From contig CACJRY010000001.1 in the NCBI GenBank assembly GCA_902595855.1, positions 1 to 64,000 on the forward strand: 64,000 bases of DNA, in the 5' to 3' direction. This document shows positions 1 through 64,000 of the stretch, one piece after another. The position numbers and the translations under genes were made by a program. Every line of letters begins with the position of its first letter. The stretch's first letter is position 1. Under the pieces are notes generated by a model. It did no database searches. It was not told the origin of the DNA and saw only the letters and a list, made by a program, of their open reading frames with translations. The DNA comes from an uncultured Alphaproteobacteria bacterium (GTDB lineage Bacteria > Pseudomonadota > Alphaproteobacteria > HIMB59 > GCA-002718135).

Positions 1-1
1 T

Positions 2-157
2 GTTCTTGGCGGGGGGATGTCAAATATCTCATACATTTATGAAAATATAAATACTTTACTAAAAAAATATATTTTTAGTGATACTTTTCACACAAAGGTT
101 GTAAAAAATATTCATGGTGACTCTGGCGGAGTAAGAGGAGCTGCTTGGCTTTCTTAA
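2..157 (+). CDS. ROK-family sugar kinase / fructokinase-like, C-terminal fragment (truncated by window start)
   Basis: Frame 2 reads VLGGGMSNISYIYENINTLLKKYIFSDTFHTKVVKNIHGDSGGVRGAAWLS*. The GDSxGVRGAAWL ending resembles ROK kinases. It overlaps the convergent ALDH stop by 4 nt. Confidence 0.6.
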   Translation, partial: VLGGGMSNISYIYENINTLLKKYIFSDTFHTKVVKNIHGDSGGVRGAAWLS

Positions 158-1605
158 ATACCAGCCATTGAAATATATTTTATATTTAAATAATCATCCA
201 GACCATAACGAGAACCTTCTCTTCCAAGTCCTGATTCTTTTACTCCTCCAAAAGGTATTTCTGCTTTAGTTGTTAGACCTGTATTTACACCAACCATTCC
301 ATATTCAAGCGCCTCTGCCACTTTCCATATTCTACCTATATCCCTTGAGTAAAAATATGAAGCTAGACCATAAGGCGTGTCATTTGCAAGTTTAATTACT
401 TCTTCATCTGATTTAAACTTGTACAAAGGAGCCACAGGGCCAAAAGTTTCTTCATATGTAATTTTTGCTTTTGGAGTAACATCTGAGAGAACTGTTGGTT
501 GATAAAAGTTACCACCTAGAGAATGGACATCTCCTCCAACTGCAATTTTTGCACCTTGATTAACAGCATCCTTTACCTGATCATGAACTTTCAAAAGAGA
601 TGGTTGATCAATAAGGGGTCCAGAAACAATACCTTCATCCAAACCATTACCAACTTTGATTTTATTAACTTCCTGAATAAATTTATTTAAAAAATCATCG
701 TAAATTTTTTCGTGAACAAAAATTCTGTTAGCACAAATACAGGTTTGGCCTGAATTTCTAAATTTACTTTGCATAGCTCCTGTAACAGCTTCATCAATGT
801 CTGCATCATCAAATACAACAAATGGTGCATGACCACCTAATTCCATTGATACTTTTTTAACCGTAGAAGCGCTTTGTTGTAATAGAATTTTTCCAACTTC
901 TGTCGATCCTGTAAAAGATATTTTTCTTACGATAGGATTTTCTGTTAATTCTTTACCAATAGCTTTTGCTGAACCAGTTATAATATTAATAACACCATCA
1001 GGAAAGCCGGCTTCTTTTGACAAAACTCCAAGAGCAAGTGCAGAATAAGGCGTTTGACTAGCTGGTTTAATTACAACAGTACAACCAACAGCAAGTGCTG
1101 GTGCACATTTTCTTGTAATCATTGTGCTGGGGAAATTCCAGGGAGTAATTGCTCCTACAACACCAACAGGTTGTTTTATAACAACTATTCTTCTGTCAGG
1201 CATTGGATCAGCAATGATATCACCATAGACTCTTTTTCCCTCTTCAGCATAAAAATCAATATATGTAACTCCCATTAAAATTTCACCTTTTGCCTCAGCT
1301 AGAGGTTTGCCCTGCTCGACAGTCATAATTTTTGCTAAATCATCAACATTTTCTTCAATTAACCTTGCCCATTTTTGAAGTATTACAGATCTTTCCTTTG
1401 CAGTTTTATCTCTCCAAGCAGGAAAAGCTTTTTGAGCCTCATTAATTGCAATATTTGTTTCAGCAGTAGAGCATTTTGGAACTTTACCAATAATTTCACC
1501 ATTTGCAGGATTGTCCACATCAATTTTTTCATCAGAATTGCCTTCAATCCATTTTCCTCCGATAAAACAATTTTCTTTGAAAAGTGCATTATTTTTAAGT
1601 TCCAT
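154..1605 (-). CDS. gabD: NAD(P)-dependent succinate-semialdehyde dehydrogenase-like aldehyde dehydrogenase
   Basis: 483 aa; ALDH motifs MELGGHAPFVVFDDAD, NSGQTCICANR, PFGGVKESGLGREGS. Confidence 0.85.
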   Translation of the reverse strand: MELKNNALFKENCFIGGKWIEGNSDEKIDVDNPANGEIIGKVPKCSTAETNIAINEAQKAFPAWRDKTAKERSVILQKWARLIEENVDDLAKIMTVEQGKPLAEAKGEILMGVTYIDFYAEEGKRVYGDIIADPMPDRRIVVIKQPVGVVGAITPWNFPSTMITRKCAPALAVGCTVVIKPASQTPYSALALGVLSKEAGFPDGVINIITGSAKAIGKELTENPIVRKISFTGSTEVGKILLQQSASTVKKVSMELGGHAPFVVFDDADIDEAVTGAMQSKFRNSGQTCICANRIFVHEKIYDDFLNKFIQEVNKIKVGNGLDEGIVSGPLIDQPSLLKVHDQVKDAVNQGAKIAVGGDVHSLGGNFYQPTVLSDVTPKAKITYEETFGPVAPLYKFKSDEEVIKLANDTPYGLASYFYSRDIGRIWKVAEALEYGMVGVNTGLTTKAEIPFGGVKESGLGREGSRYGLDDYLNIKYISMAGI

Positions 1606-1672
1606 ATTTACTTCCTCGCATTTATAAATTTACTAGATTACTCTTTTTAACTTTTAATTTATAGAGACAAAT

Positions 1673-2779
1673 ATGACAATAGTTAACTCTTGGAATGAAT
1701 GGGATCCACTTAAACATGTAATTGTAGGCACTGTTGAAAATTCAAATGTTCCTCCAATGGAGCCGGCATTAGAACCTAAAATAAGCAAAGATAGCGGTAT
1801 GGTTGGATCACACGGACCGAGAAGTCAAGAATCAATTGAGAAAGCAAATATTCAACTAGAAAATTTTATAAAAATTCTCGAAGCAAATAATGTTAAAGTT
1901 GATCGTCCAACTCCAATTGATTTTACAAAATCAATTGCAACTCCTGATTGGAATAATGATGGCCAGTTTGGATCGATGCCTCCAAGAGATGTTATATTAA
2001 CAGTTGGAAATGAAATGTTGGAAGCGCCAATGTCTTATCGTTGCAGATGGTTTGAATATCTTGCATACAGACCTCTTCTTGAAAAATATTATGATGAAGA
2101 CCCTAATATGCGTTGGGAATCAGCTCCTAAACCTCGTTTAACTTTAGAAAGTTATAAAAAAAATTATTTACCCAAAGGTATTACTGAAGAGGAAAGACAT
2201 AAAAAAATTGAAGATAGAGATATGATCTTAACAGAGCAAGAACCTCTTTTTGATGCTGCAGAGGTGCTACGTTTTGGAAAAGATCTATTTTATCACAACA
2301 ATTTTACATCAAATTTGAAGGGTTTAAATTGGTTAAAAAGACATTTTCCCAAACACCGTGTTCATCAAATTAATTTACCTGGAGACTTAATTCCAACTCA
2401 CATTGATGCATGTTTTACACCAATTAAACCTGGGTTAATGATTATTAATCCAAATAGAAAAATATCAAATGAACAAAGAAAAATTTTTGATGATAATAAA
2501 TGGGAAATTCATGAGGCCGCTCCATCAATCCATAATTCTCCACCACCGATGTGTTACTCATCAATTTGGCTATCTATGAATGTATTAATTTTAAACCCTA
2601 AAACAATTTGTGTTGAAGCTTCTGAGGAAAAAATGATTAAGCAAATGGAAAGTTTTGGAATGGATGTTATTCCTGTTCCTTTTCGAGATGCCTATGCTTT
2701 TGGTGGTAGTCTTCATTGTGCAACAACTGATGTATATAGAGAAGGTGAATTTGAAGATTATTTTCCTAATCAACCATGA
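1673..2779 (+). CDS. Glycine amidinotransferase (AGAT)-like amidinotransferase
   Basis: 368 aa; starts NSWNEWDPLKHVIVG; C-terminal GGSLHCATTDVYREG matches the amidinotransferase catalytic Cys region. Confidence 0.85.
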   Translation: MTIVNSWNEWDPLKHVIVGTVENSNVPPMEPALEPKISKDSGMVGSHGPRSQESIEKANIQLENFIKILEANNVKVDRPTPIDFTKSIATPDWNNDGQFGSMPPRDVILTVGNEMLEAPMSYRCRWFEYLAYRPLLEKYYDEDPNMRWESAPKPRLTLESYKKNYLPKGITEEERHKKIEDRDMILTEQEPLFDAAEVLRFGKDLFYHNNFTSNLKGLNWLKRHFPKHRVHQINLPGDLIPTHIDACFTPIKPGLMIINPNRKISNEQRKIFDDNKWEIHEAAPSIHNSPPPMCYSSIWLSMNVLILNPKTICVEASEEKMIKQMESFGMDVIPVPFRDAYAFGGSLHCATTDVYREGEFEDYFPNQP

Positions 2780-3528
2780 ATAATTTTACACAGCATGATT
2801 TAACTGCAGACATTGTTAAGGCGAATAATCCAAGAATAGGAGTAATAGCTTTATCAACAGATTTTACTATTGAACAAGATTATAGAAATATCTGTCACTC
2901 AATCCCTGTCGATATTTTTGTTAATCGTATACCTTTTGAAAATCCATTAAATCATGAAAATTATTTGAAAATGGCAAATCATATTAGTGAAGTTTCATCA
3001 CAAATTTTACCATCGCAGGACTTAGATATTATTGCATACGGATGTACATCTGGAACAATTGCTATTGGCTCAGATAGAATAAAAGAAGAGATCAATAAAA
3101 CTAAACCTAAAGCTAAAGTAACAACTCCAATAACAGCAGCATTGAAAGCTTTTAATCATTTGGGTTTAAAAAATATTGCAGTTCTTACTCCTTATCCAAA
3201 AGATGTAAATGTAACTGTTTATAATTATTTAATTGATAATAACATTAATATTGAGTCTTTTAGCTCATTTAATTTAGAATATGACTCTGAAATTGCTCAA
3301 GTCAGTTTATCTAGCTTGGAAAAAGAGATTAAAAAAATAGACCTAAGTAATGTTGATGGATTGTTTGTTTCCTGCACTGCTCTTAAAATTGTAGATGTAT
3401 TGGACCGAGTTGAAAGGTCTCAAAATACTATAGTAATATCAAGTAATCAGGCTATTATATGGGACTGCTTAAGGACAGTTGGTATTGACTCAAAAATAAA
3501 AGGCTATGGTAAATTATTTCTGAGCTGA
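2776..3528 (+). CDS. eutA: Asp/Glu racemase / maleate isomerase-like protein (EutA-like)
   Basis: 250 aa; YGCTSGTIAIG and LFVSCTALKIVD cysteine motifs; overlaps the preceding gene (ATGA) and is followed by eutB/eutC-like genes. Confidence 0.65.
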   Translation: MNNFTQHDLTADIVKANNPRIGVIALSTDFTIEQDYRNICHSIPVDIFVNRIPFENPLNHENYLKMANHISEVSSQILPSQDLDIIAYGCTSGTIAIGSDRIKEEINKTKPKAKVTTPITAALKAFNHLGLKNIAVLTPYPKDVNVTVYNYLIDNNINIESFSSFNLEYDSEIAQVSLSSLEKEIKKIDLSNVDGLFVSCTALKIVDVLDRVERSQNTIVISSNQAIIWDCLRTVGIDSKIKGYGKLFLS

Positions 3529-3563
3529 AATATGGAATTTGCAAATGAGGTATAATAAAAAAA

Positions 3564-4514
3564 TTGATTAATTTAGAAAGAATTAAAAAAGCACATGAAG
3601 CTATTTCTCCCTATATAAATAGGACTCCATTAATATTATCAAATTATTTATCTAAAGATAGAATTGTTAAGCTAAAGTTAGAGTCATTGCAAATTACCAA
3701 CTCCTTTAAATTACGAGGTGCTACAAATAAATTATTGTCATTAGATAATGAGCAAAAACAAAAAGGTGTAATAGCTGTATCAACAGGCAATCATGGTAAG
3801 GGCGTTGCTTACGCTGCAAGTGTTCTTGGAATTCAATCAACAATTTATATGTCTTCAATGGTTCCTCAATACCGTAAAGAAGCAATAGAAGCATTAGGTG
3901 CTAAAGTTGAAATTATTGGAAATAATAGTGATGAGGCTGACTTGTATGCAAAAAAACTCGCTAAAGAAAAAAATATCACTTTAATCCATCCTTTTGATGA
4001 TGAAGAGGTAATTGTAGGTCAAGGAACTGTGGGTTTAGAAATGTTAGAAGACTTTCCTGAGGTAGATACTGTTATAATTCCTACTTCTGGCGGTGGATTA
4101 ATTGGAGGTATTGCTTTAGCCATTAAATTACAAAAACCATCTGTAAAAATAATTGCTGTTTCAATGGAAAGAGGACCTTCCATGTATGAAAGTTTAAAAA
4201 ATGGTAAACCAACAGATGTTGAAGAATTAGAAACTTTGGCTGATTGCTTGGGTGGAAGCATAGGTTTAGATAATCAATATACTTTTAAAATAGCTCAAGA
4301 TGTGATTGATGATTTTGTCCTAGTAAGTGAAAATAAAATTGCTGAAGGTATAAAATTTAATTTTATTGAACATAAAATTGTAACAGAAGGGGCTGCTGCT
4401 ACAGGTGTTATGGTAGTGAAAGATAATATGTCTGATAAAATTGGTAAAAATATTATTAGTTTAATATGTGGTGGAAATATTGATGCTGAACTTTTTAATA
4501 AAATAATTTCATGA
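3564..4514 (+). CDS. eutB: Threonine dehydratase-like PLP enzyme (EutB-like), TTG start
   Basis: 316 aa; fold-type II PLP motifs NSFKLRGATNKL and STGNHGKGVAYAA, SGGGLIGGIA. Confidence 0.75.
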   Translation: MINLERIKKAHEAISPYINRTPLILSNYLSKDRIVKLKLESLQITNSFKLRGATNKLLSLDNEQKQKGVIAVSTGNHGKGVAYAASVLGIQSTIYMSSMVPQYRKEAIEALGAKVEIIGNNSDEADLYAKKLAKEKNITLIHPFDDEEVIVGQGTVGLEMLEDFPEVDTVIIPTSGGGLIGGIALAIKLQKPSVKIIAVSMERGPSMYESLKNGKPTDVEELETLADCLGGSIGLDNQYTFKIAQDVIDDFVLVSENKIAEGIKFNFIEHKIVTEGAAATGVMVVKDNMSDKIGKNIISLICGGNIDAELFNKIIS

Positions 4515-5494
4515 CACTTATACTCAATTCAAATGAAATAAAGCATTGTGTACAATTTAATAAAGATCTTATTCCTATAATCGAAGATGCATTTAAAAGT
4601 TTATCACTGGGAAAAACAGTTATGCCACCAATATTAAGAGTTGATATAGAAAAATATCATGGTGAGTCAGATGTAAAGGCAGCTTATGTTGAAGGTTTAG
4701 ATAGTTTTGCAGTAAAGGTTGCATCAGGATTTTTTAATAATTCAAAATTAGGTTTGCCATCTAGTAATGGTCTAATGATTCTTTTAGACTCTCAAACAGG
4801 AATTATCAAATCTGTACTTTTAGATAAAGGATATTTAACTGATGTGAGAACCGCTATTGCGGGTGCAATTGCTTCTAAATATTTATCTAATCCAGAATCT
4901 TCTACAGTTGCAATAATTGGAGCTGGTATACAAGCGCGTATGCAACTTGAGGCTCTTTCTTTAGTTAGGGACATAAAAAATGTAAAAGTTTGGTCACGGG
5001 ATATTAATAAGGCTAATGAATACATACAAACTTTAAAAAAAATTTATGATTTTAATTTTCAAGCATTTGATAATACTAATGACCTAGTTAAAGATGCCGA
5101 TATTTTAATCACAACTACTCCCAGTAAAAATCCTCTTATTAAATTTGCTTCCTTACCTAAAGGTATCCATATTACGGCAATGGGATCTGATGCAGAGGAA
5201 AAAAATGAGTTAGATCCAGAAATAATTAAAAATTGTGATATTTATGTTCCAGATAATCAGGCTCAAACAACGATTTTAGGAGAGCTAAATCACGCTATTA
5301 AAAAAAATCTTATAACAAAGGAAACATTATTTTATGATTTAGGAAAAATTATTTTAAATCCAGAACTTGGAAGAAAAAGTAATAACGACATTACTGTTGC
5401 TGACTTAACTGGAACTGGAGTTCAAGATACTGCGATTGCCCGTTACACTTACTCAATTGCTAAAAATAAAAATCTAGGAATGAATGTAGAATAG
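4511..5494 (+). CDS. eutC: Ornithine cyclodeaminase/mu-crystallin family protein (EutC-like)
   Basis: 327 aa; GxGxQ motif IIGAGIQARMQLEAL, DVRTAIAGAIASKYL; overlaps the previous gene by 4 nt. Confidence 0.8.
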   Translation: MTLILNSNEIKHCVQFNKDLIPIIEDAFKSLSLGKTVMPPILRVDIEKYHGESDVKAAYVEGLDSFAVKVASGFFNNSKLGLPSSNGLMILLDSQTGIIKSVLLDKGYLTDVRTAIAGAIASKYLSNPESSTVAIIGAGIQARMQLEALSLVRDIKNVKVWSRDINKANEYIQTLKKIYDFNFQAFDNTNDLVKDADILITTTPSKNPLIKFASLPKGIHITAMGSDAEEKNELDPEIIKNCDIYVPDNQAQTTILGELNHAIKKNLITKETLFYDLGKIILNPELGRKSNNDITVADLTGTGVQDTAIARYTYSIAKNKNLGMNVE

Positions 5495-5525
5495 GTATAG
5501 ATCGTATTTTAGTAATAAAAAAATT

Positions 5526-6968
5526 ATGAATTCAAGTATTGTAGAAAAAACTGCGGCTTATTTTAGGGGGAAAGGTGTTATTCTTCCAACAATAGCAGAA
5601 TTGAAAAATCCTAATTTAATTAGTGAAGAAATTAAAAATAAAGTTTTAACTCTAGACAAAGATGCAATGGATCCAGCTAATTTGTTTAGAGTGCACTGGT
5701 TTAATCAAAGAGATCATAGTAATTTTTTAGATGTCCCAGAGCATATTGTTTTGCCTAGTGAATTTACAGGTGTTGATGCAAAAATTATTGTCAATCTAGG
5801 TCGATATTTTCCACTAATTACAGCTCATAAAGTATTAGCTGCATATGGATGCTTGCTTCCACGAATTTTAAATGGTTCATTTGATTATTCAAAACATAAA
5901 GCCGTATGGCCATCAACTGGTAATTATTGTCGAGGAGGTGTGGCAATTTCAAAAATACTTGGATTAAAAAGTATTGCTATTTTACCTGAAGGCATGAGTC
6001 AGGAAAGATTTAATTGGCTAGAAAAATGGGTGGAAGATAAAAATGATATAATTAAAACAAAAGGTACTGAAAGCAATGTTAAAGAAATTTATGATGCATG
6101 CAACGAGCTAGAAAAAAATAAAAATAATGACATTATTAATCAATTTAATGAATATTATAATTATGCAACTCATCGAGCTATTACAGGTTCATCCTTTGAA
6201 AAATCTTTTTTAAAGGTAAAAGGAAATACAAATTTACAAGCTAGGTTTTATGTTTCAGCTTCTGGTTCAAGTGGAACACTTGCAGCCGGGGATTATCTAA
6301 AAGAAAATCTCAATACAAAAATAGCAGTTGTTGAAGCAATTGAATGCCCAACTCTTCTTTATAATGGTTATGGAGAGCATAATATCCAAGGTATTGGAGA
6401 TAAGCATGTGCCTTTAATTCATAATGTCATGAATTCAGATTTTGTAGTTGGCGTATCAGATGAGGCTACAAATAATTTAAATCTATTGTTTAATACTAAT
6501 GAAGGAAAAAAATATTTAGAAAGTAGAAAAGGATTTGAAAAAGATTTTGTAAATAGATTACCTGAATTTGGGTTTTCTTCAATTGCTAATATTATTGCTT
6601 CTATAAAATTAGCTAAAAAAATGAAGTTATCAAAAAACGATGCTATTATAACAGTAGCAACTGATGGTGCTGATTTATATGAAACAGAGCTAGCTAAAAC
6701 TAAAAAACAATTTAACAAAATTTATGATGAGGTTACTTGTGCAGAAATTTTTGCTAAAAATTTTGAGGCAATAACTGTTGATCATACTTTAGAATTAAGC
6801 CAAATTGATAAAGAGAGAATATTTAATTTAGGTTATTATACATGGGTTGAACAACAAGGAACTAGTATAGAGGAATTTGAAAGTAGAAGAAGTCAATCAT
6901 TCTGGGATAAGCATTACAAAGATATGATTTCACTTGATCCGAAAATTAAAGAGTTTAATTCTCTATAG
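5526..6968 (+). CDS. Cysteine synthase-like PLP-dependent enzyme of unclear specificity
   Basis: 480 aa; WPSTGNYCRGGVAISKILGLKSIAILPEGMSQERF and SASGSSGTLAAGDYL resemble fold-type II PLP enzymes. Confidence 0.6.
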   Translation: MNSSIVEKTAAYFRGKGVILPTIAELKNPNLISEEIKNKVLTLDKDAMDPANLFRVHWFNQRDHSNFLDVPEHIVLPSEFTGVDAKIIVNLGRYFPLITAHKVLAAYGCLLPRILNGSFDYSKHKAVWPSTGNYCRGGVAISKILGLKSIAILPEGMSQERFNWLEKWVEDKNDIIKTKGTESNVKEIYDACNELEKNKNNDIINQFNEYYNYATHRAITGSSFEKSFLKVKGNTNLQARFYVSASGSSGTLAAGDYLKENLNTKIAVVEAIECPTLLYNGYGEHNIQGIGDKHVPLIHNVMNSDFVVGVSDEATNNLNLLFNTNEGKKYLESRKGFEKDFVNRLPEFGFSSIANIIASIKLAKKMKLSKNDAIITVATDGADLYETELAKTKKQFNKIYDEVTCAEIFAKNFEAITVDHTLELSQIDKERIFNLGYYTWVEQQGTSIEEFESRRSQSFWDKHYKDMISLDPKIKEFNSL

Positions 6969-6972
6969 TTAA

Positions 6973-8130
6973 ATGAAAACACAAGTACTTCACAATCAGT
7001 TGGTTGAGTGGAGACATGATTTGCACATGCATCCCCAAATAAGTTTTGAAGAAGAATATGCTTCTAATAAAGTAGCCACTTTGCTCAAAGATTTTGGGGT
7101 AGAAGTGCATCAAGGAATTGCTAAAACTGGAGTAGTGGGTGTTTTAAAAAAAGGAAGTAGTAATAAAAGTATAGGTATTAGAGCCGATATGGATGCTTTA
7201 CCAATAAATGAAATAAATACTTTTTCTTATAAATCTAAGATTGAAAATAGAATGCATGCTTGTGGTCATGATGGACATACAACGATGTTATTAGGTGCTG
7301 CTAAATATTTAGCAGAACAAGGAAATTTTGATGGCATTATTTATTTTATCTTTCAACCAGATGAAGAAAATACCCTTGGGGCCAAAACAATGATTGATGA
7401 GGGTTTATTCACTAATTTTTCAATAGATGAAGTTTATGGAATGCATAACATTCCTGGAATGGAATTAGGAACATTCGGAACAAGAAAAGGAGGCATTACT
7501 ACTAGTGAAAATTTATTTGAAATTTTAATTAAAGGTAAGGGAGGTCATGCAGCTTTACCTCATATGTCAAAAGATACAATTACAATTGGTAGTCAGATAA
7601 TATTAGCTTTACAAACAATTGTTTCACGTAAATTAGATCCGGTAGCAGCCGGAGTTGTTTCTGTGACTGAGTTTATTACTGATGGAAAAAAAAATGTTTT
7701 GCCTGGTAATGGTTTGATCAAAGGAGATGCGAGAGCATTTTCTCAAGATACAAACACAATGATTGAAAAAAATATGCGACAACTTGTTGAAGGTATCTGT
7801 AATTCTTTTGGAGTTTCTGCTGAAGTAAAATATGAAACAACTTGTCCAATTACTTTTAATCAGCCAGAACAATCAGATGCAGCCACAAAAGCTGCAATCA
7901 CCTTATTAGGTGAAGATAAATGTAATGGTGACATTGATCCAAGACCGTTTTCAGAGGATTTTTCAATTATGTCAGAAAATACTCCTGGATGTTTTGTATT
8001 AATGGGTAATGGAACCTCAGGTTCGTATGGAAGGCCATTACATTCAGCAGATTATGATTTTAATGACGAGTTATTAGTTAAAGGCTCTTCTTATTGGGTA
8101 GAGCTTGCTGAACAACAGTTGAAAATATAA
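6973..8130 (+). CDS. M20 family amidohydrolase (hippurate hydrolase / N-acyl amino acid deacylase-like)
   Basis: 385 aa; GIRADMDALPI, HACGHDGHTTMLLGAA, MHNIPGMELG, LHSADYDFNDELL. Confidence 0.85.
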   Translation: MKTQVLHNQLVEWRHDLHMHPQISFEEEYASNKVATLLKDFGVEVHQGIAKTGVVGVLKKGSSNKSIGIRADMDALPINEINTFSYKSKIENRMHACGHDGHTTMLLGAAKYLAEQGNFDGIIYFIFQPDEENTLGAKTMIDEGLFTNFSIDEVYGMHNIPGMELGTFGTRKGGITTSENLFEILIKGKGGHAALPHMSKDTITIGSQIILALQTIVSRKLDPVAAGVVSVTEFITDGKKNVLPGNGLIKGDARAFSQDTNTMIEKNMRQLVEGICNSFGVSAEVKYETTCPITFNQPEQSDAATKAAITLLGEDKCNGDIDPRPFSEDFSIMSENTPGCFVLMGNGTSGSYGRPLHSADYDFNDELLVKGSSYWVELAEQQLKI

Positions 8131-8150
8131 ATTTTTTATGAATATTCGAG

Positions 8151-9299
8151 ATGTTTAAAAAAAATCTTGAAAAATTAAAGCAAGATCTCAACAAGAATAA
8201 TATTGATTTAGCAGTAATTACTGATGATGACTCTATTTATTACTTCACAGGTTACTTTGATTTTCTACATATGTCTTTTGGAAGACCAACTATTTTATTA
8301 GTTCCAAAAGACTCAGATACAGTTTTAATTACACCTCTGATTGATGCACATTTGGTAAAGAAAAAATGTCCTGTAGATAAAATAATCACGTGGAACGATG
8401 GTGTTGATAATGAATGGAGAGAAGAACTGCCAAAGTATTTTAAAAAAAATACAAATATAGCAATTGAAAAATTTAAGATTAGCACTTTAGTACTAAATTA
8501 CATATCATCTTTAGATGAACAAAGGGCATTTAAAAATATTACTCCAATTTTAGACTTAATAAGAATGGTTAAAACTCAAGATGAGTTAAAAATTGCCAAG
8601 TCTGCTGGCAAAGTCGCAGAAGCTATGATGTATGCTGGAAAAAATGCAATTGGACACAATGTTCCTGAATATGAAGTAGCTTTAGCAACTGCTCAAGCAG
8701 GAACAAGAAAAGCAGCTGAAATACTAGAAAATGAATTTAAAGAAAGTGATATATCTCCTCTAATTCACTTTTTGCAAATTATGGCTTCTGGAAAAGACTT
8801 ACCTAAGACTCACCACCGATCCTCAATAAAATTAATCAAGGATGGAGACCCTGTTTTTTTGTGTTTTTGTGGTATGACAAACTTTCATAAATTTAAACTT
8901 GGTTTTGATAGAACATTTTGGCTAAAAGAAATTCGCGATAAAACGCAAATTAAAACCTACGAAACAGCTGTTCAGTCTCAAAAAGCAGCTTTAAGTGTTT
9001 TAGGTCCAGGTGTGAAAGCTGAAGATGTGCATGCAGCTTATGCGGACACTATTCAAAGTGCAGGCTATCCATATCCGACATTTAGATGTGGAAGAGCTAC
9101 TGGTTTTAGCATGTTAGAAGAACCGCAATTAGTAGCAGGTAATAAAACTATATTACAACCAGGTATGGTTTTTGCTGTTGATGGATCTGCAAATGAAGAA
9201 ACATTTCGTGCTCAAGTTGGTGATAGTTTTATCATTACTGAAGATGGTTATGAGCAAATTACAAATTTTTCAAAAAAAATTGAGGATCTTATTATTTAA
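8151..9299 (+). CDS. M24 (creatinase/aminopeptidase P-fold) family protein with degenerate metal ligands
   Basis: 382 aa; N-terminal YYFTGYFDFLHMSFGRPTILLVP creatinase-N type; C-terminal pita-bread fold motifs. Confidence 0.7.
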   Translation: MFKKNLEKLKQDLNKNNIDLAVITDDDSIYYFTGYFDFLHMSFGRPTILLVPKDSDTVLITPLIDAHLVKKKCPVDKIITWNDGVDNEWREELPKYFKKNTNIAIEKFKISTLVLNYISSLDEQRAFKNITPILDLIRMVKTQDELKIAKSAGKVAEAMMYAGKNAIGHNVPEYEVALATAQAGTRKAAEILENEFKESDISPLIHFLQIMASGKDLPKTHHRSSIKLIKDGDPVFLCFCGMTNFHKFKLGFDRTFWLKEIRDKTQIKTYETAVQSQKAALSVLGPGVKAEDVHAAYADTIQSAGYPYPTFRCGRATGFSMLEEPQLVAGNKTILQPGMVFAVDGSANEETFRAQVGDSFIITEDGYEQITNFSKKIEDLII

Positions 9300-10324
9300 T
9301 GCCAATCATTGAAGTTTATAATACTCACTGTTGTGGGGAAATAGGGGATGTTATTGTTTCAGGTGATATCAAATTAGAGGGTGATACAATATTTGAACAA
9401 TCAAAATATTTATTTGATAATAAAAAACTGAGAAACTTTGTATTAAATGAGCCAAGAGGTGGGGTGTTTAAGCATTGTAATTTAATTGTTACTCCAAAAA
9501 ATACTAAAGCATCTGCAGGTTTCATCATTATGGAGCCAGAAGACAATCCACCAATGAGTGGTTCAAACAGTATTTGTGTTGCAACCGTATTATTAGAAAA
9601 AAAAATAATTCAATCTACTGAACCCTTAAGTGAATTTATTCTTGAAGCACCTGGAGGTTTAATTTCAATTAAAGCTGAAGTAAAAAATAATTGTGTAAAA
9701 TCAGTAGAAATAGAAAATCTTCCATCTTTTGTTGATTTATTAGATGTTAAACTTAAATCAAAAAATTTTGGAGAAATAACAGTCAGTACTGTATTTGGAG
9801 GCGATACATTTATAATTTGTAATGCAAAAGATTTTAACTTAACAATTGAACCTAAGAATGCAAAAAAATTTGTTGAAATATCTAAGGAAATAATAAAAAT
9901 TGCAAATAATGAGTTTGGTTTTTCTCACCCGACACTCCCATCTTTAAACTATATTTCATTCTGTCAATTCATTGAACCTGTCAAAATAAATAATCTAAAT
10001 CAAAAAGAAGGATGGAATACAGTTAGTATTAGACCTGGTAAATTGGATAGATCTCCATGTGGTACTGGAACATCAGCTAGGCTTGCACTTATGAGAGAAA
10101 AAAAAGAGATAGACATAGATGAAATATTTATCTCTAGATCAATTATAGGGTCTACTTTTCAAACAAAAATAAAAGAAGAATTTACTAACAAAGGTAAACA
10201 AATGATCAAACCTCTTATTAAAGGCTCAGCATTTATTACTGGTAAACAAGAACTTTATGTTTCCAAAGAGGATCCTTTTCCTGAAGGTTACAGACTTAAT
10301 GATACCTGGCCAGATATAAAATAG
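9299..10324 (+). CDS. Proline racemase superfamily protein (hydroxyproline epimerase/dehydratase-like)
   Basis: 341 aa; NEPRGGVFKHCNLIV, NPPMSGSNSICVAT (Ser at first active site), DRSPCGTGTSARLAL (Cys at second). Confidence 0.8.
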   Translation: MPIIEVYNTHCCGEIGDVIVSGDIKLEGDTIFEQSKYLFDNKKLRNFVLNEPRGGVFKHCNLIVTPKNTKASAGFIIMEPEDNPPMSGSNSICVATVLLEKKIIQSTEPLSEFILEAPGGLISIKAEVKNNCVKSVEIENLPSFVDLLDVKLKSKNFGEITVSTVFGGDTFIICNAKDFNLTIEPKNAKKFVEISKEIIKIANNEFGFSHPTLPSLNYISFCQFIEPVKINNLNQKEGWNTVSIRPGKLDRSPCGTGTSARLALMREKKEIDIDEIFISRSIIGSTFQTKIKEEFTNKGKQMIKPLIKGSAFITGKQELYVSKEDPFPEGYRLNDTWPDIK

Positions 10325-10335
10325 TAAAGAAATGT

Positions 10336-12324
10336 TTATTTGATACCATATTTATTTTTAAGTTTATTACTTCCAGCTTTAATAATTCTGTCAGCAATAA
10401 TAGATATAAAAGCCACACACAATCCAGCTACTAAGCCTCTTCCTATATCTGCTTTTGTAAGGCCTATGTAAACTTCTTGACCAAGATCTCTAGTACCTAC
10501 CAAGGCTGTAATAACCAACATAGATAAGGCAAGCATTATGGTTTGATTTATTCCTAGTAAAATTTCTGGTAAAGCTAAAGGTAATTTAATTTTAAATAAT
10601 AATTGCCTTTGTGAGCATCCACTAATTAACGCTGCTTCTATAATTTGACTATTAATATTTCTTACACCATGTGCAGTATATCTAACTGCAGGAGCTAATG
10701 CATAAAGAATAACTGCAATCATTGCTGTAAAATCACCAACACGAAAAAGCATTACAACTGGTATTAAGTAGACAAAACTTGGTAAAGTCTGAAGCGTATC
10801 AATAAAGGCTGTTAAAATTTTATTTGCTCTATCATTTAAGCCTGCCCATACACCTAGAGGAATACCTATAATAGAAGCAATAATTACACTAGAACCACAT
10901 AAATAAAGTGTAATCATTGCTTTTTCCCAAAGACCAGTAGTTACAATAAAAATTGACATAACAAGACACAACAATGCTAATTTAAATTTTCCAAAATACC
11001 ATCCAATAATTGTTAACACAAAAATAAACCAAGGCCATGGAATGCCTAAAAAGAATTTTTTTATTGGCAGCATAAAAAAAGTTAATAAAGTGATCTTAAA
11101 ACTCTCTAGATTATCAAAATAGTTAATATTTATGTACTTAACTAATTCTTCCCAAAATAATGAAGTATTAATCATTAATTCTTTTGGAAAGAATTTAAAA
11201 AAGGTAAAAAAATATCCAAGAATATAAATACTAATTATGTATGAAAGTAAAAAAATTATTTTTTTGTATTTATTATAAAAAGTCAGCTGTGTTTTTTTTG
11301 ATAAAGTGGGCAAATTAGCAAAAGATTGGCTTAACCGATCCAAAGCAATTGCTATTACAACTATTGCTATCCCTGACTCTATACCTCCTCCTATATCTAA
11401 TCTTCTTAAAGATGCTAAAACATCATATCCTAATCCTCCAGCACCTATCATGGAAGCTATGATAACCATATTAAGAGACAACATTATCACTTGATTTACA
11501 CCTATTAGTAAAGTTGGTTTTGATACAGGAATTAGAACCTTCCACATTAATTGTCTTTCTGTACAACCGGACATTAGTCCGCTCTCTTTTAATTGTGGAT
11601 CAATATTGTTTAGTGCTAAAAGTGTTGTTCTTACCATAGGTGGCATTGCGTAAATTATTGTTGCAATTAATGCTGAAACTGGTCCAAAGCCAAACATTAC
11701 TAATATAGGCACTAAGTAAGCAAAGACAGGGACTGTTTGCATGAGATCTAATATTGGGGTTATAATTTTTTCTAAAATTTTTGACTTATAGGACAATATT
11801 CCAAATAGTATTCCTAGAATAACACCAATTGGAACAGCTATAATTATTGAGGATAAAGTGATCATTGAACTTTGCCATTGATCAAATACCGCCAAATATA
11901 CTATTGAAAGTACAACCAATATAATTAGAAACTTATCTTTGGTATAAAGGGCAAGGGTAAAAAAAATACCAACAACTGAAATCCAACTTAATGGTTCTAT
12001 TATTTGTATTGCATCCTGACCTTGACCTCTTAAAATTCCTTTAGAAAATATAGCTAAAACTATTTTATAAGGCTGCTCTATTATCCAAGCAAAGAAACGA
12101 GTAAGATCATTAAAAGTAAATAGCAAAAAATTAGCTTCATTGATTAACCATTTAACAAATGTTGTAGTATAAATTGCAAACGGAAATGAATAATGCTTTG
12201 GATATTTTACTAACCATTTACTGTCAAAGTAGTTTGCTATTTCTTTGCCATACCAATACAAAAGCAATGTTAAGAAAGTTAGAGAAATAAAAATAATTTT
12301 ATTAGATATTTTTGTTTTTCGCAT
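10336..12324 (-). CDS. Betaine/proline-type ABC transporter permease, two fused permease domains (ProW-like)
   Basis: 662 aa with two EAA loops: ESGLMSGCTERQLMWKVLIPVSKPTLLIGVNQ and EAALISGCSQRQLLFKIKLPLALPEILLGINQ. Confidence 0.85.
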   Translation of the reverse strand: MRKTKISNKIIFISLTFLTLLLYWYGKEIANYFDSKWLVKYPKHYSFPFAIYTTTFVKWLINEANFLLFTFNDLTRFFAWIIEQPYKIVLAIFSKGILRGQGQDAIQIIEPLSWISVVGIFFTLALYTKDKFLIILVVLSIVYLAVFDQWQSSMITLSSIIIAVPIGVILGILFGILSYKSKILEKIITPILDLMQTVPVFAYLVPILVMFGFGPVSALIATIIYAMPPMVRTTLLALNNIDPQLKESGLMSGCTERQLMWKVLIPVSKPTLLIGVNQVIMLSLNMVIIASMIGAGGLGYDVLASLRRLDIGGGIESGIAIVVIAIALDRLSQSFANLPTLSKKTQLTFYNKYKKIIFLLSYIISIYILGYFFTFFKFFPKELMINTSLFWEELVKYININYFDNLESFKITLLTFFMLPIKKFFLGIPWPWFIFVLTIIGWYFGKFKLALLCLVMSIFIVTTGLWEKAMITLYLCGSSVIIASIIGIPLGVWAGLNDRANKILTAFIDTLQTLPSFVYLIPVVMLFRVGDFTAMIAVILYALAPAVRYTAHGVRNINSQIIEAALISGCSQRQLLFKIKLPLALPEILLGINQTIMLALSMLVITALVGTRDLGQEVYIGLTKADIGRGLVAGLCVAFISIIADRIIKAGSNKLKNKYGIK

Positions 12325-12339
12325 ATTTTAAAATTAAAA

Positions 12340-12357
12340 GGGGGATGTTAATCCCCC
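12340..12357 (-). terminator. Rho-independent terminator/attenuator between substrate-binding protein and permease genes
   Basis: On the minus strand GGGGGA-TTAACA-TCCCCC followed by TTTTAATTTT. Confidence 0.75.
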
Positions 12358-12380
12358 TAAAAAAAATTATTTTTAATGGA

Positions 12381-13328
12381 TTATTTTATCCAATTGCCCC
12401 ATCTATCTTTATTATTTGCCATCCATTCAGCTACAACAGCTTCAACTGTATTACCATCAAGATCGACAGCCGCAACAAGATTTCCCATTTCATTACTATC
12501 GAGTGTAAATGCTTCAACAGCATCATAAGCACCTGGCCATTTATCTTTAAGCATGCTGGAAGCAACTTTCCAAATAGGACCTCTTGGTTTACCACAATCA
12601 TAAGCAGCATTTTTATTTATACCCCATGATGGATCTGTATAACATTCAGTTGTATAAGGAGGGAATTCTACAAATTCCCCATCATATTTAGATGGTGCCC
12701 AATGCGGAGCGTAAACCCAAAGCATTATTGGAGCTTTTCTTTGATAAGCAGATTCTAATTCACCAAAAAGAGCTCCATCAGTTCCTGCATGAATTACCTC
12801 CCAATCTAAACCAAGCGCTTCAACACGTTCATCATCATATCCACCCCATGTAACAGGTCCACCTAGGTATCTTCCTTTTGGAGATGTTTCAGGAGTAGAG
12901 AAAGCTTCTGCACAATCATTAAGTGCTTCCCAATTAGGTAGTCCTGGACATTTTTCTTTCATATAGGAAGGGTACCACCATTCCTCAATTGCATCCATCC
13001 CAGTAGTTCCAACGTTAACAACTCTTCCATCAGCCGTGTATTCATCAATAGCATCACGACCAGTTGTTTCCCACATTTCCATTGCTACATGAAGATCTCC
13101 TGTTTGAAGACCTGCAAATTGAGCAATATAATCGGCGGGAACAAGCTCTACGTTGTACCCAGCTTCTTTAAGAACTTCAGCCATAATATTAGTTGTAATT
13201 AATTGACCTGTCCAGTCATGCAAAGTAAGCTTAATAGGATCTTTTGATTCTACCGCATAAATATTTTGTGCAAATAGAATAAAAATAAAACTTAATAAAA
13301 TATTAAATTTATTTTTAAGAATTTTCAT
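12381..13328 (-). CDS. Glycine betaine/proline-type ABC substrate-binding protein (ProX-like, OpuAC family)
   Basis: 315 aa; signal peptide, then PIKLTLHDWTGQLITTNIMAEVLKEAGYNVELVPADY and CPGLPNWEALNDC. Confidence 0.85.
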   Translation of the reverse strand: MKILKNKFNILLSFIFILFAQNIYAVESKDPIKLTLHDWTGQLITTNIMAEVLKEAGYNVELVPADYIAQFAGLQTGDLHVAMEMWETTGRDAIDEYTADGRVVNVGTTGMDAIEEWWYPSYMKEKCPGLPNWEALNDCAEAFSTPETSPKGRYLGGPVTWGGYDDERVEALGLDWEVIHAGTDGALFGELESAYQRKAPIMLWVYAPHWAPSKYDGEFVEFPPYTTECYTDPSWGINKNAAYDCGKPRGPIWKVASSMLKDKWPGAYDAVEAFTLDSNEMGNLVAAVDLDGNTVEAVVAEWMANNKDRWGNWIK

Positions 13329-13452
13329 TTTACCTCCCAGTAATAATTTGATAAAAATACTAATTAAAACTATTGAATAAAACTACTAAAAACGAATAAT
13401 AAAATCTAATTTTTTCGAGAAATATAAAGATTATTTATTTATTTTTTAAATT

Positions 13453-14463
13453 TTAATTGTTGATAAATCTAGATACTGTTTCTCTATTGAGAGAACCAAC
13501 AATATTATTTGATCTATCAATAACTGAAACTGAGCCTTCAGAAAGAACTTTTTCAAGAATTGAAAATATTTTCTCATCTTCATAAACTGTTAAAGAATTA
13601 CTTGGTTGTTTTTGATTATTCATTATGCTTTTTACAGATAACAACCTCTCTCTTGGAAGGTCTTCAGTAAATTCTTTTACATAATCATCTGCAGGCTTCA
13701 TAATTAAATCTTCAGGACTTCCAATTTGTACTATTCTTCCTTCATTCATAATAATAATTCTATCTGCTAATTTAATTGCTTCATCAAAATCATGAGTAAT
13801 AAAAATAATAGTTTTTTTAAGTGAGTTTTGAATTTTTAAAAACTCATTTTGCATTTCTTTTCTTATTAATGGATCTAATGCAGAAAATGGTTCATCTAGA
13901 AACCATAATTCAGGTTTGACAGCTAAAGAGCGGCCAATACCTACTCTTTGTTGTTGGCCTCCTGATAGTTCTTTTGGAAAATAATTTTCTCTTCCTTGAA
14001 GTCCTACTAGATCAATAATTTCCATAGCAGACTTCTCTCTTTCTGTCCTATTTATACCCTGTACTTCTAGAGGGAAGGCAATATTTTCTATTACTGTTCT
14101 ATGAGGGAAAAGGGCAAAGTGTTGGAATACCATACCCATTTTATGTCTTCTAATTTCAATTAATTCGTTTTTTGTTAATTTTCCCATGTCAATATTTTCA
14201 AAAAAAATTTCTCCAACAGTCGGATCAACTAATCTTGACATGCATCTTACTAGAGTTGATTTTCCTGAACCGCTTAGACCCATTATTACAAGAATCTCAT
14301 TTTCATAAACTTCTAAAGTAGCATTTCTAATTGCCTGAATATAACCATTTTCTTCAATTATTCTTTTATCAGGGTTATAATTATGACTTTGTAAAAATTC
14401 TTTCGGCTTATCTCCATACAGTTTCCAAACATTTTTACATACAAGTTTAGGTGACTTATGCAT
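13453..14463 (-). CDS. Glycine betaine/proline-type ABC transporter ATP-binding protein (ProV-like)
   Basis: 336 aa; Walker A GLSGSGKST, signature LSGGQQQRVGIGRSLA, C-terminal CBS-like tail. Confidence 0.88.
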   Translation of the reverse strand: MHKSPKLVCKNVWKLYGDKPKEFLQSHNYNPDKRIIEENGYIQAIRNATLEVYENEILVIMGLSGSGKSTLVRCMSRLVDPTVGEIFFENIDMGKLTKNELIEIRRHKMGMVFQHFALFPHRTVIENIAFPLEVQGINRTEREKSAMEIIDLVGLQGRENYFPKELSGGQQQRVGIGRSLAVKPELWFLDEPFSALDPLIRKEMQNEFLKIQNSLKKTIIFITHDFDEAIKLADRIIIMNEGRIVQIGSPEDLIMKPADDYVKEFTEDLPRERLLSVKSIMNNQKQPSNSLTVYEDEKIFSILEKVLSEGSVSVIDRSNNIVGSLNRETVSRFINN

Positions 14464-14502
14464 CTTTATACTTTATCGTTAAATCCTTTAGTTTCCTCAT
14501 AA

Positions 14503-15507
14503 TTATTTTGTTGATAATGAAATAATTTTATTTACCAACTCTGTATTAATACTTCTTGAACCTGTGTCTAAACGATTTTTATGTCTTCTTTCACCTGGTA
14601 GTCTTACACCTTCAAGTGATTTCATTTGTTCAAAAAATTTTTCTGCATGATCATTCCAATTATTTCCTGCAATTAATTCTGGAGAGAGTGCCATTATAAA
14701 TTCACCACCTCGTGCAGGACCACCATCATTATTATCAGCCTCTTTTGCTTCAAAACTAAATAAGTCACCAACTAATCCTGCGGCTAATAACTCAATCATC
14801 ATTGCAATAGCAGATCCTTTATAATCACCAAAAGTTAACAAAACGCCACCATTAGCAATTTCAGATGGATTATCTGTTTTTTCACCATCTTTATTTAATC
14901 CGGTACCGAACGGAACTTTATGACCATCTCTTGCAGCAACTTGCACTTCTCCCATCGCCATTGTAGAAGTTGCCATATCATAAACTACAGGAGTGTTATT
15001 TTTTCTTGGCCAAGCAAATGAAATTGGATTAGTTCCAAATAATGGTTTTTTTGCACCAGCAGGTGCAACACTTGGTTTATAAGCAGTACATGCAATACCA
15101 ATTAATTCATTTTCTGCTAAAGCCTCTGTCTCATGCCATAACGCAGCAAAGTGATGCGTATTAGTAATCGTTAAAACACCCACACCATGTTTTTTTGTAA
15201 CCTCTACCAAAGCTGGAATTCCTACACCAATAGCAGTTGGGGCAAATCCATAATCACCTTCCACTCGTATTGCGTTTTGAGTTAAATAATTATTTTTTGG
15301 TCTTGCATCACCTTTAACTTTTTTACTTTTTAAAGCAGCGATATATCCAGGAATTCTAAAAAGCCCGTGGGATACACTTCCGTCTCTTTCCGCATTTGTG
15401 ACTGTATGTGCAACAGCTTCTGCATTAAGATCATCGCATCCATTAAATTTAAGAGTTTTTAGGGCTAAATTATATATTTCTTCCAGGGATAAATTGGTAG
15501 TTGTCAT
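14503..15507 (-). CDS. Ldh2/malate dehydrogenase family oxidoreductase (delta1-piperideine-2-carboxylate reductase / ureidoglycolate dehydrogenase-like)
   Basis: 334 aa; ERDGSVSHGLFRIPGY, THHFAALWHETEALAE, FGTNPISFAWPR. Confidence 0.8.
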   Translation of the reverse strand: MTTTNLSLEEIYNLALKTLKFNGCDDLNAEAVAHTVTNAERDGSVSHGLFRIPGYIAALKSKKVKGDARPKNNYLTQNAIRVEGDYGFAPTAIGVGIPALVEVTKKHGVGVLTITNTHHFAALWHETEALAENELIGIACTAYKPSVAPAGAKKPLFGTNPISFAWPRKNNTPVVYDMATSTMAMGEVQVAARDGHKVPFGTGLNKDGEKTDNPSEIANGGVLLTFGDYKGSAIAMMIELLAAGLVGDLFSFEAKEADNNDGGPARGGEFIMALSPELIAGNNWNDHAEKFFEQMKSLEGVRLPGERRHKNRLDTGSRSINTELVNKIISLSTK

Positions 15508-15600
15508 AATACTCCTCTTATTAAATCAAATATGAAGTGTCTATTTATAGCGCATTTACAATAAGGATTAAATGGCTAAAGATATATGTATATTTTAAAT

Positions 15601-15619
15601 TGTTTCAAAATCTGAAACT
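15601..15619. promoter_or_regulatory. Putative 19-bp palindromic operator, site 1
   Basis: TGTTTCAAAATCTGAAACT; arms GTTTCA/TGAAAC; centre about 50 bp upstream of the soxB ATG. Same layout as 57770-57788 and 63702-63720. Confidence 0.6.
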
Positions 15620-15659
15620 TTTTATTTAGGTCAAAATTTTTGAAGATATAGGATTTTTT

Positions 15660-16925
15660 ATGACACGTTTTAATGCCTGGAATGTATTTAAAAATGGTTT
15701 TACTGGTCAAAAAAGTTGGGACAGACAATGGCGCGATCCTGTACCAAAAAAAGAATATGATATCATCATAGTTGGAGGAGGTCTTCATGGCTTAGCCACT
15801 GCTTATTATTTAGCAAAAAATCATAATAAAAAAAATATAGCAGTTCTAGAAAAAGGATGGATAGGTGGTGGAAACGCTGGACGAAACACAACAATCGTTC
15901 GTTCGAATTATATGATGCCAGGTAATCATGAATTTTACGAGCATTCATTAAAGCTATGGGAAGATTTAAGTCACGATTTAAATTACAATGTGATGTTTAG
16001 TCAAAGGGCACATGTTTCACTTTTTCATAGTCCAGGCGCAAGAGACGGAGCAGCAAGAAGGTATAACATTATGCGTCTACATGGTACTGATGCTGAAATA
16101 TGGGACTTAGATACTCTTAAAAAAAATATTCCTCATTTAAATTATGATGATGCAAGATTTCCAATCATGGGTGCTGCAGTTCAAAGAAGGGCAGGAAACG
16201 CTAGACATGATTCAGCAGTATGGGGTTTTGCACGAGCTGCAGATAGTTTAGGCGTTGATATATTACAAAATTGTGAAGTAACAGGTGTTAAGAGATCTCA
16301 AAATAATATTGAGAGTTTAGAAACATCAAGAGGAACCCTTAAAGCTAAAAAAATAGGATTTGCAGTCGCAGGCCATACATCTGTTTTATGGCAGATGGCA
16401 GGTCTTGGAAATTTACCAATTGAGTCACATAAACTCCAAGCTTTTGTCACAGAGTCTATTAAGCCTCTATTAGATCATGTTGTAGTATACGGTGTTGGTG
16501 GAGCTCATTTTTATATTTCTCAATCAGACAAGGGTAGTATGGTTTTTGGCGGAGATTTAGATTGGTATAAGTCGTATGCCCAAAGGGGAAATCTACCAAT
16601 TGTTCAAGATTGTGCTGAGGCTGCTATGGCTATCATGCCTTGTTTAGGAAGAATACGTCTTTTACGACACTGGGCTGGCGTCATGGATATGTCTATGGAC
16701 GGCTCTTTTTTCATATGCAAAACACCTTTATCGAATTTATATCTTAATGCTGGATGGAATTATGGAGGCTTTAAAGCAAGCCCTGCCTCTGGCTGGTATT
16801 TTGCTGATTTAATAGCTAATGAGCAACCTCATAAACACATACAGAATCATAATTTAGAGAGATTTGAAAAAGGAATTAATATTGACGAGCGTGGAGCTGG
16901 TCCAGATCCAAAGTTGCACGGTTGA
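15660..16925 (+). CDS. soxB: Sarcosine oxidase beta subunit
   Basis: 421 aa; IIVGGGLHGLATAYYLAKNH, GGGNAGRNTTIVRSNYM. Confidence 0.92.
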   Translation: MTRFNAWNVFKNGFTGQKSWDRQWRDPVPKKEYDIIIVGGGLHGLATAYYLAKNHNKKNIAVLEKGWIGGGNAGRNTTIVRSNYMMPGNHEFYEHSLKLWEDLSHDLNYNVMFSQRAHVSLFHSPGARDGAARRYNIMRLHGTDAEIWDLDTLKKNIPHLNYDDARFPIMGAAVQRRAGNARHDSAVWGFARAADSLGVDILQNCEVTGVKRSQNNIESLETSRGTLKAKKIGFAVAGHTSVLWQMAGLGNLPIESHKLQAFVTESIKPLLDHVVVYGVGGAHFYISQSDKGSMVFGGDLDWYKSYAQRGNLPIVQDCAEAAMAIMPCLGRIRLLRHWAGVMDMSMDGSFFICKTPLSNLYLNAGWNYGGFKASPASGWYFADLIANEQPHKHIQNHNLERFEKGINIDERGAGPDPKLHG

Positions 16926-16926
16926 T

Positions 16927-17211
16927 ATGATTAGAATTAAATGTCCATATTGTGGTGAAAGAGATCATAGTGAGTTCACTTACGGTGGTGATGCTTCTAT
17001 AAAATATCCAGCACTAGATGCACCTGCATCAGAGTGGACGAAGGCTATTTTCTTTCGTGAAAATATAAGAGGTATGCAAAAAGAAACTTGGCATCATACA
17101 AATGGTTGCAGACTATGGTTAGAGGTAGAGAGGTCTACGATTACCCATGAAATAAAAAGCGTAAAGGCATGCCATCCACAAATTGAAAAAATTACGAAAA
17201 ATAAATCATGA
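16927..17211 (+). CDS. soxD: Sarcosine oxidase delta subunit
   Basis: MIRIKCPYCGERDHSEFTYGGDA..., typical SoxD zinc-binding start. The ORF track begins upstream at 16864; ATG at 16927 directly follows the soxB stop. Confidence 0.92.
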   Translation: MIRIKCPYCGERDHSEFTYGGDASIKYPALDAPASEWTKAIFFRENIRGMQKETWHHTNGCRLWLEVERSTITHEIKSVKACHPQIEKITKNKS

Positions 17212-20165
17212 CTTCACTAAGAAAAGAAAACTACGGTAAAATTAACAGAGAAAAAGTGCTGGGCTTTAGTTGGGATAATAAAGAATATTTTGGATATGAA
17301 GGTGACTCTCTAGCCTCTGCACTATTGGCAAATGATGTTAGAATAGTTGGTAGAAGTTTTAAATATCATCGTCCACGAGGAGTAATGTCTTGTGGCGTTG
17401 AAGAGTCAGGGGCTTTAGTAACTGTTGGATCTGGAAGTAGAAGAGATCCGAATGTTCGTGCAACAACACAAGAACTTTATTCTGGATTAAATGCCTCAGG
17501 TCAAAATGCATTTCCGAATGTTAATTTTGATTTTGGAGGTGTAAATAATTATTTAAGCCGTTTTTTTGCAGCTGGTTTTTATTATAAAACATTTATGGGT
17601 CTACCTCCATTTGAATGGGGTAAGGGAACTGGAATTTGGATGGTTTTTGAAAAAATTATTCGAAAAGCAGCCGGCATGGGTAAAGCTTCTAAGGAACCTG
17701 ATCCAGATAGCTATGAACATGCTAATGATTTTTGTGATGTGCTTGTTATTGGGTCTGGTCCTGCAGGTATTGCTGCAGCTCAAGAAATAGCTAATAATAA
17801 ATTAGATGTTATTTTAATTGAACAGGACTCTTTACTTGGAGGAAATAGTTTATCTCAAAAAGATTTTGATCCTTACCTTTTAAATACTCAACTAAAAAGC
17901 AGTGGTATTAGAGTTATGCCCAGAACAACAGCCTTTGGTATTTATGATAATACTGTTGTTGGAGCGTTGGAAAGAGTAACTGATCATTTGCCTACTCCTC
18001 ATAGTAGTTTGCCCCGCCAACGTTTTTGGACAATTAGAGCAAAACATATCATTGTAGCAAGTGGTGCTCTTGAAAGACATATTGCATTTAATAACAATGA
18101 TTTACCTGGAGCAATGACTGTAAACGCATCTAAACATTATTTAAATAGATATGGTGTTTTAACTGGAAATAATATTGTCATCTCAACAAATAATGACTCT
18201 GTATATCAAACAGCTAAAGAATTGCATGAGGCAGGCTCAAAAGTTACAATTTTAGACTCAAGAGACAATGTCAATCATGATTTATCAAAAGACATTGATC
18301 TTCATTTAAATACTCTGCCATTTAGTATTAATGGTAGAAAAAAAATTGACGGTATTGATGTTTGTAAAACAACAGATCTATCAAATAAAAATACAATTAT
18401 TTGTGATCAAGTTTTAATGTCAGGAGGCTGGTCACCAATTGTTAATCTTGTGTCTCACCGAGGTATTAAACCTACATGGAATCAAGAAAACTTATGTTTC
18501 ATTCCGGGACAAATTAAAGAGAATATTTCTGTTGTAGGATCGGCAAAAGGTATTTGGGATGAAAAGAATTGCATAGAGTCAGGCTTTGTTGGTGCTAATG
18601 AAGCAATGAATACTTTTGGTATGCACAAAAAAGAAATTTCTTTTCCATCAGTAGGGGGGTGGTCAAATCCGATAGAACCTTTATTTGAAGTTAAATCAAA
18701 TAAATTTCCATCAAAAAGTTTTGTCGACTTTCAACATGATGTAACTGCTGAGGATGTAAGGTTAGCACACAGAGAAGGTTTTATCTCTGTTGAGCATTTA
18801 AAAAGATACACCACTCTAGGAATGGCAAACGACCAAGGCAAAATGGGCAATATAATTGGTTTATCTCTTATGGCGGAACAACTAGATAAAACTATTCCAC
18901 AAGTTGGAACAACAGTTTTTCGACCACCCTATACACCAGTTCCAATAGGTGCTTTAACAGGAAGAAATGTTGGAAAGCATTTTAGGCCTTTAAGAGTAAC
19001 ACCAATGCATCAATGGAATATTGATCATGGAGCAAAAATGATTGAGGTTGGTCTTTATCAAAGACCTTGGTACTACCCTAAAAAAAATGAAACATTGAGT
19101 GATTCATATATTAGGGAGACAACAATTGTTAGAAAAACAGTTGGTATTTGTGATGTGACATCACTGGGTAAAATTGCTATTCAAGGTCCTGATGCAACAG
19201 AACTCGTAAATCGTATTTACACAAACCCCTTTGCAAAACTTCCAATTGGTAAAGCACGGTATGGAATTATGTTACGCGATGATGGTATTGTGATGGATGA
19301 TGGTACGTCATGGAGACTCGGTGAAAATGAATACTTTATGACTACATCAACCGCAGCTGCTGCAAAAGTGATGTCGTGGTTAGAAGAGTTACTCCAGACA
19401 AGATGGACAGATTTAAAAGTTAATGTGACAAGCGTCTCTGAACAATGGGCAGGTGCCGCAATCGCTGGTCCAAAATCTCGAGATGTTTTGAATGAATGTG
19501 TTTTTGATGCAAGTGAAATTACAAATGATAATTTACCTTTCATGGGAGTACTACAAACTAAACTCAAAGATGGCACACCATGTAGAGTTGTTAGAATAAG
19601 TTTTTCAGGAGAGTTAGCGTACGAGATGTATATTGAGTCTGATTATGCTCATGGAATGATGGACTTATTATGGGAAAGTGCTCAAAAATATGATGGTTGT
19701 TTATATGGTCTTGAAGCTTTAGGAGCTTTAAGGGTTGAAAAAGGACATGTAACTGCTGCTGAGCTTGATGGAAGAGTAACAATTGATGATGCTGGTTTGG
19801 GAAAGATGGCATCAACAAAAAAATCCTACATTGGAAGTGCTATGAGAAAAAGAGGAGTTCTAAGTGCGGATGATAGAGACATGCTAGTTGGTTTTTTCCC
19901 TATAAATGAAAAAGAAACTTTTAATGCTGGCACAATTGTTTGTGAAAAAAATAATATTAAAGGGCAGGGCGTGGGTCGTATAACGTCAGTTACTCATTCG
20001 CCAGAGTTAGGCCATTGGATTGGAATAGGGTTTGTTAAAGGAGGTCTTGAAAAGTGGAAAGATATAACACTGATAGGTGCAGATCCAGTAAGAAACAAAC
20101 AAATGGAAATAAAAGTTGTATCACCTCATATGATTGATCCAGAAGGTAAGAGAATGTATGCTTAA
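17208..20165 (+). CDS. soxA: Sarcosine oxidase alpha subunit
   Basis: 985 aa; N-terminal Fer2-like domain (SFKYHRPRGVMSCGVEE), FAD domain VIGSGPAGIAAA, C-terminal GcvT-like domain. Confidence 0.93.
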   Translation: MTSLRKENYGKINREKVLGFSWDNKEYFGYEGDSLASALLANDVRIVGRSFKYHRPRGVMSCGVEESGALVTVGSGSRRDPNVRATTQELYSGLNASGQNAFPNVNFDFGGVNNYLSRFFAAGFYYKTFMGLPPFEWGKGTGIWMVFEKIIRKAAGMGKASKEPDPDSYEHANDFCDVLVIGSGPAGIAAAQEIANNKLDVILIEQDSLLGGNSLSQKDFDPYLLNTQLKSSGIRVMPRTTAFGIYDNTVVGALERVTDHLPTPHSSLPRQRFWTIRAKHIIVASGALERHIAFNNNDLPGAMTVNASKHYLNRYGVLTGNNIVISTNNDSVYQTAKELHEAGSKVTILDSRDNVNHDLSKDIDLHLNTLPFSINGRKKIDGIDVCKTTDLSNKNTIICDQVLMSGGWSPIVNLVSHRGIKPTWNQENLCFIPGQIKENISVVGSAKGIWDEKNCIESGFVGANEAMNTFGMHKKEISFPSVGGWSNPIEPLFEVKSNKFPSKSFVDFQHDVTAEDVRLAHREGFISVEHLKRYTTLGMANDQGKMGNIIGLSLMAEQLDKTIPQVGTTVFRPPYTPVPIGALTGRNVGKHFRPLRVTPMHQWNIDHGAKMIEVGLYQRPWYYPKKNETLSDSYIRETTIVRKTVGICDVTSLGKIAIQGPDATELVNRIYTNPFAKLPIGKARYGIMLRDDGIVMDDGTSWRLGENEYFMTTSTAAAAKVMSWLEELLQTRWTDLKVNVTSVSEQWAGAAIAGPKSRDVLNECVFDASEITNDNLPFMGVLQTKLKDGTPCRVVRISFSGELAYEMYIESDYAHGMMDLLWESAQKYDGCLYGLEALGALRVEKGHVTAAELDGRVTIDDAGLGKMASTKKSYIGSAMRKRGVLSADDRDMLVGFFPINEKETFNAGTIVCEKNNIKGQGVGRITSVTHSPELGHWIGIGFVKGGLEKWKDITLIGADPVRNKQMEIKVVSPHMIDPEGKRMYA

Positions 20166-20724
20166 TAGAAATTCAGCAATTATAGAAAAGTATAATACTG
20201 GAAAATATCCGTTTGAAGATAATATTGAAATTATATTTTTTGAAAACTGCAATCTTATAATTCAACAAATTGCTGCATGGCCTGATGAAATATCAAATGT
20301 AGATAAGTTTTTTTCTGATCAATTAGGAGTTCAAAAAAATATTGATTTTAATAGAGGAAAAATTCTAAACAACAATTCACTATGGAGAATGGAACCTTCT
20401 AAATGGTGGTTATTAGGCAGTACAATAAATTTGCCAGAGAATCTCGGAACATCACTTGAGCTATCTCACGCTTTTACCTCAATTACAATTAAAGGTGCAA
20501 AAAGTGACATCTTACTTAATAGACATTTACCTCTTGATCTACGATTAGATAATTTTCCAATATATTCATCAGCAAGTTCAGCAATTCACCATGTAAGTGT
20601 CAAACTTTTTAGACTTAGTGAGAAAGAATTTAAACTTTTTATTCCTAGAGGTTTCGCTTTATCTATTTGGGAAATTTTGCTCGAGACAGCTTCTCAATTT
20701 GGTTATGAAATAATAGACAGTTAA
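20158..20724 (+). CDS. soxG: Sarcosine oxidase gamma subunit
   Basis: Position after soxA, SSAIHHVSVKLFRLSEKEFKLFIPRGFALSIWEIL. ATG at 20158 overlaps the soxA stop. Confidence 0.75.
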   Translation: MLNRNSAIIEKYNTGKYPFEDNIEIIFFENCNLIIQQIAAWPDEISNVDKFFSDQLGVQKNIDFNRGKILNNNSLWRMEPSKWWLLGSTINLPENLGTSLELSHAFTSITIKGAKSDILLNRHLPLDLRLDNFPIYSSASSAIHHVSVKLFRLSEKEFKLFIPRGFALSIWEILLETASQFGYEIIDS

Positions 20725-20766
20725 AGTTATTAGACATTATTCTTTTTCCATACTAAACATTTATTT

Positions 20767-21942
20767 ATGATTTTTACTAAGGAAGAATATTTATCCAGAT
20801 TATCAAAAGTAAAAAATATAATGGTTCAAAAGAATATGGATGTAATCATCCTGACCGATCCATCAAATATGAATTATTTAACTGGTTATGATGGTTGGTC
20901 TTTTTATGTTCCACAAGGAATAATTGTGGCTTTAGACTTGAGTGAACCAATATGGTTTGGAAGGAGACAAGATTCTAAAGGAGCAAAGGTAACAACTTAC
21001 CTTCAAGATAAAAATATTATTTATTATCCTGAGGATTTTATTCAAGCACCACCAAGACATCCTTATGATTTTGTATCATCTTTTATTCATGAAAATAATT
21101 GGGCGAACAAAAATATAGGGGTTGAAATGGATGCCTATTATTACACTGCAGAGAATCATTACAGATTAACATCAACCTGTCCTAATGTTAATTTTAGTGA
21201 TGCAACACTTTTAGTGAACTGGATAAGATTAATTAAGTCCGAAAATGAAATAAATTATATGAAAGAAGGAGCTAAACTTGTTGAAACTGGAATGATGACA
21301 GCATACGAAAATATTAAGCCTGGAGTTAAACAGAGTTATGTTGCTGGAAAAATCCAAAATAGTCTTATCGGTGGAAATGAAGAAATTAATATAGGTGGAG
21401 AATATGCAGGTTTAACAACTATTTTAGCAAGTGGAGTTTCTGCATCAGCCTCACATTTAACACCCAAAGATAATTTATTTAATAATAATGAGGGTACCAT
21501 TATTGAGTTAGCGGGTGTTAAGCATCGATATCACTGTCCCTTATCTAGAACTGTTTATTGTGGAAATCCTGACTCAAAAATTTCAGATACCATGAAAATA
21601 ACCAATGAGGGAGTGGAGCAAGCAATTTCTACTATTAAACCTGGTAAAACAGCTCACGATGTTGCTGTTGCTTTTTGGTCAGTCTTAGAAAAAAATGGTA
21701 TCGAAAAAGACTCGCGCCTTGGTTATGCTATAGGAGTTGGGTATCCTCCTGATTGGGGAGAGCACACTATGTCTATCAGAAAAAACGATATGACGATATT
21801 GCAACCCAATGTTACGTTTCATATGATTGCAGGAATGTGGATGGATACTTGGGGTTTGGAAGTTAGTGAGTCAATTAATGTGACAGAGAATGGATGTGAG
21901 CTTTTATGTAATCTTTCAAGGGATTTACATATAGTAAACTAA
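20767..21942 (+). CDS. doeA: M24-fold hydrolase, DoeA/EutD ectoine hydrolase-like
   Basis: 391 aa; MNYLTGYDGWSFYVPQGIIV and GYAIGVGYPPDWGEHTMSIR ... HMIAGMWMDTWGLEVSESINV resemble ectoine hydrolase rather than aminopeptidase P. Confidence 0.65.
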   Translation: MIFTKEEYLSRLSKVKNIMVQKNMDVIILTDPSNMNYLTGYDGWSFYVPQGIIVALDLSEPIWFGRRQDSKGAKVTTYLQDKNIIYYPEDFIQAPPRHPYDFVSSFIHENNWANKNIGVEMDAYYYTAENHYRLTSTCPNVNFSDATLLVNWIRLIKSENEINYMKEGAKLVETGMMTAYENIKPGVKQSYVAGKIQNSLIGGNEEINIGGEYAGLTTILASGVSASASHLTPKDNLFNNNEGTIIELAGVKHRYHCPLSRTVYCGNPDSKISDTMKITNEGVEQAISTIKPGKTAHDVAVAFWSVLEKNGIEKDSRLGYAIGVGYPPDWGEHTMSIRKNDMTILQPNVTFHMIAGMWMDTWGLEVSESINVTENGCELLCNLSRDLHIVN

Positions 21943-21970
21943 TATATTGTGAATTAGTATATTTAACTCA

Positions 21971-21999
21971 TTGACAAATCAAAGCTGAATTGTTTTAAA
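21971..21999 (+). promoter_or_regulatory. Possible sigma70-type promoter for fccAB-like genes
   Basis: TTGACA, 17-nt spacer, TTTAAA just upstream of the ATG at 22008. Confidence 0.35.
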
Positions 22000-22007
22000 T
22001 TATAAAT

Positions 22008-22334
22008 ATGAAAAAATTATTATTTGTTATTTTTTTACTAACATTTTTTTGCAAATTTGCATTTTCAGATGAACAACAAATTATTGCAATGGGTGATATT
22101 GAATATGGAGAATATCTAGGTGCTGAATGTGTGTCATGTCATCAACAGAAAGGAGCAAGTGAAGGTATTCCTGCAATTCATGGTATGGATGCAGAGGTTT
22201 TCGTTGCATTAATGCTTGCTTACAGAGCAAAAGAGATGGAGAATCCTGTTATGAGAATGATCGCTGGGAGACTTAATGATGAACAAATTGGCTCTTTAGC
22301 TCTTTATTTTAGTCAATTAGAACCGCCAAAATAA
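22008..22334 (+). CDS. Small monoheme c-type cytochrome, flavocytochrome c sulfide dehydrogenase cytochrome subunit-like
   Basis: 108 aa with signal peptide and CVSCH heme motif; directly upstream of the fccB-like gene. Confidence 0.75.
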   Translation: MKKLLFVIFLLTFFCKFAFSDEQQIIAMGDIEYGEYLGAECVSCHQQKGASEGIPAIHGMDAEVFVALMLAYRAKEMENPVMRMIAGRLNDEQIGSLALYFSQLEPPK

Positions 22335-22400
22335 TCATTTTTCTTTTACTTACTCTTAAAAGCTGATAACATCTTTATAGTCATTTACAGGGAGGACAAA

Positions 22401-23666
22401 ATGTCAAAAATTTCAAGACGTGCTTTTACAGGTCTTGCTGCTGCCTCAGTTGGAACGCTTGCATTTCCATCAATTTCACTTGGTGCTGTACCAAAAGTTG
22501 TAGTTATTGGAGGCGGAGCAGGTGGTGCAACCGCAGCAAGATATATTGCGAAAGACTCTGGTGGCGCAGTTCATGTTACACTAGTTGAGGCTTCAAAGCG
22601 ATACTACACATGTTTTTTTTCTAATATTTATTTAGGTGGATTTAGAAATTACGCTTCCATAGGACATAATTACTATGGGCTAGCTGTAAACCAAGGTGTT
22701 AACGTAGTTCATGAGTGGGCTGTTTCTGTTGATGCAGTTGCTAGAAAGGTCAAATTAGGTTCTGGGGAACATCTTTCGTATGATAAACTTGTTATTTCAC
22801 CAGGTATTGATCTTAAATATGATAAGATTAATGGATACTCTGCTGCAGTCCAAGATAAAATGCCTCATGCATGGAAGTCAGGTACACAGGTTCAGTTATT
22901 GAGAAATCAGGTTATGAACATGAAACAAGGTGGAACTTTTGTAATGGTTCCTCCACCTAATCCATATAGATGTCCACCTGGACCATATGAAAGAGTGTCT
23001 ATGATTGCTCATCAATTTAAACAATCTAATCCTACAGGAAAAATCGTTATCTTAGACCCTAAACCTAAATTTTCTAAACAAGGTTTATTTGAGGCAGGAT
23101 GGCAAAAACATTATCCAGGCATGATAGAGTGGATTAGTTCAGAGGATCATGGCGGGCTTAAAAATGTAAATGCTTCTACAATGGAGTTTGAAACAGATTT
23201 AGATACATTTAAAGCTGACGCTGCATGTGTTGTCCCAGCTCAAAGAGCTGGTGCTATTGCAATGGCAGCAGGCGTTAACAATGGTGATTGGTGTCCTATT
23301 GTTCCTGCATCTATGCAATCTCAAGCAGATGAAAATATTTATGTTTTAGGTGATGCATCTGTAGCTAAATCAATGCCTAAGTCAGGTTTTTCAGCAAACA
23401 GCCAAGCCAAAGTAGCAGCTAATCATATCAGAGGTGCTTTGACAGGAAGTAAAGTATTTGATGCTCGTTATTCAAATACCTGCTGGTCACTAATTGCTCC
23501 TGATGATGATGTTAAAGTTGGAGCAAGTTATGTTGCTGGTGCAGAAGCTATTGATGTTGAAAGTAAATTTATTTCACAAGCTGATGACACTAGTGAAACA
23601 AGAGCAGCTAACTATCAAGAATCTATAGATTGGTACAATGGTATGACTGCTGATATGTTTTCTTAA
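22401..23666 (+). CDS. fccB: Flavocytochrome c sulfide dehydrogenase flavoprotein subunit (FccB/SoxF-like)
   Basis: 421 aa; Tat-like signal SRRAFTGLAAAS; VVVIGGGAGGATAARYIA; NPYRCPPGPYERVSMIA. Confidence 0.88.
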   Translation: MSKISRRAFTGLAAASVGTLAFPSISLGAVPKVVVIGGGAGGATAARYIAKDSGGAVHVTLVEASKRYYTCFFSNIYLGGFRNYASIGHNYYGLAVNQGVNVVHEWAVSVDAVARKVKLGSGEHLSYDKLVISPGIDLKYDKINGYSAAVQDKMPHAWKSGTQVQLLRNQVMNMKQGGTFVMVPPPNPYRCPPGPYERVSMIAHQFKQSNPTGKIVILDPKPKFSKQGLFEAGWQKHYPGMIEWISSEDHGGLKNVNASTMEFETDLDTFKADAACVVPAQRAGAIAMAAGVNNGDWCPIVPASMQSQADENIYVLGDASVAKSMPKSGFSANSQAKVAANHIRGALTGSKVFDARYSNTCWSLIAPDDDVKVGASYVAGAEAIDVESKFISQADDTSETRAANYQESIDWYNGMTADMFS

Positions 23667-23690
23667 AACTTTTAATTAATAGAGACAAAT

Positions 23691-23713
23691 AAAGGCGGCT
23701 ACTAGCCGCCTTT
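23691..23713. terminator. Bidirectional rho-independent terminator between fccB and soxB
   Basis: AAAGGCGGCT-ACT-AGCCGCCTTT followed by T-tract; the genes are convergent. Confidence 0.9.
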
Positions 23714-25399
23714 TTAAATTCCCTTCACTGTTACTGGATTATTATATTTTGGTTTAATAATTTTTTCATTTGATACATAATTTTCTAACAATTTATAAAT
23801 AGGAGGTCCTTCAACTTCAGGATTTATTGATCCCCAACCTCCAACAGTATATTTTTTTTGCGACTCAATTTTTTCACCATTAGATAATTTTAAATCATTT
23901 ATTCGATTTCCCATTGTGTTCTTAGGCTGGCAAGTATAAGTCATTCCTCCAACTCTAACCATATCCCCTCCTTGTTGGAAAAAAGGGTCTGGATTAAATA
24001 TGTTATCACATACGTCTTCTAAAAGATTTTTTATAGTCTCACCACTCATCTCAGTTCTATATACTTCTGGATAATTCATTGAAGTTTGCGAATAAATATC
24101 ATCAATAGTTATCTTTTGACCTGGCAATAAAGTTGTTCCCCATCTAAAGCCTGGGCTTAATGAAATTTCGGTATCTCTTTCCTGAATAATTGCATCACAT
24201 ATAACACTATCCCAAGGTCCACCAAAATTACCTCTTCTGTAAAGTAAAGTTTCAGCTGCTCCTACGACACGGTTACATTCTTCTTCATATGGTTCTCTAA
24301 TTTTATCAATCAATTGCGTCATTTCTGGATCAGGCTGAATTACATCTGAAAAAATCGGTATTAAATTTGATGAGAAATCAACAACTCTGCCATTGTCGAC
24401 TTTTAAGTCAATCCTTCCTAAATATTTACCATGAGATCCAGATGAAAGAAGTAAAGTATTTTTAATCTTAATTGCTCTTGGAATAGCATCATGAGTATGT
24501 CCAGTTAACACAACATCAACATTATCTAGAATAGACGCTAATTTCTGATCTACATCGAACCCATTATGCGATAATAAAACCACTACTTCAGCACCATTCT
24601 TTTTTGCTTTATTTATATTTTTTTGAATGATTTCTGGTCTTATTCCAAAAGACCAACCCTCAACTAAGTATCTTGGATTAGCAATAGGAGTATATGGGAA
24701 GTGTTGTCCTATAACCGCAATTTTAACACCCCCTTTTTCAAAATAAGATGTACTTTCAAAGACAGGTTCATCCCATTCTGTATCAAAAACATTTCCACCA
24801 AGAAATGGAAAATCTATTTTATCAATTAGTTCACTGAGACGATCCTGGCCAAGTGTAAACTCCCAATGACCTACCATAGCGTCTGGCTTTAAGAGGTTCA
24901 TTGCTTCTAACATATCTTCCCCTTGAGTTTTTAAAGAAGTGTATGAACCTTGCCATGTGTCACCACCATCTAATAAAAGTACTTTGTCTTCTCCTCTTTC
25001 AGCCCTGATGTTTTTAATCAAGCTAGCTGTTCTATCTAATCCTCCCAGTTTGCCATACTCTCTAGCTAATGGAATGTAGTCCAGCATAGTATGTGCGTAT
25101 GCAAGTGGTGTGTTGGGCTCAATGCCAAAATAATCTAAAAAAACTTTTCCAACAAGATGAGGAGGAATGCCTTCGTATTTTCCAATGCCAAAATTTTCTG
25201 ATGGTGGTCTAAAAAAAACAGGTTTAAGTTGACCATGTATATCAGTTATATGCAGTAGAGTAATTTGACCTTTTGAGTCAAATTTTAAAAGATCATTTTC
25301 AGAAATTGCTTGTTTAGCGGCAACTGTGCTCCAACTTTTCCCCCCAATCAACATTGCTGTAATTGTAGCTAATTGAAGAAATTCTCGCCTCGATTGCAT
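23714..25399 (-). CDS. soxB: Thiosulfohydrolase SoxB
   Basis: 561 aa; 5'-nucleotidase/metallophosphatase motifs LLHITDIHGQLKP, LLLDGGDTWQGS, VLLSHNGFDVD, VVLTGHTHDAIP. Confidence 0.9.
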   Translation of the reverse strand: MQSRREFLQLATITAMLIGGKSWSTVAAKQAISENDLLKFDSKGQITLLHITDIHGQLKPVFFRPPSENFGIGKYEGIPPHLVGKVFLDYFGIEPNTPLAYAHTMLDYIPLAREYGKLGGLDRTASLIKNIRAERGEDKVLLLDGGDTWQGSYTSLKTQGEDMLEAMNLLKPDAMVGHWEFTLGQDRLSELIDKIDFPFLGGNVFDTEWDEPVFESTSYFEKGGVKIAVIGQHFPYTPIANPRYLVEGWSFGIRPEIIQKNINKAKKNGAEVVVLLSHNGFDVDQKLASILDNVDVVLTGHTHDAIPRAIKIKNTLLLSSGSHGKYLGRIDLKVDNGRVVDFSSNLIPIFSDVIQPDPEMTQLIDKIREPYEEECNRVVGAAETLLYRRGNFGGPWDSVICDAIIQERDTEISLSPGFRWGTTLLPGQKITIDDIYSQTSMNYPEVYRTEMSGETIKNLLEDVCDNIFNPDPFFQQGGDMVRVGGMTYTCQPKNTMGNRINDLKLSNGEKIESQKKYTVGGWGSINPEVEGPPIYKLLENYVSNEKIIKPKYNNPVTVKGI

Positions 25400-25429
25400 T
25401 ATGTTACTCTAAATAATTACCTTTAATAA

Positions 25430-26083
25430 CTATTCGTCTTCTGGAGTTACATCAATATCTCTAGCTTTTCCAATAATATTTGTAGATACTTGACAATTAG
25501 TCATACAAGGATTCCCATGTGTATTCACGATGTCTGGTCTTGGATCAGGTAATAAAAAACCATCTTTATTTGGCATCTCTATTTCACCAATATTTTTATC
25601 TGATAAAACAAAATCTTCTTCGATTATGTCACCCATATATAGAAGATAGGCTACAATTTCATACGTTTCATCATAAGATAGGGATTGAGCTTCACCATAA
25701 GGCATTGCTCTATAAATGTAATCAAAGATTGTAGAAGCAAAGGGCCAGTAACTTGTAGTAGTTTTCTCTGGATCATGTGAAGCTAAACTCCCCTCACCTC
25801 CAACGAGAGGAGGCCACCTATCTGCCCCTTCACCAAAATCACCATGGCATGCTGCACATACTTCAGCATATATTTCCTCTCCAGAAAAAGCAGTCCCACT
25901 TCCAATTGGTGCGCCAAACCCATCAGGCCTTACATCAATATCCCATCCTGCCACTTCTTCAGAAGAAGCAATCTGCCCTAAATTGAATTTTCTATCACTA
26001 GCTGTAGCTGTATTTGCTATAAATATTATTAATGAAAAGCCTAGTATGCATCTAGCCAAGCCTAACATTATCGACCTTTCCAT
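25430..26083 (-). CDS. soxD: SoxD-like c-type cytochrome (sulfane dehydrogenase cytochrome subunit)
   Basis: 217 aa; signal peptide, one CAACH heme motif; immediately follows soxC. Confidence 0.8.
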   Translation of the reverse strand: MERSIMLGLARCILGFSLIIFIANTATASDRKFNLGQIASSEEVAGWDIDVRPDGFGAPIGSGTAFSGEEIYAEVCAACHGDFGEGADRWPPLVGGEGSLASHDPEKTTTSYWPFASTIFDYIYRAMPYGEAQSLSYDETYEIVAYLLYMGDIIEEDFVLSDKNIGEIEMPNKDGFLLPDPRPDIVNTHGNPCMTNCQVSTNIIGKARDIDVTPEDE

Positions 26084-27341
26084 TTTTTGAGACTAGCCAA
26101 GTTGCAATTGAATTATTGTGATAAATTGAATTCACCCCTCTAATTTTTTGAAGCTCACTAATAGTTGGTTGTACGTAATTTGTCTCATCAATTGCTCTTG
26201 ATTGTAGTAGCAATTCCTCACCATTCCATTCAAATGGTAAAGTAAATCTAGTTAATGATTTGCTTAGGACTGGTGAGTGTAGTTGAGCAGTTTTCCAATT
26301 CTTACCACCATCAATGGAAACGTCTACACGTTTAATTTTACCTCTGCCTGACCAAGCAAGACCTCGTAATTGATGCAATCCTTTTGCAAGTATTGGTTTT
26401 TCAGGACTTGGAGAAGTTATGACCGATTTAGCATCCATAACCCATGTAAACATTCTAGCTTTTCCACTTGTTAACAAATCTGTATATTTAGAGGTTTCTT
26501 CTCTAGTCATATAAGGTTTGTCACCAAACTCTAGTCGTCTAATCCATTTTACCCACATATTACCTTCCCAACCGGGAACTACGAGGCGCGCCGGATAACC
26601 TTGTTCAGGTCTTAATGCTTCTCCATTCATTGCCCATGCAATGATACAATCATCTAAGATTTTTTCTATAGGAATAGAACGTGTCATTCCTGATGAATCA
26701 CTGCCTTCCGCTAAAACCCACTTGGCTTTTTCTTTTAACCCTGTCTCTAAAATAAGATCCGATAATTTAACACCTGTGTATTGAACATTATGAACCATTC
26801 CAAATGTGTATTGGCAGCCATTTAATTGCGATCCTCTCCATTCCATTCCACCATTTGCAGCACACTCAAGAAAATAAAATTTGTTTGTTTGAGGAAAGCG
26901 TTTTAAGTCATCAAGAGTAAATATCATTTCTCGATCTACCAAACCATTGATCATTAGTCTAAAGTCTTGAGGATTAATAACTGAAACACCACCATGATGT
27001 CTTTCAAAGCATAGGCCATTTGGTGTTACAATTCCTTCTAGATCTTGTAATGGAGTAAAATTAACTGAAGACTCAGCACTTGCTGTAAGCCACTCAACAT
27101 TTCTTCTTATGACATGTCCCTCAAATTCCGAAGGCATGCCGTAAGGATTTACATCAACACCGTCACCAAGATACTGAGTCCACTCCGGAAGGTTCGGTGG
27201 CAAGTTTTCAGGATTTGCCTCTTCTGATAAAAGTTTTTTTGGAGCCAATGAAAAAGCTCCAATACTTGACGCACCAATTATTAGGTCTCTACGATTAATT
27301 TTTTTAAATGTAGATAATTCTTTTTTTTTATTTTTTTTCAC
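26052..27341 (-). CDS. soxC: SoxC, molybdopterin sulfane dehydrogenase
   Basis: 429 aa; Tat signal NRRDLIIGASSIG, FFLECAANGGMEWRG, sulfite-oxidase-family dimerisation domain. Confidence 0.92.
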   Translation of the reverse strand: MKKNKKKELSTFKKINRRDLIIGASSIGAFSLAPKKLLSEEANPENLPPNLPEWTQYLGDGVDVNPYGMPSEFEGHVIRRNVEWLTASAESSVNFTPLQDLEGIVTPNGLCFERHHGGVSVINPQDFRLMINGLVDREMIFTLDDLKRFPQTNKFYFLECAANGGMEWRGSQLNGCQYTFGMVHNVQYTGVKLSDLILETGLKEKAKWVLAEGSDSSGMTRSIPIEKILDDCIIAWAMNGEALRPEQGYPARLVVPGWEGNMWVKWIRRLEFGDKPYMTREETSKYTDLLTSGKARMFTWVMDAKSVITSPSPEKPILAKGLHQLRGLAWSGRGKIKRVDVSIDGGKNWKTAQLHSPVLSKSLTRFTLPFEWNGEELLLQSRAIDETNYVQPTISELQKIRGVNSIYHNNSIATWLVSKNGKVDNVRLG

Positions 27342-27343
27342 AA

Positions 27344-27670
27344 TTAAGAAACAATCATTTCTTTGGAAATTGAATATTTTTCACCATTATCGTCTAGCCA
27401 TTCAAAATCAAATTTACCACTTTCTTTTACCTTATATTGAAAAACAATATATGGGTTAGTTGATATAGAAGGCTCAAGATCCATTTGGAAAATCTCTTTT
27501 CCATTAAATTTAGCACTAAAAGAATTAATTATTTGTCTTGGGATTGTTTGTCCTTCAGGATCTTTCATTCTACCACTATGCATAGGGTGTCTAATTAATG
27601 TTTTAATTTCTACAATCTCATCAATTGATACTTCCTTTGGTACTTTAACTCTTGGTTTAATCGAAGACAT
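27344..27670 (-). CDS. soxZ: SoxZ thiosulfate oxidation carrier
   Basis: 108 aa; IKTLIRHPMHSGRMKDPEGQTIPRQIINSFSAKFNGKEIF. Confidence 0.92.
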   Translation of the reverse strand: MSSIKPRVKVPKEVSIDEIVEIKTLIRHPMHSGRMKDPEGQTIPRQIINSFSAKFNGKEIFQMDLEPSISTNPYIVFQYKVKESGKFDFEWLDDNGEKYSISKEMIVS

Positions 27671-27682
27671 AATTACTCCTTA

Positions 27683-28147
27683 TTATCCGCCACACCCACC
27701 AATTGTGACTTTAACTTTTGCATAGGTCATGAAAAATTGCTCATTATTATTTGCAGCTAATAAATAGACATTTTGTGTTTTTGATAAGCGCATTCTTGTT
27801 GTTGCAGAACACGATCCCATTTCTGGTGTGAAAGAGAATTTTGCAACATTTGGAGAAGGGTTCCCGTCTGCTAAAATATACACAGTTTTAATATGATCAG
27901 TTTCAGTCATAGGGCTGTCCATTTCAAAACTAACTTTTACCTGATTACCATTTTCTGCAATTTCAGGTAAGTCTAACCAAATATCACTTTCAATTGCTCC
28001 CAATCCATTAGTAATTTCATTTATTCTGTCTAAGGCTTGATTAGATTGAGCAAATGATATTGAGGGAAAAACTGCAGTTCCTGTAAAAACAGCAATAAGC
28101 TGTAGGGCATTTCTCCTTGAAATTTTTTTTAATTTTCTTAACTTCAT
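27683..28147 (-). CDS. soxY: SoxY sulfur carrier protein
   Basis: 154 aa; Tat-type leader; C-terminal GGCGG swinging-arm motif. Confidence 0.93.
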   Translation of the reverse strand: MKLRKLKKISRRNALQLIAVFTGTAVFPSISFAQSNQALDRINEITNGLGAIESDIWLDLPEIAENGNQVKVSFEMDSPMTETDHIKTVYILADGNPSPNVAKFSFTPEMGSCSATTRMRLSKTQNVYLLAANNNEQFFMTYAKVKVTIGGCGG

Positions 28148-28225
28148 TAATATCCTTGTAAAGTATTAATAATGTTAAAATTAACTTAATATTTAATATT
28201 AAATTTAATCAAATCAATCAAATAT

Positions 28226-28417
28226 TTAGTCACGACCAAGAATTTCATCTACTTGCCACCAAAACATTTCACCAATTTCTTTTTCCCAAATTTGACAGTA
28301 AATGCAATAATCTGCAGTTATCATCACTAGTTTATTATCAGCAAAAGATGATTTAAATGATAATAAAAAAATAGCTATTAAAAGTAATTTTAAGTTCAGC
28401 AACTTCTTAAAAACCAT
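28226..28417 (-). pseudogene. Short SoxS-like thioredoxin-family protein, probably C-terminally truncated
   Basis: 63 aa; signal peptide, then KLVMITADYCIYCQIWEKEIGEMF with CxxC, ending shortly after. Only about 78 bp remain before soxY. Confidence 0.5.
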
Positions 28418-28453
28418 AAGAAAAATCTAATTTATTCAGTCTTTCAAAAAAAA

Positions 28454-28909
28454 TTATAGCTCTTTTAGTAACTCTTTAAATATTTTTTTTGACTTACCTC
28501 CCATTTTTGCTTTTTTAATCTTATCCAAATTGCTTAGGTCATCTCCAACCACCACTAAACCTATCATACCCATCGATTTATGAGGAGTGCATACATATAA
28601 GTATATGCCGGGAATTTCAAATTTATATTCTACGTCTTTATTTATTTTTGATTTGAATTTTTCAACTCCATCTGGCATCTCTACAAATTGAACATTATGT
28701 CCTTTGTCTACTGATTTCCAAATAATTGTGTCACCAATATCTACCTTTGCAATTTTTATAGAATAAACCATTTTTTCTTTACCAAGTTTATTCAACATTT
28801 CGATTTCTATAGTCTCTGCATAGCTATAAAAAGATATTGAGATTAATGAAATAATTAAAAAAATATATTTAAACATTTTGAGTCCTTTAATTTTCATATT
28901 TTGTAACAA
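28454..28909 (-). CDS. Pseudoazurin (type 1 copper electron carrier)
   Basis: 151 aa; DTIIWKSVDKGHNVQFVE and YVCTPHKSMGMIGLVVVG copper-ligand motif. Confidence 0.88.
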   Translation of the reverse strand: MLQNMKIKGLKMFKYIFLIISLISISFYSYAETIEIEMLNKLGKEKMVYSIKIAKVDIGDTIIWKSVDKGHNVQFVEMPDGVEKFKSKINKDVEYKFEIPGIYLYVCTPHKSMGMIGLVVVGDDLSNLDKIKKAKMGGKSKKIFKELLKEL

Positions 28910-29075
28910 CTAAAGATTGAATTAATAATAACATATACGATATTTTGTTATTTAATATAATTGAATAGAATATACCAATTAAAAGATTAAAGAGCAAGAA
29001 TGAGTGCTATATTGATTTGTTGGAAAAAAGGGTTTTGCTATTTACCCTCAGCTAACTAGCATAGAGAATAGTTTC

Positions 29076-29753
29076 CTAATCATTAGCATCACCTCCACCA
29101 GCTCCTTTTTCCCTAGATTCTTCTGATTCAGGAACATATGTTCTAAATGCTAAATCTGAAATATTATCCCAGCTAGACTGCTTGGGACTTAGCCCTTTTG
29201 ATAAATTTAAATTTAATATTTTATAATTTGAAGTCTTTTCTCCATTCGGTATTTGATATTCATTTGTAGACAGGTTTAAAATAAAATTTGCACATTGATT
29301 ATTTTTTAAATTATCATGAATGAAAATTTCATTTTTATCTAAAACTGCATAAGTTTTATTTTGATTAGTAATTTTTGAAAAAATATTCTTCTTAATACTT
29401 CTGTACAAAAGGGGTATCAAAAAAAGAGGATCAGAGCAATTTAGTAGTTCTATTTTTATTTCATTCTTTTTTAATGTATGAAAATTTAATAGATCAATCA
29501 AACCTGGCCCGATCATGAGGCTAGATCTTTTGTTTAAATCAATTTTGCTAATTAATTTATTATTTTCTAGAGCCCCATTAAAATTACCATCAATTTTCTT
29601 TTGAATATTAGAAAATAATTGGATACCTTTTAATTCGAATGCCTCTAGCCAACTAATTATAAATGCTGCATCCTCATCAGCCCCATAGGGAAAACCAAGG
29701 CCGGAGAATGCTCTTTTAGCATTTGTGTATACTTCATAATACGAGTAACTCAC
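29076..29753 (-). CDS. DUF3726-like uncharacterised protein
   Basis: 225 aa; KRAFSGLGFPYGADEDAAFIISWLEAFEL start and SEESREKGAGGGDAND C-terminus. Confidence 0.6.
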   Translation of the reverse strand: MSYSYYEVYTNAKRAFSGLGFPYGADEDAAFIISWLEAFELKGIQLFSNIQKKIDGNFNGALENNKLISKIDLNKRSSLMIGPGLIDLLNFHTLKKNEIKIELLNCSDPLFLIPLLYRSIKKNIFSKITNQNKTYAVLDKNEIFIHDNLKNNQCANFILNLSTNEYQIPNGEKTSNYKILNLNLSKGLSPKQSSWDNISDLAFRTYVPESEESREKGAGGGDAND

Positions 29754-29756
29754 AAA

Positions 29757-31466
29757 TTAATTATAAGAACTCATCGTTGCAAAACCCCAGCTATCAACAT
29801 TCTTCGCATTTAAATTTGATAGAAAAGGAGCACCTGAAAAGAAACTCACACGAAGCCATCTATCTGATTTTGGGTCATATCTATTTGCTCCAAAAAAAGA
29901 TAATTTAAATCTTAGCATATTAATAGGTATTGTTTTTTTTGATAAAATATTATCTTGCACTTCTGCAAAGGGATATTGTTCAAGAGATTGGATTCTTCTA
30001 ATAATACCTCTGAATTTAGGATTTAGAGCTAAATATTCAGCAACTGATAAATCAAGATTTTCTTCTTGTATTAACGTGTGTAGTTTTTGAACCATTTTTG
30101 CAATACCAAGATGTTGTTCCAGTTCACTACCCTCTTCATTATATCTCTCACCTAATCTTGGCTCGAGTTTTGCCGCTGAAATATACCAGAATAGGTAATC
30201 ATTATTTTTGTTAGAAAAATCAACTTTCAAAGCCCACTGGTAATCTTTTTCAATAATTGCATTTAATTGTTTCAAAGTTTGAGACTCATTAATTCCCATC
30301 TCTTCAACATCCGACATATCTTCTGCCAACTCTTCAGAAATTTCAGGATAAAGTTCTAATAACTGAACTTTAGCAATTTCTTGCGTATCATAATTACATT
30401 TATTGTAGGTGAATTTTATTAGATCAATCCACTGCAAATCAGTAACTCTCTTCTTTTGAAACTTTTTAATATGACTTATATATTTTTTTAAATCTTCAAC
30501 TGTTTTTGAATTTTTTGTAATTTGGTATTCATCAAACGTTGTAACCTCTTTTAGGTAAAGAAGAGCTTTTTCAAGTAATTCAAAATAAGTATTAAGTTTT
30601 TCTATTTCTACATTTTTGTTAACGATATTATCTAAAGACTGAGTATACTGTTTCATCCACTTATTAATTAATTTAGGATGTTTAATAATGAAAGGGGCCA
30701 TCCCTAAACCTGTTGAATTACCAATCCCTAAGTGTTGTTTGATGTTGTTTTCAAGAGCAATTGCTTTGCTAGGGTTTTGTTTTTTAGCTACATGCTCTAC
30801 CAACTCAACACTAAATTCTCTTATGATATAAACTGCAAGCATTTCAGCTCTAAAAGGTTGGTTAAATTCGGTAACTGCTTTAGTATTTGCAAAGTCTGAT
30901 AGCCCAAATTTTCCACTACCATAAACAGCTGTTGTTCTTAAAAGATATCCAACTTTATTTATTTCATTAATATCAGGTTGCTTACCATTAGATAAACAAT
31001 TGACAACATATTCAAATAAACGAACACTTTTATTAGCTCTACTTAAAATTAATTCTTTAGGAGAATTGCGCCCTGACTCTTGAAGCGGTACATTTTTTCT
31101 TAATCTATTAAGCTCATCATCATTTAATTTTCCGTTAATTAAAGAATAGGCAGTATCCCATTTTTCTGCAATTACTCTGTCACTTCTGTCAGCACTATCA
31201 AGATGCTGCGAAAAACAAACTAAAGAGTAAATATTATTATTTATGTTAATTTCATAAACTGCTGTTCCATAACCTTTATCATCTAGATCAAACTTTGATT
31301 TAGAAATTTTCCAATTATCAAACAATAATCTTCGAAGCATACTTCTAGAAAAGCTTAACCTTGAAGGGTATCTAGAGCCCATTTTATCAAGGGTCATAAT
31401 TTCTGAAGAATTCATGCTTTGTTGCAACATATATAAATATATATAGTGAATTATCACTTTTTTCAC
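29757..31466 (-). CDS. Uncharacterised 569-aa protein
   Basis: Long ORF adjacent to the DUF3726-like gene; SRYPSRLSFSRSMLRRLLFDNWKI near the N-terminus. True start may be the internal MNSSEIM. No family recognised. Confidence 0.8.
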   Translation of the reverse strand: MKKVIIHYIYLYMLQQSMNSSEIMTLDKMGSRYPSRLSFSRSMLRRLLFDNWKISKSKFDLDDKGYGTAVYEININNNIYSLVCFSQHLDSADRSDRVIAEKWDTAYSLINGKLNDDELNRLRKNVPLQESGRNSPKELILSRANKSVRLFEYVVNCLSNGKQPDINEINKVGYLLRTTAVYGSGKFGLSDFANTKAVTEFNQPFRAEMLAVYIIREFSVELVEHVAKKQNPSKAIALENNIKQHLGIGNSTGLGMAPFIIKHPKLINKWMKQYTQSLDNIVNKNVEIEKLNTYFELLEKALLYLKEVTTFDEYQITKNSKTVEDLKKYISHIKKFQKKRVTDLQWIDLIKFTYNKCNYDTQEIAKVQLLELYPEISEELAEDMSDVEEMGINESQTLKQLNAIIEKDYQWALKVDFSNKNNDYLFWYISAAKLEPRLGERYNEEGSELEQHLGIAKMVQKLHTLIQEENLDLSVAEYLALNPKFRGIIRRIQSLEQYPFAEVQDNILSKKTIPINMLRFKLSFFGANRYDPKSDRWLRVSFFSGAPFLSNLNAKNVDSWGFATMSSYN

Positions 31467-31486
31467 TATTAGAAGTTAAATAAAAT

Positions 31487-32464
31487 ATGGAAATGGACAA
31501 TATACTTATCGATGGTCTTGAATATGTGAATTGGAATAGAGATTTATTTGAAAAGGCTCATGCTGGAGGAATAACAGCTATTCACGCAACCTTGGTATAT
31601 TGGGAAGATACTCATGAGTCATTTGAGAAAATGAATTATTGGGATGATTTAATTCAATCAAATAGCGATATCTTGATGCATGTAAAAAAATCCTCCGACA
31701 TACTTCTGGCAAAAGAGTCAAATAAAGTTGGCATCATATATGGCTTTCAAAATTCAGCACCAATTGCAAATGATATTTTTTTAATAGAAAAATTTTTTTT
31801 ACGAGGTTTGCGTTTCATGCAACTGACATACAACAATCAAACACCCCTAGCAGGTGGATGTTATGAAAAAAATGACTCTGGTGTATCCCGTTTTGGTGAA
31901 ATGGTGATTGAGGAAATGAATCGATTAGGCATGATAGTTGATTTAAGTCATGCAGGAAGACAAACATGTTTGGATGCTATTAATCTCTCGAAAACACCGG
32001 TTGCTATATCTCATGCAAATCCAAATTTTTTTCATAAATCAATTAGGAATATCGATGATGAAGTGTTGAAAAAGTTAGCAAATAAAAATGGTTTTATTGG
32101 CTTAAGCGTCTACCCTTATCATTTAAAAAATCATGGAGATTGTAAGTTAGAAGATTTTTGTGAAATGATTAAACAGCTTATTAATATGATTGGAGAAGAT
32201 AACATAGGGATAGGGTCTGATTTGTGTGTTAATTGGCCAGATGATGTTGTTATGTGGATGCGAAATGGCAAATGGACTAAAAAAATTGATTATGGAGAGT
32301 CTCAGGATAAAAATGCAAATTGGCCTAAATCTGCATCATGGTATTCTAAACCAGAAGACTTATCTAGTTTTTTAACTGGAATGATTTCAAATGGAATCAA
32401 TGAAAAAACTGCAAATAAAATAGCTGGTAAAAACTGGTTTAATTTTATGACCAATCATTTTTAA
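31487..32464 (+). CDS. Membrane (renal-type) dipeptidase, M19 family
   Basis: 325 aa; MIVDLSHAGRQTCLDAINLSKTPVAISHANP, IGIGSDLCVNW. Confidence 0.9.
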   Translation: MEMDNILIDGLEYVNWNRDLFEKAHAGGITAIHATLVYWEDTHESFEKMNYWDDLIQSNSDILMHVKKSSDILLAKESNKVGIIYGFQNSAPIANDIFLIEKFFLRGLRFMQLTYNNQTPLAGGCYEKNDSGVSRFGEMVIEEMNRLGMIVDLSHAGRQTCLDAINLSKTPVAISHANPNFFHKSIRNIDDEVLKKLANKNGFIGLSVYPYHLKNHGDCKLEDFCEMIKQLINMIGEDNIGIGSDLCVNWPDDVVMWMRNGKWTKKIDYGESQDKNANWPKSASWYSKPEDLSSFLTGMISNGINEKTANKIAGKNWFNFMTNHF

Positions 32465-33324
32465 GTTTTTCTTGTTACAAACGTTGAAGATGCAAGACTG
32501 ATTAAGACAATTGCAGTACCAAATAACTGCATGGAAGTTAAAGACTCATTAAGAAGTATTACAGCTCCAAATATTCCTGTTATTGGTTCAAGATATAAAA
32601 ATAAAGCTGTATTCGTTTGACCAATTCTTGGTATCGCAAGTAATTGAAGAAATAAAGCAATTGCATACGAACAAGAAGGAATTAATAGAATTAAAAATGC
32701 ATTAAGATTGATCTTGGTGTCTATCTTGTAGAATAAACTTAAAACAATAAAAAAGAATATTGTGTTAAAAAAATTAATAAAAATATTGATTGGAATAGGG
32801 GAAATATTTTTTTTAGACATTGTTTGATTAGTCACTATCATGATTGCAGCGCCCAATGATGCAATCAAAGCAAAAATAATTCCTTCAAATTTTAAGTCAT
32901 CAGTTGAGGGACTTAATGCAAGAAATAATCCAATAAATGTTGTAAAAAATAAAAATTTGATAACATTTTTTATTTTTTCTTTGGTTATAAAAATAGATAT
33001 CGACAAAACCAAAATTGGATAGGTGCAAAATATTATTATTGTTAAACTAACATTAATATATGTAACTGAAATTAATAATCCTGTGGTTAGCATTATGGAG
33101 GCAAGAGTAATCAGTAAAAAATCACGTATATTATTTTTATAAATACTTAATAAGTTTTGTTGATTTGGAATTAGGGGAGAGACTATTATTAATGCAACAA
33201 TATAACGTAAAAAAATAGCAAGGCCTATACCGGCTCCTAAATTATAAGCAGTTTTTGTAATAGGACCAATTATTCCAAAAAAAACACCAGCAAGTAAAGC
33301 AAATATTATGCCCAAAATATTCAT
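32461..33324 (-). CDS. EamA/DMT-family transporter
   Basis: 287 aa, about 10 hydrophobic segments; two EamA-like repeats. Confidence 0.8.
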   Translation of the reverse strand: MNILGIIFALLAGVFFGIIGPITKTAYNLGAGIGLAIFLRYIVALIIVSPLIPNQQNLLSIYKNNIRDFLLITLASIMLTTGLLISVTYINVSLTIIIFCTYPILVLSISIFITKEKIKNVIKFLFFTTFIGLFLALSPSTDDLKFEGIIFALIASLGAAIMIVTNQTMSKKNISPIPINIFINFFNTIFFFIVLSLFYKIDTKINLNAFLILLIPSCSYAIALFLQLLAIPRIGQTNTALFLYLEPITGIFGAVILLNESLTSMQLFGTAIVLISLASSTFVTRKT

Positions 33325-33399
33325 ATAATTTAAATTTTTTTTTGACTAATGCTCTTATGACAGGTATTCACAGACCAACAACAAAAAAATAATCAAAAT

Positions 33400-34497
33400 A
33401 TGAATTCTGAGTCAGAAAAAAGCTTTGTTAAATTTGAAAAGATTGACAAAAGTTACGATGGTGAAGTGCTAGTAGTTAAAAATCTAAATTTAGATATCGC
33501 CAAGGGTGAGTTTGTAACAATGCTTGGCCCTTCTGGTTCTGGCAAAACTACCACACTTATGATGTTAGCAGGATTTGAGACTCCAACGAATGGAGAAATC
33601 TTTCTAGATGGAATGCCCATTAGTAAAATCCCACCATATGAGAGAGAAATTGGAATGGTCTTTCAAAATTATGCTCTATTCCCTCATATGACTGTGCAAG
33701 AAAATTTAGCATTTCCACTTGAAGTTAGAAAATTATCAAAAGGAGAGACTAAAGAAAAAGTTCAAAAAGCTCTTGATATGGTTGAGCTTGGTGACTTTGG
33801 TACTCGTTTTCCTGCGCAGTTATCTGGAGGTCAACAACAAAGAGTTGCTCTTGCAAGAGCCCTTGTTTTTGAACCAAGACTTGTTTTAATGGATGAGCCC
33901 CTTGGAGCATTAGACAAAAATTTAAGAGAACAGATGCAATATGAAATAAAACATATTCATGACAGAATAGGAATTACTGTCGTTTATGTAACACACGATC
34001 AAAGTGAAGCTCTAACGATGTCTAATAGAATAGCAGTTTTTAACGATGGAGTTGTTCAGCAATTATCAACTCCAGATATATTATATGAAAAACCAGAAAA
34101 TTCTTTTGTTGCGCAATTTATAGGTGAGAATAATAGAATGTCAGGAACAATTAAGAGTATGGAAAATAATTACTGTTCTGTAGAACTTGAAAATGGAGCA
34201 GGTACTGTAAAAGCTCTTAAAGTTAATGTAGGTGGTGTGGGAGAGAAAACTCAACTCTCCGTTAGACCTGAAAGAGTATCATTGGGCTCAGATGGAAATG
34301 GGGAAAATGTATTTACAGGAAAAGTTGAAGAGCTAATATATTTAGGTGATCATATCAGGGTTAGATTAGATGTATGTGGAAATAACGAGTTTATTGTTAA
34401 AGTACCAAATGAAGGATCTTTTAACTATAATGAAGGAGATTCTATAAAACTTAACTGGAATCCTGATGATATAAGGGCGTTAGATCCAGTAAATTAA
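33400..34497 (+). CDS. potA: Spermidine/putrescine-type ABC transporter ATP-binding protein (PotA-like)
   Basis: 365 aa; GPSGSGKTTTLMMLAGFE, LSGGQQQRVALARAL, C-terminal TOBE domain. Confidence 0.85.
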   Translation: MNSESEKSFVKFEKIDKSYDGEVLVVKNLNLDIAKGEFVTMLGPSGSGKTTTLMMLAGFETPTNGEIFLDGMPISKIPPYEREIGMVFQNYALFPHMTVQENLAFPLEVRKLSKGETKEKVQKALDMVELGDFGTRFPAQLSGGQQQRVALARALVFEPRLVLMDEPLGALDKNLREQMQYEIKHIHDRIGITVVYVTHDQSEALTMSNRIAVFNDGVVQQLSTPDILYEKPENSFVAQFIGENNRMSGTIKSMENNYCSVELENGAGTVKALKVNVGGVGEKTQLSVRPERVSLGSDGNGENVFTGKVEELIYLGDHIRVRLDVCGNNEFIVKVPNEGSFNYNEGDSIKLNWNPDDIRALDPVN

Positions 34498-34614
34498 TAC
34501 TTTATTCAAGTTTTCTGCGTTATTTTAGCACTTTTTTTTATAATTTCATCATGTTATTAGGGATTTATCGATAGACATATAATCTTAAGATTAACCAACG
34601 AATAGGAGGAACAT

Positions 34615-35718
34615 ATGTCAAAATTAATTAAAGCATTCTTGTTTGCTTCACTTTTAGTGTCATCTTTTGCTGTTAAAGCAGTAACGGTTGCTTCATGGGG
34701 TGGTGCTTACACAGAAAGTCAACAAAAAGCTTATGCTGATACTTATTCAGATCCAAGTTCAATTCAATTTGAGAACTATAACGGTGGTCTTGGTGAAGTA
34801 AGAGCGCAAGTTGAAAGTGGTAATGTAACTTGGGACTTAGTAGACGTTCTCCCAAGTGATGCAATCACAGGTTGTGATGAAGGTTTGTTTGAAGATATTA
34901 CTTCTGAAATTGCAGAATTATCAACTCCAGGTCCTGATGGCGAGTCAATGTTAGAGGATATGGAAAACAACGGTTTAGAGTACCACTCTGGTTGGGATTG
35001 TTGTGTTCCACAAATTTTCTGGACATACGTAGTTTTCTATGACCCAGATGCTTTCCCTGGTGATAAACCAAGCAGCATGGCAGATTTTTTTGACGTGGAA
35101 AAATTTCCTGGCAAAAGAGGTATCCATACTTGGGCAACAGGTATAATTGAAAAAGCTATGGTTGCTGATGGTGTTAAACCAACTGCAGTTCCAACAGTTC
35201 TTGCTAACCAAACTGGTGCGCTTGATAGAGCTTTTGCTAAATTAGATACTATTAAAGATCATGTTGTTTTCTGGTCTTCAGGATCTAAACCACTAGAATT
35301 AGTAAAAAGTGGTGAAGTTGTAATGGCTATTGCATACAATGGTCGTGTTGGTGCAGCTAACCTAGCAGAGGGTGAAAACTTTGAATATATTTGGGAAGGT
35401 CAAGTGTTAGACCAAGAATACTTATGTTTAACTACTGGTGCTCCTAACAGAGATGCAGCTATTGATTTCATGATGCATGCATCAACTCCTGAAGCACAAG
35501 CTGAACAAGCTAAATATATTACTTATGGACCTATGAGAGCTTCTGGTATTCCAATCATTCAAAACAATGAGCCTTGGGGACCAGGTGGCGTAGATATTAT
35601 GCCTCATATGCCTAATACACCTGAGCGTTTAAAAGTTTCAATCGTAAGTGATCCACAATGGTGGTCTGACTACGGTGCTGAAATTAATGAGCGTTATGCA
35701 GCGTGGATGGGTAACTAA
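34615..35718 (+). CDS. Pot-type ABC transporter substrate-binding protein
   Basis: 367 aa; signal peptide, VTVASWGGAYTESQQKAYADTY. Confidence 0.85.
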   Translation: MSKLIKAFLFASLLVSSFAVKAVTVASWGGAYTESQQKAYADTYSDPSSIQFENYNGGLGEVRAQVESGNVTWDLVDVLPSDAITGCDEGLFEDITSEIAELSTPGPDGESMLEDMENNGLEYHSGWDCCVPQIFWTYVVFYDPDAFPGDKPSSMADFFDVEKFPGKRGIHTWATGIIEKAMVADGVKPTAVPTVLANQTGALDRAFAKLDTIKDHVVFWSSGSKPLELVKSGEVVMAIAYNGRVGAANLAEGENFEYIWEGQVLDQEYLCLTTGAPNRDAAIDFMMHASTPEAQAEQAKYITYGPMRASGIPIIQNNEPWGPGGVDIMPHMPNTPERLKVSIVSDPQWWSDYGAEINERYAAWMGN

Positions 35719-35750
35719 GCTTGATTAAGTTACAATATTAATTTAACTAA

Positions 35751-35773
35751 AAGGCGAGATTTATTCTCGCCTT
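35751..35773 (+). terminator. Terminator/attenuator downstream of the substrate-binding protein gene
   Basis: AAGGCGAGA-TTTAT-TCTCGCCTT followed by TTTT. Confidence 0.85.
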
Positions 35774-35792
35774 TTTTAATTGGGAGGTTATT

Positions 35793-37058
35793 ATTTCTAC
35801 TACACAGCTACTTACAACTGATGGTATTCCACTTAAGCAAAGTTTAAAAAAAGCTGAAAGAAAGAATAAAATAAGAGCTTTCTTTTTAGTATTTCCTTTA
35901 CTGCTTTTTATTTTTGTTACCTTCGTAATGCCAATTGGAGATATGCTATTAAGAAGTGTAGATGACAGTCAAATCAATACGGTCTTTCCAAGAACTTTTG
36001 AAGAATACAACAAATGGAACAGAGATGTAGATGAGCTTCCACCTGAAGAGGTATACCGAACTCTTTTTGAAGAACTTGCAACTGGAGAGAAAATTCAAAT
36101 AGGAAGAGCCTTGACTAGAATGAATTATTCTAAATCAGGTTGGAAAAGTTTGATAAAAAAAACTTCTAGAGAAATAAAAAAGATGACAAAAAAAGGCATT
36201 GTGCCTGAGTCTTATAAAGAGACCCTTATTGAGATAAACAAAGATTGGGGTGATCCAACTTTTTGGTACTCAATGGCTCAAATGGTGAATAAACAGACTC
36301 CAATTTATTATTGGAATGCAATTGATAGGACATATGATCAAAATCAAAAAGTCATCATGCAAGATGAGAAAAGAAGAATTTATGTTCAAACATGGTTTAA
36401 GACTTTAAAAGTAAGTGTCTATGTAACTTTCTTTTGTTTAATATTAGGATTTCCAGTAGCTCACTTATTAGCTAACTTACCTTTACGTTACAGCAATCTA
36501 TTAATGATTTTTGTTCTCCTTCCATTTTGGACATCTTTGCTTGTTCGGACAACAGCATGGATTGTTATGCTTCAACAAAAAGGAGTTATCAATGGTGTGT
36601 TGGTATGGCTCGGTATATTGAGTGATGATGGTAGACTTCAAATGGTTTATAATGAAACAGGAACTTTAATTGCAATGACTCAAATACTATTACCTTTTAT
36701 GATTTTACCACTTTATAGTGTGATGAAGGTAATACCGAAAAGTCATATGAGAGCTGCGCAAAATTTAGGTGCAAAACCAGCACTTGCTTTTTGGAAAGTA
36801 TATTTGCCTCAAACTATACCAGGTATGAGCGCGGGCGGCTTATTAGTTTTTGTATTAGCAATTGGATATTTTATAACACCTGAATTAGTGGGTGGAAAAG
36901 ATGGTAAATTAATTGGAAGCTGGATAGCTTTTCATCTTAAAACCACATTGAACTGGGGTTTATGTGCAGCTTTAGGAGCTATACTACTTGCAGTCATGTT
37001 AGTTTTTTACTGGCTTTATAATAAAATTGTTGGAATAGATAATATTAAGTTAGGATAG
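35793..37058 (+). CDS. potB: Pot-type ABC transporter permease (PotB-like), probable ATT start
   Basis: The ORF track starts at ATG 35928, but the frame is open upstream and encodes (I)STTQLLTTDGIPLKQSLKKAERKNKIRAFFLVFPLLLFIFVTFVMPIGDML, the expected N-terminus and TM1. GGGAGG lies at 35782-35787. Confidence 0.75.
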   Translation: MSTTQLLTTDGIPLKQSLKKAERKNKIRAFFLVFPLLLFIFVTFVMPIGDMLLRSVDDSQINTVFPRTFEEYNKWNRDVDELPPEEVYRTLFEELATGEKIQIGRALTRMNYSKSGWKSLIKKTSREIKKMTKKGIVPESYKETLIEINKDWGDPTFWYSMAQMVNKQTPIYYWNAIDRTYDQNQKVIMQDEKRRIYVQTWFKTLKVSVYVTFFCLILGFPVAHLLANLPLRYSNLLMIFVLLPFWTSLLVRTTAWIVMLQQKGVINGVLVWLGILSDDGRLQMVYNETGTLIAMTQILLPFMILPLYSVMKVIPKSHMRAAQNLGAKPALAFWKVYLPQTIPGMSAGGLLVFVLAIGYFITPELVGGKDGKLIGSWIAFHLKTTLNWGLCAALGAILLAVMLVFYWLYNKIVGIDNIKLG

Positions 37059-37060
37059 TT

Positions 37061-37957
37061 ATGGCATTACCTAGTTACGCATCACCTGTTCAGAAAACCT
37101 ATTACTACCTCTACTTGTTCTTTTGTGGTGTTGTATTCTTTTTTTTAGTTGCTCCATTAATAGCTATAGTGCCTATATCATTTAGTGTTTCACCTTTTAT
37201 GGTTTTTACTGATGGGATGCTGGCATGGCCTCCAGATCCTGAAGCTTGGTCTTTAAGATGGTATAAAAATATGATTGGTGATTGTAGTGCAGATGTAGTT
37301 TCTTCTACAGTCCCTTGTTCAAACAAATGGATGATAGGCACTCTTAACAGTTTCTTCATTGGTATTGTAGCTACAGTTATTGCTACTTCTCTTGGAACAT
37401 TAGCTGCATTGGGATTAAGTCGACCTCATATGCCTTTCAAAGGAATTATAATGGCAATTCTAATCTCACCAATGATTGTTCCTTTGATTATAACAGCTGC
37501 AGGCATGTTCTTTTTTTATGCTAGAATAAATTTAGTTTATACTTTCACAGGAGTAATTTTAGCCCATGTAGCTCTAGCTACACCATTTGTAGTAATCACA
37601 GTTACTGCAACTTTGGTTGGGTTTGATATGAATATGGTTAAAGCTGCTCAAAGTTTGGGTGCAAGACCTGTTAAAACTTTTTTTAGAGTAATTATGCCAT
37701 TAATTTTACCGGGTATAATTTCTGGAGCGTTATTTGCTTTTATTACTTCTTTTGATGAAGTTGTAATTGTTATGTTTATGGCAAGCTTAGATCAACTTAC
37801 AATTCCTAAGCAAATGTGGGCTGGAATAAGACAGGAAATTAGCCCTGTAATTTTATGTATGGCAACGTGTTTGGTAGCACTTTCAATTTTCTTGTTAACT
37901 ACAGTTGAATTATTAAGAAGACGATCAGAGCGATTACGCGGCATTAAACCAAGATAG
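37061..37957 (+). CDS. potC: Pot-type ABC transporter permease (PotC-like)
   Basis: 298 aa; permease motif AAQSLGARPVKTFFRVIMPLILPGIISG. Confidence 0.85.
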   Translation: MALPSYASPVQKTYYYLYLFFCGVVFFFLVAPLIAIVPISFSVSPFMVFTDGMLAWPPDPEAWSLRWYKNMIGDCSADVVSSTVPCSNKWMIGTLNSFFIGIVATVIATSLGTLAALGLSRPHMPFKGIIMAILISPMIVPLIITAAGMFFFYARINLVYTFTGVILAHVALATPFVVITVTATLVGFDMNMVKAAQSLGARPVKTFFRVIMPLILPGIISGALFAFITSFDEVVIVMFMASLDQLTIPKQMWAGIRQEISPVILCMATCLVALSIFLLTTVELLRRRSERLRGIKPR

Positions 37958-37963
37958 AATATA

Positions 37964-39199
37964 ATGACTAAGCCGCATATTGCTGTGGTTGGCGCTGGTA
38001 TAGTTGGCATATGCACAGCATATTTTTTGAGTAAATCAGGATTTAAAGTTACACTTATTGATAAAAATGATCCTGGTACAATGACGAGTTATGGTCATGC
38101 ATGTACATTTGCAGATTACGCCTGTGTTCCAGTTAATTCTCCAGATTTATTTAAAGAAATACCTACAATGCTTTTAAAAAGTGATGGACCACTTGCAGTA
38201 GATTTTTTACATGTTTTTAAAAATTTTAGTTGGGCTTATAAATTTTTACAAAATTGCACGGCTAATAAAGTTGAATATATCTCAAATTCTTTGGGCAACT
38301 TATTAAATAATGCTAGCACAAGTTATGATGAGATTTTTAATGATGTAGATGTTTCAAAATATATTAAAAATGAAGAGGCTTTATACTTATATCAAAATGA
38401 AAATGAATTTTTAAAAGCAAAAATTTCAAATACTGTAAGAGAAAATAATGGAGTTAAAATAAAAATTTTATCTAAAAAAGAAATTTTAGATATGGAACCA
38501 AATCTTGCTTCAGTTTTTTATAATGGTCAGCTTTTTATGGGATCTCGACATACGACTAATCCTCAGGAAATAAGTAACAAAATATTTGAGTCTTTTATTA
38601 ATAATGGAGGAAATTTTTACAAAAAGAGTGTTAAAAATATTTTACCTAATGAGGTGGGTGTCGGACTTAGTTATGATGAAACTACTCATAATTTTGATAA
38701 AGTGGTTGTTTGTACTGGAGCATGGTCAAAGACTTTGACAAAAAACTATGGAGATGATTTTCCCTTAGATACTGAGAGAGGATATCATGTTTTATTTAAT
38801 AATAATGATTTAATAAAAAGACCTATAGGTTGGTCACAAAGTGGTTTTTATCTCGTTCAACTTGAAGAAGGCCTAAGAGCAGCTGGTACAGTTGAAATTG
38901 CAGGTTTACATAAACCAGAAAATAAAAAAAGAACAAAAATGATTGAAATTCAGGCACGAAAATTATTACCACAACTAAACGAAGTTAAAAGTACTTGGTT
39001 AGGATTTAGACCAACGCTACCTGATTCATTACCAGTTATAGGCCAATCAGAAAAAAGTAAAAATATAATATATGGATTTGGACATCAACACATTGGTTGG
39101 ACTCTAGGAGCAGTAACTGGAAAAATAATTAATTCATTATGTAATGATCGAGTGCCAAATATTAATATTGAGCCATTTAAACCTAATCGATTTAATTAG
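37964..39199 (+). CDS. FAD-dependent D-amino acid dehydrogenase/oxidase (DadA-like)
   Basis: 411 aa; IAVVGAGIVGICTAYFLSKSGFKVTLIDKND; WLGFRPTLPDSLPVIG. Confidence 0.82.
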   Translation: MTKPHIAVVGAGIVGICTAYFLSKSGFKVTLIDKNDPGTMTSYGHACTFADYACVPVNSPDLFKEIPTMLLKSDGPLAVDFLHVFKNFSWAYKFLQNCTANKVEYISNSLGNLLNNASTSYDEIFNDVDVSKYIKNEEALYLYQNENEFLKAKISNTVRENNGVKIKILSKKEILDMEPNLASVFYNGQLFMGSRHTTNPQEISNKIFESFINNGGNFYKKSVKNILPNEVGVGLSYDETTHNFDKVVVCTGAWSKTLTKNYGDDFPLDTERGYHVLFNNNDLIKRPIGWSQSGFYLVQLEEGLRAAGTVEIAGLHKPENKKRTKMIEIQARKLLPQLNEVKSTWLGFRPTLPDSLPVIGQSEKSKNIIYGFGHQHIGWTLGAVTGKIINSLCNDRVPNINIEPFKPNRFN

Positions 39200-40629
39200 T
39201 CTAAACTAATTCCCACGTTTTTAACTTGAAGATATGATTTGAGGGCATCTACACCTTTTTCTCTACTATAGCCTGATTGTTTGTAACCTCCAAATGGAGT
39301 TGCATGATTGCCTGCAAACCATTTATTAACATAAACCTGTCCTGACTCTAATTTACTTGCAGTCCACGATGCTTTTTTTAGATCTTTAGTGAAAACTCCC
39401 GCACCTAATCCAAAATCAGTATCATTAGCAATATGAATTGCCTCATCTTGATCTTCATATTCAAGAACTGATAAAACTGGACCAAATATTTCTTCTCTAG
39501 CTACTGATGTGTTTTGTTTGACATTATTTAAAACTGTTGCTTCCATAAAATATCCTTCACGATCAGCTCTTTTTCCACCATGAACAGCTTCTGCCCCTTG
39601 CTGAACACCAGAACGAGCATAACCCTCAACTTTTTCAAGTTGCTTTTCTGAAATAATTGGTGTTAGTCCTGTATCTTTTTCGTACCCAGGCCCAACTTTA
39701 AGAGACTTACTCAAATCCACAAGTTTTTCGATTAATTCATTTTTAACTGATTTATGAACTACCAATCGTGACATGGCTGTACATATTTGGCCAGCAACTC
39801 CAAAAATACCATGACGTGCACTGTCTATAACTTGATCAAGATCAGCATCTTCATAAACTATACCTGCTGATTTTCCACCAAGCTCAATTACTGCTGGAAT
39901 TGTTTTATCTGCACATGAGTGTAATATTTTTTTTCCTGTAGAAACCGAACCAGTAAATACAACATGATTTACATCTGGATGTGATACTAAATAAGAACCA
40001 GCTTCATTTCCATATCCACAAATTATATTTACAAGTCCGTTTGGAACACCTGCATTTTCAATTGCTTTTGCAAAAAAAGTTGCCGAAAGAGGTGTTAGTT
40101 CAGCAGTTTTTACAATTGTTGAATTCCCTGTTGCAAAGGAACATGCAAGAGATCTACCAACCATTGATATTGGAAAGTTCCATGGAACAATATGTGCAGA
40201 CACTCCAAATGGTTCTAAAACAGTATAATCAAAAATAGTAGGTGAGACAGGAATTGTTTTACCTTCAAGTTTATCAGTCAGACCAGCATAATAATCAAAC
40301 ATATCAGCTACATCATTAAATTCTTTTATTGCTGCACCCAGCATTTTACCATTTTCATAGCAAAGCATCTTTCCACCTTCATCAGCTATTTTTCTTGTTT
40401 CATCTGCAATGCGGTGCATCAGTTTTGCTCTTTCAAGTAAAGGCATGTCAACTAGTACTCTTGAATTAAATGCTGCTTTTGCTGCAGATACTGCAAGATC
40501 TACTTCATTCTTTTTTGCGCAAGAAATTTCTCCTATAATTTTACCTGTTGCAGGATCATCAACTTGGATAATGTCTCTAGATTCACTCTCGATCCATTTA
40601 CCGTCAATATAATTTTTATAAAGTTTCAT
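39196..40629 (-). CDS. Aldehyde dehydrogenase family protein
   Basis: 477 aa; VIELGGKSAGIVYEDADLD, GQICTAMSRLVV. Confidence 0.85.
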   Translation of the reverse strand: MKLYKNYIDGKWIESESRDIIQVDDPATGKIIGEISCAKKNEVDLAVSAAKAAFNSRVLVDMPLLERAKLMHRIADETRKIADEGGKMLCYENGKMLGAAIKEFNDVADMFDYYAGLTDKLEGKTIPVSPTIFDYTVLEPFGVSAHIVPWNFPISMVGRSLACSFATGNSTIVKTAELTPLSATFFAKAIENAGVPNGLVNIICGYGNEAGSYLVSHPDVNHVVFTGSVSTGKKILHSCADKTIPAVIELGGKSAGIVYEDADLDQVIDSARHGIFGVAGQICTAMSRLVVHKSVKNELIEKLVDLSKSLKVGPGYEKDTGLTPIISEKQLEKVEGYARSGVQQGAEAVHGGKRADREGYFMEATVLNNVKQNTSVAREEIFGPVLSVLEYEDQDEAIHIANDTDFGLGAGVFTKDLKKASWTASKLESGQVYVNKWFAGNHATPFGGYKQSGYSREKGVDALKSYLQVKNVGISLD

Positions 40630-40684
40630 AATTCTTTGTTTGAAAATGTTTATTTAATCTGTAATTATTCCTTATCACAAAAAC

Positions 40685-41197
40685 ATGCCAAATATAATTA
40701 AATATTACGTTAAATTTATAGATTATATTAGTCTTAAAACAGGCAGGGCAACTATGTACCTCGTGTTTGTAATGATGTTTATTTTAATTTTATCATTTGT
40801 TACACGTAATATAATTAATATCCCTCTAATATGGATAATTGAAATGGCGCAGTTTGTTATGACTGGTTATTATCTATTAGGTGGTGGGTACTCTCTTCTA
40901 TCAGATGATCATGTTAGAATGGATTTAATTTATAGTAGATTTAATGATAGGACCAAAGCTTTACTCGATACTTTGACTAGTGTTTTTTTAATTACCTATC
41001 TTGTCATATTATTGATTGGTGCATACTCAAGCTTGCAATATACTATTCAAACTAACCAAAGGCTCTTTACAGCTTGGGCTCCTTATGTGTGGCCTATAAA
41101 AACTGTTATGTTATTCGGCATTTTACTAATGTTGCTGCAATCTATTTCAATTTTTTTTAAAGATCTGGCAAAAACTTTTAATCTGGAGATTAAATGA
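40685..41197 (+). CDS. dctQ: TRAP transporter small permease (DctQ-like)
   Basis: 170 aa, four TM segments, adjacent to DctM/DctP. Confidence 0.85.
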   Translation: MPNIIKYYVKFIDYISLKTGRATMYLVFVMMFILILSFVTRNIINIPLIWIIEMAQFVMTGYYLLGGGYSLLSDDHVRMDLIYSRFNDRTKALLDTLTSVFLITYLVILLIGAYSSLQYTIQTNQRLFTAWAPYVWPIKTVMLFGILLMLLQSISIFFKDLAKTFNLEIK

Positions 41198-42531
41198 TAG
41201 CAGATTATGTAAGTTATGAAATGATAGCTATTACGATGTTTGCAACAATGTTGTTAATGTTGCTAACTGGTCAAAGAGTTTTTGGCGCTATTGGTTTTGT
41301 GGCAGCAATGGCAGCATTATTACTTTGGGGTGATGGCGCTGTACAAATGCCTTACACAGCATCGTGGAAATTATTCAAGTGGTACCCAATGCTTACTTTA
41401 CCTTTATTTATTTATATGGGTTATATGATATCGGAGTCAGGTATTGCAGATGACTTATATAAAATGTTTCATGTTTATTTTGGTGGCATAAAGGGAGGAT
41501 TAGCTATTGGAACAATGGCAATGATGGTTGCAATCTCAGCCATGAATGGTTTGAGTGTAGCAGGTATGGCAATTGGAGCAACTATCGCTTTACCGGCAAT
41601 GTTAAAACTTGGTTATGATAAAAGAATGATTACTGGGGTAGTACAGGCTGGAAGCTCTCTTGGAATTTTAGTGCCTCCAAGTGTTGTGCTTGTACTTTAT
41701 GGAATGATAGCAAGACAACCAGTTAGTAAATTATGGTTAGCAGGTATTCTTCCAGGAATAATGATGGCGACATTATTTATTTTATACATTTACATTAGAT
41801 GTAAACTTCAACCTGAATTGGGCCCCGCACTTCCAAAAGAAGAAAGGCAAATTACAAGAGCGGAAAAATTTAAATTACTTCAAGCAGGATTAATACCTTT
41901 TGCAATCTTCTTTTCTATGACTGGCTTGTTTCTTATGGGCATAGCAAGTTTAGTTGAGTGTTCAGCTGTAGGAGCTTTTGGTGCATCTTTAGCTGCGTTA
42001 TTAAAAGGAAAGCTTACTTGGAGTGTTATTGAGACTACTCTCAAAAAAACCCTTGGCGTATCATGTATGTTTATGTGGATCATATTAGCTGCTCTTAGCT
42101 TTGGGGCAGTATTTGATGGGATAGGTGCAGTAAGAGCAATTGAAACTTTATTTATTGAAAGGTGGAATCTGAGTCCTTGGGGCGTTCTTATAATGATGCA
42201 GCTCTCATATATTTTAATGGGAATGTTTTTAGATGACACAGCTATGCTTGTAATTGTAGCACCTCTATATGTGCCGTTGATTATAGCATTAGGTTTCGAT
42301 CCTATTTGGTATGGAGTCTTATATACAATTACATGTCAAATTGCATATATGACACCTCCTTTTGGTTACAATTTATTTTTAATGAGGGCAATGGCCCCGA
42401 AGGAAATTAATTTGATGGATATTTATAGATCTATTATTCCTTTCGTACTCGTAATGTGTCTTGGTTTAGCAATAGTAATGATTTTCCCTGAAATTGCTAC
42501 TTGGCTTCCAGAATATGTATCAAGAAAATAA
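41194..42531 (+). CDS. dctM: TRAP transporter large permease (DctM-like)
   Basis: 445 aa; GLSVAGMAIGATIALPAMLKLGYDKRMITGVVQAGSSLGILVPPSVVLVLYG. Confidence 0.92.
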   Translation: MIADYVSYEMIAITMFATMLLMLLTGQRVFGAIGFVAAMAALLLWGDGAVQMPYTASWKLFKWYPMLTLPLFIYMGYMISESGIADDLYKMFHVYFGGIKGGLAIGTMAMMVAISAMNGLSVAGMAIGATIALPAMLKLGYDKRMITGVVQAGSSLGILVPPSVVLVLYGMIARQPVSKLWLAGILPGIMMATLFILYIYIRCKLQPELGPALPKEERQITRAEKFKLLQAGLIPFAIFFSMTGLFLMGIASLVECSAVGAFGASLAALLKGKLTWSVIETTLKKTLGVSCMFMWIILAALSFGAVFDGIGAVRAIETLFIERWNLSPWGVLIMMQLSYILMGMFLDDTAMLVIVAPLYVPLIIALGFDPIWYGVLYTITCQIAYMTPPFGYNLFLMRAMAPKEINLMDIYRSIIPFVLVMCLGLAIVMIFPEIATWLPEYVSRK

Positions 42532-42609
42532 TTAAATTACTTGATTTAAGGCAATTTACACATCAAAATAAAAAATTATTTATTATTTTAAACTTTAGGA
42601 GGTAGTTAA

Positions 42610-43680
42610 ATGAAAAATAAAAAAAATATCACTAAAAGACGTGAATTTTTAAAAAAAGCAGGTTTAGTATCTGCAGGTGCTATCGGTGCTTCCACATTAG
42701 CAGCGCCATATGCATACGCAGCAACCAATCCCATTAAGTGGAGACTTCAGACTTATTCTGGTGCTCCTTTAGGAGCGCACGTTGTGCTTCCACAAATTGA
42801 AGCATTTAACAAAGCAGCTCATGGCGAGATGGAAATTGAACTATATTATGCTGATCAATTAGTTCCAACTGATGAATTATTCAGAGCAATGCAAGCTGGC
42901 ACTATTGATGCCGTACAGAGTGATGATGCAACAATGGGTTCCCCAGTTGATATATCTGTATTTGGTGGATATTTTCCATTTGCAACTCGTTACAGCTTAG
43001 ATGTCCCTGCAATGTTTAAGTATTATGGATTAGATAATATTTGGGCAGAAGCTTACGGTGAAGTAGATAATGTTACTTGGCTTAGTACTAGTGCTTGGGA
43101 TCCTTGTCATTTATTTACAGTTAATAAACCAGTTAGATCTCTAGCAGATATGAAGGGTCTTCGAGTTTTTGGAGTTCCTACAGCTGGACGATTCATGGCT
43201 AAGTATGGTTTAATTCCTGTAATTGTTCCTTGGGATGATGTTGAAGTTGCAATGCAAACTGGTGAACTTGATGGAGTATGTTGGTGTGGTTTCACAGAAG
43301 CATATGAAGTTGGATGGGCTGATATATGCAACTATGCTCTAACAAATTCTGTTACAGGGGCTTGGTTTGGTTCATATTTTGCTAATTCAAAGAGTTGGGA
43401 AAAGCTATCTCCAAAACTTCAAGAATTATTTAAAATGTCAATCGATCAATCACATTACTACAGACAAGTATGGTATTGGGGTGGAGAAGCAGATCTTCGT
43501 GTTAACGGTAAAAAGATGGAGCTTACAAGTATACCTTCCGATGAGTGGAGTCAGGTTGTTAAAGATGCTTCAGGATTTTGGGATGAAGTTGCGAGTCAAA
43601 GTCCAAGAAGTGGAAAAGTTGTTGAGGCATTTAAATTATATGCAGCTACAATGGATAAAGCTGGCTATCCTTATAGATAA
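42610..43680 (+). CDS. dctP: TRAP transporter substrate-binding protein (Tat-exported, DctP/TakP-like)
   Basis: 356 aa; Tat signal TKRREFLKKAGLVSAGAIG; TRAP SBP fold. Confidence 0.88.
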   Translation: MKNKKNITKRREFLKKAGLVSAGAIGASTLAAPYAYAATNPIKWRLQTYSGAPLGAHVVLPQIEAFNKAAHGEMEIELYYADQLVPTDELFRAMQAGTIDAVQSDDATMGSPVDISVFGGYFPFATRYSLDVPAMFKYYGLDNIWAEAYGEVDNVTWLSTSAWDPCHLFTVNKPVRSLADMKGLRVFGVPTAGRFMAKYGLIPVIVPWDDVEVAMQTGELDGVCWCGFTEAYEVGWADICNYALTNSVTGAWFGSYFANSKSWEKLSPKLQELFKMSIDQSHYYRQVWYWGGEADLRVNGKKMELTSIPSDEWSQVVKDASGFWDEVASQSPRSGKVVEAFKLYAATMDKAGYPYR

Positions 43681-43699
43681 TTGATCTGAATTTTTATTT

Positions 43700-43724
43700 A
43701 AGCATCTCGTTAATCGAGATGCTT
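43700..43724. terminator. Terminator between dctP and the convergent SDR gene
   Basis: AAGCATCTCG-TTAAT-CGAGATGCTT. Confidence 0.85.
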
Positions 43725-44470
43725 TAAGGTCTCGCTTTTAGACCACCATCTACAACAATTTCAGTTCCCGTTATAAATGAACTTTGTTCACTTAATAAGA
43801 ATAATACAGTATCAGAAATGTTTTCAGGTTTCCCAACTCTTTGAAGAGGGATCACCCTTGTTAAATTTTTCTTAGCAGTAGGATTATTTTTCCATCTTTC
43901 CTGCATTGGTGTTTCTATTGGGCCAGGTAAGATACTGTTGGATCGAATATTTTTATTTGCATATTGAATTGCAATAGACTTTGATAATCTAATCATTGCA
44001 GCTTTAGAAGCTCCATAAGCTTCTTGAGGTTTATCATCTCCACTCAATGCATCAATAGATGATATATTAACTATGGAACCAAATTTATTTTTTTTCATAC
44101 TTGGTAATATTTTTTTTAAAACAAGAAACATGGATTTAAGATTAATTTCAAAAACTTTATCCCATATACTTGTCTGAATTTTTTCAATTCCTAAATCTTT
44201 GTTAAACCACAAGACTCCCGCAGCATTTATTAAGTAATCTATTCTTTTTTGTTTTTTTATAAATTTATCTATAACTTGGTTGATTGCATTTTTGTTACTT
44301 AAATCTACTTTTTCAAAATATATAAATTTATTCGCAGTAAATTTTGGCTTTTTAATATCAAGTATAAGAACCTTTATTTTTAATTTTGCAAGTTTTTTTG
44401 ATACATCTAGACCAATTCCTCCAGAACCTCCAGTTACTACAGCTACTTTACCTTTAAACGTTAATTTCAT
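43724..44470 (-). CDS. Short-chain dehydrogenase/reductase
   Basis: 248 aa; VVTGGSGGIGLDVSK, YGASKAAMIRLSKS. Confidence 0.88.
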   Translation of the reverse strand: MKLTFKGKVAVVTGGSGGIGLDVSKKLAKLKIKVLILDIKKPKFTANKFIYFEKVDLSNKNAINQVIDKFIKKQKRIDYLINAAGVLWFNKDLGIEKIQTSIWDKVFEINLKSMFLVLKKILPSMKKNKFGSIVNISSIDALSGDDKPQEAYGASKAAMIRLSKSIAIQYANKNIRSNSILPGPIETPMQERWKNNPTAKKNLTRVIPLQRVGKPENISDTVLFLLSEQSSFITGTEIVVDGGLKARP

Positions 44471-44528
44471 TGCTTTAAAATATAAAAAATTAATTGATTT
44501 AATATCTTAAAATCACTAAATCGTAAAC

Positions 44529-45908
44529 ATGCTTAAAACTATATCTCCAATAGACAATTCAATTTTCGTAGAAAGACCATATGCAACCTCCACTGTAATT
44601 GAAAATACCCTTCATTTATCAGATCAAACAAAATTAAAATGGAAAAATACAAGTTTGCAAGAAAGAAAAAAACTAGTCCTTAAATTTGTAGAAGTTTTTT
44701 TATCTAACAATAAAGAAATTGAAGAAGAGTTATGCAGGCAGATGGGCAGACCTTTGTCACAATGTGCAGGTGAAATGCGTGGCTTTGAAGAAAGAGCACT
44801 ATATATGATTGATAATGCAGATAAGGCATTACAAAAAGTTGTTTCAAAGAATGACAGTGAGTTTGATAATTTTATTAAAAAAGATCCACTAGGAACAATA
44901 TTTGTAATAGCACCATGGAATTATCCTTATAATACTTCTGTAAATTCAATAGTGCCAAGTTTGCTTGCTGGAAACTGTGTAATATTAAAACATTCTTCTC
45001 AAACACCTCTTTGCGCAGAACAGCTCCTAAAAGCATCAGAAAAAGCTGGTTTGCCTAAAAATGTTTTTCAAATATTACACTTAGACCATTCTTCTACTTC
45101 AAAAGTTATTGCTGATAGCCGTATTGATCACGTTTTATTTACAGGCTCTGTTTCAGGAGGAATAGAAGTTAAAAAAGCAATTGGAACAAGATTTATTGGA
45201 GCAGGTTTAGAATTAGGTGGAAAAGATCCTGCATATGTTAGGAGTGATTGTAATTTTGATCATGCAGTTGAAAATTTAGTCGATGGCTCTTATTATAATT
45301 CTGGTCAATCTTGCTGTGGCATTGAGAGAATATATGTGGATGAAAAAATTTTCGATAATTTTGTTGATGCGTTTAAAGCACAAACTGAAAAATATATCTT
45401 AAACAATCCGATGGATAATTCTACTAACCTTGGACCTGTTGTCAAATTGAGTGCTGCTAATAATATACGTAATCAAGTATCAAAAGCTCTAAACAATGGA
45501 GCTAAAAATATAATTGATGTATCTAAATTTAAAATTGATAATTCTGAAAATTGCTATGTATCTCCATCAGCACTTATAAATGTTGACCATAGTATGGAAT
45601 TTATGATGGAAGAAACTTTTGGTCCAACAGTGGGGATAATGAAAGTCAAAAATGAGGATGAAGCTGAGAGATTAATGAATGATAGTCCTTATGGTTTAAC
45701 TGCCAGCATTTGGACTTCAGATAAAGATTTTGCTTCTCATTTTGGAAACAGAATTCATACAGGTACCTTTTTTATGAATAGATGTGATTACCTAGATCCA
45801 GGACTAGCCTGGACAGGAGTCAAAGATACTGGCATGGGTGTTACATTATCTGTTTTAGGATTTGATCATCTAACTAGGGCAAAAAGTTATCATTTAAGGA
45901 GAGTATAA
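44529..45908 (+). CDS. Aldehyde dehydrogenase family protein
   Basis: 459 aa; APWNYPYNTSVNSIVPSLLAGNCVILKHSSQTPL, GLELGGKDPAYV, SGQSCCGIERIYV. Confidence 0.85.
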   Translation: MLKTISPIDNSIFVERPYATSTVIENTLHLSDQTKLKWKNTSLQERKKLVLKFVEVFLSNNKEIEEELCRQMGRPLSQCAGEMRGFEERALYMIDNADKALQKVVSKNDSEFDNFIKKDPLGTIFVIAPWNYPYNTSVNSIVPSLLAGNCVILKHSSQTPLCAEQLLKASEKAGLPKNVFQILHLDHSSTSKVIADSRIDHVLFTGSVSGGIEVKKAIGTRFIGAGLELGGKDPAYVRSDCNFDHAVENLVDGSYYNSGQSCCGIERIYVDEKIFDNFVDAFKAQTEKYILNNPMDNSTNLGPVVKLSAANNIRNQVSKALNNGAKNIIDVSKFKIDNSENCYVSPSALINVDHSMEFMMEETFGPTVGIMKVKNEDEAERLMNDSPYGLTASIWTSDKDFASHFGNRIHTGTFFMNRCDYLDPGLAWTGVKDTGMGVTLSVLGFDHLTRAKSYHLRRV

Positions 45909-45913
45909 TAGAG

Positions 45914-47062
45914 ATGATGTCAATGAACTGGAATTATCCAACGAGTATTTGGTTTGGGGAAAAAAGAATTAATGAAATTCAAAAAGCTTGTGATAGCCTA
46001 AATATAAAAAATCCGTTAATCGTAACAGATCCTGGCATCTTAAAAACAAATATAATTCAAAAAATAAATGAATCATTAACTCAGAAAGCTGATATCTTTA
46101 GTGATGTTCAATCAAACCCTACCGGAAGTAATGTTGAAAAGGGCGTCTTAAATTTTAATGCCAATTCTCATGATGGTGTAATTGCTGTCGGTGGAGGCTC
46201 AGGTATGGACGTTGGCAAAGGAATAGCTTTTATGGCTGGACAAACTAGACCATTATGGGATTTTGAAGATATCGGTGATTATTGGACGAGAGCAAATAGC
46301 GATGTAATTAAACCAATAATAGCTGTTCCAACTACAGCAGGTACTGGTTCTGAAACAGGAAGAGCTGGAGTTTATACAAATGAAATAACGAAGGAAAAAA
46401 AAATAATTTTTCATCCTAAAATGCTTCCTTCATTAGTTATACTAGATCCTGAATTGACTGAACCTTTACCTAAAAATCTTACTGCCTTTACAGGAATGGA
46501 TGCTTTAGCTCATTGCATTGAAGCTTATAGCTCCAATTTCTTCCATCCTCTATCTCAAGGAATCGCTCTTGAGGGTATGAGTATTGTAAAAAATTTTTTA
46601 ATTAGAGCTTATGAAGATGGAACAGATATGGAGGCAAGGGGGAATATGTTAGCAGCATCTTCAATGGGATCAATTGCTTTTCAAAAAGGTCTAGGAGCCA
46701 TTCATTCATTAAGTCATCCAGTTGGTGCAATTTATAATACTCATCATGGATTAACTAATGCAGTTTTCATGCCTTATGTTTTGAAAAGAAATAAAAATGT
46801 TATTGAAGAAAAAATGATTTCTTTATCTAGATATTTAAATTTAGCAGATTATTCCTTTGATGGAATTATGAGTTGGATTCTAGAATTAAGAGAAAAATTA
46901 TCAATACCTCATACGCTAAAAGATCTGATTAATGATGATTCAAATTTTAAGAAAATGAGCGTAATGGCAAAAGAAGATCCATCTACAGGAGGCAACCCTG
47001 TGGAATTAGAAGTATCAGATTTTGAAGAGTTATATCAAAATTCTTTTTACGGAAAATTATAA
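45914..47062 (+). CDS. Iron-containing alcohol dehydrogenase
   Basis: 382 aa; GGGSGMDVGKGIAF, PTTAGTGSETGRAGV, MDALAHCIEAY, HSLSHPVGAIYNTHHGLTNA. Confidence 0.9.
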   Translation: MMSMNWNYPTSIWFGEKRINEIQKACDSLNIKNPLIVTDPGILKTNIIQKINESLTQKADIFSDVQSNPTGSNVEKGVLNFNANSHDGVIAVGGGSGMDVGKGIAFMAGQTRPLWDFEDIGDYWTRANSDVIKPIIAVPTTAGTGSETGRAGVYTNEITKEKKIIFHPKMLPSLVILDPELTEPLPKNLTAFTGMDALAHCIEAYSSNFFHPLSQGIALEGMSIVKNFLIRAYEDGTDMEARGNMLAASSMGSIAFQKGLGAIHSLSHPVGAIYNTHHGLTNAVFMPYVLKRNKNVIEEKMISLSRYLNLADYSFDGIMSWILELREKLSIPHTLKDLINDDSNFKKMSVMAKEDPSTGGNPVELEVSDFEELYQNSFYGKL

Positions 47063-47072
47063 AAATTTAATT

Positions 47073-48122
47073 ATGATCAATAAAAGAAAAATAGGTAAAT
47101 TAGATCTTGAAGTGACTGAAATTGGACTGGGGACTGCTCCACTGGGTGGATGGCCTATTGAGGTCAACGAAGAAGAAGCACTAGAAACTCTTGAAACAGC
47201 ATGGAACCAAGGTATTAGATATTTCGATACTGCACCGCTTTATGGTTCGGGGATGGCAGAACTACGCGTTGGTAAATATTTACAAAGTAAAAATAGAGAT
47301 GATTTTATAGTTTCAACGAAAGTGGGAAGATTAATAATAGATACAGAGGAATCTAAGGCTGCACAAAAATTTCTTGGTTCACCTAAAAATAAAGACTCAC
47401 AATTTGATTTTTCTTATAATGGTATAATGAAGTCATTTGAGGATAGTTTAGAGCGCTTAAAATTAGATAGAGTTGATATTCTTCATTTACATGATCCCGA
47501 TAATCATCCTGATCATTTTGAAGAAGCAAAAAGAGGAGCAATTAAAGCAATGATAAAGCTTAAGGAAGAGGGGATGGTTAGTGCTTTAGGGTGTGGTTTA
47601 AATCAAAATGAAATGTTGGTTGATTTTGCTAAAATGGGTTGTTTTGATTGTTTCTTATTAGCAGGAAGATATACTTTGCTTGATCAAACTAGTTTAGATG
47701 AGTTAATACCAATATGCGAAAATAATAATATTTCATTAATTTTAGGAGGTGTTTTTAATAGTGGAATTTTAATTAACCCTTCTCCAGAGTCATATTTTGA
47801 TTATACAAAACTTGACTCAAATTGGTTCAAAAACCTTGAAGAAAGTTTAGTGCGAAAGCCTAAATCATATGAAAGTGCAGATTATTGGTTGAATAAAGCA
47901 AATAAAATTAAATCTGTATGTAATAATTTTGATACAAGTTTAAAAAAAGCTGCAATCCAATTTCCATATTTTAACAATATAGTTTCATCTTGTGTGCTTG
48001 GAATGAGCAATCCGCAACAAGTTAATGAAAATATAATTGACTATAATAATAAATTATCAGATGAGTTTTGGAAATTTTTATATGATAATGAACTTATTGA
48101 TAAAAGATCTAAAATAAAATAA
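47073..48122 (+). CDS. Aldo/keto reductase, D-threo-aldose 1-dehydrogenase (L-fucose dehydrogenase)-like
   Basis: GLGTAPLGGWPIEVNEEEALETLETAWNQGIRYFDTAPLYGSGMAELRVG. ATG at 47073; the ORF track extends upstream to 47022. Confidence 0.8.
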   Translation: MINKRKIGKLDLEVTEIGLGTAPLGGWPIEVNEEEALETLETAWNQGIRYFDTAPLYGSGMAELRVGKYLQSKNRDDFIVSTKVGRLIIDTEESKAAQKFLGSPKNKDSQFDFSYNGIMKSFEDSLERLKLDRVDILHLHDPDNHPDHFEEAKRGAIKAMIKLKEEGMVSALGCGLNQNEMLVDFAKMGCFDCFLLAGRYTLLDQTSLDELIPICENNNISLILGGVFNSGILINPSPESYFDYTKLDSNWFKNLEESLVRKPKSYESADYWLNKANKIKSVCNNFDTSLKKAAIQFPYFNNIVSSCVLGMSNPQQVNENIIDYNNKLSDEFWKFLYDNELIDKRSKIK

Positions 48123-48123
48123 T

Positions 48124-49620
48124 TCACATTGTAGCGCCAATAACCCATGGGTTAAATTCGTCATCTCCATATTCATTAATTTCACTCTTTGTTTGTTTTC
48201 CAGATGCCACTTCAATTAATTCCTCAAAGATTTGAGTTCCTATTTCTTCAATGGAGTTAACACCATCCATAATAGTGCCTGCATTAATATCCATATCTTC
48301 TTTTAAATTATTATACATATTTGTGTTAGTCGCAATTTTTAAACTTGGTGTAGGTTTAAAACCAAAGCAAGATCCTCTTCCAGTTGTAAAGCAGATTAAA
48401 TTTGAACCAGCTGCAACTTGTCCTGTTACGGAAACAGGATCATAACCTGGAGAATCCATGAAATGAAAACCACTTTTGGATAATTTTTCTGCATAATCAA
48501 GAACGCCAACCATTAGAGAATTTCCACCTTTTGCTACTGCACCAAGTGATTTTTCTAATATTGTTGTTAGACCACCCTTTTTATTTCCTGGTGAAGGATT
48601 GTTATCTAGACTTCCATCATTAACTTGCGTGTAATGCTTCCACCATTTAATTTGATCATTAAGCTTTTTAATATGTGTCTCTTCAAAAGCTCTTTCAATT
48701 AAAAGATGCTCCGCTCCATAAATTTCTGGAGTTTCTGATAGTATCGTACTTCCACCGTATTCAACTAACAAATCTGCAGCCACACCAAGTGCAGGATTCG
48801 CAGTGATTCCTGAGTATGAGTCAGAACCTCCGCATTGTAATGCTAATGTTAATTTTGATAAGGGTGACTCTGATCTTTCTAATTTATTTATATTAGGTAA
48901 TTCTTCTACAACTCTATTAAAAACTTTATTTATTATCTGATTAGTTCCACCTTCATCTTGTATGTTTAGATATTGTACATTATCTTTATTATTTTCTTTA
49001 TATAATGAAATTTGAGCACATTCACAGCCAAGACCAATTACAAATACTTTACCAAAATTTTGATGTGACTTAAATCCCTCAATTGTTCTATTAAAAACCT
49101 CCATACCTTTTCCTGATGTATTCATACCACAACCCGAGGAGTGCTTTAGACAAACTGCGCCATCAATATTTGTAAAATTTTTATCACTTAAATATTTATT
49201 TATTTTATCAGCTATTTTTTTAACAACTGTTGCTGAACAATTTACTGTACTAATTAAACCAATATAATTTCTAGTACCAACAGTTCCATTATCTCTTTTA
49301 TAGCCATAAAAAAATTTATCTTTTTTGTTATTTTGATTTAAATGTTTTTTGGTAAATTTATAATTACGATCAAATTCATGAAACATTAAGTTATGAGAAT
49401 GAACGTGTGACCCTTTCATTATTTCTTCAAAAGCTATTCCAATGATTTGACCATACTTATAAATCAAATCACCTTTTTTAATATCTACAAGGCTAATTTT
49501 ATGACCAAATGGAATATCTGTTTGAGCCTTTAAACTTGAATTGATTTCTGAACCAGATGGAATATTCATCGGTGCTACAGCTATATTATCTTTAGCATTT
49601 AATTTGATTATATTAAACAT
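48124..49620 (-). CDS. uxaA: Altronate/UxaA-family sugar-acid dehydratase
   Basis: 498 aa; SAF-like N-terminus, GYKRDNGTVGTRNYIGLI, HSSGCGMNTSG, QCGGSDSYSGITANPALGVAADLLV. Confidence 0.85.
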   Translation of the reverse strand: MFNIIKLNAKDNIAVAPMNIPSGSEINSSLKAQTDIPFGHKISLVDIKKGDLIYKYGQIIGIAFEEIMKGSHVHSHNLMFHEFDRNYKFTKKHLNQNNKKDKFFYGYKRDNGTVGTRNYIGLISTVNCSATVVKKIADKINKYLSDKNFTNIDGAVCLKHSSGCGMNTSGKGMEVFNRTIEGFKSHQNFGKVFVIGLGCECAQISLYKENNKDNVQYLNIQDEGGTNQIINKVFNRVVEELPNINKLERSESPLSKLTLALQCGGSDSYSGITANPALGVAADLLVEYGGSTILSETPEIYGAEHLLIERAFEETHIKKLNDQIKWWKHYTQVNDGSLDNNPSPGNKKGGLTTILEKSLGAVAKGGNSLMVGVLDYAEKLSKSGFHFMDSPGYDPVSVTGQVAAGSNLICFTTGRGSCFGFKPTPSLKIATNTNMYNNLKEDMDINAGTIMDGVNSIEEIGTQIFEELIEVASGKQTKSEINEYGDDEFNPWVIGATM

Positions 49621-49646
49621 TATGTTAATTAGTAAACTAATCTTTA

Positions 49647-50438
49647 TTGAAAAACAATTTAGAATTTATGAATGAAGTTGCAATTTACCCATCTTTAAAA
49701 AACAAAGTAGTATTAATTACTGGTGGCGCTCAAGGAATAGGTAAGAGTATTGTTGAGCAATTTATTAAACAAGAATCTCTAGTTGCTTTTTTAGATATAG
49801 ATGTAAAAGCTGGAGAGGATTTAGTTACAAAAATTAAATTAGAATATAATAAAACACCTTTATTTGTTAAATGTGATCTAAAAGATATAGATGATCTAAA
49901 AAATTCAATTTCTATTGTTAAAGAAAAATTAGGAAGCATCTCAATTTTAGTTAATAATGCTGCTAATGATGAAAGGCATGATATTGACACTGTAACCCCA
50001 GAATTTTGGGATGATAGGATGAATGTAAATTTGAGGCACTATTTTTTTGCTGTTCAAACAGTCTACAAAGATATGAAGGAGTTAGGGTGGGGTAATATAG
50101 TTAATATAGGAAGTTTTTCATGGATGATTGCCCAAGGTGGAATGCCTGGTTATACAACGGCAAAATCAGCTGTAATGGGACTTACAAGAACACTTGCAAG
50201 AGATCTTGGTGTGTACAATATTCGTGTAAATTGTATTGTTCCAGGATGGATCATTACTGAAAGACAGAAAAAATTATGGTTAACTAAAGAAATTGAAAAA
50301 AATCAACTTGAGCGTCAGTGTATTAAAAGGATGCTTGTTCCAGAAGATATTTCAAAGGCTGTTTTATTTTTTGCTTCTGATCAAAGTTCAGGATGTACCG
50401 CTCAAAATTATGTTATTGATGGAGGAATAGTAAATTAA
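49647..50438 (+). CDS. Short-chain dehydrogenase/reductase
   Basis: 263 aa; VVLITGGAQGIGKSIVEQF, YTTAKSAVMGLTRTLARDLG. Confidence 0.88.
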   Translation: MKNNLEFMNEVAIYPSLKNKVVLITGGAQGIGKSIVEQFIKQESLVAFLDIDVKAGEDLVTKIKLEYNKTPLFVKCDLKDIDDLKNSISIVKEKLGSISILVNNAANDERHDIDTVTPEFWDDRMNVNLRHYFFAVQTVYKDMKELGWGNIVNIGSFSWMIAQGGMPGYTTAKSAVMGLTRTLARDLGVYNIRVNCIVPGWIITERQKKLWLTKEIEKNQLERQCIKRMLVPEDISKAVLFFASDQSSGCTAQNYVIDGGIVN

Positions 50439-51637
50439 TGAAAAAAAAAAATAAAATTGCTTTTGGAAAACTTAATTTACTACGAAACGATCAATTAAAT
50501 AATCATAATAAAATCAAGATTGGATTTGTTGGCGGTGGTCCAAACTCATTTATTGGTTATACTCATAGATTAGCTGCAAGATTTGATAATAGGTTTGATT
50601 TTGTTGCAGGAGTTTTTTCTAAAGATACAAAAAAATCTATAGAATTTGGCATGTCTCTCGGTTTAGAACCAGCTCGTTGTTATAATAGTTATAAAATAAT
50701 GGCAATAAAGGAGTCAGAGAGATCTGATGGTATTCAAGCAGTAGGAATTATGACACCATCTGGAGATCATTATAAAATAGCTAGAGAATTTATAAAAAAC
50801 AAAGTTCATATTATTTGTGATAAACCATTAACTTCAAAAGTTGAAGATGCGGTGGCTTTAGAAAATCTTGTTAAAAAAACAAATATTGTTTTTGCGCTTA
50901 CTCATAATTATTCTGGTTATCCTATGTTAAGGGAAGCAAAGAAACTAGTTGAAAAAAATAAAATTGGAAAAATAAAAGTAATTAATGTTGAGTATCCTCA
51001 AGGATATACAGTTGCTGTTAAGAAAAAAGATGAAAAAAATACATTAAAATGGAGACTAGATAAAAATATGTGTGGACCATCAATGATTTTAGCTGAAATT
51101 GGAACCCACGCTTATCACCTTATGAGATATGTTACAGGACTTGAAGTTAAAGAAGTTTCAGCAGAGGTTAACTCTTTGTCTGATGAAATCAGTGTAGATG
51201 ATAATGCTTTTATAATTTTAAGAATGAATAATAAAGCAAGAGGATCTATATGGGTATCTTCTGCAGCTACAGGAGGGGAAAACGGCCTAAAGATTAGAGT
51301 TTATGGTACAAAAGGTGCGGTTGAATGGTTACAAGATGATCCTAATATTTTAAAATTTACAGAATTAAATTCTGCAACAAAAATCATTACTCGTGCGAGT
51401 AATTGTGTTTCAGATTTATCAATAAAATCATCAAGAGTTGCAGCTGGTCACCCTGAAGGCTTTTTTGAAGCATTTGCTAATATTTATACAGAGTTTGCTG
51501 ATGCAATTCAAAACATTAAAAAAAGAAAAAAATTAAATTTAGTTCATCCAACTGTTAATGATGGAGTAATGGGAATTAAATTTATTTTTGCAGCAAAAGA
51601 ATCTTCTAATTTAAATTCTAAATGGATAAAAATTTAA
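50438..51637 (+). CDS. Gfo/Idh/MocA family oxidoreductase
   Basis: 399 aa; IKIGFVGGGPNSFIGYTHRLAA; HIICDKPLTSKVEDA. Confidence 0.87.
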   Translation: MKKKNKIAFGKLNLLRNDQLNNHNKIKIGFVGGGPNSFIGYTHRLAARFDNRFDFVAGVFSKDTKKSIEFGMSLGLEPARCYNSYKIMAIKESERSDGIQAVGIMTPSGDHYKIAREFIKNKVHIICDKPLTSKVEDAVALENLVKKTNIVFALTHNYSGYPMLREAKKLVEKNKIGKIKVINVEYPQGYTVAVKKKDEKNTLKWRLDKNMCGPSMILAEIGTHAYHLMRYVTGLEVKEVSAEVNSLSDEISVDDNAFIILRMNNKARGSIWVSSAATGGENGLKIRVYGTKGAVEWLQDDPNILKFTELNSATKIITRASNCVSDLSIKSSRVAAGHPEGFFEAFANIYTEFADAIQNIKKRKKLNLVHPTVNDGVMGIKFIFAAKESSNLNSKWIKI

Positions 51638-51681
51638 TTTTAAATCTTGATTTTAAATTATTGATCTGATCTAATTTTGTA

Positions 51682-52686
51682 ATGATTAATTTTACTTTAT
51701 TAGGTGCTGGAAGAATAGGTAAAATGCATGCAAAAATTATTTCTGGTCATCCTGAAGCAAACTTAGTTAATGTTTATGATGTAAATACAGAATTTGCATC
51801 ACAGGTTGCAAATGATAATGATGCTAATATTGCAAAATCTCCAATAGATGCAATTAACGATGAAAATGTAGATGCTGTTTTAATTGCTTCAGCAACTCCA
51901 ACGCATATTGAATATTTAGTAATGTCTACAGATGCAAATAAACCTGTTTTGTGTGAAAAACCGATAGATTTAGATATAGATAAAGTAAATGAGTGTAGAA
52001 ATAAAATTGCAGGTTCATCAAATTTAATACAAATAGGCTTCAATAGAAGATTTGATAAGAGTCATGCAAGCCTTCAGCAAGCATATGTTAATGGTGAAAT
52101 TGGTGATTTAGAAAAAATTATTATCACTAGTCGAGATCCATCTCCTCCTGATTTAGATTATTTAAATGCTGCAGGTGGTTTTTTTCGAGATACTACAATT
52201 CATGATTTTGATCTTTCAAGATTTATTTTAGGAGATGATCCAATAATTGAAATATCTGCATTTGGAGATAATTTGTTTGATGAAAATGTCAAAATTGCAA
52301 ATGATTTCGATACTGCAATGTTTATACTTAAGTCTAAAGCGGGCGTATTAATAAATATTAATAATTCACGCAGAGCTGTTTATGGATATGATCAACGTGT
52401 TGAAATATTTGGGAGTAAAGGAATGATGATTTCTGGTAATCAAACCCCAACTTCAATTAGAAAATACACAGATAGTCATACTTCTAGCAAAGAACCAATT
52501 TATAATTTTTTTATAGAAAGATATGAGCAAGCTTATAAAGATCAATTAAATGAATTTATTCTTTCTATAAAATCTAATAGTAAATCTAAAGTTACTTTTG
52601 AAGATGGAAGAAATGCACTTATTTTAGCAAATGCTGCTTATGAATCCCATAATAATAAAAAAGTTGTATCTATTGATTTTAAATAA
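51682..52686 (+). CDS. Gfo/Idh/MocA family, inositol 2-dehydrogenase-like
   Basis: 334 aa; FTLLGAGRIGKMHAKII, LCEKPIDLD, IQIGFNRRFDKSHASL, GGFFRDTTIHDFDLSRFI. Confidence 0.87.
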   Translation: MINFTLLGAGRIGKMHAKIISGHPEANLVNVYDVNTEFASQVANDNDANIAKSPIDAINDENVDAVLIASATPTHIEYLVMSTDANKPVLCEKPIDLDIDKVNECRNKIAGSSNLIQIGFNRRFDKSHASLQQAYVNGEIGDLEKIIITSRDPSPPDLDYLNAAGGFFRDTTIHDFDLSRFILGDDPIIEISAFGDNLFDENVKIANDFDTAMFILKSKAGVLININNSRRAVYGYDQRVEIFGSKGMMISGNQTPTSIRKYTDSHTSSKEPIYNFFIERYEQAYKDQLNEFILSIKSNSKSKVTFEDGRNALILANAAYESHNNKKVVSIDFK

Positions 52687-52700
52687 AATAAAGACTCTAC

Positions 52701-53552
52701 ATGAATAATTATATAACAGATCAATCCAAGCAATTTGAAGGAAAGGTTATAATTGTAACTGGGAGTACTCAGGGTAGTGGGGCTGAAACTGCTAAACTTT
52801 TTGCTGCAAGAGGAGCTAAGGCAATAACTATTTGTGGAAGACAAGACAATAAAGGTATTAAAATAAAAAAAGAAATTGAAGAATTAGGAACGAGCTGTCT
52901 ATATGTAAAAGCAGATTTATCAAAGGTTGAAGATTGTAAAAAAGTTGTTGAACTCACTGATAAAGAGTTCGGCACAGTGCATTCATTAGTTAATATTGCA
53001 GGATATACTGAAAGAGGAACTATATTGAGTGCAACTCTCGAAAATTATGAAAAAGCTTTTAATGTAAATGCTAGAGCACCTTTCATACTTATGCAAGAAG
53101 TAGCCAGGATCATGATAAGAGACAAAAATAAAGGAACTATAGCAAATCTTTTATCAATGGCTATGTATAGCGGAATGCCATTTTTGACAGCTTATAGTGG
53201 ATCAAAAGCAGCTTTAGCAATTATGACAAAAAATATAGCTAATTCTCTAGCTGGTCATCAAATAAGAGTTAATGCTCTAAATATCGGTTGGACTGATACG
53301 CCTGCAGAGCATGATATTCAAAAAAGAGTTCATAAAAAAGAAGATGATTGGCTTACAATGGAGGAGAGTAAAGTTCCTTTTAAAAGGCTTACAAAAACTA
53401 TTGATGTTGCAAAGGGTCTTGCTTTTATGTGTTCTGATGAATCAGGATTAATGACTGGTAGTGTTATAGACTTTGATCAAACTGTTAATGGCTGGCATTC
53501 TTATTCAGCTTATGAGACAAAAATCCTAGATGATAGTTTATTAGGTGAATAA
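52701..53552 (+). CDS. Short-chain dehydrogenase/reductase
   Basis: 283 aa; VIIVTGSTQGSGAETAKLFAARGA, YSGSKAALAIMTKNIA. Confidence 0.87.
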   Translation: MNNYITDQSKQFEGKVIIVTGSTQGSGAETAKLFAARGAKAITICGRQDNKGIKIKKEIEELGTSCLYVKADLSKVEDCKKVVELTDKEFGTVHSLVNIAGYTERGTILSATLENYEKAFNVNARAPFILMQEVARIMIRDKNKGTIANLLSMAMYSGMPFLTAYSGSKAALAIMTKNIANSLAGHQIRVNALNIGWTDTPAEHDIQKRVHKKEDDWLTMEESKVPFKRLTKTIDVAKGLAFMCSDESGLMTGSVIDFDQTVNGWHSYSAYETKILDDSLLGE

Positions 53553-55610
53553 TTAGTCAATACCTAACATTTTTTTTCTTTCATCTGCCCAAGTTCTAAT
53601 CAGATTATCGGCAGCCAAACATATGAAAGAAACAAATATGCCTAATGTTAAGCCAATACCTGCTCCATTTGGTCTTGATAAACAACCCATTATTATTTGA
53701 CCCAAATCTTCTGTTCCAATTAGAGCACCTAAAACGATCATCATTAGTGCAAAAATTAGAGTTTGATTTATACCAAGCATAATATGTGGAAATGCAAGTG
53801 GTAATTCAATGGATTTCCATCTTTGAAAATTAGACACCCCTGACATAGAGGCAGCATCATGTAAGGAAGACGGGACACTTCTTAGTCCTTCCACAGTATA
53901 TCTAGTTGCTGGTACTGATGCATAAGCAATAGCAGCAATCATTACTGAAGTATCTGTAATACCAAAAAGAAGAATAACAGGTATTAGATAAATAAAGGAA
54001 GGGAAAGTCTGAAAAAAATCACAAACACCAAGAATGAATTTAGCCGAAATTTCATTTCTTGCACATATTGAACCAGTAACAATTCCTAGTATAGCTGATA
54101 CACCTACTGCAAAAGTAGCCATATAGGCAGTTATTAACGCTCTATTCCAATATTCAGATAAAGCTATAAACAATATTAATGCACCAACTATTATGCAGGA
54201 TCTTATTCCTCCAATAATGTATCCTGCGCCCATTACTAACACAAAAGTAGATATTACTGGCATTCCGAGATAAGCATCTCTCATTACAAAAAGAACATTT
54301 GTTATTAAAAATTTATTAAAAATATTTAAGTAATAGAAGAATGTTTCCCAAATCCAATCTACACCTGCATCTAAGATTGGGGCAATTGTTAAACCTTCAC
54401 CAAAAGGTATTAAATATAAATAATTGAATCCATTTTCAAAATAAAATGCACTGATGTAAGCTAAAACTCCTAAAACTGTTGTTAGTAAAATAAAATAAAT
54501 CGAAGCTATATTTTTTTTATAAAAATTTAAGTTAGCAAAATAATCTTTTTGTTTGTTTGCCCACGCTAATGATAATTTATCTAAAACAACTGCAATTATA
54601 ACAACGCAAATACCTATTTCAGCAGCTTTTCCAATTTTAAGTCCATTTAAAGCAACTTTTAAATTAAATCCTAAACCTTTTGCACCAATAAAAGCTGCTA
54701 TAGTTGTCATTGCAAGACATTGCATTATCACTTGGTTTACTCCAATTAAAATATCTCTTCTTGCAGTTGGAATTAAAACTCTAAATAATAATTGAAATCT
54801 ATTACATCCACTCATCAAACCTGATTCTACTACTTCTGGAGATATTTTTTTCAATCCCAGAATTGTTAGGCGTATCATTGGCGGAGTAGCAAATATTATT
54901 GTTGCAACAGCACCTGCGTGATCACCTATTCCAAATAATACTAAAATTGGCACAAGATAAGAAAAGTGAGGCATTGTTTGTGCAATATTTAAGATTGGTT
55001 GCAGTATTTTTTCAACTTTTTTACTTAAATAACCTAATATTCCAAAAGATAATCCTAAAACAAAACAAATTGGAGCTGTAACTAAAACTAGTGATAAAGT
55101 TTCCATTGTTGGTTCCCACTGACCAAAAATAGAGACGTAGAAAAAACCTATACTTGCAATAAAGGCTAAACCTAATCCTTGTAATCTATATCCAAGAATA
55201 AATAATCCAACAACAACAGCAGTCCATGGAACAGCTGGTAGATAAAGCCATTTAAATTCTTTAAAAGCACCTCCAGTAATCGATCCTATTGTTTGCAGTC
55301 CACCTAAAAATATTTCCCTTATAAATATAATTAAAAATAATAAAAAATCTGCGATTGCTCTTGTTATTAATCTAAAAACAGGTTTATCTTCATACATTTG
55401 CCAATCAGGGTCGTAAACTGGAACAGTGAGCCATTTAAACATTAGATTATCTAGTAAACTATTAATTAATAATGGAATATCTTTTAAGAGTGGTGGCAAT
55501 CTCCATAATAAACTATTTTCATTTTCAGGTACAAAAAAGTATAAAAGTAAGAAAACAAAAAATAAAAAAGTAAATTGTTGTGGTCTTGAATTTTTGAAAT
55601 TTGTTAACAT
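53553..55610 (-). CDS. tmoW: TMAO/betaine-type ABC transporter permease, two fused permease domains (TmoW-like)
   Basis: 685 aa; two EAA loops: ESGLMSGCNRFQLLFRVLIPTARRDILIGVNQ and DAASMSGVSNFQRWKSIELPLAFPHIMLGINQ; operon adjacent to tmm. Confidence 0.75.
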   Translation of the reverse strand: MLTNFKNSRPQQFTFLFFVFLLLYFFVPENENSLLWRLPPLLKDIPLLINSLLDNLMFKWLTVPVYDPDWQMYEDKPVFRLITRAIADFLLFLIIFIREIFLGGLQTIGSITGGAFKEFKWLYLPAVPWTAVVVGLFILGYRLQGLGLAFIASIGFFYVSIFGQWEPTMETLSLVLVTAPICFVLGLSFGILGYLSKKVEKILQPILNIAQTMPHFSYLVPILVLFGIGDHAGAVATIIFATPPMIRLTILGLKKISPEVVESGLMSGCNRFQLLFRVLIPTARRDILIGVNQVIMQCLAMTTIAAFIGAKGLGFNLKVALNGLKIGKAAEIGICVVIIAVVLDKLSLAWANKQKDYFANLNFYKKNIASIYFILLTTVLGVLAYISAFYFENGFNYLYLIPFGEGLTIAPILDAGVDWIWETFFYYLNIFNKFLITNVLFVMRDAYLGMPVISTFVLVMGAGYIIGGIRSCIIVGALILFIALSEYWNRALITAYMATFAVGVSAILGIVTGSICARNEISAKFILGVCDFFQTFPSFIYLIPVILLFGITDTSVMIAAIAYASVPATRYTVEGLRSVPSSLHDAASMSGVSNFQRWKSIELPLAFPHIMLGINQTLIFALMMIVLGALIGTEDLGQIIMGCLSRPNGAGIGLTLGIFVSFICLAADNLIRTWADERKKMLGID

Positions 55611-55623
55611 TATTTTTTCTTAT

Positions 55624-56664
55624 TTATTTTCCAAAAATCACTTTTATTACTTTAGATGGGTTTAAAGAACCGACAATTTCATTATTTTTATTAACTACTG
55701 TCAGTATTTCTTTACTATTAAGAATTGACTCAGCTAATGTTTCTATAATTGCATCTTTAGATACTTTTATATCACTTGAAATATTTGAGTCATAAGCGTC
55801 CATAATTGACTCAATCTTAAGAACTTTCTCTCGAGGTACATCCTCGGTAAATTTCTTCACATATTCAGTTGCTGGGTTTAATACAATATTATCAGGTGTA
55901 TCTAATTGCTCTATTATTCCATCTTTCATAATTGCAATACGATCTGCTAAACGAAGCGCTTCATCAAAATCATGTGTCACAAACATAATTGTTTTATTTA
56001 AAACACCTTGTAATCTTAAGAATTCATCTTGCATTTCTTTACGTATAAGTGGATCAAGTGCAGAAAAAGGTTCATCTAGAAACCAAATATCAGGTTCTAC
56101 TGCTAAAGATCTTGCAATTCCTACTCTTTGTTGCTGACCTCCTGAGAGTTCTCTTGGAAAATAATTTTCCCTCCCTTTTAATCCGACTAACTCAACCATC
56201 TCTAGAGCTTTTGCCATACTGTCTCTTGTGCCAGTTCCCTTAATTTGAAGAGGAAAGGCAATGTTTTCAATTACAGTTTTATGAGGAAGAAGTGCAAAAC
56301 TTTGAAAAACCATACCCATTTTATTTCTTCGTAATTCAATTAATTGTTTATTACTCATTGCCAGTAAGTCTTCACCATCAATAAATATTTTGCCTGCAGT
56401 GGCATCTGTAAGTTTTGAAATACATCGAAGCAAAGTTGATTTACCTGATCCAGATAATCCCATTACGACCATCATTTCTCCCTTTTTGACTCCAAATGAG
56501 GCGTTATTTACTCCCACAATACAACCTGCTTCTTGAAAAGTTTTTGCATCAACTTGGCCGTTTGAGTTCTCTAAAAGTTTTGAAGCATTATTTCCAAAAA
56601 TTTTATAAACAGACTCACACTTAATTACTGGAGTATTGTTAGAATTGTTTAATGATTCAGACAT
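55624..56664 (-). CDS. tmoV: TMAO/betaine-type ABC transporter ATPase (TmoV-like)
   Basis: 346 aa; GLSGSGKSTLLRC, LSGGQQQRVGIARSLA, CBS-like C-terminus. Confidence 0.78.
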   Translation of the reverse strand: MSESLNNSNNTPVIKCESVYKIFGNNASKLLENSNGQVDAKTFQEAGCIVGVNNASFGVKKGEMMVVMGLSGSGKSTLLRCISKLTDATAGKIFIDGEDLLAMSNKQLIELRRNKMGMVFQSFALLPHKTVIENIAFPLQIKGTGTRDSMAKALEMVELVGLKGRENYFPRELSGGQQQRVGIARSLAVEPDIWFLDEPFSALDPLIRKEMQDEFLRLQGVLNKTIMFVTHDFDEALRLADRIAIMKDGIIEQLDTPDNIVLNPATEYVKKFTEDVPREKVLKIESIMDAYDSNISSDIKVSKDAIIETLAESILNSKEILTVVNKNNEIVGSLNPSKVIKVIFGK

Positions 56665-56704
56665 TTTTGAACAATATTCTATTTTAAAGCTAAATAAAAT
56701 AAAA

Positions 56705-56730
56705 AAATCCCCCCTTTTTTGGGGGGATTT
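56705..56730 (-). terminator. Terminator/attenuator between tmoX-like and tmoV-like genes
   Basis: AAATCCCCCC-TTTTTT-GGGGGGATTT with U-tract on the minus strand. Confidence 0.85.
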
Positions 56731-56748
56731 TGTATCAATTAAAATTAA

Positions 56749-57699
56749 TTAATTTTTCCAAAGATCAATAAGATCTCTGTGTTGCGCAATAAATTCTGTT
56801 GCAGCTGCAGCATGATCCATGCCTTGACTATCAACTAAATCTGCCATCAATCCAATTTGTGGAGCTGTAAATGACATTTTTGTATAAAATTTATACGCAT
56901 CAGGATGAGTTATTGGGAATTTAATGTGAGCAGCTTTTTTCAGCCATCCTTTAGGAGAACCACAACCTGTAGTTTCAAGAGTTCCTCCATTTTCCAATCT
57001 GCATCCCTCAAAGTATGGTGGGAAATCAATGAATGTAAACCCAGCAGCATCAGTAAAGTTTGGAGACCAGTTGAATATAACTGTTCCACGACCTTCTGCT
57101 TTTGCTGCTTTTAACTCTGCCCACAATGCATCTGCACTACCAGCAAATTTAACAGTCCATAAATCATCAATTCCTAAACCTTTTAGTCTGTTTGGCATAA
57201 CTTCAGTATGCCACTCATAAGGACCTTCTAACCAACGACCTTTTCCATCAGAGTCAGCTGTCGCAAAATTAGCTGCACATTCAGGTGACTTTAGTGCTTC
57301 CCAATTAGGCAGTCCAGGACATAATCCTTCTTCAATTACCCAGTTTGGTACACCCATTTCCTCAAAAGTTATTAAGTTATGACTACCTGCATCAATTAAT
57401 CCTCCTTTATCCATTGCGGCATAAAAAGGAAGAGCCATTGTTGATTCCCAAGTTTCATGTGCTACATGTAAATCACCAATTCTAACTGCTTCGTATCGTG
57501 AAGCTGACTCAGCTGGCACTAGTTCAACTGTGTGGCCCATTTCTTCAAAAACTTGAGCCATGACATTTGCCATAACTATTTGACTTGACCAGTTCAATAC
57601 TGGTATTCTAATTGGATCAGCAGCTTTAGCAATACTTCCAAAAACTGTGAAAGATAGCACTACAGCAGTTAAAACTAACCCTTTTAATACTTTAACCAT
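56749..57699 (-). CDS. tmoX: TMAO/betaine-type substrate-binding protein (TmoX-like)
   Basis: Likely start MVKVLKGLVLTAVVL at 57699 with an upstream GGGAGG RBS; the ORF track extends to 57789. IRIPVLNWSSQIVMANVMAQVFEEMGHTVELVPAESASRYEAVRIGDLHVAHETW; next to tmm. Confidence 0.78.
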   Translation of the reverse strand: MVKVLKGLVLTAVVLSFTVFGSIAKAADPIRIPVLNWSSQIVMANVMAQVFEEMGHTVELVPAESASRYEAVRIGDLHVAHETWESTMALPFYAAMDKGGLIDAGSHNLITFEEMGVPNWVIEEGLCPGLPNWEALKSPECAANFATADSDGKGRWLEGPYEWHTEVMPNRLKGLGIDDLWTVKFAGSADALWAELKAAKAEGRGTVIFNWSPNFTDAAGFTFIDFPPYFEGCRLENGGTLETTGCGSPKGWLKKAAHIKFPITHPDAYKFYTKMSFTAPQIGLMADLVDSQGMDHAAAATEFIAQHRDLIDLWKN

Positions 57700-57769
57700 A
57701 TTACCTCCCGTTAGGTTTAGATTTAAATCTAAGCCATTGTTATTCTCATCTAGAAACATTGCAGTTATG

Positions 57770-57788
57770 TGTTTCTTATTTTGAAACA
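57770..57788. promoter_or_regulatory. Putative 19-bp palindromic operator, site 2 (tmoX-tmm divergent intergenic region)
   Basis: TGTTTCTTATTTTGAAACA; same TGTTTC-N7-GAAACA architecture as sites 1 and 3. Confidence 0.6.
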
Positions 57789-57849
57789 ACTTTTTGCTTT
57801 AAAAATAGAGTTTTTTATTGAATACTAATATTTCATTTTCGGAGGATGT

Positions 57850-59184
57850 ATGACTAAAGTTGCAATTATAGGCTCTGGGCCATGTGGATTATCAATGCTA
57901 CGCGCATTTCAACAAGCTGAAGAAAAGGGTCAAAGCATTCCCGAAATAGTTTGCTATGAGAAACAAGAAGATTGGGGAGGTTTGTGGAATTATAGTTGGA
58001 GAACTGGATCTGATCAATATGGAGATCCTGTTCCAAATAGCATGTACCGTTACTTGTGGTCAAATGGTCCAAAAGAATGTTTAGAGTTTGCAGATTATTC
58101 GTTTGATGAACATTTCAAACAACCGATACCATCTTTTCCACCAAGAGAAGTTTTATACAATTACATATTAGGTAGAGCAAAAAATGGTAACTTAAGAAAA
58201 TATATTAAATTTAGTACGACAGTAACAAACGTCAATTTCAATGGTAGTCAATTTGAGCTCACGTCAATAAATAAAAAAGAAAATAAAATAACTAAAGAAA
58301 TATTTGATTATGTTGTTGTTTCAACTGGTCACTTTTCCGTGCCATATATTCCTGAATATGAAGGGATGAAATCTTTTCCTGGTAGAATTTTACATGGTCA
58401 TGATTTTAGAGACGCTGAGGAATTTAGAAATAAAGATGTTGTTGTATTAGGAAGTAGTTATTCTGCCGAAGATATAGCTCTCCAATGTTACAAGTACGGA
58501 GCTAAATCTGTAACTATTGGTTATAGAAATAATCCTATGGGCTTTAAATGGCCAAACGGTATGAAAGAAGTTCATTACTTAGATAGGCTAGAGGGTAGCA
58601 AAGCAATTTTTAAGGATGGACATGAGCAAAATGCTGATGCTATAATTTTATGCAGTGGCTATTTGCATCATTTTCCATTTCTTGATGACAGTTTGAAGTT
58701 AAAAACAGGCAATCGCTTATATCCTCCAAAACTTTTTAAAGGAATTGTATGGCAAGATAATCATCAGTTAATATATCTTGGAATGCAAGATCAATTCCAC
58801 ACATTTAATATGTTTGATTGTCAGGCTTGGTATGCAAGAGATGTAATTATGGGTAAAATTAAATTGCCAAGTGATGCTGAAATTGAAGCAGATATAAAAA
58901 AATGGGTTGCAGAGGAAGAAAATTTGGAAGATCCAATTCAAATGATAGACTTTCAAACTGAATATACCAAAGAATTACATGCTGCTTCTGATTATCCTGC
59001 AATTGATTTCGAGTTAATGAGAAAACATTTTAAAGATTGGGAGCATCACAAAGAAGAAGATATTTTAACATATAGAAATAAATCCTTTTCTTCTCCTGTA
59101 ACTGGAACAGTGGCCCCAATTCATCATACCCCATGGGCAGAAGCAATGGATGACTCTATGGATACTTTTATGAAATTAAAATAA
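57850..59184 (+). CDS. tmm: Trimethylamine monooxygenase (flavin monooxygenase)
   Basis: 444 aa; AIIGSGPCGLSMLRAFQQA, FxGxxxHxxDFR-like FPGRILHGHDFRDAEEF, VVLGSSYSAEDIALQ; beside TMAO transporter and tdm. Confidence 0.88.
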   Translation: MTKVAIIGSGPCGLSMLRAFQQAEEKGQSIPEIVCYEKQEDWGGLWNYSWRTGSDQYGDPVPNSMYRYLWSNGPKECLEFADYSFDEHFKQPIPSFPPREVLYNYILGRAKNGNLRKYIKFSTTVTNVNFNGSQFELTSINKKENKITKEIFDYVVVSTGHFSVPYIPEYEGMKSFPGRILHGHDFRDAEEFRNKDVVVLGSSYSAEDIALQCYKYGAKSVTIGYRNNPMGFKWPNGMKEVHYLDRLEGSKAIFKDGHEQNADAIILCSGYLHHFPFLDDSLKLKTGNRLYPPKLFKGIVWQDNHQLIYLGMQDQFHTFNMFDCQAWYARDVIMGKIKLPSDAEIEADIKKWVAEEENLEDPIQMIDFQTEYTKELHAASDYPAIDFELMRKHFKDWEHHKEEDILTYRNKSFSSPVTGTVAPIHHTPWAEAMDDSMDTFMKLK

Positions 59185-59185
59185 A

Positions 59186-59554
59186 TTAATTTTCGTCTGT
59201 ATAGAAAAATTTACCTCTATGAGTCACAACACTTGTGCATCCTGAAACCGTAGTGCTGAAGTGTTTAGAGTTTGGCCCCAGATGCACAAAATCTCCTTTT
59301 TTATAAGTATAACCATCTGAGTCTTTTAAGTCCCCTTCCAAAATAAAGAATTCTTCCGGGCCACTGTGGGAATGTGCTTTAGACACAGTGTTCGGGCCCA
59401 TTTTATAAAGATAGGATCCTTCACCAGTTTCAAAATTATAACTAAGATTGTACCACCAAATATCCCCTTCCTGATCTTTGCACTCGTCTTCTAAAAGTTC
59501 CCAATCTAGGGTATTAATATTAGCAACTTTTCTTAAATCAGATAGGCTTGGCAT
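59186..59554 (-). CDS. Small cupin-domain protein
   Basis: 122 aa; HSHSGPEEFFILEGDLKDSDGYTYKKGDFVHLGPNSKH. Confidence 0.85.
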   Translation of the reverse strand: MPSLSDLRKVANINTLDWELLEDECKDQEGDIWWYNLSYNFETGEGSYLYKMGPNTVSKAHSHSGPEEFFILEGDLKDSDGYTYKKGDFVHLGPNSKHFSTTVSGCTSVVTHRGKFFYTDEN

Positions 59555-59561
59555 TATTAAT

Positions 59562-61919
59562 TTATGCTCTTACTCTACTTTTTGTTGGATCATAAAAAGG
59601 AAAACTGACTACTTTCGCTGAAATTCGTTTTTGATGACCATCTAGTTTTCCAATTTCTAATTCTGTTCCTATTTCCGATGAGCGTATGTCAACTCGACAT
59701 AATGCAATATTTTTATTTAACGTGGGAGACATGGTGCCACTAGTAATTATACCAACTTGCGCTCTTCCTGAGTGTACACAATCTCCATGATTAGCTTTTT
59801 CGTTACCTTCAATTTCTAAGCCAACTAATTTTCTATGAGGGTGAGCTTTTCTCTCAATTAATGCTTCTTTACCAATGAAATTTTGCTCTTTAGATTTTAG
59901 AGGAACTGTAAAACTAATTCCTGCTTCAAAAGGATCAGTTTCATCACTAAATTCATTACCACCTAAAATTAATCCAGCTTCAATTCTGAGCATATCAAGG
60001 GCTTCAAATCCCATTGGACAAATTTTAAACTCTTGGCCAGCATCCCAAACAGCATCCCATACTTTAGGAGCATCATCTGGATGACAATATATTTCATAGC
60101 CAAGTTCACCAGTATACCCAGTTCGTGATAACATGATTGGAATTCCAGTATGATCACCAATTCTACTGATCGAAAAATGAAACCATTCTAAATTTTCTAC
60201 ATTCGGGTGTGCTGGTGGTGTCCATATGATTTTTGAGAGAACTTTTCTACTATTTGGTCCTTGAACAGAAATATTATGAAGATGGTCTGTTGAAGATTTA
60301 ATATTCGCATGAAGTTTTAATTCTTCACTTAACTGTGTAAGCCATTCTCCTGAATAATCACTTCCACAAATCCATCTAAAATTATGGTCACCTAATTTAT
60401 AAAGTGTTCCATCATCAATCATTGTTCCATTTTCGTAACACATAGCGGTGTACACTACTTGTCCAACAGCTAATTTTTTTACATTTCGTGTTAATGCTAC
60501 ATTTAGAAGTTCCTCTGCATCAGGACCAAGTATTTCAAATTTTCTTAATGAAGAAAGATCCATCATCACAACATTGTTTCTGCATTCTGTGTATTCTTTT
60601 ATTGTTCCGTGATTATTGTACTTATTAGGTATCCAAAATCCTGTAGAATCCATCATATCGTTTGTTAATTTTGATGTTCTTGGATGAAAACCAGTTTCTT
60701 TTGTTAACATAAAATCACTTCCTGCATTTTTTCTATATCCAATTGATTTAGAAAATTGATTTTTTTCTGAATAAACTCTAACGTATATATCTGTAGGGTT
60801 CCAGTCATTTGCTGTATCAATATCATCAGGGCATGAAGACGATACGCATACAAGATCTTTTTGTGCTTGAAATAAAACATAGTCACCTGGTCTTGACCAA
60901 GGCATATCGGAAAAAATTACGTTATTTGCATCAATTCCTGTATTAAAAAAAAGATTTAAAGCTGCCCATCCATTTCTTTTTTCTACGCCGAATTTATCAA
61001 GTGCATAGTTAAAATTATCAGAGCAGTTTATATGTCCAAAATATCCTTGATCTTCATATAATTTTCTTGTGCAGGCAGTTCCAAATGTATCGTGACGACC
61101 AATAGTGTCTTGAACAACCTCAACTAATGGTTCTAAATTTTTATCAAAATATTTTGAATGCAATCCTGGCATTGCATAAGCGCCACCTAAAATAGCTCTA
61201 GTAGCTGTAGTATCAATTGCAAGCTCTTGTCCACTTTGAAGAGCATTACTATCAAATGCCATAAAATCAGAGCATTGTCTTCCGTATAAATCGATTACTT
61301 GAATATAGTCCCCTTTTTTAATTTCATAAGCGTTCGCAGAGCTATCCTTAATTAGTATTTCCTCTTTCGGAGTTGCCAAGGGATCTGGTAAAATTCTCTC
61401 TAATTTATTATTTTTTGGATTAGCTCTTTTGACTATAACTTCTATGTCAGTTGGTGGGTTTTGATCGCCCACAATCATATTCTCTCCTGGACATGCGAGA
61501 ATAGTAAAACAATTTTCATGGATCAAAATTTTTTCACTATCATTTCTTTTAGAAGCTTCATTAAAAATTAATGATGATGAAAATTGATCTAAATTGATTT
61601 TTTTATTTTGAAGTTTTTTAATTAAAAATAATTTATCAGAACTTAATTTTAAAACTTTTTTAAGATAAGAGTTTTCTATATCAGACCCTTTATCTATAAT
61701 TTTTTGATTATTGTTGCCATTATCATCAAAAACAGTAATTTCACAAACTTGATTACCTTCTAAATTTTTTAAAAATAAAACATCACCTTGATCTAGATCA
61801 ATGCCAATTAATCCTTGACCTTTAACAACATATCTTTCAGTATCTTCTGGCAACCCATATGATCCAACAACTATTGGATTTGATCTTCTCACCGGGTATT
61901 TATTAATATCAATATTCAC
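59562..61919 (-). CDS. tdm: Trimethylamine N-oxide demethylase: DUF1989 domain fused to GcvT-like domain
   Basis: 785 aa; N-terminal DUF1989-like region (YGRQCSDFMAFDS, DTFGTACTRKLYEDQGYFGHINCSDN); C-terminal aminomethyltransferase fold (LSRTGYTGELGYEIYCHPDDAPKVWDAV). Confidence 0.85.
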   Translation of the reverse strand: MNIDINKYPVRRSNPIVVGSYGLPEDTERYVVKGQGLIGIDLDQGDVLFLKNLEGNQVCEITVFDDNGNNNQKIIDKGSDIENSYLKKVLKLSSDKLFLIKKLQNKKINLDQFSSSLIFNEASKRNDSEKILIHENCFTILACPGENMIVGDQNPPTDIEVIVKRANPKNNKLERILPDPLATPKEEILIKDSSANAYEIKKGDYIQVIDLYGRQCSDFMAFDSNALQSGQELAIDTTATRAILGGAYAMPGLHSKYFDKNLEPLVEVVQDTIGRHDTFGTACTRKLYEDQGYFGHINCSDNFNYALDKFGVEKRNGWAALNLFFNTGIDANNVIFSDMPWSRPGDYVLFQAQKDLVCVSSSCPDDIDTANDWNPTDIYVRVYSEKNQFSKSIGYRKNAGSDFMLTKETGFHPRTSKLTNDMMDSTGFWIPNKYNNHGTIKEYTECRNNVVMMDLSSLRKFEILGPDAEELLNVALTRNVKKLAVGQVVYTAMCYENGTMIDDGTLYKLGDHNFRWICGSDYSGEWLTQLSEELKLHANIKSSTDHLHNISVQGPNSRKVLSKIIWTPPAHPNVENLEWFHFSISRIGDHTGIPIMLSRTGYTGELGYEIYCHPDDAPKVWDAVWDAGQEFKICPMGFEALDMLRIEAGLILGGNEFSDETDPFEAGISFTVPLKSKEQNFIGKEALIERKAHPHRKLVGLEIEGNEKANHGDCVHSGRAQVGIITSGTMSPTLNKNIALCRVDIRSSEIGTELEIGKLDGHQKRISAKVVSFPFYDPTKSRVRA

Positions 61920-61999
61920 TTTAGTTTATTTTTGTTTATCAATTTTTATTATAAAAAACTAATTTATATTAATCTTTCTAAAACAAACTTCAATTTATT

Positions 62000-62863
62000 T
62001 TAAATTTCTTTCATTGCGTTTTCAAATTTTATTAAATTCTCATTAGTGTAAGTTTTGTAATCAAAATCTATGTTTGAAGTTATTTCAGATACCATGCTCC
62101 ACATAGTCTCTCTTAGTAAAGAAGCACATTTTACAGCCCGATATTTTTCACTTAATTCTGCAGATATTTTTTTTTCAAAGTAATGTTCTAGTAAATGTGT
62201 TTCTTCATTTTCATCAAACTCATTATTTGATGCTAGTCCACCAAGATCAAATAGTGGGGTATTAAAACCAGCATATTCCCAATCTATCAACCATATTTGT
62301 TTGTCGTTTTTTATGAAATTGGCAGGAAGGAGGTCATTATGACCAAATACAATTTCAAAAGGTGAAGATTTTTTCTCAAGTTTTTTTGATTTTCTTAAAA
62401 GGTCAGGTAAAATTTTAATATATCCACTTGAATTTTCATCTAAAAATTTTTTATAATTTCTGATCACATGGAAAACCCAAAAAATTACTGATTGGCCAAT
62501 TAATTTTTCAGGTATTGAGTTATGTACTTTTTTTAAAAGTTTAATAATTTCATCTAGATTTTTTTTAATATCATCAGAATTTAAAGTTAGTCCTTCAATG
62601 TATTTAAAAATTTGTATTGATTTATTATGAAACAGTAATTCTGGAGAAACCCCAATTGTTGATGCAGCAGTACTAGCCTGAACTTCATTAGCTCTAAAAA
62701 CTAAATGCTCTGGAATATCATCTCCAATTCTTACGAAATATTTATTTAAATTATCTTTTACTAGAAAATTTTGATTTGTTATTCCACCTTTAATGGGAGT
62801 AATATCAATTTTATTTTGCCAAAAATTTAGCGATGATATTAATTCTAAGCTATTTTTATCCAT
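62000..62863 (-). CDS. Choline/ethanolamine kinase-like aminoglycoside phosphotransferase family protein
   Basis: 287 aa; GGITNQNFLVKDNLNKYFVRIGDD, FGHNDLLPANFI, LIDWEYAGFNTPLFDLG. Confidence 0.85.
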   Translation of the reverse strand: MDKNSLELISSLNFWQNKIDITPIKGGITNQNFLVKDNLNKYFVRIGDDIPEHLVFRANEVQASTAASTIGVSPELLFHNKSIQIFKYIEGLTLNSDDIKKNLDEIIKLLKKVHNSIPEKLIGQSVIFWVFHVIRNYKKFLDENSSGYIKILPDLLRKSKKLEKKSSPFEIVFGHNDLLPANFIKNDKQIWLIDWEYAGFNTPLFDLGGLASNNEFDENEETHLLEHYFEKKISAELSEKYRAVKCASLLRETMWSMVSEITSNIDFDYKTYTNENLIKFENAMKEI

Positions 62864-62937
62864 ACATATTTAAATATATTTTATTTTATAATAAATTATT
62901 TTCAATTAATCATATATATTTTACTTATAAATTTATT

Positions 62938-63699
62938 ATGACACGTAACTATTTAAGTGGATCGATCAAAAAAGCTCTTGCAATAATTGAATGTGTGGGA
63001 AAATCACCAAAACCACTTAAAGCTAGTCAGGTATCGTTAATTACAAAATTAGATAGAGCTACAGCATTTAGAATTCTGACTTATTTAACAAGTCTTGGAT
63101 ATGTTTTTAAAGACACCTCTAATAATTTGTATTCTTTAGGGCATAAAATTTTTGAATTTGGAGATAAATCAGATTTTCTTAAAACTTTAACCACATTGTG
63201 CTTTGATTACATAAAAAAGTTATCTTATGATACAAATCATATTACTTATTTGGCTGTATTAGAAGGCCCTCATATTGTGTATTGTGATAAAGTTGACCCT
63301 TTAGGCGAAAATGCCCCAAGAGCCTTCCGCATGAGATTAGATGCACATAGTTGTGCATTAGGTAAGGCTATTCTTGCCTTTAAATCAAGAGATGAACTAA
63401 AAGAAATATACAAAAGCTACACACTTCATAAACATACTGCAAATACAATTACATCCCTAGATAAATTATATGGGAATCTCGATAAAGTTAGAAAGAATGG
63501 TTTTAGTGTAAATGAAGCAGAGACATTTGATTATGTTTATGGAATCGGTGCGCCTATTATGGATATTCAAAATAGAGCTATTGCAGGTATTGCAATTTCA
63601 GGAACAAAAGGGAGCATTAATGTGAAATCAATTCCTCAATTAGCAGAAAAGGTAAGAGAAACTGCAAAATTAATATCAAATAAGCTTAAAGAAAATTAG
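62938..63699 (+). CDS. IclR-family transcriptional regulator
   Basis: ATG at 62938 (ORF track extends to 62833); HTH region ASQVSLITKLDRATAFRILTYLTSLGYV and IclR ligand-binding domain. Confidence 0.88.
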   Translation: MTRNYLSGSIKKALAIIECVGKSPKPLKASQVSLITKLDRATAFRILTYLTSLGYVFKDTSNNLYSLGHKIFEFGDKSDFLKTLTTLCFDYIKKLSYDTNHITYLAVLEGPHIVYCDKVDPLGENAPRAFRMRLDAHSCALGKAILAFKSRDELKEIYKSYTLHKHTANTITSLDKLYGNLDKVRKNGFSVNEAETFDYVYGIGAPIMDIQNRAIAGIAISGTKGSINVKSIPQLAEKVRETAKLISNKLKEN

Positions 63700-63701
63700 T
63701 A

Positions 63702-63720
63702 TGTTTCAAGCTTTGAAACA
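63702..63720. promoter_or_regulatory. Putative 19-bp palindromic operator, site 3
   Basis: TGTTTCAAGCTTTGAAACA; perfect 8-bp arms, 3-nt centre; between iclR stop and the next gene. Confidence 0.7.
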
Positions 63721-63784
63721 CTTACTTTAAGCAAATATTAGTTTAAAATAAACATTTTTTAAAATTTTTTATAAAGGATTATTT

Positions 63785-64000
63785 ATGGCTTTTCCGGAAA
63801 AAGTTGATTACGTAATTGTTGGCGCTGGTATTCATGGTCTAAGCACTGCTTGGCATTTAGCTGCAAAACTTAAAGCTAAAGGTAAGGGTGATGGTTCTAA
63901 AATAGTTGTTATTGATAAAGATAGTATTGCTGCTGGAGCAAGTGGGATTGCTTGTGGTGTTGTAAGAAATAATTACTACCAACCTGCTATGAGAGAATTA
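63785..64000 (+). CDS. FAD-dependent oxidoreductase, N-terminal fragment (sarcosine/dimethylglycine oxidase-like; truncated by window end)
   Basis: MAFPEKVDYVIVGAGIHGLSTAWHLAAKL...GASGIACGVVRNNYYQPAMREL; Rossmann GxGxxG. Confidence 0.75.
   Translation, partial: MAFPEKVDYVIVGAGIHGLSTAWHLAAKLKAKGKGDGSKIVVIDKDSIAAGASGIACGVVRNNYYQPAMREL

Follow-up and report, generated by a model that had tools for sequence, protein, structure and literature searches.

The HIMB59 bacteria (AEGEAN-169, once classed as SAR11 subclade V) are small-genome members of the marine bacterioplankton, and the literature we searched yielded no regulator of trimethylamine, TMAO or methylamine use for this group. Among the closest described systems is that of Ruegeria pomeroyi DSS-3, wherein TmaR (AraC family) and TmoR (GntR family) control the same pathway; IclR is not mentioned in the main text of that report (PMC13390433). 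A second point of reference is the flotillin-associated rhodopsin (FAR) cluster, which has already been described in a report that mentions neither palindromes nor trimethylamine (PMC10308929). Here, we analyzed a 64,000-nucleotide stretch of DNA from an uncultured HIMB59 bacterium, hereafter the window. Comparative sequence analysis suggests, with a probability of roughly 0.88, that methylated-amine catabolism in the HIMB59 order has its pathway-specific regulator in an IclR-family protein encoded near the end of the window, which would act via the palindrome TGTTTCA-N5-TGAAACA at three promoters; the predicted regulon would serve the use of trimethylamine, TMAO and methylamine. The features on which the argument draws are as follows.

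15601..15619, no strand assigned: putative operator site 1, TGTTTCAAAATCTGAAACT, 1 mismatch to the core; upstream of soxB
15660..20724, + strand: soxBDAG, sarcosine oxidase / N-methylglutamate dehydrogenase-type heterotetramer; soxB above the TIGR01373 cut-off
53553..57702, - strand: tmoXWV-like ABC transporter (OpuAC binding protein, ATPase, permease); binding protein by PF04069, ATPase and permease from their translations
57770..57788, no strand assigned: putative operator site 2, TGTTTCTTATTTTGAAACA, 1 mismatch; between the divergent tmoX-like gene and tmm
57850..59184, + strand: tmm, trimethylamine monooxygenase; NF058570, 745 bits (cut-off 675)
59562..61919, - strand: tdm, TMAO demethylase, between tmm and iclR; NF053776, 1121 bits (cut-off 1100)
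62000..62863, - strand: choline/ethanolamine-kinase-like gene, divergent from iclR; PF01633
62938..63699, + strand: iclR, IclR-family regulator of 253 aa; PF09339 and PF01614 above cut-off; candidate regulator of the palindrome regulon
63702..63720, no strand assigned: putative operator site 3, TGTTTCAAGCTTTGAAACA, 0 mismatches to the core
63785..64000 (cut by the window end), + strand: FAD-dependent oxidoreductase (DAO), 448 aa in full; PF01266

The equivalog models for Tmm and Tdm both scored above their curated cut-offs, indicating that genes for trimethylamine oxidation are present. The tmoXWV-like transporter is divergent from tmm across site 2, and a specificity for TMAO may be proposed from its synteny with tmm. 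At the soxBDAG locus, soxA scored just under the TIGR01372 cut-off, soxD and soxG were named by position and length, and a comparison by identity did not separate Mgd from sarcosine oxidase. DAO, which continues in L240:2786-4132, opens the DAO-gmaS-mgsA-mgsB-mgsC operon that follows site 3, in which the names gmaS-like (glutamine synthetase family) and mgsA/B/C-like reflect gene order and weak family matches. Together, these genes would convert trimethylamine to TMAO, demethylate the latter and process methylamine by the N-methylglutamate route; a dimethylamine monooxygenase was not identified. The 448-aa oxidoreductase heading the gmaS-mgs operon fits no named family, and is kept both in HIMB59 and in G168, a genome from another family of the class outside the order (L307:3152-5413; DAO identity 68%). 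In G168, a GntR-like gene, recognized by eye, stands upstream of the operon in place of IclR, and there is no palindrome. In the sister family, two mgsABC-like sets were seen, which follow soxBDAG and gmaS, respectively (L237, L238, L309). Beside soxBDAG, the window also holds a second glycine-betaine-type ABC transporter, likewise recognized by eye (10336-14463), at which no palindrome match was detected within two mismatches.

Site 3 reads TGTTTCAA-GCT-TTGAAACA, with 8-bp arms, and lies 2 nt 3′ of the iclR stop and 64 nt from the ATG of the FAD oxidoreductase (63785). This position, 63702-63720, confirms the initial annotation, which had set the site directly after the iclR stop and before the oxidoreductase. 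The 8-bp perfect arms described there are indeed present at site 3, but they are peculiar to some species, and the conserved unit is only the core TGTTTCA-N5-TGAAACA, with 7-bp arms and a 5-nt spacer. When the 1.47-Mb genome (38 contigs) was scanned for this core at up to one mismatch, exactly three matches were obtained (15601, 57770 and 63702), all in the window and all at promoters of this pathway, which speaks for the IclR regulon. The reversed motif gave two matches in the same genome at the same threshold, so the three-site count alone is no proof; the proof lies in conservation. Across 12 genomes, the core returned 47 matches at up to one mismatch versus 6 for the reversed control, and the exact core occurred in 67 of 200 genomes, with the backwards-read motif in 1. 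Furthermore, the AT-rich window contains 38 palindromes with 8-bp arms of any sequence; a single copy therefore proves nothing, and the excess over chance resides in the specific sequence. Several further matches were set aside: one at 30268, with two mismatches, is located within an ORF and appears fortuitous, and extras in relatives at up to one mismatch fall inside ORFs (G110:C1:358172, G057:C1:31662 and G112:C1:456743) or within one end of an ORF (G088:C1:268530).

The genomes compared include 102 of the window's genus and 52 of a sister family, the latter including one single-contig genome of 1,410,127 bp. Among 62 named iclR loci, 60 were usable and 2 end at a contig edge. The site was present between iclR and the oxidoreductase in all 60 usable loci, down to an IclR identity of 42-44%, and it was exact in 53, with one mismatch in five and two in the remaining two; the arms are fixed around five central bases that are free to vary. 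The tmm promoter tells a similar story in both families, although gene order has been rearranged: in the window's genus, the site occupies one aligned position, mostly with one or two mismatches (three in G067), and in the sister family it lies between divergent soxB and tmm. In G049, the tmm site is present on a contig that stops 1.9 kb past tmm. A copy in the regulator's own promoter is usually to be expected of a site that the regulator itself binds. The initial annotation had noted that the iclR promoter carries no copy and had argued against simple autoregulation, a claim that fits the window's family, with 0 of 23 loci having a site within two mismatches, but not the sister family, wherein 35 of 39 loci have it. 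In the window itself, the best match in the iclR promoter has five mismatches, amounting to no copy, and the promoter scan likewise found no site in the region common to iclR and the kinase-like gene.

The presence of the motif was then compared with that of IclR. Orthologues were detected in 21 of the 102 genomes of the window's genus; the 81 absences, set against approximately 26 expected from incompleteness, indicate that iclR is truly accessory in this genus. Of the 21 IclR-positive genomes, 20 had the exact motif in the iclR-oxidoreductase interval; among the 81 IclR-negative genomes it occurred in 5, always within a coding gene (leuS in four, hisF in one). A motif without IclR, which the initial annotation had named as evidence against its proposal, was thus encountered as an exact copy in this genus only inside leuS and hisF. 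IclR, the oxidoreductase and tmm co-occur almost perfectly; because DAO, tmm and iclR come and go as a set, an independent test of the link is offered only by the soxB and the rhodopsin/dimethylformamidase promoters, and soxB offers the best one since it is present with or without IclR. The soxB promoter carried the site, at up to two mismatches, in 17 of 19 IclR-positive versus 6 of 49 IclR-negative genomes of the window's genus (Fisher p ~3e-9, from a hand-counted table that ignores phylogeny, the genomes compared not being phylogenetically independent). Alignment of this promoter showed conserved flanks, with the site alone replaced by unrelated sequence in IclR-negative genomes. The IclR-positive genomes without a soxB site are G032 and G083. 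Four of the six IclR-negative sites are decayed (two mismatches), and the others belong to G020, whose contig ends short of the iclR region, and G080, in which an apparent deletion took iclR and tmm and the reading frame of the oxidoreductase is broken. Together, the 60 of 60 loci and the soxB contrast support the earlier proposal that this IclR is the best candidate for the regulon. In G080 (L308:2644-4381), an SDR gene homologous to window positions 52701-53552 now adjoins the oxidoreductase promoter, and a site with one mismatch is still present at 3050 (L308), without iclR.

In the sister family, 11 of 52 genomes are without a detected IclR, as against 11.6 expected from incompleteness. 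Dimethylformamidase promoters were read in 30 sister-family genomes; nine of these genomes have no detected IclR, and the site is kept in each of the nine. These nine are the nearest thing to a counter-example; they are compatible with missing assembly, and a real loss of iclR may also have occurred in some of them.

The predicted protein has the expected architecture. The iclR gene starts with ATG and ends with a TAG stop at 63697-63699, and its orthologues begin at the same MxRNYLSGS. An N-terminal winged HTH (PF09339, 39.3 bits, cut-off 22) is followed by a C-terminal effector domain (PF01614, 110.8 bits, cut-off 24). The AlphaFold model (pLDDT 77.6) adopts the canonical IclR fold, with HTH helices at 8-22, 29-36 and 40-53, and it matches full-length IclR structures in Foldseek, the best PDB match being 1MKM (E 2e-17). 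None of the curated NCBIfam subfamilies passes its cut-off for this protein: the nearest scores were those of PcaR/PcaU (120.7 bits, cut-off 284.75), BhcR (112.8, cut-off 350) and KdgR (109.8, cut-off 275), and the PobR, IclR and AllR subfamily cut-offs were likewise not reached. Moreover, across orthologues of 42-44% identity that have the same motif, R40, T42 and F44 of the recognition helix are invariant and R45 is nearly always retained.

The motif also appears at a second set of promoters. In the sister family, it is found at -76 of the flotillin-associated rhodopsin start in 30 of 30 loci, with one mismatch (L348-L377). Seven further sister-family copies were scored; five have the site at -79 to -82 (three with one mismatch and two with two), the copy in G150, a partial gene hit, has a 3-mismatch match at best, and the divergent FAR-like copy G143:C23 has no site within two mismatches. 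Further loci of this observation are L236:9981-10755, L235:10440-11217 and L344:6071-6851. The dimethylformamidase promoters of the sister family carry the site with at most one mismatch in 29 of 30 cases, G150 having three mismatches (L314-L343); the regions scanned lie upstream of a 142-aa gene and a 784-aa dimethylformamidase-like gene. In the window's genus, G067 has the rhodopsin site at -76, in a cluster upstream of tmm on the same contig, with ~10 kb from dimethylformamidase to tmm and no separate dimethylformamidase site within two mismatches. Ten promoters of rhodopsin paralogues (eight scored as proteorhodopsin, the other two of no assigned type) were all without a site within two mismatches; for several sister-family proteorhodopsins the start used is internal to the gene, such that the scan took in only ~340-360 nt of genuine upstream sequence. 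A class-wide flotillin search recognized no FAR clusters outside HIMB59 in the sample. We lean toward the view that methylated-amine catabolism and the flotillin-associated rhodopsin/dimethylformamidase cluster are coupled through this one IclR regulon. Dimethylformamidase releases dimethylamine, and the coupling, if true, would assign FArhodopsin to the use of methylated amines or amides. An operator at the FArhodopsin and dimethylformamidase promoters is a testable hint of the purpose of the rhodopsin cluster, of which the literature searched held no earlier one.

As for mechanism, IclR is predicted to bind the core at the soxBDAG, divergent tmoX-like/tmm and DAO-gmaS-mgsABC promoters. Most IclR-family regulators are repressors, and by this analogy repression of the three promoters appears the likelier mode of action; the C-terminal domain would bind a pathway metabolite, upon which repression would be relieved, and the effector may be a methylamine product, such as gamma-glutamylmethylamide or N-methylglutamate. 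Activation in the manner of PcaU and PobR, with the sites just upstream of core promoters and metabolite-bound IclR recruiting RNA polymerase, is a serious alternative, if the less likely of the two. The distance of 40-64 nt between site ends and start codons, and the conserved -10-like sequence 3′ of the oxidoreductase site, are as an activator would have them; however, the family mostly represses, the promoter elements here are guesses, and the distance from the end of site 1 to the soxB start, merely 40 nt, favors promoter overlap. Activation gains further from the mainly activating role of TmaR, which is the master regulator of this pathway in roseobacters (PMC13390433).

Whether IclR represses or activates, its role as the binder must be weighed against other origins of the palindrome. 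Another transcription factor might bind it, with IclR a linked passenger, and since DAO, gmaS and iclR travel together, linkage alone cannot separate the two readings; yet no other regulator was recognized by eye in the window, and the iclR promoter of the sister family itself bears the site, making a passenger role unlikely. Two specific candidates were rejected. A regulator of the AraC TmaR type was ruled out, as AraC HTH_18 (PF12833) was not found in any of seven HIMB59-order genomes tested, with 9 of 14 control genomes positive, and the other IclR encoded in the genome (C3:77495) differs in its recognition helix and follows a scattered distribution of its own. An RNA-level role for the palindrome, for instance as an iclR terminator hairpin, is very improbable: the palindrome begins 2 nt past the stop and shows a modest fold (-8.4 kcal/mol, z -1.5), but the stem is AT-rich, its energy is weak, no T-run follows, and copies of the motif also precede tmm and soxB and, in relatives, iclR and rhodopsin genes. 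Finally, the abundance of 8-bp-arm palindromes and the two reversed-control matches would be what chance in AT-rich DNA predicts, but the conservation in 60 of 60 loci across two families, the 47 versus 6 matches over 12 genomes and the promoter positions already rule out chance matches, leaving that reading a negligible weight.

Set beside the described systems, IclR as a methylated-amine regulator represents a well-supported new assignment, drawn from comparative genomics, of a known kind of regulator, and a defined operator together with its regulator makes the regulon predictable from sequence. The sister-family set of rhodopsin, flotillin, hydrolase, symporter and dimethylformamidase matches the published FAR cluster, and that of G067 does so minus the symporter (PMC10308929). 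The literature searched contained no link of the FAR cluster to methylamines or an IclR, and the putative link to an IclR operator is new as far as searched. The arrangement predicted for HIMB59 resembles that of TmaR and TmoR in that the same pathway (tmm, tdm, gmaS-mgsABC and mgdABCD) would be governed by one regulator at several promoters (PMC13390433). It differs in that TmaR and TmoR belong to protein families unrelated to IclR, and no AraC protein was found in the seven HIMB59-order genomes. With PcaR/PcaU, PobR, KdgR, BlcR and E. coli IclR/AllR, the protein shares its fold and domain order, and a putative inverted-repeat operator lies beside the operon that it would regulate. In contrast to these catabolic regulators of the IclR family, it reaches none of their curated cut-offs, and its predicted target is the catabolism of methylated amines.
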